Below, piece after piece: positions 1-64,000 of a DNA stretch of 64,000 nucleotides; positions within the stretch are counted from its first letter, which is position 1, and every line of letters begins with the position of its first letter. The position numbers were made by a program, and so were the translations under genes. Source of the DNA: an uncultured Roseburia sp. (GTDB lineage: Bacteria; Bacillota; Clostridia; Lachnospirales; Lachnospiraceae); the NCBI GenBank assembly GCA_947647505.1, contig CANSKO010000012.1, positions 1-64,000 on the forward strand, written 5' to 3'. Below the pieces are notes generated by a model. The model was given only the letters and a program-made list of their open reading frames with translations, was not told where the DNA came from and made no database searches.

Positions 1-210
1 TGATTCCAAGAATATACAATCGCGTACGGAATTAGGCCGTCTGCTCGCAAGGCAAAAAGGCCGAGAAAGAGAAGCGGAGAAGTATTTGCTTGAAATAATA
101 GCCATTGATTCCAAGAATATACAATCGCGTACGGAATTAGGCCGTCTGCTCGCAAGGCAAGAAGGACGAGAAAGAGAAGCGGAGAAGTATTTGCTGGAAG
201 TTATAAAGAT
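1..210 (+). repeat. 105-bp tandem duplication inside TPR gene
   Basis: Bases 1-105 and 106-210 align almost base for base, with differences concentrated in the last third of each unit. The period of 105 bp equals 35 codons, so the repeat preserves the frame and adds one TPR unit. The array may extend leftward beyond the window. Confidence 0.85.
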
Positions 211-361
211 TGATCCTAAAAATTTACATTCTCGAACAGTGCTGGCAAAGCTATATGAAAGTATGGATAGACTGCCAGAAGCCAGGCAATTATATCAGGA
301 ACTTTGCAATATTGATCCTGGCAATCGCTATGGCGCAGACGGCCTTTCTCGGTTAAAATAG
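2..361 (+). CDS. TPR-repeat protein, C-terminal part (cut by window start)
   Basis: The reading frame is open from the first bases of the window to a TAA at 359-361, so this is the C-terminal end of a longer gene. It encodes three to four 35-residue tetratricopeptide-like units with the usual small/large residue pattern and an acidic 'IDP' turn at each unit end. The first two units (1-105 and 106-210) are nearly identical at the DNA level, so a recent tandem duplication is likely. TPR arrays are protein-binding scaffolds; partner and function cannot be told from this fragment. No terminator is obvious just downstream. Confidence 0.75.
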   Translation, partial: DSKNIQSRTELGRLLARQKGREREAEKYLLEIIAIDSKNIQSRTELGRLLARQEGREREAEKYLLEVIKIDPKNLHSRTVLAKLYESMDRLPEARQLYQELCNIDPGNRYGADGLSRLK

Positions 362-461
362 TCTTAATAATTGCTGCAATAAGCAGATAGATATTTTTTT
401 CCTATGATATCGTACTCATATCTGGATAACAAAAGGGCTGATAAAAAATTTATGTCTCGGG

Positions 462-626
462 CTAGAGCGTGTCTGAAAAATCATTCCAGCCATCTGTACG
501 CCCCACTTAGCGCGAGATTTCACCAAATTCGGTCAACGTAGCCCGCTACGCCTCCCTTATTTGGCACAAATCTCCCACTAAGTGGGGCGCACATCTGTCA
601 GAAAGCATTTTTCAAACACGCTCTAG
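462..626. repeat. Long imperfect palindrome (MITE-like hairpin element 1)
   Basis: The element starts CTAGAGCGTGTCTGAAAAAT and ends with the near inverse ATTTTTCAAACACGCTCTAG. The inverted match continues inward for about 75-80 bases per arm, including GCCCCACTTAG against CTAAGTGGGGC and GAGATTT against AAATCTC. The centre carries GTAGCCCGCTACGCC. It has no coding capacity, which fits a MITE or large REP-type element that would fold into one long hairpin. Whether it is repeated elsewhere in the genome cannot be seen here. Confidence 0.75.
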
Positions 627-784
627 TGCATCGTTGCGCAAATAACTACACCAACCACTTGCCTGCTTTCCCGATTGCACTGGTCAAAAATCCTCAGCGT
701 AGCCCGCTGCGCCTACGTTTTTTGACCTGCACACTCAGAAAAGCATTCTGCATGATGGATCCAGTTATTTGTCGAACGATGTAC
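626..784. repeat. Second long palindrome abutting the first
   Basis: The left arm GTGCATCGTTGCGCAAATAA matches the inverse of the right arm TTATTTGTCGAACGATGTAC. An inner pair GGTCAAAAA / TTTTTTGACC flanks the centre GTAGCCCGCTGCGCC, which is almost the same core as in element 1. The two elements share the CTAG junction. A smaller hairpin, GCATTTCGAAAA / TTTTTCGAAATGC, follows at about 821-847. All are non-coding. Confidence 0.7.
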
Positions 785-1054
785 TGGCCATTTGGGCGGT
801 GCATGGCATGAGCGCCATAGCGCATTTCGAAAATCTTTTTCGAAATGCAGTCAGGGGAAAGCCGGATTGCTTTGGATTTTGTTTGGCTCATACGTATTGC
901 TTATCGTAACTCGTACAGCTGAATGATTCATATTTCGGAGCATGCAAGTATCTTTTCATGGGAGAATTGTCACATAAGCCGCCTGTAAACACAAAAAACG
1001 GCGGCTTTGAATCTGAACCGCCCCCTGTCAGGTAGACAGATGAAAAAAAGAAAA

Positions 1055-1998
1055 TCAGGTCACGAGGGTCTGGTTCCTGAAAGCAATGGGAGCCAGGCCC
1101 TTTAACTTAGTTTGAAGCCGTCTTGTGTTGTAAAAAACGATATATTCGTTGATGGCTTTCTCCAATTTCTCAAAGGTATGAAATTGCCGGAGATAGTGAA
1201 TCTCGGATTTGGGCATGCCCCAGAAGCCCTCCATGGGGCTGTTGTCAATGCAGCGGCCTGGACGGGACATGCTCTGCGTTGCATGGATTCCATCCGGCTT
1301 CACTTTAAACTGCCGGCTGATTATTGATAGCCCCGGTCACTGTGAAACAAGGGATGGGCGCCAGGATTGGCGTTCACCGTCGCGTCAAAGGCGTCAAAAA
1401 CAAGCTGATTGTTGTTGGAGTGGCCCAATGCATATGCAACGATGCTTTTGTCGTATAGATCAAGAATGGCGCTTAAGTATGCTTTTTTTCCGTTTTGGAG
1501 TTTGAGTTCTGTAACATCCGTCAGCTATATCTCATTGGGACTATCTGCTGTAAACGTTCTGTTCAATACATTCTCAGCAGTGACACGCGGTTTCGACATG
1601 ATGCAGCGCTTTTTCTTTCATCGTATCACGGTCTGCATATTCACACATTTCATCAGGCGGTAAATCCGCTTGCGGTTGTAATTTTTTTGAGCCGGCTGTT
1701 CACATTCAGCGTTATGCGGCGATACCCGTAGATGCCATTTATTTCACTGTATAAACAGATGAGTTCTTCCAGCGAGAGGGTGCTTTTTCTGAAGCACAGG
1801 TTTCCCGGTTGAGCCATTTATAGTAAGAACCGCAGGAAATTCCGGAAAATCTGCATAATGATGCGATTTTATAGCCTTTCTCCTGATGCAGTGTGTAGAT
1901 CGTCTCATATGATATGGAAGCGCATACTGCGACGCCATGCTTTCAATTTTGTCAGGAGGAGCGTCTTTCAGGGCATTGATCAGCGCGATCGCAGCCAT
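1055..1998 (-). pseudogene. Degenerate IS3-family (IS150-like) transposase
   Basis: Read on the minus strand across at least three frames, the pieces rebuild an IS3-type OrfB. An N-terminal block contains LHQEKGYKIASLCRFSGI and YYKWLNR, a middle rve/DDE block contains TDVTELK, ILDLYDKSIVAYALG and HSDRGYQ, and the C-terminal block (1055-1303) contains DNSPMEGFWG and YNTRRLQTKLKGL. Both visible catalytic Asp contexts and the final Glu region are present, but frameshifts and stops separate them, so it cannot make an active transposase. The sequence near 1016-1042 (CCGCCCCCTGTCAGG then TAGACAG) may be the terminal end. No OrfA is seen. Confidence 0.85.
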
Positions 1999-2046
1999 CA
2001 GAGAAAAGACATATAGAAATGTCTTGGGAAACTAGCTTTAATCGCT

Positions 2047-2647
2047 TCATGGAGCCACCTCAAAGCGATAGTTACGGTTGTGATGCAATGTAATGCCAGA
2101 TTCTTTCGTATCCTTCGGCTGTAGGTGTCGATGTCCGGTCACAAAGCGGCGCATTGATTCCCCAAACGCCGTCAATCAGCTGTTCCCTTGTCATAACCCT
2201 TCCCGCATTTTCGATAAGCGGTTTTAGCAGCTGGATTTTTTTGGGAGCCAGTTCGATAGGCGCTCCGTCCCTTTCCGCTAAATAGCCGTTAAAGTCTACG
2301 GAAATAGTTCCGCATCTCCAAATATCCGGTTCCTTTAATTTCCCGGCGCGCCGCAGAAGCGCCAGAACACGCTTGCCCAGCAGGATCATGGAAAACGGCT
2401 TTGTGATGTAGTCATCGGCCAGACAGTCGAAGCTGGCGGCCTGCGTTTCTTCATCGCTTAATGCAGTCAGCATAAAGACAGGGACAATGACTTGTTTCGC
2501 GGATTTTTTCAGAGCCTGCAGACCGTCACAGGCGGAGCATACGGTATGCCCTGCATCCGTCAAATAGTCGCTGATCAGGCTGGTTGTCGCCGCATCATCC
2601 TCGACAACCGGAATTTTGCCATAATCGTTACCACCTGCATGTGTCAC
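2047..2647 (-). pseudogene. Broken OmpR/PhoB-type response regulator
   Basis: The receiver start has the acidic pocket (VVEDDAATTSLISDYL) and the later VFMLTALSDEE and DDYITKPFS motifs, followed by a winged-helix output domain (ELAPKKIQLL, VMTREQLIDGVWG). About 30 residues that should hold the phosphorylated Asp are missing between 'LQALKK' and 'VPVFML'. Near the C-terminus the frame shifts after CDRT; the expected DNA-recognition helix (DIDTYSRRIRKNLALHCI) and a final NYRFEVAP lie in other frames, ending at 2047. A possible histidine-kinase start (MKRLKLVSQD) overlaps the stop by ATGA but runs into the IS remnant. This is a dead two-component system. Confidence 0.85.
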
Positions 2648-3159
2648 CGGTGTGAATTTCTACAGGAAAAAATTCCGAAAAGAAAAATGCCCGCATTTGG
2701 CAGTTTTTGTTGTCTGGAATGGATGATGAATAGTTTCTCTCTTTCAGAGCGCAGGCCGAATCCCGGGAAGGGCTCTTCTGCGGCGGGCATTTCGATTTTG
2801 ACAGCTGTCAGGCGGCTGGCGGTTTTAAGTATTGTTTATGAAACTTGGAAAAATGGTTTTGGAGTTTTGGGAGAAAAGGGCAGGGAAATTCGGCCGAAGG
2901 CGAAGCTTTGCACCAAAGTTCCGGGAAACGGTGGCCGTAACGAGAAGGTCTTAAAGCAGCAAAGCTCCTCTGCTCTCGAAAAGTGTATTTGACAGAATCA
3001 GGAGAGAATGCAGGTGCGTTTTGAGCAGTATTGCCGTTAAAAAGTATGGTATGGTTCTTTATGATGGAAAAATGGTGGGAAATGAATCGCTGCGTTTCGG
3101 AGGGGATGCTGTTATGGCAGAAGCCTTAGAGCTTGAGATGGAACACATTGACAAAATAA
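2648..3159. other. Intergenic stretch with no recognisable gene
   Basis: Open frames exist on the plus strand (through 2992, and from 3021), but their translations show no family signature, no convincing ribosome binding site and low-complexity charged composition. I see no repeat, RNA or promoter that I can support. It is probably residue of the decayed region on its left. Confidence 0.4.
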
Positions 3160-3186
3160 AAAAACGCCATATAATGACGTTTTTCG
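3160..3186 (-). terminator. Rho-independent terminator of the tRNA gene
   Basis: On the minus strand just after the tRNA, AAAACGTCA-TTATA-TGGCGTTTT forms a 9-bp stem with one G-T pair, followed by a T-rich tail. Confidence 0.7.
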
Positions 3187-3187
3187 A

Positions 3188-3260
3188 TGGAGCATACGGG
3201 ATTCGAACCCGTGGCCTCAACAATGCGAATGTTGCGCGCTCCCAACTGCGCCAATGCCCC
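3188..3260 (-). tRNA. tRNA-Ala (anticodon CGC)
   Basis: Read on the minus strand this folds as a standard 73-nt cloverleaf. The acceptor arm is GGGGCAT / ATGCTCC, the D arm GCGCAGTTGGGAGCGC, the anticodon stem CAACA/TGTTG with loop TTCGCAT, and the T arm ACGGG-TTCGAAT-CCCGT. The discriminator base is A and CCA is not encoded. The anticodon CGC reads the alanine codon GCG. Confidence 0.93.
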
Positions 3261-3389
3261 GAATTGCAGAGCTATCAGTAAGAATGTCATTGCCTGTTTT
3301 TTTAAAAGCATTCTATCTGATGACCTGATGGAGTTATTATATCACAGATAAAACAAAAAGTCATCTATTGATTTAAAAAAATTTTGTAT

Positions 3390-3417
3390 TTGAAAACAGA
3401 GGCGTTCATGTTATACT
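3390..3417 (+). promoter_or_regulatory. Sigma-A-type promoter for the GHMP kinase gene
   Basis: TTGAAA (3390-3395) and TATACT (3412-3417) are separated by 16 bp. The start codon lies about 43 bp downstream behind a GGGAGGAG ribosome binding site. Confidence 0.6.
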
Positions 3418-3459
3418 GAAAAAGGATAAGAATTTGAAAAAATCGGGAGGAGAACAGGT

Positions 3460-4707
3460 ATGGCAAATATACCGGATAAAGAAGTTTTGAAACGGGTATA
3501 TGGGGAAAGTGAAAAAAGCGGCGCGCGTTTTCTGCATCTGGCGGAACGCTTTGCAGAGAATTTTGGAGAAGCGAAGCCGGAATTTTTTACGTCTCCGGGT
3601 CGGACGGAAATGATTGGCAATCACACGGATCATAATGGGGGCAAAATTATTGCGGCAAGCATCAGCCTGGATACGATTGGGGCGGCGGCGCCAAATGGAA
3701 CGGGCAGCATTCGGATTCGCAGCGAAGGCTATGATTTGATCGACGTGGAAATTGCCGCCGCATCTTCGGTGGAGAAGCGCGCAGGAACAAGGGCGTTGAT
3801 TGCGGGCATGATAGAAGCGGTTGGGAAATTTGGATATGCGATCGACGGTTTTGACGCATATATGACGACAGAAGTCATTGCGGCGGCGGGCGTCAGCTCT
3901 TCTGCGTCTTTTGAAATGCTGTTTTGCGCAATGGTAAATGCCCTGTTTAATGAGAATAAGATTCCGCTTGGCGACTGTGCAAGAATCGGGCAGTATGCGG
4001 AAAACAATTTCTGGATGAAGTCATCCGGATTGATGGATCAGATGGCCTGTGCAGCAGGCGGCGCGATTCTTCTGGATTTTTCGGATGCGATTCGATATGA
4101 GAAGATTGACGCGTCTTTTGATGCGCTGGGATATGACATGGTAATTGTAAATACCGGAAAAGGACATGGCGATTTAAGCGAAGAGTATTCTGCGGTTCCA
4201 GGAGAGATGTATCAGGTGGCCCGTGCTCTGGGCGCAGAACGCTTATGTGAACGCTCTATGGAGGAGTTTTTGAAAAAGATTCCCGAAATTGCAAAAGTCA
4301 TTCAGAATGACCGTGCAATTTTGCGCGCGCTTCATTTTTATGAAGAAAACCGCAGGGTGGAAGAGGCTGCGAAAGCTCTTGAAAAAGGAGATGGTCAGAC
4401 GGTGCTGCGTCTTTTGACGGAATCTGGCAATTCCTCCTGGAAATGGCTGCAAAACTGCATTTCAAAGTCAAACGATCAGGATCAGAAGGTGGCGCTTACG
4501 CTTGCGCTTACGGAGCTGTATTTGAAGGAAATCGGAGACGGATGCTGCAGAGTGCATGGCGGCGGTTTTGCAGGCGTGATTCTGGCGGTGATTCCCCGGG
4601 AGAAGACAAACGATTATGTCAATTATATTGCTGCGTTTGTGGGAAAAGAGAATGTATATCCGATGCAGATTCGACAAACCGGCGCGGTAAGCCTCAAGTG
4701 CATTTAA
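3460..4707 (+). CDS. Galactokinase-like GHMP kinase
   Basis: A 415-aa soluble protein of the galactokinase branch of GHMP kinases, which phosphorylate sugars at C1 with ATP. The N-terminal substrate signature is present as PGRTEMIGNHTDHNGG (residues ~47-62; the usual form is PGR-NLIGEHTDYN-G). The ATP-binding motif 2 is seen as VSSSASFEML, and GLMDQMACAAGG follows the usual Asp-containing segment. The C-terminal motif 3 is present as CCRVHGGGFAGVI. The start ATG follows GGGAGGAG. No other Leloir-pathway gene (galT, galE) is adjacent, so the sugar is inferred from the family only; another hexose or a derivative is possible. Confidence 0.87.
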   Translation: MANIPDKEVLKRVYGESEKSGARFLHLAERFAENFGEAKPEFFTSPGRTEMIGNHTDHNGGKIIAASISLDTIGAAAPNGTGSIRIRSEGYDLIDVEIAAASSVEKRAGTRALIAGMIEAVGKFGYAIDGFDAYMTTEVIAAAGVSSSASFEMLFCAMVNALFNENKIPLGDCARIGQYAENNFWMKSSGLMDQMACAAGGAILLDFSDAIRYEKIDASFDALGYDMVIVNTGKGHGDLSEEYSAVPGEMYQVARALGAERLCERSMEEFLKKIPEIAKVIQNDRAILRALHFYEENRRVEEAAKALEKGDGQTVLRLLTESGNSSWKWLQNCISKSNDQDQKVALTLALTELYLKEIGDGCCRVHGGGFAGVILAVIPREKTNDYVNYIAAFVGKENVYPMQIRQTGAVSLKCI

Positions 4708-4722
4708 AGGAATGCTTATAAT

Positions 4723-4787
4723 CGAAAAAGGCTCCTTACAGACAGGGGAATGTACAATAACCTGTTTCTGTAGGGAGCCTTTTTCGT
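4723..4787. terminator. Bidirectional terminator between convergent genes
   Basis: CGAAAAAGGCTCC pairs with GGAGCCTTTTTCG and the stem extends inward through TACAGA/TCTGTA. A-rich and T-rich flanks let it serve the kinase gene on plus and the reductase gene on minus. Confidence 0.85.
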
Positions 4788-4898
4788 TGTGCGTCAGATG
4801 AGCCTGAAAATGGCGTTCGTTCCTGCTTATGCCGGAGAGCGCAGCTTTTGTAAACATGCATCACAGAGCGTTATGCCGGAACGTACAGCTTCTGGAAA

Positions 4899-6437
4899 TC
4901 ATGCATTGCAGTACTGATTGGCCAGAGACAGAAGCGTTTCGTGATGCTGTGGAATCCACGCAGCATAGGAGCTATGGCTTTTTTGCACCTCCTGTCCGAG
5001 CGCAATCAAAAATGCAGGAATGTTTGTCTCTTCCATGATGCCGATTTCGGTTCCAAACGCTTCGCTTCCAAGCTCTGCGCAGCCGCCTTCAAAGAGCGCA
5101 TAAGCGGCTTTCGGTCCGTCCGGCGACTGCTTGACGGCGCCGCGGAATCCAAGCGCGGCGGCCTGGTGTGTGCCGCAGGAGGACGGACAGCCGGAAATGT
5201 GCAGCTTTGGCAGGATTCCGTCTGCAAAATGGAAGGGACGGATCGCATCGACGCAGGCTTTTAAAAGGGACTGCGAATCTCTGAGGCCAAGCTGGCAGAT
5301 ATGATTGCCAATGCATGCGGTGGAGGATTCAAACAATGTGTCGGCGCCGTCATCTGTCAGTGCAATCAGGGATTTGGCCTCGTCTGCCGTACAGTTGATA
5401 AGATACATGCCTTCATCCGGCGCAAGACGGATTTCTACGGATTCCATCGGAGCAATTGCCTGATAAAGGGCCAAAAACTTCTCCGGAGTTGGATTGCCGC
5501 CGATTGGATGGTACGATACGGCATACAGTCCCGGCTGCTTTTGAGGGATGGCCCGTGGATGTGAAAGGGAGCCGTCGCCTTTTTTGGTGACAGGTTCGGC
5601 TACGATGGAACGCTTTAACGTTTCATCTGCAAGGGCGGCGGAAAGCTTTTCACGGTAAGCGGCCCGATAGCCGTCCGGACCGAGGGAATCCTGCATGTAG
5701 CGCGTTCTGGATTTTGCGCGTTGTTCGTAATTGCCATGTGCAAGGAACGTATCAATCATTGCTTTGATATAAGAAAGAACCATATCCGGCTCGACGTCTT
5801 CTGCGACGCGAACGCCCATCTTGGGATTCGGGCCAAGTCCTCCGGCGCTGTAAACGTCAAAGGTATGGTTTTTCTTTGCTACAAAGCCAAGATCCCGAAA
5901 TGTAGCGTGCGGAAGGTCTTTTTGCGTATTGGAGAAGCAGACCTTCAATTTTCGGGGCAGCTTTACTTTGTGAATCTGATCCAGAAGATAATCGGCCGCC
6001 GCCTCTACATAACCGGAAACGTCAAACGTTTCGTTGGGGTTGACGCCGCTTAAAGGAGACATCATGACGTTTCTGGGGTAGTCTCCGCCGCCGCCTCTTG
6101 TAATGATGCCGTGCGCCCAGGCGTCTTCAATCAAAGCGCAGATGACGTCGGCCTTTAAATTATGAAGCTGCACGGTCTGGCAGGTTGTCAGGTGCAGCCG
6201 GCTGATCTTGTATGTCTGGATGCTGTCGCATATGAATTTGAGATGTTCTTTTGTGATTCTGCCGCCGGTAAGCCGCAGCCGCAGCATGCCGGATTCTCCG
6301 CCGCGCTGTGCGTAGCTGCCAAAACCGCCGGAAATTTTTTTATAAGCTGCGACAGACAGATTTTTTTCATAAAAGGCGTTGGTCGCTTCGCGAAATTCTT
6401 CGATATCCGGCTGAAATTCTTTTGCATAATCTTTCAT
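4899..6437 (-). CDS. Siroheme-dependent nitrite/sulfite reductase
   Basis: A 512-aa protein with the two-fold repeated NiR/SiR ferredoxin-like half-domain plan. The N-terminal half carries GGFGSYAQRGGESGMLRLR and the parasitic motif HLTTCQTVQLHNL. The siroheme/[4Fe-4S] ligand set is complete: C-x5-C in TACIGNHICQLG and C-x3-C in ISGCPSSCGTHQ. It would carry out six-electron reduction of nitrite to ammonia or sulfite to sulfide in the cytoplasm, probably with ferredoxin as donor. No siroheme, sulfate or nitrate genes lie beside it, so the sequence does not settle which substrate it uses. It is a single-gene unit on the minus strand with AGGAAGGAAT before the start. Confidence 0.88.
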   Translation of the reverse strand: MKDYAKEFQPDIEEFREATNAFYEKNLSVAAYKKISGGFGSYAQRGGESGMLRLRLTGGRITKEHLKFICDSIQTYKISRLHLTTCQTVQLHNLKADVICALIEDAWAHGIITRGGGGDYPRNVMMSPLSGVNPNETFDVSGYVEAAADYLLDQIHKVKLPRKLKVCFSNTQKDLPHATFRDLGFVAKKNHTFDVYSAGGLGPNPKMGVRVAEDVEPDMVLSYIKAMIDTFLAHGNYEQRAKSRTRYMQDSLGPDGYRAAYREKLSAALADETLKRSIVAEPVTKKGDGSLSHPRAIPQKQPGLYAVSYHPIGGNPTPEKFLALYQAIAPMESVEIRLAPDEGMYLINCTADEAKSLIALTDDGADTLFESSTACIGNHICQLGLRDSQSLLKACVDAIRPFHFADGILPKLHISGCPSSCGTHQAAALGFRGAVKQSPDGPKAAYALFEGGCAELGSEAFGTEIGIMEETNIPAFLIALGQEVQKSHSSYAAWIPQHHETLLSLANQYCNA

Positions 6438-6496
6438 AGAAATATTCCTTCCTCTCTGTGATGCGTCAATATGTGATGCTATGGATCATTATAAAA

Positions 6497-6536
6497 TAAA
6501 ACTGCCCTATACGCTATAGTATAGGACAGTTTTTAA
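6497..6536. terminator. Terminator downstream of the LtaS-like gene
   Basis: AAAACTGCCCTATAC pairs with GTATAGGACAGTTTT around a short loop, with A and T runs on either side. On the minus strand it closes the LtaS-like gene that ends at 6562. Confidence 0.85.
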
Positions 6537-6561
6537 AAAATATAAGAAGGAACGTCCGTAT

Positions 6562-8643
6562 TTAGTTGGAGCCGGGCAAAGGCGCTTCCGTGCCGTCCGT
6601 ATTTGGATCGCCGTAGAGAAATTCAGGCGTGCTTCGAAATACGGTGTCGCCGGAACCCATCTGATTGACGACGACGATATCTCCGTTTGTAAGGTCTTCT
6701 GCATACATGCGAAGTCTGGAGCTGTTGACATAAAAGGTCGGAACTTTTTCTCCATTGACATAGATTTTACTCCAGCGCGTGAAATTTTTGCCGCTGATAG
6801 AGAGATAGTCGGGATATCTGGAAGGAAAGACGCCTGCAATGGAGGTTTCTTCCGTGCCCATAATTAACTCTGTTGCCGGATACCGATCTTCGCCGTTGTA
6901 CGCATAGCGCTCGCCGTAAAGCAGGTCATACTGCAAATGATTCAATCCGTTCTGATAAGGCTCTGTTCCGGAAAGGTTGTTTTCCAGAGCATTCTGTTCA
7001 TAAGTAAAAATCGTTCCCTCATGAATGTTAAGCGAATTGGTCACGCTTGCCATCAGCTCATAAGCGGCAAGGTCGGCGTCTTCCTTTGGCAGACCGAAGT
7101 TGTTCCAGGTCGCATATCTGGTCAAAAACAGATCGCCGGAGGCCATATCAGCGTCTTCCAGGCCAAGACTTGGCAAATGATCCCCAAAAAATACAACGAT
7201 CGTATCTTCACCGCGCGCGTTTAAGGCTTCCGTCAGATTGTAGATAAATTTATCGACCTCATGCAGCATATTTACATAATATTCCCACTGATTGGCGGAT
7301 GAGGCGTCTTCTGCTCCGGTTACAAGGATTTCGGGGTCTGAGAGGACTTTTTCCGTCGGGTAGTCTCCGTGGCCCTGTACCGTAATCGTATATACGAAGT
7401 CCGGCTGATCTTTTGTGGAATCCAGTGATTTGATCGTTTCATCAATTAAAATGTCATCGGTCGGCCATGAGCCAAGCGGCGTGTATTGCCGGATGTTCAT
7501 CAGCTCCTTGCTTGTAAAGGAATCAAAGCCCATCATGGAAAAGGCGTTTGTGCGGCTGTAGAAATTACCGCCATTGTTATGTACCGCATGCGTGCCATAG
7601 CCGATGTCGGATAAATCCGAAGCGATGCTTTCGCAGTCTGTCTGTTTCAAAATGGTTTTATACGGATATTCGCCCGTTCCAAAATACTGCATGCTCATAC
7701 CGGTTAAAATTTCAAACTCCGTATTGGCAGTTCCGGCGCCAACGACTGGCACCCTCAGATGCCCGCTGCTGTACGTTTCGGTCAGTTTTCTGAAATTTGG
7801 AATCGGATCTTTGGAAAACTGAAGGAAATTCACTTCGGTCGGATCGATAAACGATTCCAGCAGGACCGTAATGATATTCGGTTTGTTTTTTTCCGTGGAA
7901 GCTTCTTTTTTGGAAACCTGTTTTGCGGCTTCGACGGATTCTTCGGAATAACGATCCGGCTTTCTCATGCCGCGGTCTACAACGCTTGTGGAAAACCCAT
8001 AGACAAAGCCGTAATTTTCATATCCCTGCGCAATATTGGCAAAATAAGACGCAAGAATATTGGAGTTTTGCGCCGCATGGGTCGTAACGGGCACCATCAG
8101 GAATAAAAATCCAATCAGGCAGGGCGTTAAGACTTTTCGGCGTTCGCCCTGAAATTTGGGTCCTTTGAAAAATAAAAAGACGCAGAAAATCAGGAATGCG
8201 GAAACGACAAAGACGACAAGCGCGGCTTCGCCGGCAGTAAAATAGTTTGTATTCTGCATTGCCAGAAGATCGGAAATGCATTTTAAATCGGTATAGCCAA
8301 ACGGCGTTACGCGGTTTGACAATACGCAGCCGTTGATGGTTCCAAGAAACAGCCACATTCCACTGATTACAATGCGGCCAAGCGCTCTCCTGCGAAGCAG
8401 GTAGACAAGGGATAGCGACGCAAAAATGATAAATGCGTTGTAAGCAAACGCCCAGGTATGCAGAGCAAAAAATCCAAATGCCTTTGCAATGGAATGCCTG
8501 GAAATCACTTCTATAGCAAAACAAAGCAGCATAGAGAGCAAAATATGAAAAAGCAGGGAATAACGGTTGCATATATTTATAATGCGAGCTTTTCTCTCCG
8601 GGTTTTTATAGGATTCTGGAATGAATCGAAAGGATTTTTTCAT
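6562..8643 (-). CDS. LTA-synthase-family membrane sulfatase-fold phosphoglycerol transferase
   Basis: About 693 aa. I place the start at the ATG at 8643-8641 (MKKSFRFIPE), preceded by AGGAGG at 8652-8657; the open frame continues upstream to 8823 without a better signal. Five hydrophobic segments in the first ~220 residues are followed by an extracellular alkaline-phosphatase/sulfatase fold starting at PNIITVLLESF. The nucleophile Thr context GAGTANTEFEILTG is present, as are the metal-site blocks VQGHGDYP and VVFFGDHLPSLG. The family polymerises or transfers glycerol-phosphate from phosphatidylglycerol outside the membrane. The last ~90 residues (YLSISGKNFTRWSKIYVNG onward) resemble an IPT/TIG immunoglobulin-like domain, unusual for LtaS. 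Which polymer it builds is unknown. Confidence 0.85.
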   Translation of the reverse strand: MKKSFRFIPESYKNPERKARIINICNRYSLLFHILLSMLLCFAIEVISRHSIAKAFGFFALHTWAFAYNAFIIFASLSLVYLLRRRALGRIVISGMWLFLGTINGCVLSNRVTPFGYTDLKCISDLLAMQNTNYFTAGEAALVVFVVSAFLIFCVFLFFKGPKFQGERRKVLTPCLIGFLFLMVPVTTHAAQNSNILASYFANIAQGYENYGFVYGFSTSVVDRGMRKPDRYSEESVEAAKQVSKKEASTEKNKPNIITVLLESFIDPTEVNFLQFSKDPIPNFRKLTETYSSGHLRVPVVGAGTANTEFEILTGMSMQYFGTGEYPYKTILKQTDCESIASDLSDIGYGTHAVHNNGGNFYSRTNAFSMMGFDSFTSKELMNIRQYTPLGSWPTDDILIDETIKSLDSTKDQPDFVYTITVQGHGDYPTEKVLSDPEILVTGAEDASSANQWEYYVNMLHEVDKFIYNLTEALNARGEDTIVVFFGDHLPSLGLEDADMASGDLFLTRYATWNNFGLPKEDADLAAYELMASVTNSLNIHEGTIFTYEQNALENNLSGTEPYQNGLNHLQYDLLYGERYAYNGEDRYPATELIMGTEETSIAGVFPSRYPDYLSISGKNFTRWSKIYVNGEKVPTFYVNSSRLRMYAEDLTNGDIVVVNQMGSGDTVFRSTPEFLYGDPNTDGTEAPLPGSN

Positions 8644-9000
8644 ATAGGGTTCCTCCTGACATGCATTTTCAGAGGCGTCGTGCCAGACGCTGTTTTTTTT
8701 CGCGAATGTCTGCCGTCCGCCGCTGCGATTCGATGCGCTGCAAATGCGTATTTTATGCATGCGTTTGCACAGGAAATCGAATCGATTGAAAAAAAATGCG
8801 GTTTTTTGTAATTGCGTATTCAAGAATATAACGTAAAAAGTTAAAAATCAATAGAAAACTTCTATAAAAATTTCTTAAGAATTCTCCAAAAATCACTCAA
8901 TATAAATAATTTATGTTGAAACTGTGAAAAACAGAAGCTTTTTGGAGGATACAGCTGGAAAAATTGTCGGAAACGAACATTAAAGTTTTCTTAAATTCGT

Positions 9001-9063
9001 TTAGGATTCTCCTAAGATAGTTGACATTGCAGGGTATTGGAATTATTGTATGAATGGTATAAT
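9001..9063 (+). promoter_or_regulatory. Promoter region with palindromic operator for the ABC export operon
   Basis: The perfect dyad TTAGGA-TTC-TCCTAA (9001-9015) sits directly upstream of TTGACA (9021-9026), which is 17 bp from TATTGT (9044-9049). An extended -10 TGGTATAAT ends at 9063 and could be a second start. A related TTCTTAA...TTCTC string occurs at about 8871-8885 and another at 8989-8997. This looks like control by an OmpR- or MarR-type regulator not encoded next to it. Confidence 0.5.
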
Positions 9064-9086
9064 ACAAAAAAGAAAGGAAGAGCAGC

Positions 9087-9830
9087 TTGAACCCATTAAT
9101 AGAAGTCAGAAATCTGATGAAAATTTACAATCCCGGAGAAAATGAAGTGCATGCGCTGGATGACATATCGCTGCGGATTGACGCGGGAGAATTTGTAGCA
9201 GTGATCGGACAGTCCGGTTCCGGAAAATCTACCTTTATGAATATGCTGGGGTGTCTGGACGTTCCGACGTCCGGAAGCTATTATCTGAACGGAGAGGACG
9301 TGGCGGGGCTTACAGATGACGCGCTGTCGGAAATTCGCAATCGGGAAATCGGATTTATTTTTCAGGGATTTAATTTGATTCCAAATCTGACGGCGCTTGA
9401 AAATGTGGAGCTTCCGCTCATTTATCGAAACATTCCGGCGGCGAAGCGGCATGCGCTCTCCGTCGCCTCACTGGAAAAAGTCGGACTGAAAAACCGGATG
9501 GAGCATAAGCCTTCGGAAATGTCCGGCGGGCAGCAGCAGAGGGTGGCAATTGCCCGGGCGCTGGCCGCTGCGCCGCCTGTCATACTCGCCGATGAACCGA
9601 CCGGAAATCTGGATTCTGCATCCAGTAAGGAAATTATGCAGATTTTGCGGGATTTACATAAAGAAGGCAGAACGGTAATCCTGATTACGCATGACAATAA
9701 AATTGCCGCCAGCGCAAAGCGCGTCATACGAATTATTGACGGCAAAATCGTGTCGGATACCAGAATAAAGGAAGAGGGAAATCAGGATATTGAAGCGATT
9801 GCGGCGAAAATTGAAGCGGAAGGAGAATAG
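9087..9830 (+). CDS. MacB/LolD-type ABC transporter ATP-binding protein
   Basis: A 247-aa ATPase with Walker A GQSGSGKST, Q-loop FQGFNLIP, signature MSGGQQQR, Walker B VILADEPTG and the H-loop LITHD. Length and motifs match the MacB/LolD/FtsE-like branch, which powers transenvelope export or membrane extraction of lipids and peptides rather than bulk uptake. The start is a TTG (9087) behind AAAGGAAG. It is the first gene of a three-gene operon with a membrane-fusion protein and a MacB-like permease; the next start is 5 bases past its stop. Confidence 0.92.
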   Translation: MNPLIEVRNLMKIYNPGENEVHALDDISLRIDAGEFVAVIGQSGSGKSTFMNMLGCLDVPTSGSYYLNGEDVAGLTDDALSEIRNREIGFIFQGFNLIPNLTALENVELPLIYRNIPAAKRHALSVASLEKVGLKNRMEHKPSEMSGGQQQRVAIARALAAAPPVILADEPTGNLDSASSKEIMQILRDLHKEGRTVILITHDNKIAASAKRVIRIIDGKIVSDTRIKEEGNQDIEAIAAKIEAEGE

Positions 9831-9834
9831 AATC

Positions 9835-11367
9835 ATGAAGAAAAAAAGAAAAGTCTGGAAAATTGCAGCGGCAGTCGTTGCGCTGCTGCTTGTTATCCGG
9901 TTTGCGGCCGGATTTTTCCTGGGTGGCGACGGGGAAGCGCTTCCGATGGTGGAAACGGCGGCCGTGAAAGAGGATGATATTACCTCAACGCTTGAGACAA
10001 GCGGGACGATTGCCAGTGAGCTGATTCGGGTGTACGCGTCTCCCGTCAATGCGCAGGTTGGTGAAATTCCGGTCGTTATGGGACAGAGCGTGCAAAAAGG
10101 GGAGTATCTTCTGACGTACGATACGGCGTCTCTGCAAAAGAGTTATGATATTGCGGAATTACAGGCAAAGGCGGAAAACGCCGCTTCAAATGATTCCATT
10201 GCAAAAAGCAATGAAAGCGCGGGCGATCTGGTCAAAAGCGCGGGTGAGATTGGCGCTCTGCAAGGTCAGATTGACGCGTTGAATGCGGAAATTGCCGGGC
10301 TGCAGACGCAGGCGACCGAAAATGAAATACGATCCAATAACAATGCGGCCGCCAATGCGGAGGTTGGCGCGCTGGAAGCGGAAATCGAAGCGGCGGGCGC
10401 GCGCGTGGCGGAATTGGAAGCCAAAAAGGAACAGGGCGGCTTAAGCGAACGGCAGAAAGAAGAATTAAAGCAGCTGCAAAAAGAACTGCGTTCCAGGGAG
10501 GAAGAATTAAAAAAGAAGAAAAAGTCCGTGAAAAATTCCGCAGAGCTTGCAAATGAGCTTACGCGGATTCAGGCGCAGCTTTCTCAGAAAAACAGCCAGC
10601 TTTCTGAGCTTCAGGGAAAACTGTCTGAGGCGCAGTCGAAAAACAGCGCAGCCGAGGCGGGCATTTTATCGCAGGCGGCAAGGGCCAATATCAGCTATAC
10701 GCAGCAGGCAAGCCAGCTTACGTTAGAGCAGAGCGCAGACGGCTTATCCAGAGCTAAGGCCGGCATTACGGCGGATTTTGACGGTATTGTAACGGAAGTC
10801 GCTGCATCGGCGGGGACTATGGCGGCAGAGGGAACGCCGCTTGTCACGCTGGCCAGCGCAAATGATATGTGCGTGGAAGCGCCCATTTCCAAATATAATC
10901 TGGCGAATCTGGAAACAGGACAGCATGCAGTAATCGAATTTCAGGATAAAGAATATGAGGGAAGCATTTCCTATATCAGTAAAATTGCGGAAAAAGGCGA
11001 TTCAGGCGCGGCAATGGTTGCGATAAAAATACATATTGACGCGCCGGATGACGCGCTGGTGATCGGTCTGGACGCGAAGGTGACAATACAGCTTGGCGCG
11101 GCAGAAGGCGTTTTGACAGCGCCGATTTCAGCCGTAAATTCTGATATGGACGGCGAATTTGTCTATGTCGTAAAGGATGGCGTCGTTGCAAAGAAATATG
11201 TGACGACGGGAATGGCCTCTACGGAGAAAATCGAAATCAAAAGCGGCGTTGAGGAAGGGGAAAACGTGATTGTGACGGTAGATTCCAGTATAATGGAAGG
11301 AATGGCGGTTCTGGAAGCGGCGCAGCAGGAAGAAGAGATGGCGCCGGCGACCGAAGCGGCGGAATAG
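9835..11367 (+). CDS. HlyD-like membrane-fusion (adaptor) protein of the ABC exporter
   Basis: About 510 aa from the ATG at 9835 (MKKKRKVWKIAA), chosen for AGGAGA just upstream. A single N-terminal anchor helix is followed by a lipoyl/barrel-sandwich half, a long Glu/Lys-rich coiled coil (about residues 120-290, rich in heptads such as LQKELRSREEELKKKKK), the second lipoyl half (ADFDGIVTEVAASAG), a beta-barrel and a membrane-proximal domain. In Gram-positives these adaptors extend the MacB-type permease into the cell wall space. It lies between ATPase and permease, with 9 bases to the latter. Confidence 0.9.
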   Translation: MKKKRKVWKIAAAVVALLLVIRFAAGFFLGGDGEALPMVETAAVKEDDITSTLETSGTIASELIRVYASPVNAQVGEIPVVMGQSVQKGEYLLTYDTASLQKSYDIAELQAKAENAASNDSIAKSNESAGDLVKSAGEIGALQGQIDALNAEIAGLQTQATENEIRSNNNAAANAEVGALEAEIEAAGARVAELEAKKEQGGLSERQKEELKQLQKELRSREEELKKKKKSVKNSAELANELTRIQAQLSQKNSQLSELQGKLSEAQSKNSAAEAGILSQAARANISYTQQASQLTLEQSADGLSRAKAGITADFDGIVTEVAASAGTMAAEGTPLVTLASANDMCVEAPISKYNLANLETGQHAVIEFQDKEYEGSISYISKIAEKGDSGAAMVAIKIHIDAPDDALVIGLDAKVTIQLGAAEGVLTAPISAVNSDMDGEFVYVVKDGVVAKKYVTTGMASTEKIEIKSGVEEGENVIVTVDSSIMEGMAVLEAAQQEEEMAPATEAAE

Positions 11368-11376
11368 GAGGCGGAT

Positions 11377-12609
11377 ATGTCGCAGTTTTTCGAATATCTG
11401 AAAATGGCCGTGTCCAATATCCGGGCCAATAAAATGCGTTCCTTTCTGACGATGCTGGGCATTATTATCGGAATTTCTTCGGTCATTTTGATTATGTCGC
11501 TTGGAAACGGCGCAAGAAACATTATTACGGAGCAGATGTCCGGCATTGCATCGGGACAGATTGCTCTGTATACGTATGACGACACAGGCTCTTATGAAAT
11601 TACAAAAGACGATATTGCGGCGATTAAGGAACAGGTGGACGGAATCCGGGGAATTAACAGTTACATGTCCATTAGCGGCACGACGAGCACAAAAAAAGGA
11701 GAATTTCAGGTACAGGCAAGCGGTCAGATGGCTTCCTACATGATTTTTTCTTCCACGGGCATCTTAAAAGGGCGATATTTCAATGAGACGGAATACCTTG
11801 CAGGACAGCCGGTCTGTCTGATCGGCGAGCGGGACGCCGTGCGTATCTTCGGCTCGACGGACGTGGTTGGCATGAACCTGGACGTTATGCTGTGGGAAAA
11901 AGAAGTGACGTTTACGATTATCGGCGTAGAACAGGCGGAAAAAGAATCGATGTTTACGTTCACCTATGAGAACTCGCCGATTTACATTTACTTTCCGCTG
12001 ACGGTGCTGGAACAGGTCTATGGCATGGAATTTGAGACGTATTATCAGATTTATCTGATGGCGGAGGACGGAGCCGATACGGGGACGATTACAACGCAGG
12101 TAGTGGACCTGCTGGAACGCAGACATCAGTGCATAGGGGAAGATATTTATCAGTATGAGAGCTTTAACGATTATATGGAGACGGTCAATACCGTGTTAAA
12201 CGTTGTGACGATGCTGATTTCACTTGTGGCGGCGATTTCTCTGATCGTCGGCGGCATCGGCGTTATGAATATTATGCTGGTGTCCGTAACGGAGCGTACG
12301 AGAGAAATCGGCATTCGAAAAGCGCTGGGCGCAAAGACGCGGTCCATTTTGCTGCAGTTTCTGTCGGAGTCGGCCATTATTACAATGATTGGCGGGTTAA
12401 TTGGCATTATAAGCGGCGTGGCGGAGGCGTTTCTTGTTGCGAAGATTGTGGCGGCTGTGAACCCGGTGTTTGCGTTTACGCCGTCTGTGAGCGTTGTCAC
12501 AGTAGTCGTTACGACAGTGTTCTCTTCTGCGATAGGGCTGTTTTTTGGGATTTATCCGGCAAGAAAAGCGGCGAAGATGAGCCCGATTGAGGCGCTTCGC
12601 AGAAATTAA
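11377..12609 (+). CDS. MacB-like ABC transporter permease (FtsX domain)
   Basis: A 410-aa membrane protein. The N-terminal signature AVSNIRANKMRSFLTMLGIIIGISSVI gives the first transmembrane helix. The MacB periplasmic core spans about residues 50-230. Three C-terminal helices contain the FtsX motif GGIGVMNIMLVSVTERTREI followed by GIRKALGAKTRSI. It forms a dimer with two copies of the ATPase to drive export of a peptide, antibiotic or lipid. It is the last gene of the operon; a hairpin terminator follows at about 12685-12734. Confidence 0.92.
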   Translation: MSQFFEYLKMAVSNIRANKMRSFLTMLGIIIGISSVILIMSLGNGARNIITEQMSGIASGQIALYTYDDTGSYEITKDDIAAIKEQVDGIRGINSYMSISGTTSTKKGEFQVQASGQMASYMIFSSTGILKGRYFNETEYLAGQPVCLIGERDAVRIFGSTDVVGMNLDVMLWEKEVTFTIIGVEQAEKESMFTFTYENSPIYIYFPLTVLEQVYGMEFETYYQIYLMAEDGADTGTITTQVVDLLERRHQCIGEDIYQYESFNDYMETVNTVLNVVTMLISLVAAISLIVGGIGVMNIMLVSVTERTREIGIRKALGAKTRSILLQFLSESAIITMIGGLIGIISGVAEAFLVAKIVAAVNPVFAFTPSVSVVTVVVTTVFSSAIGLFFGIYPARKAAKMSPIEALRRN

Positions 12610-12673
12610 CGGCACAGCGTAAAGGGATGGAGAATGGTTTTTCAGGCGAAAGACAGGAAACTTCTGCGTTCTG

Positions 12674-12702
12674 GCATATAAAAAATACCCCCTGCATACA
12701 AT
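12674..12702 (+). promoter_or_regulatory. Sigma-E-like (sporulation) promoter of spoIIID
   Basis: GCATATA (12674-12680) and CATACAAT (12695-12702) are 14 bp apart. The second is an exact match to the Bacillus sigma-E -10 consensus (CATACAHT) and the first is close to KMATATT. A start about 7 bases after the -10 would leave a leader of roughly 22 bases with its AGGGG ribosome binding site. Confidence 0.65.
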
Positions 12703-12734
12703 GTAAAAACAAGTATCGCAGGGGATATTTTTTT
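12685..12734 (+). terminator. Hairpin closing the macB-type operon and overlapping the spoIIID start
   Basis: CCCCTGC-ATAC (12689-12699) pairs with GTAT-C-GCAGGGG (12713-12724) around a 13-base loop, and a T run (12728-12734) follows that includes the first bases of the spoIIID TTG codon. In transcripts coming from upstream this is a terminator that also hides the spoIIID ribosome binding site. Confidence 0.7.
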
Positions 12735-12987
12735 GAAAAGCTATATTGAGGAAAGAGCTATAGAGATAGCCAGATATATTATTGAGAACAATGCAACGGT
12801 AAGGCAGACGGCAAAGCAGTTTGGAATAAGCAAGAGTACGGTACATAAAGACGTAACCGAACGCCTCCCGGAAATCAACCCGTCTCTTGCCAGAAGCGCC
12901 AGAAAAGTTCTGGATGTAAACAAGTCAGAGCGCCATATTCGGGGAGGGCTGGCTACGCGGGAGAAATACCTGCATCAGCACGTGTAA
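12733..12987 (+). CDS. spoIIID: Sporulation transcriptional regulator SpoIIID
   Basis: An 84-aa DNA-binding protein. The helix-turn-helix ATVRQTAKQFGISKSTVHKD and the following TERLPEINPSLA and HIRGGLATREKYL match SpoIIID across Bacillus and Clostridia. It acts in the mother cell after sigma-E activation, turning genes on or off ahead of sigma-K. Length is typical of the family (about 80-93 aa). The start is a TTG at 12733, supported by the conserved N-terminus KSYIEERAIEIA and by AGGGG 9 bases upstream. A sigma-E-type promoter lies just upstream, as expected for this gene. Confidence 0.95.
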   Translation: MKSYIEERAIEIARYIIENNATVRQTAKQFGISKSTVHKDVTERLPEINPSLARSARKVLDVNKSERHIRGGLATREKYLHQHV

Positions 12988-13010
12988 AAAGAACGAAAAC
13001 ATAGGGAGAA

Positions 13011-13060
13011 CAAAAACGCAGCGCCGAGGGGAGCATATTCCTGTCGGCGTCTGTTTTTGC
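13011..13060 (+). terminator. Terminator after spoIIID
   Basis: CAAAAACGCAGCGCCGA pairs with TCGGCGTCTGTTTTTG, giving a strong stem that ends in TTTTT. Confidence 0.8.
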
Positions 13061-13138
13061 GTGAATCCGGATTTTACAGGAGGTTTTGGAGTATGATAAG
13101 ATAGAAAAAAGGATTTTGGGGAAAGAAGGCGGATACAG

Positions 13139-14500
13139 ATGCAGGATGCAACAGGCAGACAGTATAAAAAGATGACGGAGACGCCCGTTGGAACGCTTGT
13201 TTTAGAGCTTGGGATTCCGACGACGGTCAGCATGCTGATCACGAATATATACAATATGGCGGACACGTTTTTTGTCAGCAAAATCAGCGTTTCCGCCAGC
13301 GGAGCGACAGGGATTGTCTTTGCGCTGATGGCCGTGTTTCAGGCATTTGGATTTATGTTTGGACATGGGGCGGGGAGCAATATCAGCCGTCTTCTGGGTG
13401 CGAAAAAGACGGAGGATGCAAAAATTTTCACGTCAACCAGCGTCATTCTGGCGCTTGCGGTCGGGACGCTGACGGGCGCGCTGGGCCTGTTGTTTCCGGA
13501 GCCGCTGCTGCGTGCGCTTGGGAGTACGGACACGATTTTAAAAGACGCCAGAATATATGGAAGCTTTATTTTGTTATCCGGTCCGGCAATGACGGTCGGC
13601 TGCGTACTGAACAATATTCTGCGCTACGAAGGAGAAGCGGCGTTTGCGATGGCGGGACTTTGCACGGGCGGAATTTTAAATATGTTTCTGGACCCGGCGC
13701 TCATATTCGGCCTTGATATGGGAATTGCCGGAGCGGGCTTGTCTACTGCGATTTCGCAGTATATCAGCACGGCGATTCTGCTGGCGCCGTTTCTGCGCAG
13801 AAAAACGGTTACGGAAATACATTATCGCTATTTTACGAAAGAAATGGCTGATATTCGAAATATCCTGTTTACCGGTCTGCCAAGTCTTGCAAGACAGGGA
13901 TTAAACAGCGCTTCCACGGCAGTTATGAATTTGCAGGCGGCTGCCTTTGGAGACGCCGCCGTTGCTGCGATGAGCATTGCGGGACGCTGTGGAAATCTGC
14001 TGTTTAGTTTTGCGCTTGGCATTGCGCAGGGATTTCAGCCGGTATGCGCGTTTAATTATGGAGCAGGTAAAAAAGAGAGGGTCAAAAAAGCGACCTGGTT
14101 TACGGCGCTTCTTGGGATGGGCATTATGGGCTTATTCTGTGTGATTTGTGATGTCGCTGCGCCAGGCATTGTAGCGCTGTTCCGCGATGAGGCGGATGTG
14201 CTTGCGTCAGGCGTGGGCGCATTTCGATGGATGTGCCGCACGCTGTTTGTGCTTCCGGTTTCCGCAGTTGGCAGCATGCTGTTTCAGAGCATTGGAAAAA
14301 AGGGAAGGGCGCTTTGGATTGCGCTTTTGCAAAGCGGTCTGATCTCCATACCGCTTTTGCTGATTTTGCCAAAGCAATTCGGCATAGCGGGCATCTGGGC
14401 GGCGCAGCCACTGGCATACCTGGCCGCAGGAGCGACGGCCTTGCCGGTTATGTATGATTTTTTTCGAAAGCAGATGCGTACGGAGAAAGAAAAAACGTGA
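13139..14500 (+). CDS. MATE-family efflux transporter
   Basis: A 453-aa protein with about twelve hydrophobic helices in two homologous halves. The N-terminal half begins GTLVLELGIPTTVSMLITN with the family pattern MADTFFVSK; the second half has the matching GLPSLARQGLNSAS and QGFQPVCAFNYGAGK. MATE proteins export drugs or metabolites by sodium or proton antiport. The start ATG follows GGCGGATACAG only weakly. It stands alone between terminators; substrate unknown. Confidence 0.9.
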   Translation: MQDATGRQYKKMTETPVGTLVLELGIPTTVSMLITNIYNMADTFFVSKISVSASGATGIVFALMAVFQAFGFMFGHGAGSNISRLLGAKKTEDAKIFTSTSVILALAVGTLTGALGLLFPEPLLRALGSTDTILKDARIYGSFILLSGPAMTVGCVLNNILRYEGEAAFAMAGLCTGGILNMFLDPALIFGLDMGIAGAGLSTAISQYISTAILLAPFLRRKTVTEIHYRYFTKEMADIRNILFTGLPSLARQGLNSASTAVMNLQAAAFGDAAVAAMSIAGRCGNLLFSFALGIAQGFQPVCAFNYGAGKKERVKKATWFTALLGMGIMGLFCVICDVAAPGIVALFRDEADVLASGVGAFRWMCRTLFVLPVSAVGSMLFQSIGKKGRALWIALLQSGLISIPLLLILPKQFGIAGIWAAQPLAYLAAGATALPVMYDFFRKQMRTEKEKT

Positions 14501-14575
14501 TTTTCACATAATTTTTTTAAAACAGGACACGCTAAAGCCGTAATGACTATATAGAGTTTGGAGGCTTTGCGAAAT

Positions 14576-15964
14576 ATGGAAACAACAGAAAAGCGGTCGT
14601 TTGGGTTTCGGGATAAAATCGGCTATATGTTTGGAGATTTCGGAAATGACTTTACATTTATTTTTGCAAGTACATTTTTAATGGTTTTTTATACAAAGGT
14701 ACTGGGGATTGAAGCGTCGATGGTCGGCGTGCTGTTTCTGGTGGCAAGGTGTGTCGATGCGTTTACGGACGTTGGCATGGGACGGATTGTGGATGCTGCC
14801 CGGGAGAACGAAAAAGGCAGGTTTCGCATCTGGATTCTGCGTATGTGCGGGCCGGTGGCAATCGCCAGCTTTCTGATGTATCAGAGCGCGCTTGACGGAG
14901 CGTCTATGGGCGTAAAGGTGGCGTATATGTTTGTCACGTATTTGCTTTGGGGCTCTGTTTTTTATACGTCGATCAATATACCGTACGGCTCTATGGCGTC
15001 TGTGATTTCCGATCAATCCAAAGACAGGCAGTCGCTTTCCGTATATCGTTCGCTTGGTTCGACATTTGCAGCGGTTGCAATCAGCGTGATTGCGCCGCTG
15101 TATATTTATCAGCTGGATGCGGACGGCAATCAGATTGTTGTGGGGAGCATGTTTACGATGGTTGCCGGCGTGTTTTCGATACTTGCGATCATCTGTTACC
15201 TGCTGTGCTATTTTCTGGTGACGGAGCGTGTCGTGACGGTGAAAAAATCGGTGCAGAAAAAAAGCTCGGTTGCAAAGACGCTGGTGCAGGTATTTACAAA
15301 CCGCGCGCTGCTTGCGGTGATTTTGATTTCCATACTTACGCTTTGCGCAACAATTATGAGCCAGTCGATCAGCACGTTTTTATTCGCGGATTATTTTAAA
15401 GACACGAAAGCGCTTTCCATCAACAATTTTCTTGGGCTTCCGGCGGCCATCATTCTGGCAGCCATTTCAGGAAAGCTGGTGGAACGCTATGGGAGAAAAG
15501 AGCTGACTTCCGCGGGATGTCTGCTGGCGGCCGTATTGTTTTTTCTGATTTACTTTCTGAAGCTGGAAAATGTATGGGTTTATATTCTATTGAGCTTTCT
15601 TGCATGCATCGGCGGCATGTATCTGTTTAATATGACGATCTGGGCGATGATTACGGACGTCATTGACGATCAGGAGGTCCGGACGATGCAGCGGGATGAC
15701 GGAACGATTTATGGCGTATATTCCTTTGCCAGAAAGCTTGGACAGGCTCTGGCCGGCGGGCTGGGCGGTTTTGCGCTGTCAGCGATTGGCTACGACTCGC
15801 TTGCCGCGGCGCAGACGGATGCGGTGCGGATGGGTATTTACGGACTTTCCACGCTGTTTCCGGCTATCATTTATACCGTGGTGGCGCTGGTGTTTCTGTT
15901 GCTGTATCCGCTGTCCAAACGGCGGGTGGAAGAAAATACGAGAGAGTTACAGAGAAGAAGGTAA
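14576..15964 (+). CDS. GPH-family (MelB-like) sugar:cation symporter
   Basis: About 462 aa from the ATG at 14576, which follows GGAGG by the right distance. Twelve hydrophobic helices are visible. The N-terminal FGDFGNDFTF and VDAFTDVGMGRIVD resemble the GPH signature in which Asp residues in helix 2 bind the coupling cation. The mid-protein YGSMASVISDQSKDRQSLS is the conserved cytoplasmic loop, and a late DVIDDQEVRT matches the family pattern. Members import glycosides, pentosides or hexuronides. No glycosidase is adjacent, so the substrate is open. Confidence 0.85.
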   Translation: METTEKRSFGFRDKIGYMFGDFGNDFTFIFASTFLMVFYTKVLGIEASMVGVLFLVARCVDAFTDVGMGRIVDAARENEKGRFRIWILRMCGPVAIASFLMYQSALDGASMGVKVAYMFVTYLLWGSVFYTSINIPYGSMASVISDQSKDRQSLSVYRSLGSTFAAVAISVIAPLYIYQLDADGNQIVVGSMFTMVAGVFSILAIICYLLCYFLVTERVVTVKKSVQKKSSVAKTLVQVFTNRALLAVILISILTLCATIMSQSISTFLFADYFKDTKALSINNFLGLPAAIILAAISGKLVERYGRKELTSAGCLLAAVLFFLIYFLKLENVWVYILLSFLACIGGMYLFNMTIWAMITDVIDDQEVRTMQRDDGTIYGVYSFARKLGQALAGGLGGFALSAIGYDSLAAAQTDAVRMGIYGLSTLFPAIIYTVVALVFLLLYPLSKRRVEENTRELQRRR

Positions 15965-15973
15965 AAATACTGC

Positions 15974-16002
15974 TTGTCATTTGAAAACCGCTTTCTTATA
16001 AT
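15974..16002 (+). promoter_or_regulatory. Sigma-A-type promoter of guaA
   Basis: TTGTCA (15974-15979) and TATAAT (15997-16002) with 17-bp spacing, 54 bp before the guaA start codon. The short leader leaves no room for a purine riboswitch. Confidence 0.7.
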
Positions 16003-16055
16003 GAAGAGTATGAAAACAGAATGTTTTAAGACGCCATCTGGGAGGAAGTGGATAA

Positions 16056-17600
16056 ATGGAGCAGGAAAAGGTGATCGTCATTGATTTTGGCGGACAGTAT
16101 AATCAGCTTGTTGCGCGGCGCGTCCGGGAATGCGGCGTGTATTGTGAGATCTGTTCGTATCGCGTCGATTTGTCGAAGATCAAAGCGATGCGTCCGAAAG
16201 GGCTGATTCTGACAGGCGGCCCGAACAGCTGCTATGAGGCGGGAGCGCCAACGTGCAGCGCGGAATTGTTTGAACTGGGCATTCCTGTTTTGGGGCTTTG
16301 TTATGGCGCGCAGCTGATGATGTGGAAGCTGGGAGGAAGCGTAAAAAGAGCGCCGGTTCGTGAATATGGAAAGACGGAGGTGTTTTTGCAGCAGGATGCG
16401 GCCCTGTTTGCGGGTATGCAGGAGCAGACCGTCTGCTGGATGAGCCACTTTGATTTTATTGCAGAAGCTGCGCCGGGATTTCGCATTACGGCGCATACAA
16501 AAGACTGTCCGGTGGCTGCGGCGGAGAATTCGCAGAAGCAGCTGTATGCCATTCAGTTTCATCCGGAGGTATTGCATACGCAGGAAGGGTCGAAGATGCT
16601 GTTTCATTTTGTCAGGGACGTCTGCGGCTGTAAAGGAACGTGGCGCATGGATTCCTTTGTGGAGGATGCGATACAGGCCCTTCGCGTAAAGGTTGGTCGT
16701 GGAAAAGTCCTGTGCGCGCTTTCCGGCGGTGTGGATTCGTCGGTTGCGGCCGTTTTGCTGTCAAAGGCGATTGGCAGTCAGCTGACATGCGTTTTTGTGG
16801 ATCACGGACTGCTTCGGAAAAAGGAAGGGGATGAGGTAGAGGAAGTATTTGGGCCAAAAGGCCCTTACGAATTGAATTTTATCCGCGTAGACGCCAGAGA
16901 GCGGTTTTATGAAAAGCTTTCCGGTGTGATAGAGCCGGAGAAAAAGCGGAAGATCATCGGGGAAGAATTTATCCGGGTTTTTGAAGAAGAAGCGCAGAAA
17001 ATCGGCGTCGTGGATTTTCTGGTGCAGGGGACGATTTATCCGGATGTCGTGGAGAGCGGTCTGGGCGGAGAATCGGCAGTTATCAAATCACATCACAATG
17101 TCGGCGGACTGCCGGACTGCGTGGATTTTAAGGAGATTGTGGAGCCGTTGCGGAATCTGTTTAAGGATGAGGTGCGGAAAGCGGGGCTTGCGCTTGGCAT
17201 GCCGGAACATTTGGTGTTTCGGCAGCCGTTTCCGGGTCCGGGGCTTGGCATCCGAATCGTCGGAGAAGTTACGGCCGAAAAGGTGAAGATCGTGCAGGAC
17301 GCGGATGCGATTTATCGGGAAGAAATCGAAAAAGCGGGATTGAGCCGGGATATTGGACAATATTTTGCCGCGCTTACCAATATGCGGTCTGTGGGCGTGA
17401 TGGGCGATGAGCGGACATACGATTATGCAGTGGCGCTGCGCGCAGTCAATACGGTGGATTTTATGACGGCGGAAGCGGCAGAGCTGCCGTTTGACGTGCT
17501 GCAAAGGGTGATGAGCAGGATTATCAATGAGGTGGGCGGCGTAAATCGCGTGCTGTATGATCTGACGAGCAAGCCGCCGGGGACGTTGGAGTTCGAGTGA
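16056..17600 (+). CDS. guaA: GMP synthase (glutamine-hydrolysing)
   Basis: A 514-aa enzyme that aminates XMP to GMP using ATP and glutamine. The class I amidotransferase domain (about 1-190) has the oxyanion and nucleophile blocks LILTGGPNS and [10 protein letters not shown], and the His-Glu pair in IQFHPEV. The ATP pyrophosphatase domain has the P-loop [10 protein letters not shown]. The C-terminal dimerisation domain ends in the conserved [12 protein letters not shown]. Length and all motifs are normal. It has its own promoter and GGGAGG ribosome binding site, and a hairpin follows at 17626-17658. Confidence 0.97.
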
Positions 17601-17625
17601 CATTAATTTAGTATAAGCTATTAGG

Positions 17626-17662
17626 TATGGCAGGTAGTCTATGAGATATCCTGCCATATTTG
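17626..17662 (+). terminator. Probable guaA terminator
   Basis: TATGGCAGG pairs with CCTGCCATA across a 15-base loop and runs into a T-rich but interrupted tail. Confidence 0.6.
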
Positions 17663-17734
17663 TGTTATTTATATTATTTTGATTTGGGTAAAATATATGT
17701 TGCCAGCAAATGTGGATTGGTTTTAACATTTACA

Positions 17735-17763
17735 TTGACGAGTAACGACAAACGCGTTACAAT
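17735..17763 (+). promoter_or_regulatory. Promoter with embedded operator for the RelB/ParE pair
   Basis: TTGACG (17735-17740) and TACAAT (17758-17763) are 17 bp apart. Between them lies the dyad GTAACG-N7-CGTTAC (17742-17760), overlapping the -10. This is the expected position for autorepression by the antitoxin or the toxin-antitoxin complex. Confidence 0.7.
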
Positions 17764-17786
17764 TTAACCGAAGGAGATGATTTGAT

Positions 17787-18089
17787 ATGAAAAAAACAGC
17801 AACCTTAAACTTAAGAATAAATCCAACGGTAAAACAACGAGCTGAAGATGTGCTTACACGATTAGGCATCCCGATGTCTACAGCAATAGACATGTATCTC
17901 AATCAAATTTCATTAACAGGAGGGATCCCTTTTGCGGTAACGTTGCCGAAAGCTCCCTCTAGTCTTAATGCAGATTTAATGACAAAAGAGGAAATTCACA
18001 AGAAATTGCAAGAGGGATATGATGATATACATGCTGGCAGGGTGCAGGATGCTGTTTCTGCCTTTACGAAATTTAGGGAGAGTCATTAA
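17787..18089 (+). CDS. RelB/DinJ-family antitoxin
   Basis: A 100-aa protein with an N-terminal ribbon-helix-helix (TATLNLRINPTVKQRAEDVL, then GIPMSTAIDMYLNQI) that would dimerise on DNA, and the GGIPFAV segment typical of RelB/DinJ. The C-terminal half is charged and probably wraps the toxin. It follows GAAGGAGATG and sits two bases before the toxin gene. It probably represses its own promoter through the GTAACG dyad upstream. Confidence 0.92.
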   Translation: MKKTATLNLRINPTVKQRAEDVLTRLGIPMSTAIDMYLNQISLTGGIPFAVTLPKAPSSLNADLMTKEEIHKKLQEGYDDIHAGRVQDAVSAFTKFRESH

Positions 18090-18091
18090 GT

Positions 18092-18397
18092 ATGAAGCAA
18101 TATAAGGTACAGATCACAGATAAGGCATTAGCGGATATGGAGGAAATCTATAACTATATTGCGATACAGCTCCAAGCGCCAGAAAATGCAATAGGACAAT
18201 ATAACCGGATTGCGAAAGCTATCGAGGAGCTAAAAATGTTTCCAGAAAAAGTAAGACTTATGGAATCGGAGCAAGAACGGGCAATGGGGTTAAGGCAGTT
18301 GGTGGTAGATAATTATTTGGTTTTCTATGTAATTGAGAATGAGAGCGTTATTGTAATGAGAGTATTATATAGCGCTCTGATATTGGGGAAAGGTTGA
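18092..18397 (+). CDS. RelE/ParE-family toxin
   Basis: A 101-aa protein with the ParE/RelE layout: two N-terminal helices (DKALADMEEIYNYIAIQL), the FPEK turn, then a beta-sheet ending in LVVDNYLVFYVIENESVIV and RVLYSALI. The R-x-Y-R-x-x-Y and RVLYS motifs fit the ParE/RelE superfamily. ParE members poison gyrase and RelE members cut ribosome-bound mRNA; the sequence alone does not decide which. It is translated with the antitoxin, with a 2-base gap. Confidence 0.9.
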   Translation: MKQYKVQITDKALADMEEIYNYIAIQLQAPENAIGQYNRIAKAIEELKMFPEKVRLMESEQERAMGLRQLVVDNYLVFYVIENESVIVMRVLYSALILGKG

Positions 18398-18473
18398 AGG
18401 ATTAAAAAAGTATAATTTTTGCACATAAAATAATTTTGATATAATCAGGTAGCAGAAATACAGAAGCTGTGTG

Positions 18474-18815
18474 AGAAACGGAGGAAAAAATCGCGGAATG
18501 GGAAAAAATAATTCCAAAGGTAAATGAATAGGCGGAATTTTTGGAAATAGCAAGTGACTTTGGAGATCTGTTGGAACTTTTTCGAAAAGCATTGCATAAT
18601 GCATACTAAAAATTGATGCAGCGCCATCCTCACTTTCTGAACGTATTCTCAACTATATAAAATTCAAATGCGACAATCATGTTTTATCTGGAATAGAAAA
18701 AGCCGCTTTTAGGCTTCATTGTAGCTCAAGGCAGCTTCAGCGTATTTTAAATCAATTTGAAAAGGATAATGTCGTAACCAAAATTGGAAAAGGCCGGTAT
18801 ATTATAAAAAATTAA
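18474..18815 (+). pseudogene. Remnant of a Crp/Fnr-family regulator
   Basis: Two consecutive frames together read like the C-terminal half of a Crp/Fnr (YeiL-like) regulator. A dimerisation-helix part (EFLEIASDFGDLLELFRKAL) ends in a stop near 18608. A second frame, 18600-18815, contains SLSERILNYIKFKCDN and the helix-turn-helix LHCSSRQLQRILNQFEKD. The cyclic-nucleotide-like N-terminal domain is missing and several stops interrupt it, so it is non-functional. AT-rich like its neighbours. Confidence 0.6.
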
Positions 18816-18920
18816 ATTTTAATATACCAAACCCTTTGCAACTTTCCTTATAGTAGCATATGGAAGATTCAGATTTCTTAACGAGGTAATATGTAGAAAA
18901 GAACGAGTCGGAGGAACAAT

Positions 18921-19418
18921 ATGAACTATATAAAAGCAACTTTGGACATGGCGAATGAAATTTACGATATTTTACATACGGCGATTCAAATCATATATCC
19001 CAGATATTATCCGCAGGAGGCGGTGGAGTTCTTTTGCAGACATCATAGTAAAGAACGTATTTTAGACGGAATAGCTTCTGGAAATATGGGCGTATTGACG
19101 TATAATGATGTGATTGTCGGAACAGGCTGTCTGGATGGCAATCATATTACAGGCGTATACGTGTTGCCCGCTTATCAAAATCAGGGCTGTGGCTCGCATA
19201 TTATGCATTGTCTGGAAACTGAAATTGCAAAAGCGTATGATACGGCGATCCTGGAAGCTTCGCTTCCCGCAGTGCGCCTGTATGAGCGCAGAGGCTATAA
19301 AACGGTGGGGCATGGGGTCTGTGAATTGGAAAACGATAGGAAGCTGGTCTATGAAATCATGGAGAAAAAATGGAAAGCGGATGAAATGCGGTGCAGTTTA
19401 AGGGGGCTTGCAGAATGA
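18921..19418 (+). CDS. GNAT-family N-acetyltransferase
   Basis: A 165-aa single-domain acetyltransferase. The acetyl-CoA motif A is VYVLPAYQNQGCGSHIM (R/Q-x-x-G-x-G/A type) and is followed by ILEASLPAVRLYERRGYK, the usual motif B. The start follows GGAGG. The substrate cannot be inferred. Its stop overlaps the next acetyltransferase start as ATGA, so the two are translationally coupled. Confidence 0.9.
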   Translation: MNYIKATLDMANEIYDILHTAIQIIYPRYYPQEAVEFFCRHHSKERILDGIASGNMGVLTYNDVIVGTGCLDGNHITGVYVLPAYQNQGCGSHIMHCLETEIAKAYDTAILEASLPAVRLYERRGYKTVGHGVCELENDRKLVYEIMEKKWKADEMRCSLRGLAE

Positions 19419-19954
19419 AATGCAGAATAAGAAAATGGGAGTTATCGGATGCGGCAAATTTAGCGGCGGCTCTTTCAAATAAAAACGTACAGGATAATCT
19501 TCGCGATGGCCTGCCGTACCCTTATACCGAGCAGGATGGAAGAGACTTTATTTTGAATATGCGTTCCGCAGATGAAAACGAAACCTTTGCGTTTGCAGTT
19601 ACGGAAGACAATCTGGCAATTGGCAGCATCGGCGTTTTTCGACAGGGCAATATCCACAGACAGACTGCCGAGCTGGGATACTATATTGCGGAAGAATACT
19701 GGGGCAGAGGGATTATGACAGAAGCCATTCGGCAAATTTGCGAATATGTTTTTCGTGAAAGCGACATAATCCGCATCTATGCAGAGCCGTTTGCTTCAAA
19801 TACAGCGTCTTGCAGGGCGCTTGAAAAGGCAGGATTTCAATATGAGGGCACATTGAGAAAGAATGCCGTTAAAAACGGAGAAATCATAGATATGAAGATG
19901 TATGCGTTGTTGAAAGAAGAAAGAAAAGGGCAAAAGGATGTGGAAAGAATATAA
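19415..19954 (+). CDS. GNAT acetyltransferase, RimJ/RimL type
   Basis: About 179 aa from the ATG at 19415, chosen because AGGGGG precedes it and it overlaps the previous stop by ATGA. The N-terminal CRIRKWELSDAANLAAAL and the block GYYIAEEYWGRGIMTEAIRQ with NTASCRALEKAGFQYEGTL are typical of RimL-like enzymes that acetylate protein N-termini or small amines. Intact by length. It overlaps the start of the following broken gene by 17 bases. Confidence 0.9.
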   Translation: MKCRIRKWELSDAANLAAALSNKNVQDNLRDGLPYPYTEQDGRDFILNMRSADENETFAFAVTEDNLAIGSIGVFRQGNIHRQTAELGYYIAEEYWGRGIMTEAIRQICEYVFRESDIIRIYAEPFASNTASCRALEKAGFQYEGTLRKNAVKNGEIIDMKMYALLKEERKGQKDVERI

Positions 19955-20250
19955 GCTGGGTTTTGACAGGTATGGACTTTTATTGTTTTTGCTTATAATG
20001 CTGCCCAATTTTATCTGGTTCGCTGTTCCGGCTCCAAATGATGTGCTAAGGACAGATGCTCTATTTTGCAAGCTGGGCAGGTTATTATACGGGGATTGTA
20101 AATACAGGCATTATATTGGGGCTGACCGTTTTTCCGTGTCTGGCGTTTCTGTTTTTTGCCATAGATAGAAAAAACGGGATAGCAGTTGTTCCAATTTCCA
20201 TTTTTTCGATCTGTCACTTGATACAGGGAGCGGTCCATTTTATGATTTGA
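19938..20250 (+). pseudogene. Broken small membrane-protein gene
   Basis: The first frame (19938-20060) encodes MWKEYKLGFDRYGLLLFLLI and NFIWFAVPAPNDVLRTD. The frame then changes, and 20056-20250 continues with hydrophobic segments (GIILGLTVFPCLAFLFFAID; VVPISIFSICHLIQGAVHF). Together they look like one four-helix membrane protein that has lost a segment by deletion and frameshift. Confidence 0.6.
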
Positions 20251-20427
20251 TCTAAAGTTTTGCAGGATGATGCAATAAAGCGGGAAATCTGGCGCACAGG
20301 AGATGCGCTATATTATAAGCAGGGGGTAACGGACCCTGATTATTGCGTATTGAAATTTACAGCCGTAAAGGGCAGACAGTATTGCGCTTTGAAAACGGAA
20401 AGCTTTTATGTTGAGGGTTTGGCGTAA
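20251..20427 (+). pseudogene. C-terminal remnant of a pyridoxamine-oxidase-fold protein
   Basis: The frame 20251-20427 reads KREIWRTGDALYYKQGVTD then PDYCVLKFTAVKGRQY, a pattern I associate with the C-terminus of PNPOx-like flavin-binding proteins. There is no N-terminal domain and no start codon; it is fused out of frame to the preceding remnant. Confidence 0.5.
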
Positions 20428-20473
20428 CAGAAGCAGAGATTTCCGTTTTCGCGCGCTTATTCTTTTGTCAGAT

Positions 20474-21871
20474 TCAGAATTGATAAAGGTACAGGGCGTA
20501 TGTGTCCGACTGGCTGTTATCGATCTGCACCCGGTCGTCGTCAAACCAGCTGATAGACAATTCTTCCAGGTTTTCATTATCTTTCCGGTCAAAGACCGTG
20601 AACGTTTTGGATTCCAGATTCAACACGCCAAGCTGAGAGATGGACGGAGATTCCTCCGAGAGCGTTTCCGAGACGCTGTACAGCAGCTTCGTGTTTGAAA
20701 AATTGGAAAGAAAGCCGCCGCGCGGATCGAAGGTAAAGTTGTTCACCGGGGTTTTATCCCCCGTTTTTAAATCGACGACGGATAAGATTCCCGTCGGGTC
20801 CACATACAGGCCGTATCGTCCGCCAAAGAACATCATACCGTAATTTTCCATGGAGAAATCTCTGTATTCTTCAAAAATTTTTTCCTGACACAGTGTTTGC
20901 GTAAGCGCAGCGACAGTCAGATCATACGAAAAGACGGAACAGGTGGACCAGTCTTCTGTCGCCTGCACCAACAGCAGCGTATCGTCATCGGCAAAGATGG
21001 CGCGTTCCGTTTCTACCCCGGTCAGAGTAGGGAGACGGACAAGAGATTTTGCGGCAACATCGCAGAAATAAGACGCCATTCCGTCGTTTGCGTCGCGGCA
21101 TGTGAGAATGACTTTACTCAAATCATCGGACCATTGACAGTCGTAGACAAAAGAGAGCGCTTCTGCGCCGGTTCCCTGTAAAATGTCTTCTACTTCTCCG
21201 GTATCCAGGTGATAGAGCAGGGGATACTGTGCGTAATCTCGCTGTTTTCCCTGCGACAGATAGAGCAGCGCCACGTCCGTGCGGCCGGAAACAGAGTGTG
21301 CAAACCAGTAGTTAGTTTCCGACAAACCGTGGAAGTCTTCATCCCAATAAAGGGAGAGAGAGCCGTCGTTTGTGCACCAGTAAAGGTCCCCCTGATACGA
21401 GTTACCCTGCCAGTTTGCTGAAAATGAATTTTTCTGAGTTTTGAGCGCAATCGCGTTCCCATCCTCTATGGCCCAGAAACGGACAGAGCCGATCTCGCCG
21501 TTTTCTTTGCGGTCAACCTGATAAAGCGTGCCAAAGCCGGAATCATAATAGGAATCCCCCAGCTGAACATATTCGGCTTTGACAAGTCCGCCAATGTCCG
21601 CTTTGGAAATGTGAAAGGCATCGCCGTTATGATCCGGCGCCGATTCGACCTGTCCGATGTGGAAAAAGGACAGCACCATCTGACGAAAACCGGCGCTGGC
21701 GACCATTGCCGTTCCAAAGACGCCTGCAAAAATCAGAAGAAGCGCAGCCGCAGCCGCAGCGTTTTTTCTGGCTTTTGACAAACGCATTGCTTTGTGCGCG
21801 TCAGGCGCGGCCTCCTCGATATATTGCTCCTCCAATTGTCCAAATGCTTCCAGAAGTCGTTCTGCTTTCAT
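20474..21871 (-). CDS. Membrane-anchored partner of the ECF-type sigma factor (putative anti-sigma)
   Basis: A 465-aa protein with a short N-terminal cytoplasmic part (residues 1-35, helical, EAFGQLEEQYIEEA), one transmembrane helix (NAAAAAALLLIFAGVFGTAM) and a ~400-residue outer region of beta-rich repeats, possibly a propeller. It overlaps the upstream sigma gene by ATGA (21868-21871), so they are made together. That layout, cytoplasmic helix plus one membrane pass plus sensor domain, fits an anti-sigma or signal-sensing partner. I do not recognise the outer domain or its ligand. Confidence 0.65.
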   Translation of the reverse strand: MKAERLLEAFGQLEEQYIEEAAPDAHKAMRLSKARKNAAAAAALLLIFAGVFGTAMVASAGFRQMVLSFFHIGQVESAPDHNGDAFHISKADIGGLVKAEYVQLGDSYYDSGFGTLYQVDRKENGEIGSVRFWAIEDGNAIALKTQKNSFSANWQGNSYQGDLYWCTNDGSLSLYWDEDFHGLSETNYWFAHSVSGRTDVALLYLSQGKQRDYAQYPLLYHLDTGEVEDILQGTGAEALSFVYDCQWSDDLSKVILTCRDANDGMASYFCDVAAKSLVRLPTLTGVETERAIFADDDTLLLVQATEDWSTCSVFSYDLTVAALTQTLCQEKIFEEYRDFSMENYGMMFFGGRYGLYVDPTGILSVVDLKTGDKTPVNNFTFDPRGGFLSNFSNTKLLYSVSETLSEESPSISQLGVLNLESKTFTVFDRKDNENLEELSISWFDDDRVQIDNSQSDTYALYLYQF

Positions 21872-22428
21872 ATGCGGACACCTTCTTCCTCTAAAAATTG
21901 TTTTAATTTCCTGCGCAGCCGCAGCAGCGTCGTCTTTACTTTGCTTTCGCTGACGCCGGCCGATGCTGCGATTTCTTTCACGGGGTCCAGATACCAGTAT
22001 CGCCTTACAAACAGGATGCGCGCCTCTGGCTTTACGCCGGCAAGAAAGCGATTGAGCATGTCGGCAAGGGCAAGCGCGTCCATCGCCTGTTCTGTGTCAA
22101 AGGAAGCCGGGATGCATTCTTCCAATTCTTCCAGCGCCAATGGAATTTCCCCTCCGCCCCGTTTTTGGGCCGTGTATCCGTTATAGCGGTCAAAGGAGAG
22201 GTTCCGAACGATTTTTCCAAGAAAAACGGACAGTCGGTTCGGCCGATTTGGAGGCATGGCGTTCCACGCTTTCAGATAGGCGTCGTTTACGCATTCCTCA
22301 CAATCTTCGTTGTTGTGAAGGATGTTGTATGCAATGCTGCGGCAGTATCGCCCATATTTGCTTGCCGTCTCCGAAATGGCGGCTTCGGAGCGCTTCCAGT
22401 ATAAGTCTATGATTGTTTTATCATCCAT
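21868..22428 (-). CDS. ECF-type RNA polymerase sigma factor
   Basis: A 186-aa sigma-70-family protein. Region 2 is present (YCRSIAYNILHNNEDCEECV, NDAYLKAWNAMPP, LGKIVRNLSFDRYN), and region 4 has the helix-turn-helix DPVKEIAASAGVSESKVKTT followed by LLRLRRKLKQFL. Region 3 is missing, as expected for ECF factors. The minus-strand start at 22428 follows AAAGGAAATAC. Its partner gene overlaps downstream. Target promoters are unknown; ECF factors usually recognise their own. Confidence 0.9.
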   Translation of the reverse strand: MDDKTIIDLYWKRSEAAISETASKYGRYCRSIAYNILHNNEDCEECVNDAYLKAWNAMPPNRPNRLSVFLGKIVRNLSFDRYNGYTAQKRGGGEIPLALEELEECIPASFDTEQAMDALALADMLNRFLAGVKPEARILFVRRYWYLDPVKEIAASAGVSESKVKTTLLRLRRKLKQFLEEEGVRI

Positions 22429-22557
22429 TTGTATTTCCTTTCCATCCGAAACAAAGCCTTCCTGCTATTATTATACACGGGAAAAACGGTCCGCAGGTTA
22501 CAAAAAGATAAATTTTTTAGCCGCGTATTCTGCCTGGAATCCGCCTGTAAATATGGA

Positions 22558-22586
22558 TTGTAAATGGAATGCAATTCTTTTATAAT
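22558..22586 (+). promoter_or_regulatory. Sigma-A-type promoter
   Basis: TTGTAA (22558-22563) and TATAAT (22581-22586) with 17-bp spacing, about 39 bp upstream of the 115-aa protein gene. Confidence 0.65.
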
Positions 22587-22624
22587 GAAAGAAATATTGT
22601 CTGACGCACAGAGGAGGATACGGT

Positions 22625-22972
22625 ATGCCGTTTACAGAATTATGCATTTATCAGGTGCATCCTAAAAAGACAGAGGAGTTTGAAGCGTTGATGTCCGAGG
22701 CAAAATGCTTTTTGGAAAAGCAGGAGGGGCTTCTTTTGCTTCGGCTGATGAAACGGGGGTATCGCATCGATATGGAACAGATCCGGGAAGGGCTTCCGCC
22801 GTTAAAAATCACCCGCGTTGTAAAAAGCGTGAAGTATGCGCTATACTGGGAATTTGATACAAAGGAAAGCTATGGAGCGGCGCAAAAAAATCTGTATGAC
22901 AATTACTGGAAGTCCATTGAACGGTGCCTGATTGTTCCACATGATAAATATCTGGGAGAACGATTGTTTTAA
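22625..22972 (+). CDS. Small conserved protein, possible dimeric alpha+beta barrel
   Basis: A 115-aa protein. The opening TELCIYQVHPKKTEEFEALM followed by EKQEGLLLLRLMKR resembles the ABM/dimeric alpha-beta barrel fold found in antibiotic-biosynthesis monooxygenase-like proteins. The later ALYWEFDTKESYGAAQKN fits the second strand-helix unit. No catalytic residues can be named. The start follows AGAGGAGG; a terminator-like hairpin lies at 23009-23043. Confidence 0.65.
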   Translation: MPFTELCIYQVHPKKTEEFEALMSEAKCFLEKQEGLLLLRLMKRGYRIDMEQIREGLPPLKITRVVKSVKYALYWEFDTKESYGAAQKNLYDNYWKSIERCLIVPHDKYLGERLF

Positions 22973-23008
22973 TGGCGTTTAGAGAGAGTTCATGCATTAC
23001 AGGGCAAT

Positions 23009-23043
23009 CTGGCATTCGGTGTGAGCGATGCCAGAGCCTTTTT
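23009..23043 (+). terminator. Terminator-like hairpin
   Basis: CTGGCAT (23009-23015) pairs with ATGCCAG (23028-23034) and is followed by AGCCTTTTTA. It separates the small protein gene from the restriction-modification operon. Confidence 0.55.
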
Positions 23044-23104
23044 ACGTTGGTCGCAGCAGGATTGTGACGGACAGTAGGAACGATTACGATGGGAGGAAAA
23101 CAGA

Positions 23105-25153
23105 ATGGCGACAAAAGTTCCGTCAATTGAGCCAAATATTGCAGAGCTGGCAAATGGATGGCTGAAAGCCTATCGGTTGGATTATAAATTAGAGCAGGAA
23201 CGGCTGAACGCCGAGATCGATCAGGCATTATCCGACTACCATTCAAAAAGTGGAGGAAGCGGCGGCAACAGGCCGGATACGAAATTATTACTGCGGGCGA
23301 ACGACGGCGTATATTATCCGATTCTGATTGAATATAAGGGCTACAAAGACAGGCTCGTCAAGTTAGACGGTGAGGGAAAAATTGCGAATAAAACGGCGAA
23401 GAATCTGCCGGATTTTCGGAATATCAATCGTTATGCCGTAAACGGCGCCGTACATTATGCAAATGCGATTTTGCATTATACCGGATATACGGACGTCATT
23501 GCAATCGGCATGACGGGATATAAAAACGAGGCGGGCGAAATCAAATACCAGATTGGCGTGTATGCGGTTTCAAAAAGCAATTTCGGCGTCGGCCAGCAGG
23601 TGGACGAGTATACGGATTTTTCGTTTTTAAAGAGAGAAAATTTTGATGCATTTATTGAAAAAGTCAAACTTTTACAATTGTCACAGGAAGAAATCGAAAG
23701 ATTAAAGGAACGCAGAGAAAGAGAAATCGAAGCAAGCCTTGTGAAGCTGAATAATGATATTTATCAAAATGAAAAAGGGCTTGGGGAAAATGATCGGGTG
23801 TATCTTGTGGCGGCTTCGATTATTGCAACATTGGGGGATGTTGAAAAAGACGTGTTTCCACTCAAAAAATCCGATCTGAAATCGTCTATGGAAAAAGGCA
23901 ATACGGACGGAGATATTATGGTTAGGAAAATCGAAGCGTTTTTAGATGTAAAAAACCTTCCCGCAGATAAAAAAGATTTAATCGTGCGGACGCTGCAAAA
24001 TACGCTTACGACGGACAATATCAATAAAGCGGAAAATGGGGAAAGCCAGCTGAAAAGAGTTTTTTCAAAAATAGTGGATGATCTGGGCATTTATTATAAA
24101 ATCGGTCTGACAACGGATTTTACAGGCAAGCTTTTTAATGAAATGTACAGCTGGCTTGGCTTTTCGCAGGATAAGTTAAATGACGTCGTGCTTACGCCCG
24201 CTTATGTCGCTACGCTTTTGTCAAAGCTTGCAAGAGTGAACCGGGATTCTTATGTCTGGGATTTTGCCACAGGCTCGGCAGGGCTTTTGGTTGCGGCAAT
24301 GAATGAAATGCTGATTGACGCCAAAAACACAATCCGATCGCCGGAACAGCTTGCAATAAAATCTGAACAAATTAAAGCAAAGCAGCTGTTGGGGCTTGAA
24401 ATACTTTCCAATGTCTATATGCTGGCTATTTTAAATATGATTCTGATGGGCGACGGCAGCTCAAACATCCTGAATAAAGACTCGCTCAAAGATTTTAATG
24501 GAAATTACGGGTTCGGAAATGCAGATAAAAAATTTCCTGCGGATGCGTTCGTCTTAAATCCGCCGTATTCCGCGCCGGGAAATGGCATGATATTTGTGGA
24601 AAAGGCGCTTTCCATGATGAGCAGGGGATACGCCGCCATTATTATTCAAAATTCGACAGGCTCTGGCAGGGCGGCCGAATATAAACGGAATATTTTAAAG
24701 CACAGCACGCTTCTTGCCAGTATAAAAATGCCGATGGACCTATTTGTCGGCAGATCGAGCGTACAGACAAATATATATGTATTTCGGGTTGGCGAAGCGC
24801 ACCAGAAAGACGACGTTGTGAAATTTATTGATTTTTCCAATGACGGGTATACAAGAACCAACCGCAAAAAAGCGAGCTGCAATCTAAAAGATACGGACAG
24901 GGCAAAGGAACGCTATGCGGAGCTTGTGGATCTGGTTCGCTTTGGAAAATCAAAGCTGCATATTTTTACGGAAAAAGAATATTACGAGGGGAGCATCGAT
25001 CCTGAAAGCGGAGCGGACTGGAATCAGACGGCGCCTGTGGACACAAAGCCTGTGCTGGAGGACTTTAAAAAGACGGTAAGCGACTATCTTGCATGGGAAG
25101 TTTCCAGCCTTTTGAAAACGCAGGAGAAAGGGGAGGAGCGCCTGGGAAAATAG
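23105..25153 (+). CDS. Fused restriction endonuclease/adenine methyltransferase, BcgI-like (type IIB)
   Basis: 682 aa. The N-terminal domain carries a PD-(D/E)xK-type site: RPDTK (D58) then ILIEYKG (E76-x-K78). A helical segment follows (about 190-330), then an N6-adenine methylase with motif I DFATGSAGLL (~385-394) and motif IV NPPY (485-488). Nuclease and methylase in one chain plus a separate specificity subunit is the arrangement of BcgI (RM + S), which cuts on both sides of its site. A HsdM-only reading is less likely because of the D...E-x-K motif. It overlaps the specificity gene by about 60 bases and starts behind GGGAGGAAAA. Confidence 0.82.
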   Translation: MATKVPSIEPNIAELANGWLKAYRLDYKLEQERLNAEIDQALSDYHSKSGGSGGNRPDTKLLLRANDGVYYPILIEYKGYKDRLVKLDGEGKIANKTAKNLPDFRNINRYAVNGAVHYANAILHYTGYTDVIAIGMTGYKNEAGEIKYQIGVYAVSKSNFGVGQQVDEYTDFSFLKRENFDAFIEKVKLLQLSQEEIERLKERREREIEASLVKLNNDIYQNEKGLGENDRVYLVAASIIATLGDVEKDVFPLKKSDLKSSMEKGNTDGDIMVRKIEAFLDVKNLPADKKDLIVRTLQNTLTTDNINKAENGESQLKRVFSKIVDDLGIYYKIGLTTDFTGKLFNEMYSWLGFSQDKLNDVVLTPAYVATLLSKLARVNRDSYVWDFATGSAGLLVAAMNEMLIDAKNTIRSPEQLAIKSEQIKAKQLLGLEILSNVYMLAILNMILMGDGSSNILNKDSLKDFNGNYGFGNADKKFPADAFVLNPPYSAPGNGMIFVEKALSMMSRGYAAIIIQNSTGSGRAAEYKRNILKHSTLLASIKMPMDLFVGRSSVQTNIYVFRVGEAHQKDDVVKFIDFSNDGYTRTNRKKASCNLKDTDRAKERYAELVDLVRFGKSKLHIFTEKEYYEGSIDPESGADWNQTAPVDTKPVLEDFKKTVSDYLAWEVSSLLKTQEKGEERLGK

Positions 25154-26295
25154 ACGCCTCACTTAATGAAATGCTCAGGGGTGTTAAGTGGGGCGAATAT
25201 AAAATGGGCGATTTGTTCGCGATACAAAGAACGCTGAGCTTTAATTCCAACAGGCTGGTGGATGGGACGGAATACGACTATGTCACAAGGACTTCCTGCA
25301 ATCAGGGGATTTTGCGGGAGACGGGTTTTGTAAATAAAGAAAACCTAAATCCGGCGGGCTGCTTTAGCCTTGGGCTTTTGCAGATGAATTTTTTCTATCG
25401 CAGAAAACGCTGGTATGCAGGACAATTTGTAAGAAAAGTGATTCCCAGATTTCCGTTGACCGAAAATAGCGTCTTATATTTTTCGGCATTATTAAATAAA
25501 CAAAGGGAAAAGCTGTCGGCGGTCCTTGTGCGCAATGTAGATGAAACGTTTCGTAATCTGCCCATTACGCTGCCGGTGACGCAGAGCGGTCAGATGGACG
25601 TTGCGTTTATAGAAGACTTTATAGAAAAGCTGAAGGCGGGGCGGATCGCAGAGATGGAGGCGGAACGGGCAGATGAGCTTTCCGCTTATCTGACGGTGAT
25701 CGGACAAAACAGCTGCGAACTGTCAGCGGCGGAAGAAATCGCGTTGAAGCGATTTGAGACGTTACAATGGGACGCATACAATCTGGAAGCTTTATTTGGG
25801 AAGTCCACAAGGGGAAAACGGCTGAAAAGCGCAGACAGACTGGATGGGAGTCTGCCGTTTGTGACGGCGGGAGAAGCCTGTGAAGGAATTTCCGCATATA
25901 TAAGGAATAACGTCAGGGTTTTTGCGAAAAATACGACGACGATTGATATGTTTGGTTCCGCAAAGTACAGAAATTACAGCTACGGAGCCGACGACCATGT
26001 GGCAGTCGTGCATACGGAAAAACTGCCTCCCTTTGCGGCGATGTTTGTAACGGCCGCGATTCATAAAGCCTCGCATGCCGGACAATTCGATTATTCTAAG
26101 AATTTTTATGCAAAAGATGCGGATGCGCTGTATATTTATTTGCCAACGAAACAGGGCGGACCTGATTTTGAGACAATGGAACTTGTGATATCCGCCATGC
26201 AAAAGCTTGTAATACAGGACGTTGCCATGCGCGCTGACCGGAGGATACGCGCGGCGAAGGAGGTTGTGAAGCGATCCGTAAGCAGTGCGGAATAA
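25093..26295 (+). CDS. Restriction-modification specificity (S) subunit
   Basis: 400 aa with two target-recognition halves. The first (about 30-190) starts WGEYKMGDLFAIQRT and ends in a helical spacer (FIEDFIEKLKAGRIAEMEAE); the second (about 225-400) starts WDAYNLEALFGKSTRGKRLK and ends in a matching helix. This is the two-fold S-subunit plan giving a bipartite DNA site. I use the ATG at 25093, inside the methylase gene; a start near the stronger GGGGAGGAG (25129-25138) is possible, but no standard start codon sits in frame right after it (next ATG 25171). Translationally coupled to the RM gene. Confidence 0.85.
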   Translation: MGSFQPFENAGERGGAPGKIDASLNEMLRGVKWGEYKMGDLFAIQRTLSFNSNRLVDGTEYDYVTRTSCNQGILRETGFVNKENLNPAGCFSLGLLQMNFFYRRKRWYAGQFVRKVIPRFPLTENSVLYFSALLNKQREKLSAVLVRNVDETFRNLPITLPVTQSGQMDVAFIEDFIEKLKAGRIAEMEAERADELSAYLTVIGQNSCELSAAEEIALKRFETLQWDAYNLEALFGKSTRGKRLKSADRLDGSLPFVTAGEACEGISAYIRNNVRVFAKNTTTIDMFGSAKYRNYSYGADDHVAVVHTEKLPPFAAMFVTAAIHKASHAGQFDYSKNFYAKDADALYIYLPTKQGGPDFETMELVISAMQKLVIQDVAMRADRRIRAAKEVVKRSVSSAE

Positions 26296-26316
26296 AGGAA
26301 AAAGGGGGATGCGGAT

Positions 26317-28188
26317 ATGCATGCGCAGGTCATTGACGAGTATCGGTTGATTTCCATTAAGCAGCTTGTAAAAGCGGTGCGGGAGGGAAAAGACAATTCC
26401 GAGCGGTTTTGCTTTATCATTGGCGCGGGCGCGTCCGTTTCGTCCGGGATACCGGCGGGCGTGACGCTGGAATGTGACTGGATGAGGGAAATGGAAGAGT
26501 GGCCCGGTCTGGGCGAAATTCGCGGGATTGCGGAGCGGCTGCGGGAAAGAAAGCGTCTGGAGCATGATTTTGAAGAGATCGAAGCGGCATGGGAGGAGAC
26601 GAAAAAATCCGGCGAGCCGTTGCCGAGCAAATATTATTTTGATATTTACAAGCTTCGTTTTTTTCCCAATCACAGAAATGGCTATTACTACCTCGAAAAA
26701 GTAATGGCGGACAAAAAACCCGGCTTTGGCTATCACCCGCTGGCATTGATGCTGACGGAAGGAAGCGGAAACAACCTTGTCATTACGACGAACTTTGACA
26801 GTCTGGTGGAAGACGCGCTGTTTTTGTATACGGACAGTAAGCCGTTGGTGATTAACCATGAGCTTTTGGCCGACTATGCCGGAGATTCCAATATCAAGCG
26901 TCCGATTATCGCCAAAGTGCATCGGGGCATTTTTTTCGATCCGTTAAACCAGCCGGAAGATACGAACGAGCTGAAGGGCAGATGGCGTGACGTGCTGGTA
27001 TCCGTTTTTCAGAGCTATACGCCGATTGTAATTGGCTATGGCGGCGGCGATAACAGCTTAATGAACCTTTTAGAAGAAGATAATGTCAGGATGAAAAACG
27101 GGCTCTACTGGTGTTATATGGAAAAATACGGGCTGCCGGATCAGAAGATTCAAAAGCTGGTGCAGGAGAAAAAGGGCTATTTTGTTCGCACGGCCGGCTT
27201 TGACGCTACGATGCTGGCGCTTGGAAACGCATTGTTTCCGGAGAAAATCGGCATTCATGAAGCGGAAGAATATCTGAATAATCGGACAAGCATGCACATT
27301 ACAAACTATGAAAAAGAATATAAGCGTCTGACCGGGGGCGAAGGAGAAGACCATGCAGCGAATTCGGACGGGCCGTCAAACGAAAGCGAAGATGAATTTC
27401 GGAAAGATATAGAAAAAATAACGGAGCGGGGAACCGTTTCGGAGCAGGAACGCCAGAAAATGGACCAGATGACGGCCTGGGATTATTGGCGCCGGGGGAT
27501 GCGGCATTATGAGCTGGAGCAGTATGAAAAGGCGGTGGAGAGCTTTTCCTGTGCAATTGAGAAACAGGCAAATGTGGCGCAGTTTTACAGCGAACGGGGC
27601 ATCAGCTATTATGCATTGCGCCAATATGAGAAATCCATTGCAGAAAATGACAGGGCGATTGAATTGAATCCGGAATTTGAGGTTGCTTATAATAATCGTG
27701 GGTATGCATACGCGAAAATGGGCGAATATCGGAAGGCGATTGCAGACTTTAACAAAGCGATTGCCTTGAAGCGGGAGTATGATACGGCATATCATGGAAG
27801 GGGATATACTTACGACAGGCTGGGCGAATGGAAAGAAGCGTTGCAGGATTATAACAGGGCAATTGACATAAATCCTAAATATGCAGCCGCCTATCGCGAT
27901 CGTGCCCGTCTGTACGCCAGACTGAGTTATACATATGACGCGATGGAAGATCTTAACAGCGCGATCGCGCTGTATCCGGAAAATGCGGCCTCTTATACAG
28001 ATCGAGGAAGCGTGTATATGACGCTTGGCAATTACAAACATGCGATTGCGGATTTTAACAAAGCGGTCGCGTTAAAGCCGGGCGCGCCGAAGCCCTATGA
28101 AGAACGGGCAAAAGCATACCGCCTGCTGGGAGACGAAGAAGCGGCAAAGGCGGACGAGGCCAGAGCGCAAAGCCTGCGCGAAGCTTGA
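26317..28188 (+). CDS. SIR2-TPR protein, probable NAD-consuming defence effector
   Basis: 623 aa. The N-terminal SIR2-like domain (about 30-300) has GAGASVSSGIP (36-46), the TTNFD block (157-161, in place of the usual TQNID), H202 in AKVHRG and IGYGGGDNSL (239-248), so the NAD-binding and catalytic positions are kept. An acidic linker leads to about seven TPR units (388-610; e.g. YNNRGYAYAKMGEYRKAIAD). SIR2-like enzymes fused to sensor repeats deplete NAD during phage infection in several known systems. It follows the RM operon by 21 bases with AAAGGGGG before its ATG, so probably co-transcribed. Trigger unknown. Confidence 0.85.
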   Translation: MHAQVIDEYRLISIKQLVKAVREGKDNSERFCFIIGAGASVSSGIPAGVTLECDWMREMEEWPGLGEIRGIAERLRERKRLEHDFEEIEAAWEETKKSGEPLPSKYYFDIYKLRFFPNHRNGYYYLEKVMADKKPGFGYHPLALMLTEGSGNNLVITTNFDSLVEDALFLYTDSKPLVINHELLADYAGDSNIKRPIIAKVHRGIFFDPLNQPEDTNELKGRWRDVLVSVFQSYTPIVIGYGGGDNSLMNLLEEDNVRMKNGLYWCYMEKYGLPDQKIQKLVQEKKGYFVRTAGFDATMLALGNALFPEKIGIHEAEEYLNNRTSMHITNYEKEYKRLTGGEGEDHAANSDGPSNESEDEFRKDIEKITERGTVSEQERQKMDQMTAWDYWRRGMRHYELEQYEKAVESFSCAIEKQANVAQFYSERGISYYALRQYEKSIAENDRAIELNPEFEVAYNNRGYAYAKMGEYRKAIADFNKAIALKREYDTAYHGRGYTYDRLGEWKEALQDYNRAIDINPKYAAAYRDRARLYARLSYTYDAMEDLNSAIALYPENAASYTDRGSVYMTLGNYKHAIADFNKAVALKPGAPKPYEERAKAYRLLGDEEAAKADEARAQSLREA

Positions 28189-28218
28189 AAACAGAACCGA
28201 AATCCATCTGTAAAATTC

Positions 28219-28247
28219 TTGCTGAATTTACCGGACGGTAGTATAAT
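28219..28247 (+). promoter_or_regulatory. Promoter of the shikimate operon
   Basis: TTGCTG (28219-28224) and TATAAT (28242-28247) with 17-bp spacing, 38 bp before aroK. Confidence 0.65.
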
Positions 28248-28284
28248 ACCCTCAGTGCATAACGGAGCAGACGAAAGGAGAGCT

Positions 28285-28875
28285 ATGGAACCTGTCAGCA
28301 AATTACAAATCAATTTCAATCTGTTTTTGATCGGCTTTATGGGCTGCGGAAAGACGACGGTGGCCGATGCGCTGCACAGAATGTGCCGGCTGGAACGAAT
28401 GGAGATGGACCGCGTAATCGAAGAGCGGGAGGGCATGCGCATTTCCGAGCTGTTTGTCAAACGCGGCGAAGCGTATTTTCGCGGCCTTGAGAGCGCGCTT
28501 CTGACGGAATTGCGCGACGCGCGCGGCGTAGTCGTCTCCTGCGGCGGCGGTACGCCGATGCGCAGGGAGAATGTGGCGGAAATGCAAAAGAGCGGAAAAA
28601 TCATACTGCTGAAAGCCGCGCCGGAGACGATTTATGAGCGCGTGAAGGACAATCATGACCGTCCGCTGCTGGAGCAGAACAAAACCGTTCCTTATATTAA
28701 GGAGCTTATGGAGCAGAGAAGGGAAGCATACGAGGCTGCGGCCGATCTGACCATTGAGACGGATGGAAAAACGGCGGAGCAGATCTGTACGGAGCTTCTG
28801 CAAAAACTGGATCTGAAAGAAAAAGAAAGAGGGGAATACACATGGCAGAACGGATTACAGGACATACGGAGCTGA
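28285..28875 (+). CDS. aroK: Shikimate kinase
   Basis: About 196 aa from the ATG at 28285, behind AAAGGAGAG; the open frame continues upstream to 28219 with no signal. Walker A is GFMGCGKTTVA. The shikimate-binding residues are visible as MEMDRVIEE (Asp), YFRGLESAL (Arg) and SCGGGTPMR (Gly-rich). The lid Arg lies in HDRPLL. It phosphorylates shikimate to shikimate-3-phosphate. It overlaps the next gene by 34 bases, and its last ~10 residues read into that region. Confidence 0.93.
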   Translation: MEPVSKLQINFNLFLIGFMGCGKTTVADALHRMCRLERMEMDRVIEEREGMRISELFVKRGEAYFRGLESALLTELRDARGVVVSCGGGTPMRRENVAEMQKSGKIILLKAAPETIYERVKDNHDRPLLEQNKTVPYIKELMEQRREAYEAAADLTIETDGKTAEQICTELLQKLDLKEKERGEYTWQNGLQDIRS

Positions 28876-29738
28876 TCGGACTGATGGCGGATCCGATCCG
28901 GCATTCCAGCTCCCCGGCAATACACAACGAGGCATTTGCTTATCTGGGGCTGGACTATGCATATCTTGCATTTGAAGTAAATAACGACGGTTTAAAAGAC
29001 GCCATAACGGGAATGCGGGCGTTAAAAATGCCGGGGGCCAATCTGTCGATGCCCAACAAATCCGCCGTCATTCCATATCTGGACAAGCTGTCCCCCGCGG
29101 CGGAGCTCTGCGGCGCAGTCAATACGATCGTCAATCAGGACGGCGTGCTGACGGGACATATCACAGATGGCGTCGGCTATATGGAAGCGCTGCGGGATAA
29201 CGGCATAGACGTGATCGGCAAAAAAATGACAATCGTCGGTTCCGGCGGCGCGGCTACGGCAATTCAGGTACAGGCCGCGCTGGACGGCGTTGCCGAATTG
29301 TCCATTTTTAACATGCGGGACCGTTTCTGGGAAAATGCGAAAGCTACGATTGATAAAATTGCGGAACGCACCAGCTGCAAGGTTACGCTGTACGATCTTG
29401 CAGACCTTGACAGGCTGAAAGCGGAAATCGAAGACTCCTGCCTTTTTACGAATGCGACAGGCGTGGGCATGAAGCCGCTCGAGGGACAGACGTATATACC
29501 GGACGCTTCTTTTTTCCGGAAAGATCTGATCGTAACGGACGTGATTTATTCCCCTGCGGAAACGGCAATGCTCAAACTGGCCAGGGAGATCGGCTGTAAG
29601 ACGATGAACGGCATGGGCATGCTGCTGTTTCAGGGGGCCGCGGCGTTTCAGCTCTGGACAGGGAAGGAAATGCCGATTGCGCATATGAAAAAAGTTCTGG
29701 GCATTTCGTACGAGGCTGCAAAAGGAGAGGGCCATTGA
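28842..29738 (+). CDS. aroE: Shikimate/quinate 5-dehydrogenase
   Basis: A 298-aa NADP- or NAD-dependent dehydrogenase. The substrate domain has GLMADPIRHSSSPAIHN and NLSMPNKSAVIPYLD (catalytic Lys, normally N-V-T-x-P-x-K). The Rossmann domain has VGSGGAATAIQVQ, and NGMGMLLFQGAAAFQLWTG closes the fold. The Leu-Ser-Met-Pro-Asn-Lys form is seen in YdiB-like shikimate/quinate enzymes. It converts 3-dehydroshikimate and shikimate, or dehydroquinate and quinate. GAGGGG precedes the ATG; it overlaps aroD by ATGA-type 4 bases. Confidence 0.92.
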   Translation: MAERITGHTELIGLMADPIRHSSSPAIHNEAFAYLGLDYAYLAFEVNNDGLKDAITGMRALKMPGANLSMPNKSAVIPYLDKLSPAAELCGAVNTIVNQDGVLTGHITDGVGYMEALRDNGIDVIGKKMTIVGSGGAATAIQVQAALDGVAELSIFNMRDRFWENAKATIDKIAERTSCKVTLYDLADLDRLKAEIEDSCLFTNATGVGMKPLEGQTYIPDASFFRKDLIVTDVIYSPAETAMLKLAREIGCKTMNGMGMLLFQGAAAFQLWTGKEMPIAHMKKVLGISYEAAKGEGH

Positions 29739-30505
29739 AGCCGGTTGTCATCCGAAAGCTGGCCATCGGGGAAGGGATGCCAAAAATCTGCGCGCCGATC
29801 GTTGGCCGGTCGCTGGAAGAGATGACAGAGGGCGCCCGCGCAGTTTTAGAAAGCGGAGCGGATTTTGCGGAATGGCGCGTAGACTGGTTTGCGGACGGGC
29901 TGCATCCGGACAGGGTCTGTGGGGCGCTGCAAAAGCTGCGGGAGACGCTTGGGGAGCTGCCGCTTTTGTTTACGTTTCGCACGTTGGGAGAAGGCGGAGA
30001 AAAAGTGATCGAACCGGACGCTTATGTGCGGTTAAATCAGGCGGCGGCGCAAAGCGGCGCCGTAGATCTGATTGACGTGGAAGCGTTTCTGGGCGAAGCC
30101 GTTGTCGAAGCCGTTGTCGATGCGGCGCATGCGCAGGGCGTGCATGTGATTGCGTCTAACCATGAGTTCCGGAAGACGCCATGCAAAGAGGCGATTGTAC
30201 AGCGGCTTCGCGCCATGCAAAAGAGCGGTGCGGATATCCTGAAAATGGCCGTAATGCCGAAGCGGGCAGACGATGTGTTTACCCTGCTTGCGGCAACGCG
30301 GGAAATGTATGAAACGTATGCCGACCGTCCGATTATCACGATGTCGATGGCGGATATGGGCAAAATCAGCCGTCTCTGCGGCGGGCTGTCCGGTTCGGCC
30401 GTTACATTTGGCACGGCAGGGCGCGCATCGGCGCCGGGGCAGATTGAGGTGCAAAAGCTGGCGGAGACGCTTCGTCTGCTGTGGGAATCTGAGGTGATGG
30501 CATGA
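29735..30505 (+). CDS. aroD: 3-dehydroquinate dehydratase, type I
   Basis: A 256-aa TIM-barrel enzyme of the Schiff-base class. ADFAEWRVDWF carries the Glu-x-Arg substrate contacts, VIASNHEFRKTP the catalytic His, and DILKMAVMPKRADDV the Lys that forms the imine. SMADMGKISRLCGG closes the site. It removes water from 3-dehydroquinate to give 3-dehydroshikimate. It is coupled by 4-base overlaps to aroE before it and to the SDR gene after it. Confidence 0.95.
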   Translation: MKPVVIRKLAIGEGMPKICAPIVGRSLEEMTEGARAVLESGADFAEWRVDWFADGLHPDRVCGALQKLRETLGELPLLFTFRTLGEGGEKVIEPDAYVRLNQAAAQSGAVDLIDVEAFLGEAVVEAVVDAAHAQGVHVIASNHEFRKTPCKEAIVQRLRAMQKSGADILKMAVMPKRADDVFTLLAATREMYETYADRPIITMSMADMGKISRLCGGLSGSAVTFGTAGRASAPGQIEVQKLAETLRLLWESEVMA

Positions 30506-31236
30506 AGCGGAAAACGGCTCTGATTACCGGGGCGTCCAGAGGGATTGGGCGCGCCGCGGCGCGCGCGTTTGCGGCGCAGGGATATGATCTGGCGTTAAAC
30601 TGTCTGCATCTGGCAAACGAGCTGCGCGCGTTTGCGAAAGAGCTGCGGGAGGTATATGGCGTACGGACGCTGTGCTGCTGCGGCGACGTCGGAAGCGACG
30701 CGTTTGTAAGCGGCATGTTTGCGCAAATCGAAGATTTTTGCGGCGGGATTGATCTTCTCGTCAACAACGCGGGGATTTCCTATATCGGTCTGCTCAGTGA
30801 CATGCCGTTTTCGGAATGGGAACGCGTGCTGCATACCAACCTCACATCGGCGTTTCTTTGCTGCAAGTATGCGATTCCGCATATGGTTTCACAAAAATCC
30901 GGAAAAATCATCAACGTATCCTCTGAATGGGGCGTTTGCGGCGCTTCCTGCGAGGCGGCGTATTCGGCCGCCAAAGGCGGCGTCAATGCGCTGACGATGG
31001 CTCTGGCGAAAGAGCTTGCGCCAAGCAACATTCAGGTCAATGCCGCGGCGTTCGGCGTTATCGACACGCAGATGAACGCCGGACTGACGAAAGAAGAGCG
31101 CGCGCAGCTGGCGGAGGAAATCCCGGCGGGGTATTTTGCAAAGCCGGAAGAGGCGGCGGAATTTCTGCTTCATCTGGCGCATGCGCCGGCGTATCTGACG
31201 GGGCAGGTGATCCGGTTTGACGGGGGATGGATGTGA
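30502..31236 (+). CDS. Short-chain dehydrogenase/reductase (FabG-like)
   Basis: A 244-aa Rossmann oxidoreductase. The dinucleotide motif is TGASRGIGRAAARAF, then LLVNNAGIS, the catalytic Ser in INVSSEWG and the Y-x-x-x-K pair in YSAAKGGVNAL. The C-terminal end YLTGQVIRFDGGWM is typical. It is the last gene of the shikimate operon with a 4-base overlap, so its substrate may be a shikimate- or quinate-related alcohol, but a general FabG-type role is equally possible. Confidence 0.9.
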   Translation: MKRKTALITGASRGIGRAAARAFAAQGYDLALNCLHLANELRAFAKELREVYGVRTLCCCGDVGSDAFVSGMFAQIEDFCGGIDLLVNNAGISYIGLLSDMPFSEWERVLHTNLTSAFLCCKYAIPHMVSQKSGKIINVSSEWGVCGASCEAAYSAAKGGVNALTMALAKELAPSNIQVNAAAFGVIDTQMNAGLTKEERAQLAEEIPAGYFAKPEEAAEFLLHLAHAPAYLTGQVIRFDGGWM

Positions 31237-31250
31237 TGAGAAAGGTTAAG

Positions 31251-31307
31251 ATTCGAAATAGAATAAATGTTGATTCAAAATAGAATAAAATATTGCAAAA
31301 TGGAATG
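31251..31307 (+). promoter_or_regulatory. Three ATTC-N6-GAAT-type operator repeats before the RADAR-like operon
   Basis: ATTCGAAATAGAAT (from 31251), ATTCAAAATAGAAT (from 31273) and the variant ATTGCAAAATGGAAT (from 31292) are direct repeats whose shared core recurs every 20-22 bases, about two helical turns. The first two are also dyads (ATTC/GAAT). They lie 32-88 bases upstream of the -10 at 31339. The HTH protein encoded next is the obvious candidate to bind them. Confidence 0.65.
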
Positions 31308-31314
31308 CGGGGTG

Positions 31315-31344
31315 TTACTATGTAAGAATAATCCATACTATAAT
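31315..31344 (+). promoter_or_regulatory. Likely promoter of the HTH-TPR-RdrA-RdrB operon
   Basis: TATAAT at 31339-31344, with a weak TTACTA 18 bp upstream (31315-31320). The poor -35 would fit a promoter needing an activator or tight control by the adjacent repeats. Confidence 0.5.
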
Positions 31345-31360
31345 GAGACGGGGGAATAAT

Positions 31361-32167
31361 ATGGAGAATATGGCGAGCGATAACGATGCATTTCGTGTCA
31401 ATATGGCTTTGAAAAAGTATTTAGAGGATCATCATATCAGCCAGGCGGATTTGCTTCGCCTGTGTAAAAAGAAAGGGCGTTCAGTTTCTCAGGGGAATCT
31501 TTCAAAAGTACTGTCCGGTCAGAAGAAAATATCAGTGGAAGAATGCATGGCTTTTTGCAAAGCGCTTGACATTTCGGCGGATATGCTTTTGTTTTCGGAT
31601 TCCGATCGGAGCAAGAGGAGAAGCGAGGGCTTTTTTTCATTACCGGAAGAAATGCTTCCGGCTGTGTCGGGAATGCTTGGTGAGTATGAGATCCTGTATG
31701 TTTCTACGGCGGCGGAAGAAGAAGGCAGCCTGATTGACGGGAGCCTGAAGCTGTATCAGAAGAACCAATCGGTATATGCGCAGGTAGAAATTCATACGGG
31801 CCATTCTGTGACAAAAAAATATAAGGGCTTCTTTGTTGTCTATCCATATTTTCCTACTGCATATATTATGGTAAAGAATAAAGAATCGGGAGAGATCTGC
31901 ATGATGGCTTTACGGTACAGGGCCTTTAACGTGGAGAATATGTTTTGTAGAATGGCATTGTGTCTTACAACATCGGCCGGAGAAAAGAAACAGCCGATCG
32001 CGCATCGCATGATTTTGGTGCGGAAAGGACAAATTGCTGAAAACGCTGTGTATGAAAAATGGAAAAAGGACGCATCCTCATTTTTAAAAGAAGACAAGGG
32101 CTTTCAGCTGGAGCGGGAAGAGGATATGGCGTTGTTTCAGATGCTGCGAAAGATAAAGGAGAAGTAG
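31361..32167 (+). CDS. HTH regulator heading the RADAR-like operon
   Basis: About 268 aa from the ATG at 31361 (GGGGG 8 bases upstream); an earlier ATG at 31343 lacks a binding site. An Xre-like helix-turn-helix occupies about residues 8-65 (YLEDHHISQADLLRLC, VSQGNLSKVLSGQKKISVEE). The remaining ~190 residues are a mixed alpha/beta domain I do not recognise; SLKLYQKNQSVYAQVEIHTG and KGFFVVYPYFPTAYIM suggest a beta-sheet that could sense a ligand. It ends one base before the TPR gene. It likely binds the ATTC/GAAT repeats upstream. Not a known RADAR component. Confidence 0.75.
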   Translation: MENMASDNDAFRVNMALKKYLEDHHISQADLLRLCKKKGRSVSQGNLSKVLSGQKKISVEECMAFCKALDISADMLLFSDSDRSKRRSEGFFSLPEEMLPAVSGMLGEYEILYVSTAAEEEGSLIDGSLKLYQKNQSVYAQVEIHTGHSVTKKYKGFFVVYPYFPTAYIMVKNKESGEICMMALRYRAFNVENMFCRMALCLTTSAGEKKQPIAHRMILVRKGQIAENAVYEKWKKDASSFLKEDKGFQLEREEDMALFQMLRKIKEK

Positions 32168-32168
32168 A

Positions 32169-33494
32169 ATGCAAAAAGAAAACAGGACATACGCGATTAA
32201 GATCGTTTATAATGTATGGGACAGATACGAATGCGCTTATATTAGCGAGTTTTTGAAGATGTGTGGTTTTTTTGTCCTGGAAGAGGATGTTCCGGATGAA
32301 AATTTGGAGCCTGCGTTTTGTGCGGAGGATGCGAAATGGTACGATGGCATGCTGTATCTTGGCGTATCCAAAGACGCGTTTGACCGTCTGGATGAAAGAA
32401 TGGAAGCATGCGGCTATCAGAAACAGAGCTGGATTGGCGCAGATCCTAATTTTTTAAATCAGTATAAGGAAAATAATGCCGGGTATTTGCAGACATATCT
32501 GGAAAACATCGTAAAGAATGTTTTGCGCTATCCGGATGGACAAATGAGCGAACTGATCCGCATATATGTGAATGAAGAATATTGCAGATTGAGCTATATC
32601 AAACGATATTTTGGCAAGGCAGTCGATGCGAACAGGAGAACATTCATGTATAATGGGCTGCTGCATACGATTGCCAGCCTTACGACAGCAGAGAAAAACA
32701 TAAGAGATGAACGAGTGGCGGGCTGTTTTTTACATGCAAAGTTTTTATGTAAAAGAAAAGTGAATGATCTATGCAATTATCTTGGATTGAATAATCGCTA
32801 TCCCCCGAAAAAAATGATTGAAAAATGTCTGGCAGTTTATCAGAAACAGCCTGTGTCTCCTTCTGTCTATACATTGGCGGCCTCTTTTGCGACATGTAAT
32901 GCGGCGTTTCGCGATAATGTGATTCCGTTTTATAAAGACGCGCTGAAAGGGCAGGAAGACAATCCGGCGTACGCGAACGTTTATTACAGAATGGGGTGGT
33001 ATTATGAGAATCATCTGGAGGATATGGCGCGCGCAAACGACGCCTATGACAAAGCGTGCGGCATTGCGCCCGGATATGTGCGGACACTGTTTAAAAAGGG
33101 GACGAAGCGCCTGAATCAGAAACGGTATACGTCGGCCATTGAGGCTTATCAGAGTGCAATAAAAGTTCTGGACGGAAAAAGAAAAAAGGGCCGGATGTTT
33201 CCGGTAGAATATGAATACATGTGTAAATGCTATCTGCTGATTGCGCTGATTTATGACGTATACTGGAACGATCCGGGCGAATGCAGGGCTTATGAGAGAA
33301 GGGCCTATCAGTTGATCGAGAGGGAGCTGAACGACAGTCCGTTCTTTTGGGATTTTTTGGGAGATGCAAAGGGAGAATATATCGAGCATCTGCGCAATCG
33401 CATTGAGCTGCGGAGGTACATTATAATGGACAACTATAAAAACGACAAAAGTACGCAGGACAGGGAGATTATTTATGGAAGGGAACAGAAATGA
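32169..33494 (+). CDS. TPR protein with an unrecognised N-terminal alpha/beta domain, RADAR-associated
   Basis: 441 aa. Residues 1-90 (YAIKIVYNVWDRYECAYISE, FFVLEEDVPD, WYDGMLYLGVS) alternate strands and helices like a small Rossmann or TIR-like fold, but no TIR catalytic Glu can be pointed to. From about 95 onward it is helical, with TPR-like pairs clearest at 270-400 (YYRMGWYYENHLEDMARAND, LFKKGTKRLNQKRYTSAIEA). It starts one base after the HTH gene and overlaps the ATPase gene by 20 bases, so its product is made with RdrA and RdrB. A sensor or adaptor role is an inference. Confidence 0.7.
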   Translation: MQKENRTYAIKIVYNVWDRYECAYISEFLKMCGFFVLEEDVPDENLEPAFCAEDAKWYDGMLYLGVSKDAFDRLDERMEACGYQKQSWIGADPNFLNQYKENNAGYLQTYLENIVKNVLRYPDGQMSELIRIYVNEEYCRLSYIKRYFGKAVDANRRTFMYNGLLHTIASLTTAEKNIRDERVAGCFLHAKFLCKRKVNDLCNYLGLNNRYPPKKMIEKCLAVYQKQPVSPSVYTLAASFATCNAAFRDNVIPFYKDALKGQEDNPAYANVYYRMGWYYENHLEDMARANDAYDKACGIAPGYVRTLFKKGTKRLNQKRYTSAIEAYQSAIKVLDGKRKKGRMFPVEYEYMCKCYLLIALIYDVYWNDPGECRAYERRAYQLIERELNDSPFFWDFLGDAKGEYIEHLRNRIELRRYIIMDNYKNDKSTQDREIIYGREQK

Positions 33495-36171
33495 GGGCAG
33501 AATAATTATTGATCCAACGCAAAATGGGATTGTGTATGAGGATCATATCAGATTCGGGGAATCCATTTTCAGAAGCGTATATGAGAAAGCTAAAACGTTG
33601 ACGGCGCAGATCGTACAGGATAACCTGCGGCTGCAAAAATCCATGCAGCATGGAAACGAATTTCGCAACAGGCGTCAGATGGACAATGTAATCGCGTTTG
33701 TCGGGAGGCGGGGGACCGGCAAAACGTCCGCCATGCTTTCATTTCTGGAAGCCATGCGGGATCACAACAAGAACGGATATCATCTGATAGACGACCGGGA
33801 GGAAGAATTGGAATTTGTCGGTCTGGAATCCATTGACGCCTCTATGCTGCAGCAAAATGAAAATATATTTGACGCGATTTTGGCAAATATATTTGGAGAA
33901 TTTCAGAAGCAAAATAAGAATGTGCATGGAATGGGAAGGCGGAACCTGGATTATGATACGCAGGATTTGTATCAGCAGTTTGAAAAAATATACACGCAGA
34001 TTTCAAATTTAGAAAAGCGGGAGCGGTTTCTGGAACAGGGAAATGTTTTGGATGCATTGGGGGACCTGGCCAGAAGCAGCGAGGTGAGAAGGTATTTCAC
34101 GGAGCTTATCCGGTCTTATATCAAATATATCAACGAAAAGAGCTATGCCGGCGGACAGAATTACAGGAACACCTATCTCGTTGTTGCGATTGACGACATT
34201 GACGTCAATATAAAAAAAGGATATCAGATCTTAGAGGAGATTCACAGGTATTTGATGGTGCCGGGACTGATTGTCCTGATTGCGGTAGATTATGAAGAAA
34301 TGCTCCTGTGCTGTGAGAAACGGTACGTAAAAGCCTATTGTGACTTTCCGGAAAGCGTCATCAGAAATAAGGGGAAGCGGATCATGCAGATGGGGGAGAA
34401 GTATCTGGAGAAGATTTTGCCGCCCTATATGCGCATCTATCTGCCCTCTCTGAAGAAAATGGACTATGCGGTTCGGGAAAGCCGCAGGGTAAGAATAGAC
34501 GGAAAGGAAATGGAAATGAAAGAAGGCCTGTTCCGTCTGATATGGGAAAAAACAGGGGTGTATTATGACGCGGGCGGAAAGAAGCGGCATTTTGTAGAGC
34601 CTGAGACGCTGCGGGGGTTAAGCGGGACGTTTCAGCTGTACAACGGAATGGAAGACTTAAAGCAGAGGGAAGGGGAGAAGGAGGAAGGATTTTTTCAAAG
34701 ATACGATAACAATTATCATATGGTGATGGACGATATTCTGTTTCGGCTTGCCTGCGATTATCTTCCCAACCGGGAATACGAGATGTTCATAAAATGGAGC
34801 GAAGAAGAAATCCTGAGGCGCGGGGAAGAAATTGCAGATGCAGTTGTGATAGAGTTTCCGGAATGGCTTTCGATGGAATACAAAGAGAATATTGGGAGCT
34901 ATAAAAACGCGGCGATTATGAAATTTGTGGAGGATTATGATACATATGGATATAGCTACGGGGAGCTGCTGCGAAGCTTTTACTGTATCAGCCACATAGA
35001 AGAGCTGTATGATAAGCGCCTGATCCATATATTGCTGCAGCAGTATACGGTAGCGTTCAGCAGGATCTATGCATATTACGTGTGCAGGGAATTGCCGTTG
35101 CTAGAGGAAGCGCCTGACGCAGAATCCCGGGCGTATAAGAACAGGGATACGCTGAAAAAGCTGATGGGGACGTCCGTAGGAGGCAGCTGGGCGCGGTATA
35201 TGGCGCCAAGAGTCGAAAAGATCAAAGGCGCCGAGCCATCTTACTGGGGCGCCTGTACATACAGCGGACAGGAAAAGGTTACGCTTTGCAATCTGAAAGA
35301 CGTCAAGCTGATGAAAAGCATCGTCAATTTTAACAAAGAGAGAAAAAAAGGCGCCAATAAAAACAGTGAGGCCGACAGCCGGTGGGAAGCCTGTGAGAAA
35401 CTGCTCAAAAATAAAAAGATGCAGATCTTTGGCGCGCTGCTGTTCTTTTTCAGCGATTTTGACGACAGCCTGAAATGGAATCACGCGTATACGTTTGATA
35501 TTAAGGACCCAAACGAAAAGAAGGAGTATTATCAGTTCTGCTTTAAGGAAGGCAGGAAAACATTCAACATCTTTAATTTTATCAATAATTCGTTTGATTA
35601 CTATAATACAATAAAAAATTATTACATGGCTTTGTGCGAGGCGTTTACAGAGAAAGGTGCGCTGACATGGTCAAAAGAGGAAGCAGAGGAAAAAGTGCGG
35701 TTGTTTATGGAAACGGAGATGGCGCAGGATAGCAGAAAGGAAGAGAAGATTTCTGCTATCAATGACTCCGAATATTCTCTGCTCAGACATTTTAAGCTTT
35801 GGAGCAAAGATGGGGGACTGGCTGTTCCCGTATATAATTTTGACATCACATACAACCTGTTTAAGCGGATTCTGGTGGAATGCAAGCGGGAGGAGCATAA
35901 GGTGATTGCAGCGGACAGCTCGTATGAGAAGTTAAAGGAGCTGTTTCAAAAGATACAAAGGAAGCTTTCAAAGCAGGACGACTTCTATAATAAAAATGGA
36001 ACGGAATGCAGCAATTTTGCAGGGATCTTTGCAGAATGTCCCATTGTGAAGCTGGTTTTGGGTGATAATGCCACCCTCAAAGAAGCGTGGAACGCTTATA
36101 TGGGAGAGGAGCTGAAAACGGCGGATAAAGAAGCGTCACAGAAGGGACTGACAGAGGACGTGGATAATTGA
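33475..36171 (+). CDS. rdrA: RdrA-like P-loop ATPase of a RADAR system
   Basis: 898 aa. Walker A is GRRGTGKTS (77-85) and Walker B is VVAIDDID (Asp240-Asp241), followed by LIVLIAVDYEEML. This is a KAP/STAND-like AAA+ core near the N-terminus with a long alpha-helical C-terminal part rich in Lys/Glu and aromatic residues. Size, motif positions and the adenosine-deaminase gene 19 bases downstream match RdrA, which assembles with RdrB into large complexes that deaminate adenosine or ATP on phage infection. The start lies inside the TPR gene, behind CAGGGAG. Membership in RdrA is inferred from motifs plus context, not from an alignment. Confidence 0.83.
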   Translation: MEGNRNEGRIIIDPTQNGIVYEDHIRFGESIFRSVYEKAKTLTAQIVQDNLRLQKSMQHGNEFRNRRQMDNVIAFVGRRGTGKTSAMLSFLEAMRDHNKNGYHLIDDREEELEFVGLESIDASMLQQNENIFDAILANIFGEFQKQNKNVHGMGRRNLDYDTQDLYQQFEKIYTQISNLEKRERFLEQGNVLDALGDLARSSEVRRYFTELIRSYIKYINEKSYAGGQNYRNTYLVVAIDDIDVNIKKGYQILEEIHRYLMVPGLIVLIAVDYEEMLLCCEKRYVKAYCDFPESVIRNKGKRIMQMGEKYLEKILPPYMRIYLPSLKKMDYAVRESRRVRIDGKEMEMKEGLFRLIWEKTGVYYDAGGKKRHFVEPETLRGLSGTFQLYNGMEDLKQREGEKEEGFFQRYDNNYHMVMDDILFRLACDYLPNREYEMFIKWSEEEILRRGEEIADAVVIEFPEWLSMEYKENIGSYKNAAIMKFVEDYDTYGYSYGELLRSFYCISHIEELYDKRLIHILLQQYTVAFSRIYAYYVCRELPLLEEAPDAESRAYKNRDTLKKLMGTSVGGSWARYMAPRVEKIKGAEPSYWGACTYSGQEKVTLCNLKDVKLMKSIVNFNKERKKGANKNSEADSRWEACEKLLKNKKMQIFGALLFFFSDFDDSLKWNHAYTFDIKDPNEKKEYYQFCFKEGRKTFNIFNFINNSFDYYNTIKNYYMALCEAFTEKGALTWSKEEAEEKVRLFMETEMAQDSRKEEKISAINDSEYSLLRHFKLWSKDGGLAVPVYNFDITYNLFKRILVECKREEHKVIAADSSYEKLKELFQKIQRKLSKQDDFYNKNGTECSNFAGIFAECPIVKLVLGDNATLKEAWNAYMGEELKTADKEASQKGLTEDVDN

Positions 36172-36190
36172 CAGGATGGCAGGAAAATAA

Positions 36191-39100
36191 ATGGAAAATA
36201 CAGTATCCGATTTTTTAGTTGTATTGTTAAGCAGGATTTCCGTTCGCAATCTGATAGAAAGCAGCGTGTCAAGCAGCCGGATGAGGGAAAGCGATCTGGA
36301 AAAGATCTTTCTGCCTTACATGACAAATTACAGCGATACGGAAATGCGCCACCTTTTGTCGGCAGTGAAAGACTGGCTGAAAGGCTACACGGAATTTGAC
36401 GACGTAATGCATGGTTTGGATCGGGAGATCAACGTGTTTAACGCAGTGTTTCATTTTGCAGATAAAATGCTGGTAGAGCAGGATAATGAGATTGCATGCC
36501 GATATACGAGGCTGCTTCGCTGGAGGCAGGTCGTGTCCAAAATATCGGAAGAGACGTTTGTCATGGCCTTTATGGCGAAAAAAGACATCAAAAACATTCA
36601 GGAAAGCCGTTGCTTTTCCCACAAACCTGTGATCGGACACAATAACGCGCAATTAAAGGCGGTGTTAAATGGCGGTATGTCGGAAAACCATTTTCACCTT
36701 ATGGGATCGGCGCCTTATTTCCATATGTCGTGGATTCAGCTGATGAATCACATTTCCGGCAATTCCGTAATGGAAAAGCTGCGCCGGTTTGAAGAGCGGC
36801 GGCGCAATGTAAATATCAAATACAGCAGGGATTATATGGAAGAGCCGTTTGACATCCGGATTTGCCAGGCGTTTTTGATTCGGCTCTACCTTTTTTCGAG
36901 GCTGGCCAACATCCGAATCGAAATCATTCCTTATCGGATTTCCGTTTCTAATCTGGAGCTGGAATTTGGCGTCAAACAGGATGCGTATATATGGACGAAA
37001 GAAGCGTTGGAAGAGAAGGGATTGGAGGAGACAAAGGCGTATTCCATACGGGAAATTCTGTCCATGCTTTTTGGGGACGAGGATGCAAACGTGGATGGAA
37101 TGGAAGCGTTTGCCAGAAAACATGGAAAAATATGCCGCCTGTTGGAGCATATGGATAACGTGCGGATACCGTACTCTGATTTTATAGGAGAAAGCGGGCG
37201 GTTGGAGCTTTTGCAATTACTCAGGGTCTGTCTGCAGGCGCAGAAAAGCATTGCTCTGAATGCGTGCCGGGATTTTCTGGACGAGGAAACGTTCGATGCG
37301 CTCTGGGAGCGGGAGACGCTGCAATGCGTGCAGAAATATCTTTCAGACGCGCAGGGACTGCGATTGCTGATCCCGGATTTACAGCGGATTGTGAATGCGA
37401 TAAAGAATATGAGGCAGCTTTGTGAAGGAGATTATGCGCTCATCTTATCCCATTATGAATGGTATGAAAATGAGGGAAGATATCTGGATCTGTGGGGAGA
37501 AAGGGCTTTTTTATACCACTGTTTTCGAAAGATCTGCAAGCACGGCGTTTTATTTTCGGAGTATGCATCCAATCTGTTTCACGCGTATCTCGTGCTGAAA
37601 GAAACGGTGCGGGGGGAAATGGTACAGGCCAATGAGTATGTCGGATTCGAAAATTTTCAGATTTACGAAAGAAGAAAAAAGGTATTTCTGGGCAGCTCTG
37701 AGTTTGGAAAGCGCATGGCCAGAATGGCGGTGCGCGATACGCTGCAGAGCCAGAATATTGTCAGCCTGGAGGCGCGGATAACGCCGGCTGCCAGGGCGGA
37801 AGACAATTATAAGATGATATGTTCCTATGATGAAGCGATTGACAATGGCGGGGAATTGCGGGACAGGTTTTATTATGTGTTTCATTTTATCAAGTCGAAG
37901 GAGAGCGTGTCTTCTAAAACGCTGCTCTGGAAGCCGCGTCAATTTCAAAAGCGCAGGAATGTGGAGATTTGTGCGCAGGCAGTTCGAACCTTTCGGGAAC
38001 GATATCCGGTGGCGGCCTCCCGCGTGCTGGGGATTGACGCCGCGTCACAGGAAATCGGGTGTCGACCGGAGGTCTTTGCGACGGCATTTCGTCTGCTGCG
38101 AAGCCATACCTGTTCGTATGGCGTGACAAGAGAGAAGCGGCGTTTGCCACAGCTTCGCATTTCGTATCATGTCGGAGAAGATTTTCTGGACATACTGGAT
38201 GGGCTTCGGGCGATTGCGGAAGCGATTCTTTTTCTGAAAATGGATTGTGGAGACCGTCTGGGGCATGCGCTTGCGCTTGGAATTGAAGTGGACGAATGGT
38301 ACGCATTGAAGAATTATCATGTGTCCATACCGGCGCAGGATTATCTGGATAATATTGCATGGCTTTATCATGCCATCGTTCAATACCATATACAGGGGAT
38401 GGATAACCTGAAAAGCTATCTCCAAAAGGAATTTACGTTTCATTTTTCAAAAATTTACGGCGATTTTGCCGTTCAAAATAAGATTGCGCCGATTCTGGCG
38501 CATGTGAAGGAGAAGTATGCCGGACAGGAGGCATATAAGGGTTATTTTGCGGAAGAGTCTTTTCTGTCGTATAATATTTTTACATATTACAGCGCATGGA
38601 TGCTCCGTGGAGACGAACCGGAAATGTATAAAAAGGGGTTTTTCTGCAAGAGGGAAGGGTATGAAGATTATCAGAATACGCATGCGGTAAACTCGCTTTT
38701 CCCGGAGGATTATTCAATTCGCTACATTCCGGAAGTGGCATATTTGAACTATTTATATCAATATGCTGCGGAAGTAAAAAAACGGGGAGAACGCGAGGTG
38801 GATTATAAGGTAATGCCGCTTTTTGTAAAAGGCGTCGCACAGGTGCAAAAAGAGCTTCAAAAAGAAATTGCACAAAGAGGCATTGCAATTGAAACGAATC
38901 CAACTTCAAATTATATGATCGGCACATTCAAAAAATATGCAAAGCATCCGATTGTGCAGTTTTATAATCGGGGACTGGTTGCAGAGGATTGCAGGTTAAG
39001 AGAATGTCCGCAGATCAGCGCTTCTATCAATACGGACGATCAGGGTGTATTCAGCGCCAGTCTGGAAAATGAATATGCGCTGATGGCGTCTGCTCTGGAG

Positions 39101-39265
39101 CGGAAAACAGATGAAAATGGAGAATGCCTGTATAATAAAATGATGATTTATGAATGGTTGAATAATATCCGAATGAACGGAAACCGACAGGCGTTTGGCC
39201 TTTTAAATGGCGATCTGAAAAAATACTGGAAAGAAAATGCAAAAACAACGCCATACATAGAATAA
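36191..39265 (+). CDS. rdrB: RdrB-like adenosine deaminase of a RADAR system
   Basis: 1024 aa, far longer than housekeeping adenosine deaminases (about 330-350). All zinc/catalytic blocks of the ADA fold are visible in order: H167-F-H169 in SENHFHLMGS; YHVGEDF (H660, G-E 662-663); GDRLGHALALG (H692); ETNPTSN; and SINTDDQGVFS (Asp949-Asp950). Insertions between the blocks explain the size and are typical of RdrB, which forms a dodecameric shell. It would convert adenosine nucleotides to inosine, locally or in bulk, to stop phage growth. It lies 19 bases after rdrA and before a strong terminator. No Csx27 or SLATT membrane gene follows. Confidence 0.87.
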   Translation: MENTVSDFLVVLLSRISVRNLIESSVSSSRMRESDLEKIFLPYMTNYSDTEMRHLLSAVKDWLKGYTEFDDVMHGLDREINVFNAVFHFADKMLVEQDNEIACRYTRLLRWRQVVSKISEETFVMAFMAKKDIKNIQESRCFSHKPVIGHNNAQLKAVLNGGMSENHFHLMGSAPYFHMSWIQLMNHISGNSVMEKLRRFEERRRNVNIKYSRDYMEEPFDIRICQAFLIRLYLFSRLANIRIEIIPYRISVSNLELEFGVKQDAYIWTKEALEEKGLEETKAYSIREILSMLFGDEDANVDGMEAFARKHGKICRLLEHMDNVRIPYSDFIGESGRLELLQLLRVCLQAQKSIALNACRDFLDEETFDALWERETLQCVQKYLSDAQGLRLLIPDLQRIVNAIKNMRQLCEGDYALILSHYEWYENEGRYLDLWGERAFLYHCFRKICKHGVLFSEYASNLFHAYLVLKETVRGEMVQANEYVGFENFQIYERRKKVFLGSSEFGKRMARMAVRDTLQSQNIVSLEARITPAARAEDNYKMICSYDEAIDNGGELRDRFYYVFHFIKSKESVSSKTLLWKPRQFQKRRNVEICAQAVRTFRERYPVAASRVLGIDAASQEIGCRPEVFATAFRLLRSHTCSYGVTREKRRLPQLRISYHVGEDFLDILDGLRAIAEAILFLKMDCGDRLGHALALGIEVDEWYALKNYHVSIPAQDYLDNIAWLYHAIVQYHIQGMDNLKSYLQKEFTFHFSKIYGDFAVQNKIAPILAHVKEKYAGQEAYKGYFAEESFLSYNIFTYYSAWMLRGDEPEMYKKGFFCKREGYEDYQNTHAVNSLFPEDYSIRYIPEVAYLNYLYQYAAEVKKRGEREVDYKVMPLFVKGVAQVQKELQKEIAQRGIAIETNPTSNYMIGTFKKYAKHPIVQFYNRGLVAEDCRLRECPQISASINTDDQGVFSASLENEYALMASALERKTDENGECLYNKMMIYEWLNNIRMNGNRQAFGLLNGDLKKYWKENAKTTPYIE

Positions 39266-39269
39266 AACG

Positions 39270-39321
39270 GCATCCTTCCTGCGCATGTCCCTCTCGCGAG
39301 ACGGCGCAGGAAGGATTTTGC
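39270..39321 (+). terminator. Strong terminator ending the RADAR-like operon
   Basis: ATCCTTCCTGCGC (39272-39284) pairs perfectly with GCGCAGGAAGGAT (39304-39316) and is followed by TTTT. Confidence 0.85.
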
Positions 39322-39325
39322 ACTT

Positions 39326-39598
39326 GACAGGCAGGGGACAGGGTAGTAAATTATAATTAAGGAAAATTTTCATTTGGCGCCGGATACGGTATATTGGAAA
39401 TGAGATTGGAGGATACGATATTCTGTGTTTTGGAATGAGTATCTTTATTTTTTATCAGCCAGATGAACTCTGGCGCAGCCGTAAGGAGGCCCCAGGGCGC
39501 ACAGAGTTGAAGGAGGGATGCAGGGGAACGTATTTTGACAGGGATGTGGTTACGGACAGGGAAGAAAAAGATAAGATTTGGAGGGAGGAATTATTTTT
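39326..39598 (+). promoter_or_regulatory. Promoter and structured leader of the giant secreted protein gene
   Basis: TTGACA at about 39324-39329 is 17 bp from TAAATT; TATAAT a few bases on may be an alternative -10. Downstream lie two overlapping hairpins that cannot form together: GCCAGA-TGAAC-TCTGGC (39458-39474), and AACTCTGGCGC with GCGCACAGAGTT (39466-39508), which encloses GTAAGGAGGCC. GGAGGGAGG then precedes the ATG at 39599. I could not match this to a known riboswitch class. Confidence 0.5.
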
Positions 39599-42500
39599 AT
39601 GAAATCTGGAACAGGCAAACGTTTTATGGCGCTGCTTCTGGCGGCGGTTCTGACGATTTGCGGTATTGAATTTCCGCCTGTGAACGCGTATGCGGATACG
39701 GTGGAAACCGGTGATGAAGAAGGATCACAGGTGGTCGGGGATATCACGACAATTGCGCCTGATGAAACGCTTTTGACGTATGGAAGCAAGGGCTTAGATG
39801 ATGGGATATTAGGGGATGTTCCGGACATTACGAGCGTAGAAGATTTGGCGTTTGCGAACGATCTGGAATCGTTTCATATTACAATGATGGTGAAATATGA
39901 TACGGTAACAGCGAACGATAATCAAAGATACGCATTGTTTACATTGGAAAACGACGACGGAGAGTTTGTTACGTTATGGCATAACCCTAAGTTGAATAAT
40001 GGACAGGGACGACTTATTTTGAGCTATAAGGTGGATGGTTCGTCATTTTCCAATTATTACAGCAAACCAGCATATGCAATGTCCGCAGGGGCCTGGCATA
40101 AACTTAGTTTTTCGTTTGCAAAAAGAACGTCAGGAAACACAGACGGCTGTTTTATTGCAATAGATGGAGTGACAGGGGATCAAGGCCATAATTTTGCTTC
40201 CGTTAACACTTATCTGGCGAAGAAGAATACGAGTAAGATTCGGATTGGGAAAAAAGCAGAGGCAGAAACTGGAATAAATAATTTTCCAGGATCGATCAAA
40301 TATGTAGAGTGCTCCTCTAAAAAATATGACAGCGCTGGCACGCTGGCAAAAAATAATGATGTTCCGGAGGCGTTGAAAAACACTTTTGATCAGTATGTTG
40401 AAGCGAATGGCGATTATGAGCAGGACGTGTATAGCGCAAGCCTTTATCAACAGTATGCTACTGCGTTGGAGAATGCACAGCTCGTAAAGGAAAATGCATC
40501 TGCAAAGGAATGGGAAATTTGCACAGCATACGATCCGTTGAAAGCGGCGGTGGATGCATTAATTGCAGCAGGCCCCAACAGTAAGCCGGTTGCAAAACCA
40601 AATGTGGCAATACCACTGTTAAGTGGCAGGGACGTAGAGATATACGCAAAAGATATAGCGACGGATGCAGATGGAGACGATATGCGGATTGTTGAGGCGT
40701 CTCTCACCAACGCTTCTGAAGATCGAGATAAGCTTTCGATAGCGATGTTGTCGGATGGAACAGGAATAAAAGTAGAAGTTCCGGACGGCGCTACGCTTCC
40801 AGACGGAGAGAAGATAAACATTACGGCAAAAGTCTTTGATGGGAGTGGGGATGAATCTACTGATTCGGTGAGCGTTTCATTTGATGTGGAATACAAACAG
40901 GACGGATCGTTGCAATTGGAGTATGATTTGTCAAAGAAAGACTTTAATCCAAAGGGCGAGGAGACTTTTGAAGTATTTTCCCCATCATTTGGAGATATAA
41001 AAAAGCTGTCGCAAATGGGAGATTCTCTGGCAATTTCTATTACATTGAAATTTGACGCTTCCAAAATGGAAGGCGGAAATAACAACGCATATCGATTGAT
41101 GGAAATCGCGGACAGCGCAAACAATTATTCGGAAGTGGAGGATAATAACGGCAATCAGGGGAATAATCCAAAATCTACGTTGGCAGTCTTGTTACAGCCA
41201 GATATATCAAGGCTTTATTTCTCTACGGGAGCATGGCTGGGGAGTACGGCGTGGCAGCTTCAATTTGGCGGAAGCATAGTAGATAATCAGTACCATACGC
41301 TGACGCTGCTGGTAGATGCGACGAATGGCATACGTGCGCTTCTGGATGGAAAAGCGGCGCAAAGCAGCACCTCGGATCAGAATGGGAACAATAAAACCAA
41401 TAATATGGCTTACATGAAGGGCTTTTTTGGCGCTCCTGATCCAGCGGCAACTCAATATGAGGATTGGAGACGCAAAATTGATACGATTACAATCGGAGGC
41501 CTGAGCCAGTACAGCTGTCAGCGTCATACGGCGTATAAAAAATTTGGCGGAACGATACAGTCGGTTGTAATCAGTGATGGCGCAGAGTCTGCTCAGAGTG
41601 CGCACAACACATATGGCATAAAGCAAGCCAGGTCATCCTGCACAGGACTTTCGGAGGTTATTGCGGAAGCGGATGCGCTGCAGGATACTGTTGAAGCGGA
41701 TGTATGGCAGACTTTCGTGGAATCAGATGTCTACAAGCGCGCAAAGGGCACATTGGCGACAACGCATGCGGCGGATTTTTATAATAACGGAAGCGCGATT
41801 GTCTCTGATCTGAGAAGCGAAATTGTAAGAATCAAGAATGCGGCGTTCAGTGGATTCGGAAGCGAAGTTGCGGGAATGTTCGACGCTGCGGGAGATAATA
41901 CATGGCTGTTTGGCGGCGGCGTGGAAACGCAGGGACGGTTTTCCGAAATCGGGGGCATGCGCAATTACGTCGGGCAGTTTGAGGAGCATATTCGCTGGGG
42001 TGAAGCGAGTAGTGGCACAAATAACACAGAAATTCACAGGCAGCGTTTTATGACAAATGTTGGACGGACTGGATATAATGCACAGAAGTTTGATGAAAAA
42101 TTAGACGATTATCTTAAAGCGCTTTCTCCAAAAGCCGTGTCCTATCTGGTTGGCCCGGAGGATTACAGCGGAGTGGGGTCAACGGGTGAAACGGCTATAA
42201 ATAGCTTTAAGCTGGCAATTCAGGGAATTGTGGATAAGGCTCTGGCTGTAAGAGATAATACAGGTATTGCAGTTATTCAGCTGCCGCATGCGGTGAGCGA
42301 TACAGAAGTGAACGGGAATGTGGAGGAATATGCAGAAGCTGCCAAAGCGGCTTTGCTGGAATATGTTGAGAAGGAGGGAAATGCAGACAAGAAAGGCCGA
42401 ATCGTTATGGTGGATCATTTTAGCCAGACGAATGACGCGAGTTTTCAGACGAATAATCTGACGGATGACCTCTTAAACGGAAAGGGACATCGCGCGCTTG

Positions 42501-45500
42501 CCATGCAGCTTTCCAATGCGACGCTTGGAAATACAACCAGCTTTCCGACGCTTATGTCCTGGGAGGAAGAAAGCGCGCCGGAAACTTACCTGAAAGATGT
42601 TCGGCCGGAAGTGACGGCGGAAGCGGGCGGCAAATTAAGCGTAGTGATTCCGGACAACGAGGATACAACGGGAAAGACGTCCTGGAAGTATACGCTGGAA
42701 GTGGAGGATATGGAAATCAGCGGCGAAGCGGCAGAAGCGGAAGGCCGGACGCTTATGATTGACGAACTGCCGGAAGGAAGAGAGTACACGCTTTGTCTGC
42801 AGTCTTCCGATGGAAAAGTACAGCTTGCAAAAGCGTATGGACGGATTACAGCCGGAGAAAAGGGCGGCGCAAAAGAGCTTAACGAGCTGCAGGAAGCAAT
42901 TCGTGCGAAGGTAGATGCGGACGAGGCGCTTACATGGCTGTTTATGGGAGATTCCATCACGCATGCTGCGGCTCATACGTATGGATATGATGGAATTGCA
43001 CAGACATTCGAGAAATATATTAAAGACGATCTTGGGAGAACGGATGATATTGTAATCAATACGGCAGTATCCAGCGCGTCAACGCAATCCATATTGGATA
43101 ATATAGAAAACAGGCTGAATCGTTATACGCCGGACATTGTTTCGATCATGATCGGAACGAATGATGCGGGCTCTGCAACAAATGCCGCGACCTATGAAAC
43201 AAATTTAAGAGCAATTGTGACGGCGATTCGAGAGAAAAATCCGGACGCACGCATTATCTTCCGGACGCCGACGCCTTCCACGGGCAAAGCGAATGCGCTG
43301 GAAAATCAGGGGTATCTGGCGGCAATGAAGCGCGTGGCGGAAGAAGACGGAGAGATTCTGTATATTGATCAGTATACGGAATGGACGGCAGAAGCAAAGG
43401 TATTTCCATATCTGCTGGCAGGAACGAATACATTTGATTATGGAAATTCGCTGCATCCGGGTACGTTGGGACAGCTTCGCATGGCGCGGCAGTTTATTCG
43501 CGAATGCGGATTGAGCACGGATACAAAAATAGCGAATCTCTCATACAAGAATCCCAATTATGTAGAAGAAAAGGTAGAAAATCTGACCCCGGAAATGGTG
43601 GCCGGCAAAACAAGAGCCGCTCTGGAAGAGGATATGATTGCAAAGCTGGCAGAGGGCAGAGAAGCGCTTGGCTCGGTTGAAGTGACGCTTACCGATGAAA
43701 CGAATCATCGGACATACAGGAAGACGAGGCGTTCGGATTCTGCGGAGCGCTTTATCCTGAACCATCTGGCAAATACAGACAATCGGACGTATAAGCTGTC
43801 CATCGTTGGAACGGCAAAAGCAGCTGTCAACAATAAAGCGAAGAAGTATACGTTTACAGGCAAGGATGTTTTACTGAGTTCCCAAAATGAGGCGCTGCCC
43901 TTTATGGTAGAGATGACGCCGGCATTTGATACGTATCTCAATACCTGGACGGGAGGTACGACGGTCGGCACGCTGCGGGAGGGCGCAGCGGCACAGGACG
44001 GCACGTATCGTTTTGAATTTGTGGATGGAAACAACGATAATGAAGAGTTTACAATTGAAGGAAATCTTTTAAAAGTAAAATCAGGACTGGAAGAGCACAG
44101 GACGTATAAAGTGGATCTTGCGGCAGTCAATGAAAACGACGGCGCGCGTTCGCAGACAGGGCGTTTTGAAATTAAAACGCTTGCAACGCTGGAGGCAATA
44201 CGAAAAGAAGCAAGGGATGCATTCGCAGACGATCAGTCCGCATTGGATCTGGATCTTTCGGATGTTGTGTTTAATGGAAGCAATTCTTTGAACCTTGCAG
44301 ATGAAAACGGCGCATGGTATCAGAACGGCGATTATCTGAAAGTGTTAAATAACTTAAGAGAAAAGACAACCGGCGGCACGATCATATATCAGTTCCGCGC
44401 GGCAAATAACGTATCGCAGGGATTGATATTCAGCACGGGCAATGGACAGAACGACAACAACGCGATGGCGTTCGGAATGGATGGCGGAAATGTACGCGGA
44501 AAATTCCGGACGAAAGCAAGCGGTCTTGTTGGCAATTTTGGAGAAGGCGGCAAGGTGGATGATGCGCAATGGCATACGGTGGCCATTAGCTTTGACACAA
44601 CGATAGGAACATATCAGAATCAGATTCTGCTCAGTGTGGACGGCAGCAGTAATGTTTTTCCGACTGACTGGTGGAGGGATAATTGGCAAAGCTGGTTTAA
44701 TGTTAATCCGGAAAATGTGATTACGCACTTTGAAATTGGCGGCGGCTCATTTTCGGCTATAGAGAACAGGATGCCGGCGTTTAATGGCAATATTTCGTTC
44801 CTTACAATCACAGATGATATTTATTCGGAAGAAGAGCTGAAATACCTTTCGCAGACGCCATTGATTTCGGGCGAGCAGACAGTATCAATTGACGGTACGC
44901 AGGTAAGCGTGTCAGAGGGAGCGCACTATACGGCTTCCGCGGTTACATCTGGCGCAGCGCAGGGATCTTCCTTTACGCTGACGACGGATGCAGGCTATTT
45001 ATTTGACGATGAGACGTCGGTCCGCATAGCAAATGGAACCGCGCTTGGCATTGTGACGCAGGAATCCTCCGTATCTGCAAACGGCAGACAGCTTACGGTT
45101 ACATTCAGCACGCAGCCGTGGCGTACGGATACGGTATTTGAGACAGGCGAGCTGACATTTGCAAATGGCGCGACGGCAGATGGAGAAGCTGCGGTAGAGA
45201 AAGCTGTGATTGAAGAGAAGCTTGGCAATATGCGCAGGGGATCCATTACGGTACGCTATAAACTGTCGGCAGAGGCGGCTGCTTCCAGAGAACGGATTGC
45301 GCTGTTTGGGGCTTCCAACGGCAATCCAAATGGATACGCATCCTTCTATATCGTGCCTTCAACCGGTACGATTGGATATGAGATCCGCAATCAGGAAGAG
45401 GGAGCTGGTGAAAGCACGACAGTCAACGCGGATTCAAACCCGCAGGAAGATATCAAAAATACAAACTGGCATACGATTACGTATATCTTTGACGCGTCAG

Positions 45501-48500
45501 GCACGCAGGCGTATCTCGACGGCGTACGCGTAATCGCAAACAGAAATACAGGATTTTTAAGCGGTATCAGCAATATGACGCATGCGCAGGTTGGATCGGT
45601 TTACAGAGGAGAAGGCGATTTGCCGACGTTCCCGTTCAGCGGCGAGATCAATCTGGCGCAGGTAACGTTTGAAGCATTGAACGAAGATCAGGTGGCGCAG
45701 CTTCATGCGGCGACGACGGCGGATGCGGCGGAACTTCCGGCAGATGCAGTGAAAACGGATGATCTGGAATTGTTTGCGGCAGGGGAAGGCGAAGAGGTTT
45801 CCTATACCATGCCAGGATTGCTGACGACAGAAAATAATACGTTGATTGCGGTGGCTGATATGCATCAGCTGGTGTCGGATGGATATGGAAGCAGGGATAC
45901 TGTAATCCGCAGAAGCGCAGACGGCGTGACATGGGGCGATATGCAGAAAGTATTTGACCAGCCGGATGGCGAGCTGATGAGCTCGTTTACGACGGAGCCT
46001 GTCCTGTTCCGCGGCGCAGGCAACCGGGTGCATATGATAGCGACGCTTTATCCCGAATCGCAGGGAGCGTCTGCAACCGGACTGATCGAGAAAGGAACCG
46101 GATTTAAGAAGGTTGGCGATAAGCTGTATCCCATCCTGCGGGATTACCCGAACAGCAGCATGGCAAATCTGGAATATACGGCAGAGTATACCATTCGGGA
46201 AAATGGCGTCGTTTATGATGAAGCGGGCAACGCAACGACATATGCGGTCGAAAATTATCTGGGCGGAGAAAACGCCGGAAGACTGACGCGTGACGGAGAG
46301 GATGCAGGAAACATTTATATTTATACGGGAGAAAACGCCGGAGAATTGAAGATGCCGCGCGTGGCAAGCCTTGTGACCTGCTACAGCGACGATCATGGCG
46401 CAACATGGACGGGATATCAGAATATTACCGGCATGGTAAAAGAAGACTGGATGAAATTTATTACGGCAGGACCCGGAACGGGAATTCGTCTGGGACATCA
46501 GACGGATACGACGAAGAACGGACGCCTGATCGTGCCGGTCTGCTATACAAACGGCAGCGGCGCATATTCTTATAATGCAAGCGTAATTTACAGTGACGAT
46601 AACGGGGCGACCTGGAAGATGTCAACGTCGCCGGTTGTAGGAACGGGAGCGGCTACGCTTGAAGAGATTCAGGCAGGATCATTCCGTGACGCTGCGCTTC
46701 GTGAATCGCAGATTGTAGAGATGAACGATGGCACACTGAAGCTGTTCAGCAGAAATTACAGCGGAGAGCTGAAAGTGTCTACAGGAACGGCGACGGATAA
46801 CGGCATTGAGTGGTCGAAGATTGAAACGACGCAGATTCGTGACAGAGGAGCGGCAATTTCCGTTATCCATGCACCGGCTGCAGTGGATGGAAAAGAAGCG
46901 GTCATTCTTTCAACGCCGCTTGGACCAGATACGAACAATGGTTATGTTTACGTCGGACTGTATAACAGTGCGGATGGATCGTTTGACTGGAAGTATTCAC
47001 AGAAGATTAAGAGCGGCGTATTTGCCAACTCCAGCTTAAGCCTGTTTGGAACGGGAAGCGTTGGCGCTTTGTATGCGGGATCGAACAATGGCATTGCCTT
47101 TACGTCGATGAACATGGCATGGCTGACGGCTCCGAAGAAACAGCCGTTTACGGCTCCTGCGATTTCTGACATTACATTGAACAGAGAGGGCAGCCGTCTT
47201 GTGTTTACGGTAACGCTGACAGCGGCGGCAATCAAGAAAGGCGCTCCGACGCTGAAGCTGAAAATCGACGGGGCGGATGCGAATGCAGCTTATGTATCCG
47301 GCAATGCGACAAATACATGGGTGTTTGCGTACACGCTGACGGAGGCTCAGGCAGAGGCGGAGACCGCAGTGGCTTCCAATATCGAAGTGACAGGCTTTGC
47401 ACAGGGCGCCGGAGGCGCTGCGCTGGTAAATGGAAAAGAATATGAATTTTCGCTTTCCGTTGCGGCGATCTTTGGACAGCTGCAGACCAGACTGGAGACG
47501 TTGAAGACATATTACGATTCCAATGGTAAAGGCTATACGCAGGAGAGCTGGAATGCATTTAAGCTGGCGTATGAAAATGCGCAGAAAGCCATTACAGATA
47601 ATCTGCAGGATAAGGCGGAATTGCAGAGGCTTCTGGATGCTCTGAACGCGGCTGTTTTAGTGCCGGATGAGACGATGACGCCGGAACAGCTCCGGGAGAT
47701 AATTGAACGGCAGCTGCTGGCATTTGAATCAATCTATAATACGAATGGCGAAGGCTATACAGAAGTGAGCTGGAATGCATTTAAAAACGCGTATGAAGCG
47801 GCGGAAGCGGCTCTGGATGAAGAACTGGATGATCTGGACCTTTTGAATGAGATTCTGGATAATTTGAATACAGCGAAAGAACAACTGGACAGGGACGACG
47901 GTGAAGAGCCAGGACCGGATGACGTATTGGACGCTTTGAAAAAAGCGCTTGAGGAATTTGAAGAGGAATACAATACGAACGGCGAAGGATATGACCCGGA
48001 GAAATGGGAGGCGTTTGAAAAGGCATATGAAGCAGCGCAGGATGCTATCCGGAATAATGTGACGGATACGGCGCGTTTACAGAAGCTGTTAAAAGATTTG
48101 CAGGAAGCGCAGAAAAATCTGGGCGAGCGTCCTGGAACCACAGAGCCGGGCCCGATTACGAAGCCGGATCCGGACGAAAAACCGGGACCGGGAGATACGA
48201 CGCCTCCGGGAGGCAATACTCCACAGCCGACAGCCGTGAAGCTTGCGGCTCCGGAAATTGCATCGCTGAAGGCAGTGGCGGAGAAGAAGGCAATGGGCGT
48301 TAAGATCACGGTACAGCCGGTGACGGGCGCAGATTCCTATACGGTATATCGCCTTGCAAATGGCAAGACGACAGAAATCGGCAATGCCGGCGCATCTGGA
48401 GTGATTTACGACCAGAATCCGGTCAGCAAAAAGGAAATGAGCTATTACGCAGTTGCGAAATCGGCAGATCCGAACTATACGGCAAGCGATAATGGCGCGG

Positions 48501-48787
48501 CGAAAAAGATTAAGCTCACAGCGTCTGTTAAGAAGCTGAAAGCAAAACAGAGTGGAAAACGAGTGCGTATTTCCTACAAGAAGTTAAAAGGCGCAAAGAA
48601 ATACTACATTTACCGTTCGATGAAGCCCGCGGAGGGATTTGTCAGAATCGGAGCAACGAAGAAAACGAGCTTTATCGATAAGAAAGCGAAGAAAGGCAAG
48701 ACGTATTATTACAGAGTCGTTGTGAAGACGAAGAAGGGATTCAGCGGTTACGCAGCATCCAAAGCGGTGAAGATGAAAAAGAAATAA
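39599..48787 (+). CDS. Giant secreted multidomain glycan-active protein (LamG, SGNH esterase, sialidase-like, FIVAR, FN3-like)
   Basis: 3062 aa from the ATG at 39599. A signal peptide (MKSGTGKRFMALLLAAVLTI..., cut near AYA-DT) leads to LamG-like domains (~67-244, ~434-660), a degenerate SGNH-like domain (~760-990, LFGGG where GDS is expected), an intact SGNH esterase (~1090-1304: FMGDSIT, GTNDAG, SLHPG), LamG-like domains (~1547-1747, ~1840-2030), a sialidase-fold domain (~2063-2510) with three Asp-boxes (RRSADGVTWG, YSDDHGATW, YSDDNGATW), three FIVAR repeats (~2624-2840), a Pro/Gly/Glu linker and FN3-like units. No LPxTG anchor. The likely role is trimming O-acetylated or sialylated mucin glycans. 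The sialidase site appears altered: YTMPG replaces YRIPG, and the Tyr nucleophile position reads FANSSL. Confidence 0.85.
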   Translation: MKSGTGKRFMALLLAAVLTICGIEFPPVNAYADTVETGDEEGSQVVGDITTIAPDETLLTYGSKGLDDGILGDVPDITSVEDLAFANDLESFHITMMVKYDTVTANDNQRYALFTLENDDGEFVTLWHNPKLNNGQGRLILSYKVDGSSFSNYYSKPAYAMSAGAWHKLSFSFAKRTSGNTDGCFIAIDGVTGDQGHNFASVNTYLAKKNTSKIRIGKKAEAETGINNFPGSIKYVECSSKKYDSAGTLAKNNDVPEALKNTFDQYVEANGDYEQDVYSASLYQQYATALENAQLVKENASAKEWEICTAYDPLKAAVDALIAAGPNSKPVAKPNVAIPLLSGRDVEIYAKDIATDADGDDMRIVEASLTNASEDRDKLSIAMLSDGTGIKVEVPDGATLPDGEKINITAKVFDGSGDESTDSVSVSFDVEYKQDGSLQLEYDLSKKDFNPKGEETFEVFSPSFGDIKKLSQMGDSLAISITLKFDASKMEGGNNNAYRLMEIADSANNYSEVEDNNGNQGNNPKSTLAVLLQPDISRLYFSTGAWLGSTAWQLQFGGSIVDNQYHTLTLLVDATNGIRALLDGKAAQSSTSDQNGNNKTNNMAYMKGFFGAPDPAATQYEDWRRKIDTITIGGLSQYSCQRHTAYKKFGGTIQSVVISDGAESAQSAHNTYGIKQARSSCTGLSEVIAEADALQDTVEADVWQTFVESDVYKRAKGTLATTHAADFYNNGSAIVSDLRSEIVRIKNAAFSGFGSEVAGMFDAAGDNTWLFGGGVETQGRFSEIGGMRNYVGQFEEHIRWGEASSGTNNTEIHRQRFMTNVGRTGYNAQKFDEKLDDYLKALSPKAVSYLVGPEDYSGVGSTGETAINSFKLAIQGIVDKALAVRDNTGIAVIQLPHAVSDTEVNGNVEEYAEAAKAALLEYVEKEGNADKKGRIVMVDHFSQTNDASFQTNNLTDDLLNGKGHRALAMQLSNATLGNTTSFPTLMSWEEESAPETYLKDVRPEVTAEAGGKLSVVIPDNEDTTGKTSWKYTLEVEDMEISGEAAEAEGRTLMIDELPEGREYTLCLQSSDGKVQLAKAYGRITAGEKGGAKELNELQEAIRAKVDADEALTWLFMGDSITHAAAHTYGYDGIAQTFEKYIKDDLGRTDDIVINTAVSSASTQSILDNIENRLNRYTPDIVSIMIGTNDAGSATNAATYETNLRAIVTAIREKNPDARIIFRTPTPSTGKANALENQGYLAAMKRVAEEDGEILYIDQYTEWTAEAKVFPYLLAGTNTFDYGNSLHPGTLGQLRMARQFIRECGLSTDTKIANLSYKNPNYVEEKVENLTPEMVAGKTRAALEEDMIAKLAEGREALGSVEVTLTDETNHRTYRKTRRSDSAERFILNHLANTDNRTYKLSIVGTAKAAVNNKAKKYTFTGKDVLLSSQNEALPFMVEMTPAFDTYLNTWTGGTTVGTLREGAAAQDGTYRFEFVDGNNDNEEFTIEGNLLKVKSGLEEHRTYKVDLAAVNENDGARSQTGRFEIKTLATLEAIRKEARDAFADDQSALDLDLSDVVFNGSNSLNLADENGAWYQNGDYLKVLNNLREKTTGGTIIYQFRAANNVSQGLIFSTGNGQNDNNAMAFGMDGGNVRGKFRTKASGLVGNFGEGGKVDDAQWHTVAISFDTTIGTYQNQILLSVDGSSNVFPTDWWRDNWQSWFNVNPENVITHFEIGGGSFSAIENRMPAFNGNISFLTITDDIYSEEELKYLSQTPLISGEQTVSIDGTQVSVSEGAHYTASAVTSGAAQGSSFTLTTDAGYLFDDETSVRIANGTALGIVTQESSVSANGRQLTVTFSTQPWRTDTVFETGELTFANGATADGEAAVEKAVIEEKLGNMRRGSITVRYKLSAEAAASRERIALFGASNGNPNGYASFYIVPSTGTIGYEIRNQEEGAGESTTVNADSNPQEDIKNTNWHTITYIFDASGTQAYLDGVRVIANRNTGFLSGISNMTHAQVGSVYRGEGDLPTFPFSGEINLAQVTFEALNEDQVAQLHAATTADAAELPADAVKTDDLELFAAGEGEEVSYTMPGLLTTENNTLIAVADMHQLVSDGYGSRDTVIRRSADGVTWGDMQKVFDQPDGELMSSFTTEPVLFRGAGNRVHMIATLYPESQGASATGLIEKGTGFKKVGDKLYPILRDYPNSSMANLEYTAEYTIRENGVVYDEAGNATTYAVENYLGGENAGRLTRDGEDAGNIYIYTGENAGELKMPRVASLVTCYSDDHGATWTGYQNITGMVKEDWMKFITAGPGTGIRLGHQTDTTKNGRLIVPVCYTNGSGAYSYNASVIYSDDNGATWKMSTSPVVGTGAATLEEIQAGSFRDAALRESQIVEMNDGTLKLFSRNYSGELKVSTGTATDNGIEWSKIETTQIRDRGAAISVIHAPAAVDGKEAVILSTPLGPDTNNGYVYVGLYNSADGSFDWKYSQKIKSGVFANSSLSLFGTGSVGALYAGSNNGIAFTSMNMAWLTAPKKQPFTAPAISDITLNREGSRLVFTVTLTAAAIKKGAPTLKLKIDGADANAAYVSGNATNTWVFAYTLTEAQAEAETAVASNIEVTGFAQGAGGAALVNGKEYEFSLSVAAIFGQLQTRLETLKTYYDSNGKGYTQESWNAFKLAYENAQKAITDNLQDKAELQRLLDALNAAVLVPDETMTPEQLREIIERQLLAFESIYNTNGEGYTEVSWNAFKNAYEAAEAALDEELDDLDLLNEILDNLNTAKEQLDRDDGEEPGPDDVLDALKKALEEFEEEYNTNGEGYDPEKWEAFEKAYEAAQDAIRNNVTDTARLQKLLKDLQEAQKNLGERPGTTEPGPITKPDPDEKPGPGDTTPPGGNTPQPTAVKLAAPEIASLKAVAEKKAMGVKITVQPVTGADSYTVYRLANGKTTEIGNAGASGVIYDQNPVSKKEMSYYAVAKSADPNYTASDNGAAKKIKLTASVKKLKAKQSGKRVRISYKKLKGAKKYYIYRSMKPAEGFVRIGATKKTSFIDKKAKKGKTYYYRVVVKTKKGFSGYAASKAVKMKKK
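47470..48125 (+). repeat. Three tandem FIVAR-domain repeats in the giant protein gene
   Basis: Three ~70-codon units share the patterns YYDSNGKGYTQESWNAFKLA, YNTNGEGYTEVSWNAFKNA and YNTNGEGYDPEKWEAFEKA, each ending in a Leu-rich helix. FIVAR units are three-helix stalks or sugar-binding modules in secreted Gram-positive enzymes. Confidence 0.8.
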
Positions 48788-48799
48788 GAGACATACGAA

Positions 48800-48830
48800 A
48801 AAGGGAGCTTCGGCTCCCTTTTTTGCGTCC
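48800..48830 (+). terminator. Terminator of the giant protein gene
   Basis: AAAAAGGGAGC-TTC-GGCTCCCTTTTTT is a perfect stem with a three-base loop and a T run, 10 bases after the stop. Confidence 0.85.
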
Positions 48831-48906
48831 TGCCGCTGCTTGACAGAAAAACAGAAGAAAGATATAATAAAAAATACCACGAAAGAATATATGGAGCGGA
48901 AATATT

Positions 48907-49533
48907 ATGAAAAAGATGACGCGTGAAGAGAAAACCCAATATCTGCTGGCGGAGATGAGGCAGAAGATGGAAGAGGGCGGCGGCATTTTAAAGACGAGCC
49001 AGATTACGTCGCTTGGCGTGGATTACCGGAGGATTCTGGCGTGGACGAAAGACGGCACGCTAAAGCGGGTCAAGAATGGATATTATGCATGCGGCGATCG
49101 GGAAGCTTCCGAAGAAGAGCTGATTCTGGGGATGTTTCCGGATGCCGTGCTTTGTCTGGAGAGCGCGCTGTATTATCATCATTATATCAGCCAGAGGCCT
49201 TACGAGTGGCATCTTGCGGTAGATAAGAATACGTCAAAATCCAGATTTCATATCAAGTATCCTCTGGTGCAGCCGTATTATACGGAGCCAGATGCATTGC
49301 AGCTTGGCGTGACGGAAATTCCGTTTGCAGATGGCAAAATAAAGATATACACGAAAGAGCGCATGCTTTGCGACTGTCTGAAATTTGAAGAAAAGCTGGA
49401 TCGGGATATCTACAAGCGTGCGCTGCTGTCCTATATTGCAGATGGGACAAAGGATATTGCGGAGCTTTTGCGCATTGCCAGAGCGCGCAGGGTTTTGCAA
49501 AAGGTGCAAAACATCATTGGGGTCTGGCTGTAG
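48907..49533 (+). CDS. AbiEi-like antitoxin (type IV toxin-antitoxin)
   Basis: A 208-aa protein. The N-terminal winged helix (about 15-60: GGILKTSQITSLGVDYRRIL, LKRVKNGYYAC) and the C-terminal domain with ALCLESALYYHHYISQRP-type and ERMLCDCLKFEEKLD patterns are characteristic of AbiEi. AbiEi represses its own operon and neutralises the AbiEii nucleotidyltransferase. The stop is 29 bases before the partner gene. It probably functions in phage abortive infection or plasmid/locus maintenance. Confidence 0.87.
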   Translation: MKKMTREEKTQYLLAEMRQKMEEGGGILKTSQITSLGVDYRRILAWTKDGTLKRVKNGYYACGDREASEEELILGMFPDAVLCLESALYYHHYISQRPYEWHLAVDKNTSKSRFHIKYPLVQPYYTEPDALQLGVTEIPFADGKIKIYTKERMLCDCLKFEEKLDRDIYKRALLSYIADGTKDIAELLRIARARRVLQKVQNIIGVWL

Positions 49534-49562
49534 GAAAAGAAAACGGCGTAGAGGTGCATAGG

Positions 49563-50456
49563 ATGCTGCAGTGTGAAGAATGGAATTATGAAAAGCTTCT
49601 GCAAAAGTCAAAGGAGATGGGACTGCCGTTTGCAAAGCTGCTTGGCGGCGCAGTTCTGGAAGAGGCGGTACGGCGGATTGGCGCGTCGGAATATGGCGCG
49701 CGGCTTCGATTGAAAAACAGCGACGTGCTGGGCAGGGAGCAATACGAACGAAAGCTTACGCTGCATCTGGAATATGCCTGTGTGGTTGGCAGGGAGCAGG
49801 AAGAAATGGAGGATGCGGCCATTCTAAAGGAGCTTTCGAACGGGTTGTTTTTGGATGTGTTTGGAGCAAATAAGGCATATGGCGTAACGTTTGCGCAGAA
49901 AGGGAGCGTGCGGAAAGGACGCCTGTCCTTACAGCTTCTGGCGCAGATTTCGGAATGGAAAGCGCCGATTGTCGTTTCCATATGTTTACAGCGAAAAGAG
50001 ATGTCTCCGCAGAAAGAGAGCATTTGCAGTCTGCTGTCTCCGGACAGTCGCATTTTCTATTATGAAAACCCCAAAGAGGAAGTTTTGAGAGAGCGGTTTA
50101 TGGAGATTGTCACAAAGCTGGAGCTGATACAGAATATCGGCGCGTATTATGACGTTTACCGGATACTGGAAGGAAGCGTCGATGGCAGAAAGGTTGCGGA
50201 AGCGATCGGGAAGCAATGCGAATCGTCTCTGGCTGCAAAAGAGCCGTCTCTGCTTGCGGTGATTGCAGCGTATGCGGATTATTCCTACATGAAGAAGAAA
50301 TGGAAGGTCTTTTTGCGTTCGATGCACGGCGCGGGACCGTCGTGGGAAGAGGCGGTGGCGCGATTTATTGGCTTTTTTGGTCCTGTCTGGGAGGCTGTTG
50401 CAGGGGATTATGTATTTTTCGGTGACTGGATGCCGGAATTGAATCGTTTTTTATAG
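49563..50456 (+). CDS. AbiEii-like nucleotidyltransferase (degenerate), partner of AbiEi
   Basis: About 297 aa from the ATG at 49563 (AGAGG 7 bases upstream; a GTG at 49554 is the alternative). FAKLLGGAVLEEAVRRIG corresponds to the GG motif of AbiEii/DUF1814 toxins, and KLELIQNIGAYYDVYRILEG resembles their C-terminal R-D-x-Y-D-L block. The metal-binding D-x-D expected after the GG motif reads LRLKNSDVLG, with only one acidic residue, so catalysis may be lost or altered. Assignment rests largely on its position behind AbiEi. Confidence 0.6.
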   Translation: MLQCEEWNYEKLLQKSKEMGLPFAKLLGGAVLEEAVRRIGASEYGARLRLKNSDVLGREQYERKLTLHLEYACVVGREQEEMEDAAILKELSNGLFLDVFGANKAYGVTFAQKGSVRKGRLSLQLLAQISEWKAPIVVSICLQRKEMSPQKESICSLLSPDSRIFYYENPKEEVLRERFMEIVTKLELIQNIGAYYDVYRILEGSVDGRKVAEAIGKQCESSLAAKEPSLLAVIAAYADYSYMKKKWKVFLRSMHGAGPSWEEAVARFIGFFGPVWEAVAGDYVFFGDWMPELNRFL

Positions 50457-50466
50457 GGAGTGCGGC

Positions 50467-51894
50467 ATGCTTGACATAACATTACTGGAATATGCAGACA
50501 GCGGCATCTACCCGTTTCATATGCCGGGGCACAAACGGCGTCCGATGTTTATCGACAATCCATATCGCATGGACATTACGGAGATCGACGGTTTTGACAA
50601 CCTTCATGCGCCGCAGGGCATTCTGAAAGAGGCGCAGATGCGTGCGGCCGCGCTGTATGGCGCGGAAAGAAGCTATTATCTTGTAAACGGCAGCACATGC
50701 GGCAATCTGGCCGCGATATCGGCGGCTGTAAAGCCTGGCGGAAGACTTTTAATGGCGCGCGGCGCGCATAAATCCGTTTATCATGCAGTCTGTCTGCGCG
50801 GGATTTCAACGGTTTATTTACAGCCCCAAATGACGGAATTTGGCATTTTGGGCGCAGTGGACGCGCAGGAAGTTGCGCGCGCGCTTTTGGAGGAGGAGAA
50901 CATCGACGCGGTTTTACTGACGTCACCGACGTATGAGGGCGTCGTAAGCGATATTGCTTCGATTGCAGACGTTGTGCATGCGCATGGAATCCCGCTGCTT
51001 GTAGACGAAGCGCATGGCGCGCACTTTGGTCTGCATCCGGCGTTTCCGGAAACGGCGGCGCGCCTGGGCGCAGACGTCGTCGTGCAGAGCATGCACAAGG
51101 TTCTGCCGTCTCTGACGCAGACGGCGCTGCTGCATCTGTGCTCCGCACGCGTGGAGCCAAAGCAGATCGAGCGGTATCTTGGCATGTACCAGACGAGCTC
51201 TCCGTCGTATGTGCTGATGGCGGGAATGGAGCGCTGCATTCGATTTCTGCGGGAAGAAGGCGAAGCGCGCTTTTCGCGGTATCGAAATCGCCTGATGGAA
51301 TTTTATGAAAAAGCGGAAGGCCTGTCCGGACTTCATGTGATGCGCAGAGAAGATTTTACGGCAGAGGAAATTTATGATCTGGATCTGTCTAAAATCGTAA
51401 TTTCTGTAAAAAATACGAATATAAGCGGTGAAACGTTGTATCGGAAGCTTTTGAAAACGTACCGTTTGCAGATGGAGATGGCTTCCGGCGCGTTTGCGCT
51501 TGGCATGACGAGCATCATGGATACGCAGGAAGGATTTGACAGGTTATGCGAGGCGCTGTGGGAAATAGACGGCAGTCTGTCGCATGCGGCATGCAATAAC
51601 GATGTAAACGATCTGCTGCGCCGCCTGTATCGGCCGAAGAAGAAGGCATATGAGCCTGCGGAGGCCTTTAACCTTCCCACAGAGGAGGTGTCTTTTGACG
51701 CGGCGGTCGGCCGCGCGTCTGCGGATATGGCTTATTTGTATCCGCCGGGCGCGCCAATGCTTCTGCCCGGAGAAATCATCGACGCAGATGTGATAAAAAA
51801 TATGCGAAGCTGCAAAAAAATGCAGCTGAATTTGCAGGGAATTGCCGATATAACAAATGAAAGGGTTAACGTTGTCAAGTCACAGATACTATAG
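50467..51894 (+). CDS. Orn/Lys/Arg decarboxylase-family PLP enzyme (YaaO-like)
   Basis: A 475-aa fold-type I PLP enzyme of the short group III decarboxylases. PFHMPGHKRRPMF opens it; YYLVNGSTCGNLAAI, LVDEAHGAHFG (Asp contacting the pyridine N) and QSMHKVLPSLTQTALL (Schiff-base Lys) follow; the C-terminal part has YPPGAPMLLPGEII. It would decarboxylate arginine, lysine or ornithine for polyamine synthesis or acid resistance. In Bacillus the homologue yaaO heads the same gene order as here. Its end overlaps the upstream frame of the kinase gene. Confidence 0.9.
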   Translation: MLDITLLEYADSGIYPFHMPGHKRRPMFIDNPYRMDITEIDGFDNLHAPQGILKEAQMRAAALYGAERSYYLVNGSTCGNLAAISAAVKPGGRLLMARGAHKSVYHAVCLRGISTVYLQPQMTEFGILGAVDAQEVARALLEEENIDAVLLTSPTYEGVVSDIASIADVVHAHGIPLLVDEAHGAHFGLHPAFPETAARLGADVVVQSMHKVLPSLTQTALLHLCSARVEPKQIERYLGMYQTSSPSYVLMAGMERCIRFLREEGEARFSRYRNRLMEFYEKAEGLSGLHVMRREDFTAEEIYDLDLSKIVISVKNTNISGETLYRKLLKTYRLQMEMASGAFALGMTSIMDTQEGFDRLCEALWEIDGSLSHAACNNDVNDLLRRLYRPKKKAYEPAEAFNLPTEEVSFDAAVGRASADMAYLYPPGAPMLLPGEIIDADVIKNMRSCKKMQLNLQGIADITNERVNVVKSQIL

Positions 51895-51949
51895 TATACT
51901 AAAGAAAGACTGTAATTTGACCGTTAGGGAAGAGGGACGGTATTCAGGC

Positions 51950-52537
51950 ATGGGTAAACTATTCTGCATTATGGGAAAAAGCTCGTCCGGAAAGGATACG
52001 GTATATAAGGAGCTTTTCAAAAAGCATTCCAAAGAGCTTTCACGGGTTGTTCCTTATACGACGCGGCCGAGGCGTTTCGGGGAAACAGAAGGAATAGAAT
52101 ATTTTTTTGTGGACGAAGGGCGGCTTCTGGAACTTCTGGACGCGGATAAGGTCATCGAAGTCCGGGCATACCATACGGTAGACGGGATCTGGAAGTATTT
52201 TACCGCAGATGACGGCCAGATTGATCTGAATCGCCGGAGCTACCTTATGATAACGACGCTGGACGCCTATGCAAAGATCCGGGAGTATTACGGAGCGTCT
52301 CAGGCGCTGCCGGTGTATATAGAGGTGGAGGACGGACTTCGTCTGGAACGGGCGCTGCTGCGGGAGCGGATGCAGCCGGAGCCAAACTATGCAGAGCTTT
52401 GCAGAAGATTTCTGGCGGACGCAGAAGACTTCTCGGAAGAAAAGCTGATGGCTGCCGGAATCAAAAAGCGTTTTTGCAACAATAGCTTAAAGCAGGTCTG
52501 CGAGGAGACGGCGGCGTATATACGTTCATTTTTATAA
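51950..52537 (+). CDS. Guanylate-kinase-like protein
   Basis: About 195 aa from the ATG at 51950. P-loop [10 protein letters not shown], then the GMP-binding segment [20 protein letters not shown] matches guanylate kinases. [16 protein letters not shown] replaces the usual E-x-x-x-Y-G-x-x-Y-G segment, so activity may differ. In Bacillus the corresponding slot holds tmk (thymidylate kinase); a gmk-like gene here is a lineage-specific replacement. The housekeeping gmk may be elsewhere. Confidence 0.8.
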
Positions 52538-52551
52538 AAGGAGAAGATCGG

Positions 52552-52992
52552 ATGGAAATAAAGGTAAACGAAATGACGCCCGTAGCGACGGTTGACGCCG
52601 CTGCGAAAGCGCCGGAGGCGGATGGAAGCTTTAAGTTTACGTTGACGAGCGCGATTGGAGAAGCGCAGCTGCAGGAGCGGCTGACGGCGCTGCTGGATGA
52701 GATTACGAATCAGGGCGAGCGGATTGCGCAGCACATGGATATTCGGGATATGAAGAAATACAGAGGGCTTGTCAAGGATTTCTTAAACGAGGTTGTAAAC
52801 CGTTCGCATAAGTTTTCAAGGGAGAACTTTCTGGACCGGAGAGGACGCCACAGGGTATACGGGATTATACGGCTCGTGGATGAAAATCTGGACGCGCTGG
52901 CAAATGAGCTCGTAAAGGATGAGAAGGACCATCTTGGCATATTGGGAAAGATTGGCGAAATACAGGGACTGTTATTGGATATTTTTACATAA
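52552..52992 (+). CDS. yaaR: YaaR-family (DUF327) protein
   Basis: A 146-aa helical protein. [40 protein letters not shown] and [20 protein letters not shown] are the conserved DUF327 blocks. Its function is not established in any organism I know, but it is nearly always between tmk/gmk and holB in Firmicutes. Behind AAAGGAGAAG. Confidence 0.9.
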
Positions 52993-53003
52993 AGGGGTAT
53001 GCG

Positions 53004-53993
53004 ATGAACGATTTTTCAAACATTATCGGACATGAAGACATAATAGAATATTTTCAGAATACGATTCGCATGGATAAAGTAAGCCATGCCTGTCTGTTGA
53101 ACGGTCCTGACAAGTCCGGCAAGATGCTTCTGGCCGAGGCGTATGCCGCCGCGCTGCAATGCGAGGCGCATGGGGAGGCCCCCTGCGGAACGTGTCGTTC
53201 GTGCAGACAGGCGGCCGGAAGAAACCAGCCGGACATTATTTATGTCACGCATGAGAAGCCAAATACGATAAGCGTAGACGACATTCGCAGACAGATCAAC
53301 GGCGACGTTATTTTGAAGCCCTATGGCAGCCGGTATAAGGTCTATATCGTGGATGAAGCGGAGAAGATGAACGTACAGGCGCAGAATGCGCTGTTAAAGA
53401 CGCTGGAAGAGCCGCCGGAATATGCCATCATACTGCTGCTTACGGCGAATGCCAATGCGCTTTTGACAACGCTGCTTTCCCGCTGTGTCCGACTGGATTT
53501 AAAAGCGGTCAGCGATGATAAAATTCGAAAATTTCTGATGGAAGCGGCGCAGGTCCCGGATTATCAGGCGGACGTCTGCACGGCGTTTGCGCAGGGAAAC
53601 GTCGGGAAGGCGCTTGCGCTCGCAGGATCGGAGCATTTTCATGAAATAAAAGAATCTGTTTTGCAGGCATTACGGCGCATTCATGATATGGAATTGTTTG
53701 AGCTGATGCAGGAGGTCCGGCAGATTGCGGCGTATAAGCTTGAAATTCAGGACTATTTTGATCTGATGATGATCTGGTATCGGGATGTGCTTTTATACAA
53801 AGCGACGGCGGATGTCAATAAGCTGGTATTTCGTGAAGAGGTTTATACGATTCAAAAGGCGGCAAGCCACAGCTCCTACAGCGGGATTGAGGCGGTGTTA
53901 AAGGCTTTGGAGAAAGCAAAGGCCCGCGTTTTGGCCAATGTGAATTTTGAACTTTTAATGGAGCTGTTATTGTTTACGATAAAGGAGAATTGA
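53004..53993 (+). CDS. holB: DNA polymerase III delta-prime subunit
   Basis: A 329-aa AAA+ clamp-loader subunit. Opening IIGHEDIIEYFQNTIRMDKV and HACLLNGPDKSGKMLLAEA (modified Walker A); a zinc module C-x8-C-x2-C-x2-C in CEAHGEAPCGTCRSC; then VYIVDEAEKMNVQAQNALLK and TLEEPPEYAIILLLT, and the sensor segment LLSRCVRLDL. It loads the beta clamp with tau/gamma and delta. One base separates it from ricT. Confidence 0.94.
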   Translation: MNDFSNIIGHEDIIEYFQNTIRMDKVSHACLLNGPDKSGKMLLAEAYAAALQCEAHGEAPCGTCRSCRQAAGRNQPDIIYVTHEKPNTISVDDIRRQINGDVILKPYGSRYKVYIVDEAEKMNVQAQNALLKTLEEPPEYAIILLLTANANALLTTLLSRCVRLDLKAVSDDKIRKFLMEAAQVPDYQADVCTAFAQGNVGKALALAGSEHFHEIKESVLQALRRIHDMELFELMQEVRQIAAYKLEIQDYFDLMMIWYRDVLLYKATADVNKLVFREEVYTIQKAASHSSYSGIEAVLKALEKAKARVLANVNFELLMELLLFTIKEN

Positions 53994-53994
53994 G

Positions 53995-54903
53995 ATGACA
54001 AAAGTCGTTGGAGTGCGGTTTCGTGGCGCCGGCAAAGTGTATTATTTTGATCCGGCCGCGCTGAATATCAAAGCCGGGGATCATGTGATTGTGGAAACTG
54101 CGCGTGGCGTGGAAATGGGGGCGGTGATTTTAGGCCCGCGGGAAGTGGAAGACGAGAAAGTGGTATCGCCGTTAAAACCCGTCATTCGGGTTGCGACGGA
54201 GGAAGATGAAAAGACGGTTGAAAAGAACCGTGAGAAAGAAAAGGAAGCGTACGCCGTCTGTCTGGATAAAATCGCAAAGCACAATCTGGATATGAAGCTG
54301 GTGGACGTAGAATATACATTTGACAACAATAAGCTGCTGTTTTATTTTACGGCGGACGGGCGGATTGATTTCAGAGAGCTTGTCAAAGATCTTGCCGCCG
54401 TGTTTCGGACGAGAATTGAGCTGCGGCAGATCGGCGTAAGGGATGAGACGAAGATTCTTGGAGGCGTGGGCATCTGTGGAAGAGGGCTGTGCTGCCACAC
54501 GTATCTTTCGGAGTTTGCGCCCGTATCGATTAAGATGGCAAAGGAGCAGAACCTTTCGTTAAATCCGACCAAGATTTCCGGGCTTTGCGGGAGACTGATG
54601 TGCTGCCTGAAAAATGAGCAGGAGACGTATGAATATTTAAACAGCCGTCTGCCGAATATTGGCGATACGGTGACGACGCCGGAAGGATTAAAGGGCGTTG
54701 TACAGAGCGTCAACGTATTGCGGCAGCTTGTGAAGGTCGTCGTTGAAATCGAGGATGAGAAGGAAGCGCGGGAATATAAAGTAAAGGAATTGAAGTTTCA
54801 TTCGAGACGGAAAAAAGACGTGAAGGTTTCCGCGACGGAATTAAAAGAACTGGCGGGGCTGGAAGATCGTGGGGGAAAATCAAAAATTGACGATGGAACG
54901 TAA
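53995..54903 (+). CDS. ricT: RicT/YaaT (PSP1 domain), RNase Y regulator
   Basis: A 302-aa protein with the PSP1 domain. The cysteine-rich block GGVGICGRGLCCHTYL and GLCGRLMCCLKNE provides the cysteines that in Bacillus form part of the [4Fe-4S]-bearing RicAFT complex. That complex steers RNase Y and affects sporulation and competence. Starts after AAAGGAG, one base after holB. Confidence 0.93.
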   Translation: MTKVVGVRFRGAGKVYYFDPAALNIKAGDHVIVETARGVEMGAVILGPREVEDEKVVSPLKPVIRVATEEDEKTVEKNREKEKEAYAVCLDKIAKHNLDMKLVDVEYTFDNNKLLFYFTADGRIDFRELVKDLAAVFRTRIELRQIGVRDETKILGGVGICGRGLCCHTYLSEFAPVSIKMAKEQNLSLNPTKISGLCGRLMCCLKNEQETYEYLNSRLPNIGDTVTTPEGLKGVVQSVNVLRQLVKVVVEIEDEKEAREYKVKELKFHSRRKKDVKVSATELKELAGLEDRGGKSKIDDGT

Positions 54904-55630
54904 GCTAAAGCCGCAGGAGCGCCTGGACGATCTGCACCGTAACGGATACCGTATTATTCAGGATGCGAACCGGTTTTGTTTTGGCATGGACGCCGTGCTG
55001 CTCTGCGGGTTTGCAAAGGTGAAAAAGGGAGAGCGTCTCTTGGATCTTGGCACAGGAACGGGCATTATTCCGATTTTGCTGGAGGCCAGAACAGAAGGAG
55101 AGCATTTTACCGGACTTGAGCTTTTGCCGGAGAGCGCGGATATGGCGGCAAGAAGCGTGGCGTGGAATCGGCTGGAAGAGAAGATCGACATAGTGTGCGG
55201 AGATATCAGGGATGCTTCGAAACGGTTTGGAGCATCCTCTTTTGACGTCATCACGACGAATCCGCCCTATATGATTGGCAGTCACGGGCTTTCTCCGGCA
55301 AACGAAGCGAAGGCGGCGGCGCGGCACGAGGTGTTCTGCACGCTGGATGACGTGCTCCGGGAAAGCGCGAGGCTGCTTGTGCCAAAGGGGCGGTTTTACA
55401 TGGTGCACAGGCCGTTTCGGCTGGCGGAGATTATGGCGAAAATGGTGCAGTATGGACTGGAGCCAAAGCGCATGCAGCTGGTGTATCCATTTGTGGACAG
55501 AGAGCCAAATATGGTGCTGCTGGAGGGGCTTTTGGGCGGCAATTCCAGGCTATGTGTGGAAAAGCCACTGATCGTATATCAAAAAGCCGGCGTATATACG
55601 GATGAAATTTATGATATTTATGGGTATTAG
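54887..55630 (+). CDS. tRNA1(Val) adenine-37 N6-methyltransferase (TrmN6/YabB)
   Basis: About 247 aa. SAM-binding motif LLDLGTGTGIIPILLEA and catalytic TTNPPYM (N-P-P-Y) are plain; DLHRNGYRIIQDANRFCFG is the family N-terminus. The start is uncertain: GTG 54869, TTG 54887 (10 bases after GGGGGA, used here) and ATG 54893 are all in frame, and the gene overlaps ricT. It modifies A37 of tRNA-Val in the family. Confidence 0.88.
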   Translation: MTMERKLKPQERLDDLHRNGYRIIQDANRFCFGMDAVLLCGFAKVKKGERLLDLGTGTGIIPILLEARTEGEHFTGLELLPESADMAARSVAWNRLEEKIDIVCGDIRDASKRFGASSFDVITTNPPYMIGSHGLSPANEAKAAARHEVFCTLDDVLRESARLLVPKGRFYMVHRPFRLAEIMAKMVQYGLEPKRMQLVYPFVDREPNMVLLEGLLGGNSRLCVEKPLIVYQKAGVYTDEIYDIYGY

Positions 55631-55705
55631 AAGGCGAGCGGCTCGGCTGCGGCGCAAAGCTGTGCGAGTGGATTCGCCGGCGCGTGGTTTGAAAAGGAGC
55701 GTTTT

Positions 55706-56554
55706 ATGACGGGAACATTGTATCTGTGCGCGACGCCGATTGGAAATCTGGAAGACATTACGCTGCGTGCGCTGCGGATTTTAAAAGAAGTGGACCTGAT
55801 TGCAGCGGAAGATACGCGCAATTCGAAACGGCTGTTGCATTATTTTGAAATTCAAACGCCGCTGACAAGCTATCACGAGCACAACAAAATAGAAAAAGCG
55901 CATCAGCTTGCCGCAAAGCTTCAGGCGGGATGTAATATTGCGCTGATTACTGACGCTGGGACGCCCGGCATTTCCGATCCGGGCGAGGAGCTTGTGCGGA
56001 TCTGTCTGGATGCGGGCGTTGCCGTTACGTCTCTGCCGGGCGCGTCGGCCTGCATTACGGCGCTTGCCATGTCAGGGCAGAAGACGCGGCGATTTGCGTT
56101 TGAGGCGTTTTTGCCGCGGGAGAAAAAAGAACGCACGGAAGTGTTAAAGGAGATGGAGCGGGACACCCGGACGCTGATTGTATATGAGGCGCCGCATCGT
56201 CTGCAAAAAACGCTTCAGGAATTGTATGAAGCGCTGGGGGATCGTTCGGTTACGGTCTGCCGGGAGCTGACGAAAAAGTTTGAGGAATGCAGGAGGACAA
56301 CGCTTTCTGGCGCTGCGGCCTTGTATCAGGAGACGGAGGCCCGGGGGGAATTTGTGCTGGTCATTGAAGGGAAGGAGAGAAAGGAGCTGCGCAGGGAAGC
56401 GATTGACGCATGGGAGCGGATTCCGGTGAAAGAGCATGTCGCGTCGTATCTGGAAAAGGGAATGGAGAAAAAAGAAGCGATGAAGGCGGCGGCAAAGGAC
56501 AGAGGCGTGAGCAAGCGGGAGATTTATGCGATGCTTTTAAATGACGATGCATAG
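55706..56554 (+). CDS. rsmI: 16S rRNA (cytidine-1402-2'-O)-methyltransferase
   Basis: A 282-aa tetrapyrrole-methylase-fold enzyme. Motifs LYLCATPIGNLEDITLRAL, AAEDTRNSKRLL, ALITDAGTPGISDPG and SLPGASACITALA are the conserved RsmI blocks. It 2'-O-methylates C1402 in the ribosomal decoding centre, together with RsmH. It is the last gene of the yaaO-to-rsmI run, with AAAGGAGCG before its ATG and a strong terminator right after. Confidence 0.96.
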   Translation: MTGTLYLCATPIGNLEDITLRALRILKEVDLIAAEDTRNSKRLLHYFEIQTPLTSYHEHNKIEKAHQLAAKLQAGCNIALITDAGTPGISDPGEELVRICLDAGVAVTSLPGASACITALAMSGQKTRRFAFEAFLPREKKERTEVLKEMERDTRTLIVYEAPHRLQKTLQELYEALGDRSVTVCRELTKKFEECRRTTLSGAAALYQETEARGEFVLVIEGKERKELRREAIDAWERIPVKEHVASYLEKGMEKKEAMKAAAKDRGVSKREIYAMLLNDDA

Positions 56555-56590
56555 GCGGCAGGAAACGGGCGTTTTCCTGCCGCCTTTCGG
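56554..56590 (+). terminator. Terminator of the rsmI operon
   Basis: GGCGGCAGGAAA pairs with TTTCCTGCCGCC and runs into TTTCGG. Confidence 0.85.
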
Positions 56591-56597
56591 TCCGGAC

Positions 56598-58379
56598 TTA
56601 TTCGGATGTTGCGTCAGATCCGCTGTAGTAGCTTTTTAAATATTTTTTTACGATGGAAAATGGCGCCGGTCCAATCCGGATGACGGCTTGATGGAAGGCG
56701 CGGTCGGAGTAGTCTGCGCCAAATGCCTGTTTTGCATAGTCTTTCAATTCCAGAAATTCCAGATAGCCAATGTAGTATTTGAGGTAATGGGCAGGCTCTT
56801 CCACGATCAGCTCATAGATGCTTTTTATGGCCGTCTCATCGGTGATGCCGAAGTTACGCAGGAACAGGGTGGCGTCGGCAAGCTTCCAGCCGTCATAGTG
56901 AATGCCCATATCCAAAGACGCGTAAAGGCTTAGCAGGGCGGACTGATTGTACATCAGCATGTCGGCCGTATCCTCCGGCAGTCCGGCATAGCGATAGGAG
57001 AGCATTTCCACGTACGTCGCCCAGCCTTCGACGTAGCCGGGATATCCCAGCAGGGCGCGTATGGGCGCAAGGCCGGCCTGATAAGAGCCGGTTGTCTGAT
57101 AGAGATGGCCGGGAAAGCCTTCGTGCGCAAGTGTGGTAAAGAGCTGTATGCCGGTATAGAGGCTGCGCCGGTTGAGGTAAATAACGTTGCGGCTGATGTC
57201 GTCCAGCGGCGCAGTCAGGTAGAAGGCCGGCGCAAGCGTCTGCTCCAGAGATTTATGTACATAATTCACTTCATAGGATGTATTGGAGGCCGGTGGGAAT
57301 TCGGATTGCATGGCTTCCATCAGATGATCCAGGATGGCGCGTGGCTCTTCCAGGGAAAGCGTTGGATTGTCCTGCCCCAAAAGCGCAGGATTGGCGGCAA
57401 GCAGCTTTTGCAGCGCGGCCATATCCAGATTGCGTTTTTGCTCTGTCTTTTTCTGCAACGCTTCGATGCTTTTGGAGGAACCGGTGGCGGAGCGCACGAG
57501 AGACGCATAATAGGCTTTTCCTTCGGGATAATGGCACAACCCCGCGTCATTTTGTCCCGAATCCCGCAGCTGCTGTATAGCCGCTTCAAGCTTTTGATAG
57601 GCCGGAATGACGGAGTTTTTTATGAGAGAAGCGTTTTGCCTTTTGTAAAGCGCTTTTTTTTCGGCTGAAAGGCCGGACACCTCCTGGATGCGGCTGTTGA
57701 ATGTGCGGATCAGAAAATGCTTTTTCGGCTTTGCAGTGAAATTCTGACAGGCTTCGATCACGGCGTCGGCCGCATACGCAGGCATAAACAGGCCTTCTTT
57801 GGATTTTTCCCGTTCGAACTGAATGATTTCTTCGAAATAATCCTCTACGCAGGTAAGCAGGGCAAGGTAATCCGTGACGTCGCAGGGGGAATCAAATGCA
57901 TATTCCGCCAGCAATACGGGAAGCTCGGAATGCGTGCCCGTAGTGGGGCGCAGAGGTTCGTCGTAATAGTAAAAAGAAGAAGCCAGTCTGCTTTTTTCGC
58001 AGTGATCGTTTAAGACGTCGCAGATCAGCTGCTGGCGGGAGCTTAAGGCGTCGTAATCGAAGGCGGCAAGCGCGGCGGCGATATTTTCCGTGGCGGCAGC
58101 CGCACGTTTGGCTTCTTCTCTGGAACATCGCCCCAGCGAGATTTTGTGGCTGTCGATGCCGTAGCTTTTGGGGTCGGCAAGCGTGAAATGCAGATTGATG
58201 GTGTTTTCCTGCATTTCTTCTCGAAAGAGCCGGTCGGCATATTCGTCAAAGGACCGCTGCTCCTTCAGAAGCAAATGGGAGGAAATCAGATCGACGGGCG
58301 TGCCGCAGGACGTAAGGCCCGCGCACAGGCACAGAAGGGCAAGCAGCCCGGAAAGAAATCTTTTTTTTATGTTTGACAT
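56598..58379 (-). CDS. DUF885-family lipoprotein, likely zinc peptidase-like
   Basis: About 593 aa from the ATG at 58379 (AGGAG upstream on the minus strand); the longer frame to 58529 lacks a signal. The N-terminus is a lipoprotein signal (LLALLCLCAGLTSC, lipobox L-T-S-C). The DUF885 domain follows, with the gluzincin-like motif TLAHEGFPGHLYQ and the block YVEGWATYVEM, in which Glu and His would hold zinc. The family includes putative cell-surface peptidases. It is single-gene and convergent to rsmI. Confidence 0.87.
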   Translation of the reverse strand: MSNIKKRFLSGLLALLCLCAGLTSCGTPVDLISSHLLLKEQRSFDEYADRLFREEMQENTINLHFTLADPKSYGIDSHKISLGRCSREEAKRAAAATENIAAALAAFDYDALSSRQQLICDVLNDHCEKSRLASSFYYYDEPLRPTTGTHSELPVLLAEYAFDSPCDVTDYLALLTCVEDYFEEIIQFEREKSKEGLFMPAYAADAVIEACQNFTAKPKKHFLIRTFNSRIQEVSGLSAEKKALYKRQNASLIKNSVIPAYQKLEAAIQQLRDSGQNDAGLCHYPEGKAYYASLVRSATGSSKSIEALQKKTEQKRNLDMAALQKLLAANPALLGQDNPTLSLEEPRAILDHLMEAMQSEFPPASNTSYEVNYVHKSLEQTLAPAFYLTAPLDDISRNVIYLNRRSLYTGIQLFTTLAHEGFPGHLYQTTGSYQAGLAPIRALLGYPGYVEGWATYVEMLSYRYAGLPEDTADMLMYNQSALLSLYASLDMGIHYDGWKLADATLFLRNFGITDETAIKSIYELIVEEPAHYLKYYIGYLEFLELKDYAKQAFGADYSDRAFHQAVIRIGPAPFSIVKKYLKSYYSGSDATSE

Positions 58380-58542
58380 AGCATACAGCTCCTGTCCGTG
58401 GCGCGGCCAGTGTATGGACGCCGAACGGGTTGTTTTACTGCAATATATGAAGCGCTGCACGGGAATATGAACGGGAATTTGCAGCTCATACGGGCGCGGG
58501 CGCAGGCATAGTCTGATAGAAAGAAGCAATGCGGAGAACAGT

Positions 58543-59217
58543 ATGCATTATTTATGGGGCTTTATGATTCTGATTGGAGTGGTGTATGCCGCGTTTCATG
58601 GAACGCTGCCGGAGGTTACGGAAGCGGCGATTAGTTCGGCAAAAGAAGCGGTGACGCTTGGCATCAGCATGATGGGCGTGATGGCGCTTTGGGTGGGCGT
58701 GATGCGGATTGCGGAAAAGGCCGGAATCATCGAAAGCGCGACGAAAGCGCTGATGCCGTTTCTGCGGTTCTTTTTTCCGAATATACCAAAGGATCATCCG
58801 GCGAACCGCTATATTGCAACAAATATGATTGCCAATGTATTTGGGCTTGGGTGGGCGGCGACGCCTGCGGGGTTAAAGGCGATGGAGGCGCTTTCGGAGC
58901 TGGAGGAGGAGCGGCGGGAAGCGAAGGGCAGAAAAGAGGCGGCTTTCAGACAGCGGAAAGCAGGAGGAAAAGCGTGTTTTGGAAGGAAGGAGAAAGAGCG
59001 GATGGCCGTGCCAAAGGGCGTGGCAAGCAATGAGATGTGTACGTTTTTAATCATCAACATTTCTTCCTTGCAGCTAATATCTGTGAATATGCTGGCTTAC
59101 AGAAGTCAGTATGGGAGCGTGAATCCGTCTGCGGTTGTAGGACCGGGGATTTTGGCTACGATTGTGAGCACGCTTGCGGCAATTATATTTTGTAAAATTA
59201 TGAGCCGAACGGGATAA
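58543..59217 (+). CDS. spmA: Spore maturation protein A (SpmA-like nucleoside-recognition membrane protein)
   Basis: A 224-aa membrane protein. The Gate/nucleoside-recognition pattern is visible: TEAAISSAKEAVTLGISMMG, GVMRIAEKAGI and the segment ATNMIANVFGLGWAATPAGL. In Bacillus SpmA and SpmB act in spore-core dehydration and are adjacent. Here SpmB does not follow; the next genes are HipA-like. A basic, low-complexity stretch (EERREAKGRKEAAFRQRKAG) is inserted in the usual loop. Confidence 0.87.
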   Translation: MHYLWGFMILIGVVYAAFHGTLPEVTEAAISSAKEAVTLGISMMGVMALWVGVMRIAEKAGIIESATKALMPFLRFFFPNIPKDHPANRYIATNMIANVFGLGWAATPAGLKAMEALSELEEERREAKGRKEAAFRQRKAGGKACFGRKEKERMAVPKGVASNEMCTFLIINISSLQLISVNMLAYRSQYGSVNPSAVVGPGILATIVSTLAAIIFCKIMSRTG

Positions 59218-59300
59218 TTTTAAATTGAAAAAGACAGTGTAAGCGTTCATAATAAGATCATATGCATTATGAGAGTATTATGGAAAGGAAGATAACGAAG

Positions 59301-60176
59301 ATGAAAGATTTTTCGCATTGGAAGGAATACGAGGGGGCATCAGAAGGAAGCGGTCGAAGTGAAAAATTATGGTTAATCAATCCGGATACAAATCAAACAG
59401 GGTTATTTAAATATAAAAAGGATGTAGAAACAACGGATCATGCATCAGAATGCATTGCGAGTGATATTGCGGGATTAATTGGAATTCCATGCGCAAAATT
59501 TGAAATAGGGATGTTTCAGGGAAGAGAAGGTTCGATGAGTTATAATATTGTTGAACGTGAAAGTATCACATTAATCGAAGGGATTTACGGCATAAGCCTG
59601 TTCTATAACAATTATGATTCTGAAAAACTTATGGATAGCAAGACCGGTGAAAAATATTCGCTGGAAATGATAGAAAAAATATTGCATGTATTTGGACTTT
59701 TTGAAGAATTTTTATCTATTTTAGTTTTCGATTATTTAATAGGAAATACAGACAGGCATCAGAGTAACTGGGCTTTTCTTAAGGAAAATAAAAGGATAAC
59801 ATTAAGTCCGTTATATGATAATAGTTCATCGCTTTGTGCATATGTATCTGAAGCGAAAATCAATCAATATCTGGGAAAAGATCGGATGTTATGGAACTCA
59901 TTAGTAGATACGAAATCAAAATCACGGATTAGAATTACTGTCAGTGATCAGAGGCTTCCTACTCATGCAGAGGTATTAACATATCTTAGAAAAATGTATT
60001 ATAATCAGACAGAGAATGTAGTAAACAATATAGAAAAATTTGTGACAGAGGAGAATATTTGTGATATACTTAATAGATATGATGAAGTTTTATCAGAAAA
60101 AAGAAAACTGCTTATAAAAAAGTATCTATTGTCTAAAATACGTATTATGAGCGCTATTTATAAAGGAAAGGAGTAG
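59301..60176 (+). CDS. HipA/CtkA-like kinase
   Basis: About 291 aa from the ATG at 59301 (AAGGAAG 8 bases upstream; ATGs at 59262 and 59280 are alternatives). The kinase-like catalytic loop FDYLIGNTDRHQSNWAFL has the HipA-type Asp and Asn, and SPLYDNSSSL is the metal-binding D-N segment. KLWLINPDTNQTGLFKYKK would be the nucleotide-binding strand region. HipA relatives phosphorylate glutamyl-tRNA synthetase or other targets to halt growth. The DNA is clearly more AT-rich than the flanks. No HipB-type HTH antitoxin is adjacent; a HIRAN-domain protein follows at 1 base. Confidence 0.83.
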   Translation: MKDFSHWKEYEGASEGSGRSEKLWLINPDTNQTGLFKYKKDVETTDHASECIASDIAGLIGIPCAKFEIGMFQGREGSMSYNIVERESITLIEGIYGISLFYNNYDSEKLMDSKTGEKYSLEMIEKILHVFGLFEEFLSILVFDYLIGNTDRHQSNWAFLKENKRITLSPLYDNSSSLCAYVSEAKINQYLGKDRMLWNSLVDTKSKSRIRITVSDQRLPTHAEVLTYLRKMYYNQTENVVNNIEKFVTEENICDILNRYDEVLSEKRKLLIKKYLLSKIRIMSAIYKGKE

Positions 60177-60177
60177 A

Positions 60178-60873
60178 GTGATGTCACAAAGAGATGGCAG
60201 AGATTATCTATATTTGATTTGGAAATCTGAGCAATCCAGAAAACAATATGTAGTTGGGCAGCTGATAAAAAACGGACAGTTTGAATTTCAATATGTCAAA
60301 GATATTAAGGATGCGATAAATGACGGCTTTACACCTTTGCTGTGTTTTCCAGATATAGATAACGTATATACAGACACAAAACTGTTTTCCGTTTTTGCAA
60401 GCCGCCTGCCAGATAAAAAAAGAAAAGATATTCAAAATATTTTGGAGAAATATGGTTTAGAAGAATATGACGAATATATGATGCTGAAAAGGAGCGGCGC
60501 AAGACTGCCAATTGACAGCCTTGAGTTTATAGATCCGATATTAAATATAGAGGAAAGTGGAAAGAGAATTTTTTTTATAGCAGGGGTCAGGCATTATCTT
60601 GAATGTAAGGGGGATAATTGCAGGAATGCCGTCACGGTTACAAGAGGCGATGAAATTGTATTAAAGAGAGAGCCGGATAATCGGTATGATCCATATGCTG
60701 TCCAGATGTTGGATGTATCAGGGCATATTCTGGGTTATGTTCCAGGATATTATAGCGAAGGGGTGTCCAGGATGCTGATGGAGAATAAAAGAGTGACATG
60801 CCATGTTTACAATGTTGATAAGAATAAAAATTGTAATGAATGTATGAAGGCCATTATAAAATTTGAGTCTTAA
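60178..60873 (+). CDS. HIRAN-domain protein paired with the HipA-like kinase
   Basis: A 231-aa protein. The last ~100 residues form a HIRAN domain (FFIAGVRHYLEC, GDEIVLKREPDNRYDPYAVQ, GHILGYVPGYYSEGVSRML), a fold that in helicases binds DNA 3' ends. The N-terminal ~125 residues (KSEQSRKQYVVGQLIKNGQF, LLCFPDIDNVYT, FSVFASRLPDKKRKDI) resemble the N-terminal lobe of HipA-type proteins, so the pair may be a split HipA. It starts two bases after the kinase stop and shares its AT-rich composition. A role as antitoxin or substrate adaptor is a guess. Confidence 0.8.
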   Translation: MMSQRDGRDYLYLIWKSEQSRKQYVVGQLIKNGQFEFQYVKDIKDAINDGFTPLLCFPDIDNVYTDTKLFSVFASRLPDKKRKDIQNILEKYGLEEYDEYMMLKRSGARLPIDSLEFIDPILNIEESGKRIFFIAGVRHYLECKGDNCRNAVTVTRGDEIVLKREPDNRYDPYAVQMLDVSGHILGYVPGYYSEGVSRMLMENKRVTCHVYNVDKNKNCNECMKAIIKFES

Positions 60874-60891
60874 ATATATGTTTATGGCAGT

Positions 60892-60924
60892 AAAAAACAG
60901 AGAGTTTAAGGCTCTCTGTTTTTG
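60892..60924. terminator. Terminator of the HipA-HIRAN pair
   Basis: AAAAACAGAGAG-TTTAAGG-CTCTCTGTTTTT forms a perfect stem and may also serve the convergent MFS gene. Confidence 0.85.
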
Positions 60925-60972
60925 TATCAATGGGAGCTTTCGAAGCCAAAGAGGAGCAACGGAAAGCGAATA

Positions 60973-62223
60973 TTACGGAGCTGCCGAAAATTTATAAAAA
61001 ACCGATCTTGCGCCAAGCGCAAGCGCAAGCGACGTAATGCCGGAGAACAGGACGACGGCATATTCAAATCCTCTGCAAAGCTCGAACAGAACGCCATACC
61101 ATGCATTGCCAAGAGGCTGCGCGCACATAGAAACGGTAAGGATAACCGCAATGACCTTGCCGATGAGCTGCTGCGGCGTTTCCGCCTGTATAAACGTCAT
61201 CATCTGCACGGTGAAAATGGTGGAGCATGCCATGATCAGAAAGCAGCATATTGTGAGCGTCAGATACGGAAGCATGCCAGAGGAAGAAAAGCGCAGCGCG
61301 GCGGCGATCGGAAAGACGCATACAGCGCAGCTGGTCAGGAGAGAGCCGGATTTTCGAAGAGACAGTCTGCCGGAGAAGATACCGGCGCATATGCCGCCTG
61401 CCAGTCCTCCCGCAGCCAGAGCGCCCTGTGCATAGCCGTACAGCCTGTTTGCCAGATTTGCTTCAAAATCGAAAATTTCCGTGATCAGATACGGCAATGC
61501 GACAAGAATCATCGCGGACAAAAATAAATTGACGCCGCAGACAATCAGGAGGACCTTTCCGATGATGGGACGATCTTTCCAGATAAAACGAAGGCTCTGC
61601 ACAAAATCCGTTTTGACGGTGCGCCATATGCTGCCTTCTGAACGATGGGGTTCAAATGGAATCGCGAGAAAAAGCTCCATGACTGCGGAGAGGAAAAAGC
61701 AGACCATGCAAATCATAAGGACGGCGTTCAGCCCATACGCGCTGTACAAAATGCCGCCCAGCACGGGGCCGGTTAAAGCGGCAAAAGAGCTTATGGTATT
61801 GATAATAGAATTTGCCGCCATAAGATGGTCCGGCTTTACCAGCGCAGGGATGCTTGCCTGTACGGACGGCTGGTATGCGCTTGCAATGCCGTATAACAGC
61901 ATCAGCGCAGCCGTCAAAGGGAGGATGGGATTTCCTGTATGCATCAGCAGAGAAAAGGCCAGAATGACCGCCGCGGTAAAGAAATCGAGCGCGACCATGA
62001 TGTTTCGTTTATTGATCCGGTCCGCCACAATGCCGCCGATTGGCGACAGCAGAATAGCGGGAAGAAACGCGCACGCCGTAACCGTTCCATAAAGTGCGGA
62101 AGAGCCTGTCAGATTCAATACATACAAGGGCAGCGCAAACCGCAGCGCAGCGTTGCCAAACAGCGAGATAATCTGTCCAATGACAAGGATCGTAAAATTT
62201 TTGGAAAAAAGCGTGTGATGCAT
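60973..62223 (-). CDS. MFS transporter, enterobactin/macrolide-exporter-like
   Basis: A 416-aa protein with twelve predicted helices. LFSKNFTILVIGQIISLFGN at the start, the loop LSPIGGIVADRINKRNIM and the mid-protein QPSVQASIPALVKPDHLMAA are typical of the EntS/macrolide-efflux-like MFS group. Its neighbour on the same strand is a TetR regulator, and a palindrome CATACCG-N5-CGGTATG (62259-62277) lies just upstream, so it is probably a regulated drug or metabolite exporter. Confidence 0.88.
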   Translation of the reverse strand: MHHTLFSKNFTILVIGQIISLFGNAALRFALPLYVLNLTGSSALYGTVTACAFLPAILLSPIGGIVADRINKRNIMVALDFFTAAVILAFSLLMHTGNPILPLTAALMLLYGIASAYQPSVQASIPALVKPDHLMAANSIINTISSFAALTGPVLGGILYSAYGLNAVLMICMVCFFLSAVMELFLAIPFEPHRSEGSIWRTVKTDFVQSLRFIWKDRPIIGKVLLIVCGVNLFLSAMILVALPYLITEIFDFEANLANRLYGYAQGALAAGGLAGGICAGIFSGRLSLRKSGSLLTSCAVCVFPIAAALRFSSSGMLPYLTLTICCFLIMACSTIFTVQMMTFIQAETPQQLIGKVIAVILTVSMCAQPLGNAWYGVLFELCRGFEYAVVLFSGITSLALALGARSVFYKFSAAP

Positions 62224-62258
62224 GAGTGCATAACCTCCATAGAAAATTTTTTCTCATT

Positions 62259-62277
62259 CATACCGCTGGTCGGTATG
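62259..62277. promoter_or_regulatory. TetR-type operator before the MFS gene
   Basis: CATACCG-CTGGT-CGGTATG is a perfect 7-base dyad located between the tetR stop and the MFS start. Confidence 0.65.
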
Positions 62278-62318
62278 TATTGGGGGAAAAATTTTCCGCC
62301 CGTTTGACGGGGCAGAAA

Positions 62319-62972
62319 TTATTTTCGCCTGTGATAAAGCGCCGTCAGCTCCTGTAGACGCGCGAGTATTTCGTCGTCTAAAATATCCAGCCCAAATCCC
62401 CGCATCATCTGTCCAAACACCATAAATTTACGAAGGGAGTCTTCTTCGGAGCTGTTAAATATCATGGGGTTCATCCAGACGTTTGCCGCAAGCAAAATCA
62501 GTTCCGCCAGCTGCTTTGGATGCTCCGTTTCAATCGAGCCGTCTGAAATGCCCTGTTGCAGAATGGGCAGAATATACTGCGGCACAGCATGTTCGATTGT
62601 GTCGTACAGGAGGCCGAAAAGCAGCTTTGGATTATTATGAAAATCGGGGGCGGCTGTAAATATGTCATTTTGCACGGGACGGCTGATCGAGGCTTTGAAT
62701 ATAGTATGCAGCTTTTCTCTGCCGGTTAAGTCCGTTCGGTCCCGGATGGCGGCAAGCATCTGGTTGGATTCCGCCGTGATTCGTTCGGTAACGGCGATTA
62801 AAATGTCTTCTTTTGATTTAAAATGATGATAAATTGCGCCTTTGCTTAATCCGCCTAAATGATCGATGATATCCTGTATGGACGTATGCTCGTACCCTTT
62901 TTCCATAAACAGGCGATAGGCGACATCCAAAATGAAATGGACGGTTTCTTCCGGATGCTTGTTTCTTGCCAC
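62319..62972 (-). CDS. TetR-family transcriptional regulator
   Basis: About 217 aa from a GTG at 62972-62970, which follows GGGAGAG; this gives the usual short N-terminus before the DNA-binding helices. The HTH ILDVAYRLFMEKGYEHTSIQ then IIDHLGGLSKGAIYHHFKSK is a textbook TetR N-terminal domain. The C-terminal ligand domain is unassigned. It likely represses itself and the MFS gene through the ATAC-rich palindromes at 62991-63013 and 62259-62277. Confidence 0.92.
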   Translation of the reverse strand: MARNKHPEETVHFILDVAYRLFMEKGYEHTSIQDIIDHLGGLSKGAIYHHFKSKEDILIAVTERITAESNQMLAAIRDRTDLTGREKLHTIFKASISRPVQNDIFTAAPDFHNNPKLLFGLLYDTIEHAVPQYILPILQQGISDGSIETEHPKQLAELILLAANVWMNPMIFNSSEEDSLRKFMVFGQMMRGFGLDILDDEILARLQELTALYHRRK

Positions 62973-62990
62973 GTCTTTTCTCTCTCCCTT

Positions 62991-63043
62991 TATACATACC
63001 AATAGTATGTATAAAAAATAGCATACGATATACGGTTTGTCAA
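62991..63043 (-). promoter_or_regulatory. tetR promoter and operator
   Basis: On the minus strand TTGACA (63043-63038) and TATTTT (63020-63015) are 17 bp apart. The palindrome TATACATAC-N5-GTATGTATA (62991-63013) lies just after the -10, where binding would block initiation. Confidence 0.65.
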
Positions 63044-63060
63044 GACGTTTGATGGAGATT

Positions 63061-63588
63061 CTATTCTTTAAGATAGTTTAAAAGAGGGTCTAAATAAGCT
63101 TTGTCGGTCCAGTCGCAGGATTTTCCGATGGAATCCATAAGCGCCCTCATCCAGGGCTCATAGGTGGAAGGATCTTTTCTGGCAATGGATTTTTGCAGCA
63201 GTCTGCATAGCGTTCGGTCCAAAAACGTCATGCTGCGCTCATCCCAGGCGCCTCGTCCATAAAAAAGGGGAATGCCGTCTAAATCGCCGGTCAGATGCCT
63301 TGCTCTGATCGCATCAAGCGCAGCTTTGTCATATGGGGAGGCTCCCACACAAAACAGGGCGATTTTTTGGGGATGCAGATTGCGCATGTTTTTTCGCAGA
63401 AATGCAAGCCCCGCTATGCTGGAAGCATATATGCCGCCGCAAAGCAGGATGGTATCATAGCGCGCGACCTCCTGCCATGTGGCTTTGGGTGTTTCCATAC
63501 AGTCAAACGCTGTGATTTCCTGTAGCCAGCCGGCATATTTTTTGGTTGCGCCGTATTTGGATTGATATAGAATAATGCCTTTTTTCAT
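63061..63588 (-). CDS. Flavodoxin-domain protein (HemG-like)
   Basis: A 175-aa protein. The FMN phosphate loop is QSKYGATKKYA and DTILLCGGIYASSIAGLAFL matches the second FMN contact of flavodoxin_5/HemG-like proteins. Menaquinone-dependent protoporphyrinogen oxidase is one member of this family, but no heme genes are here, so a general flavodoxin role is safer. The start follows GGAAAGGAC. Confidence 0.85.
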   Translation of the reverse strand: MKKGIILYQSKYGATKKYAGWLQEITAFDCMETPKATWQEVARYDTILLCGGIYASSIAGLAFLRKNMRNLHPQKIALFCVGASPYDKAALDAIRARHLTGDLDGIPLFYGRGAWDERSMTFLDRTLCRLLQKSIARKDPSTYEPWMRALMDSIGKSCDWTDKAYLDPLLNYLKE

Positions 63589-63675
63589 TGTAAAGTCCTT
63601 TCCGGTTATTTTTTTATTCTATCATAAAACGACAGATGTGTATAGGAATACGTCGAATCCGGTTGGAAAAAGAAG

Positions 63676-63703
63676 TTGACGACGGGCGGAGCTTTGTTAA
63701 AAT
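63676..63703 (+). promoter_or_regulatory. Promoter of the last gene
   Basis: TTGACG (63676-63681) and TAAAAT (63698-63703) with 16-bp spacing. Confidence 0.55.
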
Positions 63704-63734
63704 AAAAACAGCAACAGAATACGGGAGGGAAAGT

Positions 63735-64000
63735 ATGATCTATCAGTTGGGGCAGACGGAGAAAGCGGCGGCATTGTTTGCCGGATGGCAGGAGACGATG
63801 ATCTGGTCCTGTATGCAGGGCGTGATGGGAAAGATATACGTGAATTCCCTGACAGATCCTGTTTCCGCTATGGCAATATTGGGAGATTTTTGTTTTCTGA
63901 CAGGAAAGCCGGACAAAGAGATGGTTCTGTATCCGTTTGGGCCGGCTGACCGGGAGATTTTGATTATGATTCCGAGAGAGGACGCGTGGGCGGGGCAGAT
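63735..64000 (+). CDS. GNAT-like acetyltransferase (partial, cut by window end)
   Basis: Open from the ATG at 63735 to the window end (88 codons visible), with GGGAGGG upstream. Segments MIWSCMQGVMGKIYVNS, PVSAMAILGDFCFLTGKPD and LILIMIPRE-like endings fit the N-terminal part of the GNAT_acetyltran family (zwittermicin-type). The acetyl-CoA motif would lie beyond the window. Confidence 0.7.
   Translation, partial: MIYQLGQTEKAAALFAGWQETMIWSCMQGVMGKIYVNSLTDPVSAMAILGDFCFLTGKPDKEMVLYPFGPADREILIMIPREDAWAGQ

Follow-up and report, generated by a model that had tools for sequence, protein, structure and literature searches.

Organization of the RADAR operon

We analyzed a 64,000-nucleotide stretch of DNA, hereafter the window, from an uncultured Roseburia sp. 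(contig CANSKO010000012.1 of assembly GCA_947647505.1, which measures 2.59 Mb and is 87% complete). Four genes on the plus strand are preceded by phased repeats and followed by a hairpin. These features are as follows:

31250..31306, no strand assigned: phased direct repeats 5′ of the HTH gene, candidate operator (repeat search against dinucleotide shuffles)
31343..32167, + strand: HTH protein, probable regulator and optional member; 274 aa, with a Cro/C1-type HTH at about 16–84 and a predicted eight-stranded β-barrel at about 105–228
32169..33494, + strand: RADAR-associated TPR protein; 441 aa, with a small α/β domain (9–80) and a helical TPR superhelix (95–424)
33475..36171, + strand: predicted rdrA, AAA+ ATPase of RADAR; 898 aa
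36191..39265, + strand: predicted rdrB, adenosine-deaminase subunit of RADAR; 1024 aa
39270..39321, + strand: terminator-like hairpin at the operon end with a short U run; −30.5 kcal/mol, z −5.15, none of 200 shuffles as stable

These coordinates agree with the tightly joined four-gene arrangement described in the initial annotation. The HTH and TPR genes are separated by 1 nt, the TPR gene and rdrA overlap by 20 nt, and a gap of 19 nt lies between rdrA and rdrB. Purine-rich runs resembling ribosome-binding sites precede the three inner starts (TPR, rdrA, and rdrB), and all four genes would be expressed as a single transcript. The hairpin is absent among the 12 sites listed by a pattern scan; a promoter scan returned 19 sites compared with 16.6 in shuffles, which is no excess. 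Upstream of the operon is a gene whose translation reads as fabG-like, and downstream is a gene for a 3069-aa surface protein. As had been noted initially, no membrane gene flanks the operon, and the accessory gene of the Csx27- and SLATT-associated subtypes was thus not found in the window. The region 3–8 kb upstream holds a type IIG restriction system as well as a SIR2-TPR gene.

Identification of RdrA and RdrB

The adenosine-deaminase blocks that had been read from the 1024-aa protein (HFH, HVGE, GDRLGHA, and TDD) were located in its sequence, with HFH at residues 167–169, HVGE at 660–663, GDRLGH at 687–692, and TDD at 948–950. H167, H169, H660, E663, H692, D949, and D950 are invariant in eight aligned RdrBs. 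In the PDB alignment, the histidine tetrad and catalytic glutamate (H167/H169/H660/E663/H692) correspond to H152/H154/H498/E501/H530 of E. coli RdrB, numbered according to PMC9994260 (cited here, like the other PMC sources, from the portions available). The stretch between the last catalytic histidine and the C-terminal block of RdrB is also present in the alignments. The 898-aa protein contains the Walker A motif GRRGTGKT (77–84), in which G77, R79, G80, G82, and K83 are invariant among 25 aligned RdrAs; the same alignment reveals Walker B residues D240 and D241 (D243) and sensor 2 residue R380.

Searches of structures and curated families pointed in the same direction. RdrB matched the RdrB entries of the PDB (8fnv and 8fnw) with E = 6.5e-19 as a single sequence and 3.7e-47 as a profile. 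Searched as a single sequence, the window's RdrA retrieved nothing from the PDB at E up to 1. When it was combined with 33 RdrAs from TPR loci, the resulting 34-sequence profile matched PDB RdrA over the ATPase at 1.6e-23, and its only PDB hits at E up to 0.01 were two RdrA sequences; a 25-row profile that includes canonical RdrAs matched PDB RdrA over nearly the whole chain at 1.5e-115. PADLOC models matched the window's RdrA and RdrB at 5.8e-10 and 2.2e-32, respectively. The curated NCBIfam models for RdrA and RdrB (NF041743 and NF041744) gave 72.1 and 181.5 bits, below their respective cut-offs of 600 and 800, which are equivalog thresholds for naming and not features of RADAR itself. The profile check proposed initially therefore succeeded in that PADLOC, NCBIfam, and PDB matches all score, but the curated cut-offs were not reached. 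Because its scores fall so far below 600 and 800, annotation by the NCBIfam cut-offs would miss this system. The conserved parts of working RADAR systems are only 22–28% identical to one another (PMC9994260), and both the sub-cut-off scores and the absence of a PDB match for the lone RdrA are expected of a divergent branch.

The two genes also travel together. In the first survey, 13 of the 14 loci have rdrA next to rdrB, and the remaining one is truncated by the end of its contig; in the full set described below, 91 of the 97 systems have an rdrA call beside rdrB. One could read the pair as a purine-metabolism deaminase with an ATPase partner that has no role in defense, inasmuch as ordinary adenosine deaminases also match the deaminase fold. 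This reading is highly improbable: the best PDB matches are RdrB itself and, by profile, RdrA; the first-survey loci pair the two genes almost throughout; and the window has restriction and SIR2-TPR genes a few kilobases upstream. Judged from intact catalytic residues together with the PADLOC, family-profile, and PDB matches, the initial reading of an RdrA-RdrB pair stands, and the 1024-aa and 898-aa proteins are almost certainly divergent forms of RdrB and RdrA that constitute a true RADAR.

Survey of related systems

Of the 392 genomes of the order that were searched for RdrB, 16 gave a match; in one of them the match is a 339-aa frame, which probably encodes an ordinary deaminase. An RdrB profile scan of 84,980 species, each represented by one genome, contributed the best 80 of 192 relatives, and seven viral contigs were added to the survey loci. 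In all, 102 loci including the window were analyzed, four duplicate contigs were removed, and 97 systems had an RdrB longer than 500 aa, with L095/L097 and L100/L101 being near-identical loci among them. Thirty-four of these systems carry the TPR gene, six carry both the TPR gene and a full-length HTH gene, and 43 have visible upstream DNA that lacks the TPR gene. The remainder, 14 in number, were not scorable: eight have less than 1300 nt upstream of rdrA and six have no called rdrA. Among the six loci without a called rdrA, contig ends truncate L059, L068, L091, and L122, and L117 retains an rdrB fragment of 598 aa preceded by about 10 kb of sequence. The sixth, L071, is frameshifted and retains the TPR gene; it stands outside the TPR count, as does an extra partial TPR-rdrA pair in L050. 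Single-sequence scans of genome contigs and viral contigs recovered no relative, whereas profile scans did. RdrB was not found in phages; seven of 72,556 plasmid records contain it, all at less than 36% identity.

A TPR gene accompanies one lineage of RADAR

The TPR gene lies directly upstream of rdrA in 40 of the 97 systems, always on the same strand and with a spacing of −89 to +171 nt. On an RdrB tree of 93 rows, the TPR systems group within Clostridia, and 33 of the 40 are titled as or placed in Lachnospiraceae. The gene is lacking in Lachnospiraceae of a neighboring group (e.g., L116 and L118), in Clostridium, and in Bacteroidota. Since the neighboring-group Lachnospiraceae systems do without it, its presence follows the RdrB lineage rather than the host family. 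The trait requires three changes on the RdrB tree (82 rows, 40 with and 42 without). On a quick tree, a single clade of the 40 TPR systems plus L043, a locus added after inspection of the tree, was not rejected (p-AU 0.62; likelihood 3.15 above the free tree), which does not prove that the clade exists. L043 (G064), in which rdrA is split into two ORFs, is the single exception within the group that has no TPR gene; hence the gene may be dispensable. With up to four candidates scored per genome, a 42-row profile of the TPR protein found full-length matches in three of the 392 genomes, each directly upstream of rdrA; eight further hits covered only profile positions of about 219–334, which are generic repeats. 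No match to the protein was found in plasmids.

We found no description of a TPR gene in RADAR in the available portions of the literature searched, which included PMC11676413, PMC7699616, PMC10952713, and PMC12948488 and had the naming 2020 Science paper and the second 2023 Cell structure paper outside its scope. The window is a TPR-bearing RADAR variant that we did not find described, and the TPR gene is very likely a genuine third RADAR component. As far as this gene is concerned, the initial suggestion of an undescribed RADAR subtype has held up, given the position, tree grouping, and genomic restriction of the gene.

The TPR protein diverges with RdrA

The predicted structure of the TPR protein (pLDDT 88.6) consists of a three-stranded α/β domain at residues 9–80 and a helical superhelix that extends to residue 424. 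Fold searches were dominated by the TPR part and matched TPR proteins over the helical region, Rap proteins among them. Some members of the family open with a FISYS-like strand, but a TIR identity for the α/β domain gained no support from the searches: TIR did not appear among the 25 of 59 Pfam families listed (42 members), and hhalign of the N-terminal domain with three rows (two TIR, one DUF4062) yielded nothing.

Both the TPR protein and RdrA evolve rapidly; median identities across the 40 systems are 18% for TPR, 22% for RdrA, and 38% for RdrB. Distance matrices of the same systems correlate at 0.66 for TPR-RdrA, 0.44 for TPR-RdrB, and 0.41 for RdrA-RdrB, none of 999 permutations being as high in any case. 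The difference between the first two values is 0.22 (bootstrap 0.09–0.34). That divergence of the TPR protein follows RdrA better than RdrB suggests that it is a partner of RdrA. When RdrA was divided into regions, the TPR protein correlated best with residues 346–620 (0.64, compared with 0.51 for the ATPase and 0.54 each for 621–898 and 125–225), whereas RdrB correlated best with the ATPase (0.48, compared with 0.33 for 346–620, 0.24 for 621–898, and 0.40 for 125–225); these regional values carry no bootstrap and include a guess that residues 125–225 form the crown. All of the correlations, whole-protein and regional, derive from saturated distances. Cryo-EM places RdrB on the crown of the RdrA ATPase (PMC9994260), with which the best fit of RdrB to the ATPase part is broadly consistent. 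The C-terminal lobe of RdrA has been proposed as the sensor of infection (PMC9994260). The correlations point to a contact between the TPR protein and this lobe. We lean slightly toward the TPR protein acting as a sensor or adaptor of RdrA, and the initial proposal that the system has its own sensor is plausible for TPR-bearing RADAR.

The HTH gene is optional

The initial annotation treated the HTH gene, like the TPR gene, as a member of the operon expected to recur upstream of rdrAB. The survey bore this out for the TPR gene and did not support standard membership of the HTH gene, which is found directly upstream of the TPR gene in six of the 40 TPR systems. The trait is scattered on the RdrB tree (five changes), and the family occurs in three of the 392 genomes without an RdrB hit. 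The HTH gene is thus optional and not specific to RADAR. Two of these three homologues outside RADAR lie near defense genes, namely KwaA (Kiwa) and PtuAB (Septu), so that the protein looks like a shared regulator of defense loci. A seventh homologue, in L065, is encoded on the opposite strand about 2 kb downstream. No match was found in plasmids or phages.

Pfam detected no WYL domain in the HTH protein. Homology of its barrel to Cap15 was considered and rejected, there being no PF18153 or sequence match. De novo barrels and a quinohemoprotein domain outscore Cap15 in the fold list; accordingly, the resemblance may be one of fold only.

The repeats upstream of the HTH gene comprise an 18-nt element present twice (94% alike) and an 11-nt core present three times with spacings of 22 and 20 nt. 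In both the window and L077, none of 300 dinucleotide shuffles produced phased repeats as good ahead of the HTH gene, over a range of spacings that was chosen after the repeats were seen. Repeats are significant upstream of two of the six HTH genes, and one of 36 control loci gave p < 0.05. These phased repeats may be the operator of the HTH protein.

We consider it likely that the HTH protein regulates the operon. It might instead be a passenger, a regulator belonging to a neighboring element without a role here, as its scattered occurrence, the displaced and inverted homologue in L065, and its presence in genomes without an RdrB hit would allow. A passenger is disfavored by the single nucleotide that separates the HTH and TPR genes in the window and by the location of two non-RADAR homologues near KwaA and PtuAB, and we regard it as a possible but less probable explanation than regulation.

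Other partners of TPR-bearing RADAR

Among the 40 TPR systems, BLAST clusters and motifs assign an adjacent membrane gene as SLATT-like in about nine and as Csx27-like in about seven. The DUF4231/SLATT profile scored above the Pfam cut-off in L047 and L103 and below it in L044 and L058; the Csx27 profile matched L056 and L077 and, weakly, L115. The initial view that HTH and TPR genes stand in place of membrane genes is therefore correct for the window but not for its group, in which about 16 of 40 systems adjoin a SLATT- or Csx27-like gene. A Cap15 gene (PF18153, 6.3e-14) is present in L048 and a partial relative in L061, with a background of one in 295 genomes. Ham1-SIR2 fusions occur in L041, L050, L055, and L064. 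The full-length fusion was encountered once in 295 genomes, in G208, where it belongs to RADAR locus L041; no match was found in the window's own genome (assembly about 87% complete).

In the Kongming system (KomA/KomB/KomC), KomB and KomC are HAM1 and SIR2 proteins, respectively. The Ham1-SIR2 fusion of some RADAR relatives resembles KomB plus KomC. Kongming uses the output of a deaminase, an inosine nucleotide, as a trigger: dITP activates an NADase (PMC12948488, PMC12774641). By this analogy, RADARs that bear Ham1-SIR2 may signal as well, and the Ham1-SIR2 and Cap15 genes hint that the inosine nucleotides of RADAR may also serve as signals. The window differs from Kongming in the missing Ham1-SIR2 match and in having RdrA.

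Discussion

Our working model, which we favor by a small measure, is that of a TPR-bearing RADAR operon in which the TPR protein gates RdrA and the HTH protein represses through the upstream repeats. As in characterized RADARs, RdrB would convert (d)ATP to (d)ITP and heptamers of RdrA would dock on an RdrB dodecamer. The TPR protein would bind the C-terminal lobe of RdrA, as co-divergence suggests, and act as an exchangeable recognition or gating subunit that either detects a product of the phage or is displaced by it. This step would allow RdrA to assemble on RdrB, and the resulting inosine nucleotides would stop infection. The HTH protein would occupy the phased repeats that precede its gene and keep expression of the operon low until a ligand engages its barrel domain.

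It is tempting to extend this model so that inosine nucleotides are second messenger and poison at once. Their readers would be Ham1-SIR2, the two-TM barrels of Cap15, and the window's HTH barrel, which would bind (d)ITP or a related nucleotide and release the operon in a feed-forward manner, with TPR-RdrA as the phage sensor. We hold this extension to be improbable.

Antitoxins are often made first. The gene order, TPR then rdrA, implies that the TPR protein is likewise made first, and it may be a keeper that, in the manner of an antitoxin or chaperone, binds RdrA and blocks costly assembly on RdrB in uninfected cells until infection removes it. Co-divergence with RdrA that exceeds that of RdrA with RdrB fits such a role, as does a gene that overlaps or closely precedes rdrA. 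Against it, the gene is visibly lacking in 43 of 97 systems and characterized RADARs are two-gene systems (PMC9994260); we consider the keeper unlikely. The TPR protein could also widen or localize RADAR as an adaptor to membrane accessories such as SLATT or Csx27 proteins, with no part in phage sensing. Although SLATT-like, Csx27-like, and the two Cap15-like genes adjoin TPR systems, no adjacent gene of this type is seen in the window or in about half of the TPR systems, which makes an adaptor of this kind a doubtful prospect.

The window shares with the RADARs of E. coli, C. rodentium, and S. suis (PDB 8fnt, 8fnv, 8hr7; PMC9994260) a tandem AAA+ ATPase and ADA-fold deaminase of similar sizes with the same catalytic residues; it differs in the TPR gene overlapping rdrA, the optional HTH gene, and its sub-cut-off NCBIfam scores. 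Csx27- and SLATT-associated RADARs (PMC7699616, PMC11676413) likewise combine rdrAB with accessory genes, and their membrane genes also occur in the TPR group, but in the window the accessory is a soluble TPR protein and no membrane gene is present. BrxR and similar regulators (PMC9122589) provide a precedent for a DNA-binding protein within a defense operon, although Pfam finds no WYL domain in the window's HTH protein, which has a predicted β-barrel. RRNPP regulators (Rap/Rgg) also combine HTH and TPR parts, and the structural hits to the TPR model include Rap proteins; in the window, however, these parts are two separate proteins, and the HTH protein has a barrel of its own.

What RADAR senses is a stated limitation of PMC9994260. 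An additional component whose divergence parallels that of RdrA offers a concrete handle on RADAR sensing, and the Ham1-SIR2 and Cap15 genes of its relatives make a role for ITP/dITP signaling in RADAR directly testable.

Genomic context of RADAR systems

In the window, these genes lie on either side of the RADAR operon:

23105-28188, upstream of RADAR and coding for a type IIG restriction-methyltransferase, a specificity subunit and a SIR2-TPR protein
39578-48787, coding for a surface protein of 3069 aa that bears GDSL lipase, BNR/sialidase, laminin-G and FIVAR domains

Genes resembling aroK, aroE, aroD and fabG, names that were read off translations, separate the SIR2-TPR/type IIG region from RADAR. 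Further genes lie near RADAR in relatives:

L048:12907-13608, Cap15 (PF18153) two-TM barrel effector, Sporofaciens musculi
L061:3-299, partial Cap15 relative, upstream of the TPR gene
L042:9345-11969, L070:5620-7641 and L075:12555-14570, SIR2-STAND or SIR2-STALD-TIR proteins, downstream of RADAR

As called, the L048 Cap15 gene overlaps the end of rdrB. The SIR2 assignments are based on Pfam for L042 and L070 and on BLAST clustering with L070 for L075. Homologues of the HTH-barrel regulator are found at two loci outside RADAR; a single gene separates one homologue from a KwaA (Kiwa) gene, and the other lies 1.2 kb from Septu PtuAB:

L144:6655-9493, regulator homologue neighbourhood
L145:6935-11253, regulator homologue neighbourhood

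Two-ORF rdrA genes and paired systems

In six loci, rdrA is encoded by two adjacent ORFs:

L098, L100, L101, L108 and L121 (about 7450-9980), Bacteroidota, with L100 and L101 near-identical
L043:7352-9962, Clostridia MAG

The ATPase part (310-364 aa) is separated by 2-7 nt from a second part of 472-504 aa, which the RdrA profile did not match in L098 and L101. The arrangement possibly represents a natural split between the ATPase and the C-terminal lobe. Two RADAR systems or remnants lie near each other within single genomes at L052, at L050, at L067, and at L046 and L058, which share contig CAJTDL010000001.1; wherever both TPR proteins are visible, they differ.

Ham1-SIR2 fusions adjoining RADAR

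Fusions of Ham1 (ITP/dITP pyrophosphatase family) to SIR2 adjoin RADAR in four loci:

L041:2481-3947, minus strand
L050:6762-8246
L055:4598-6298
L064:4804-6192

The neighboring RADARs include systems both with and without TPR. Among 295 surveyed genomes, one encodes the full fusion, and that copy adjoins RADAR. In these loci, RADAR may supply a Kongming-like NADase.
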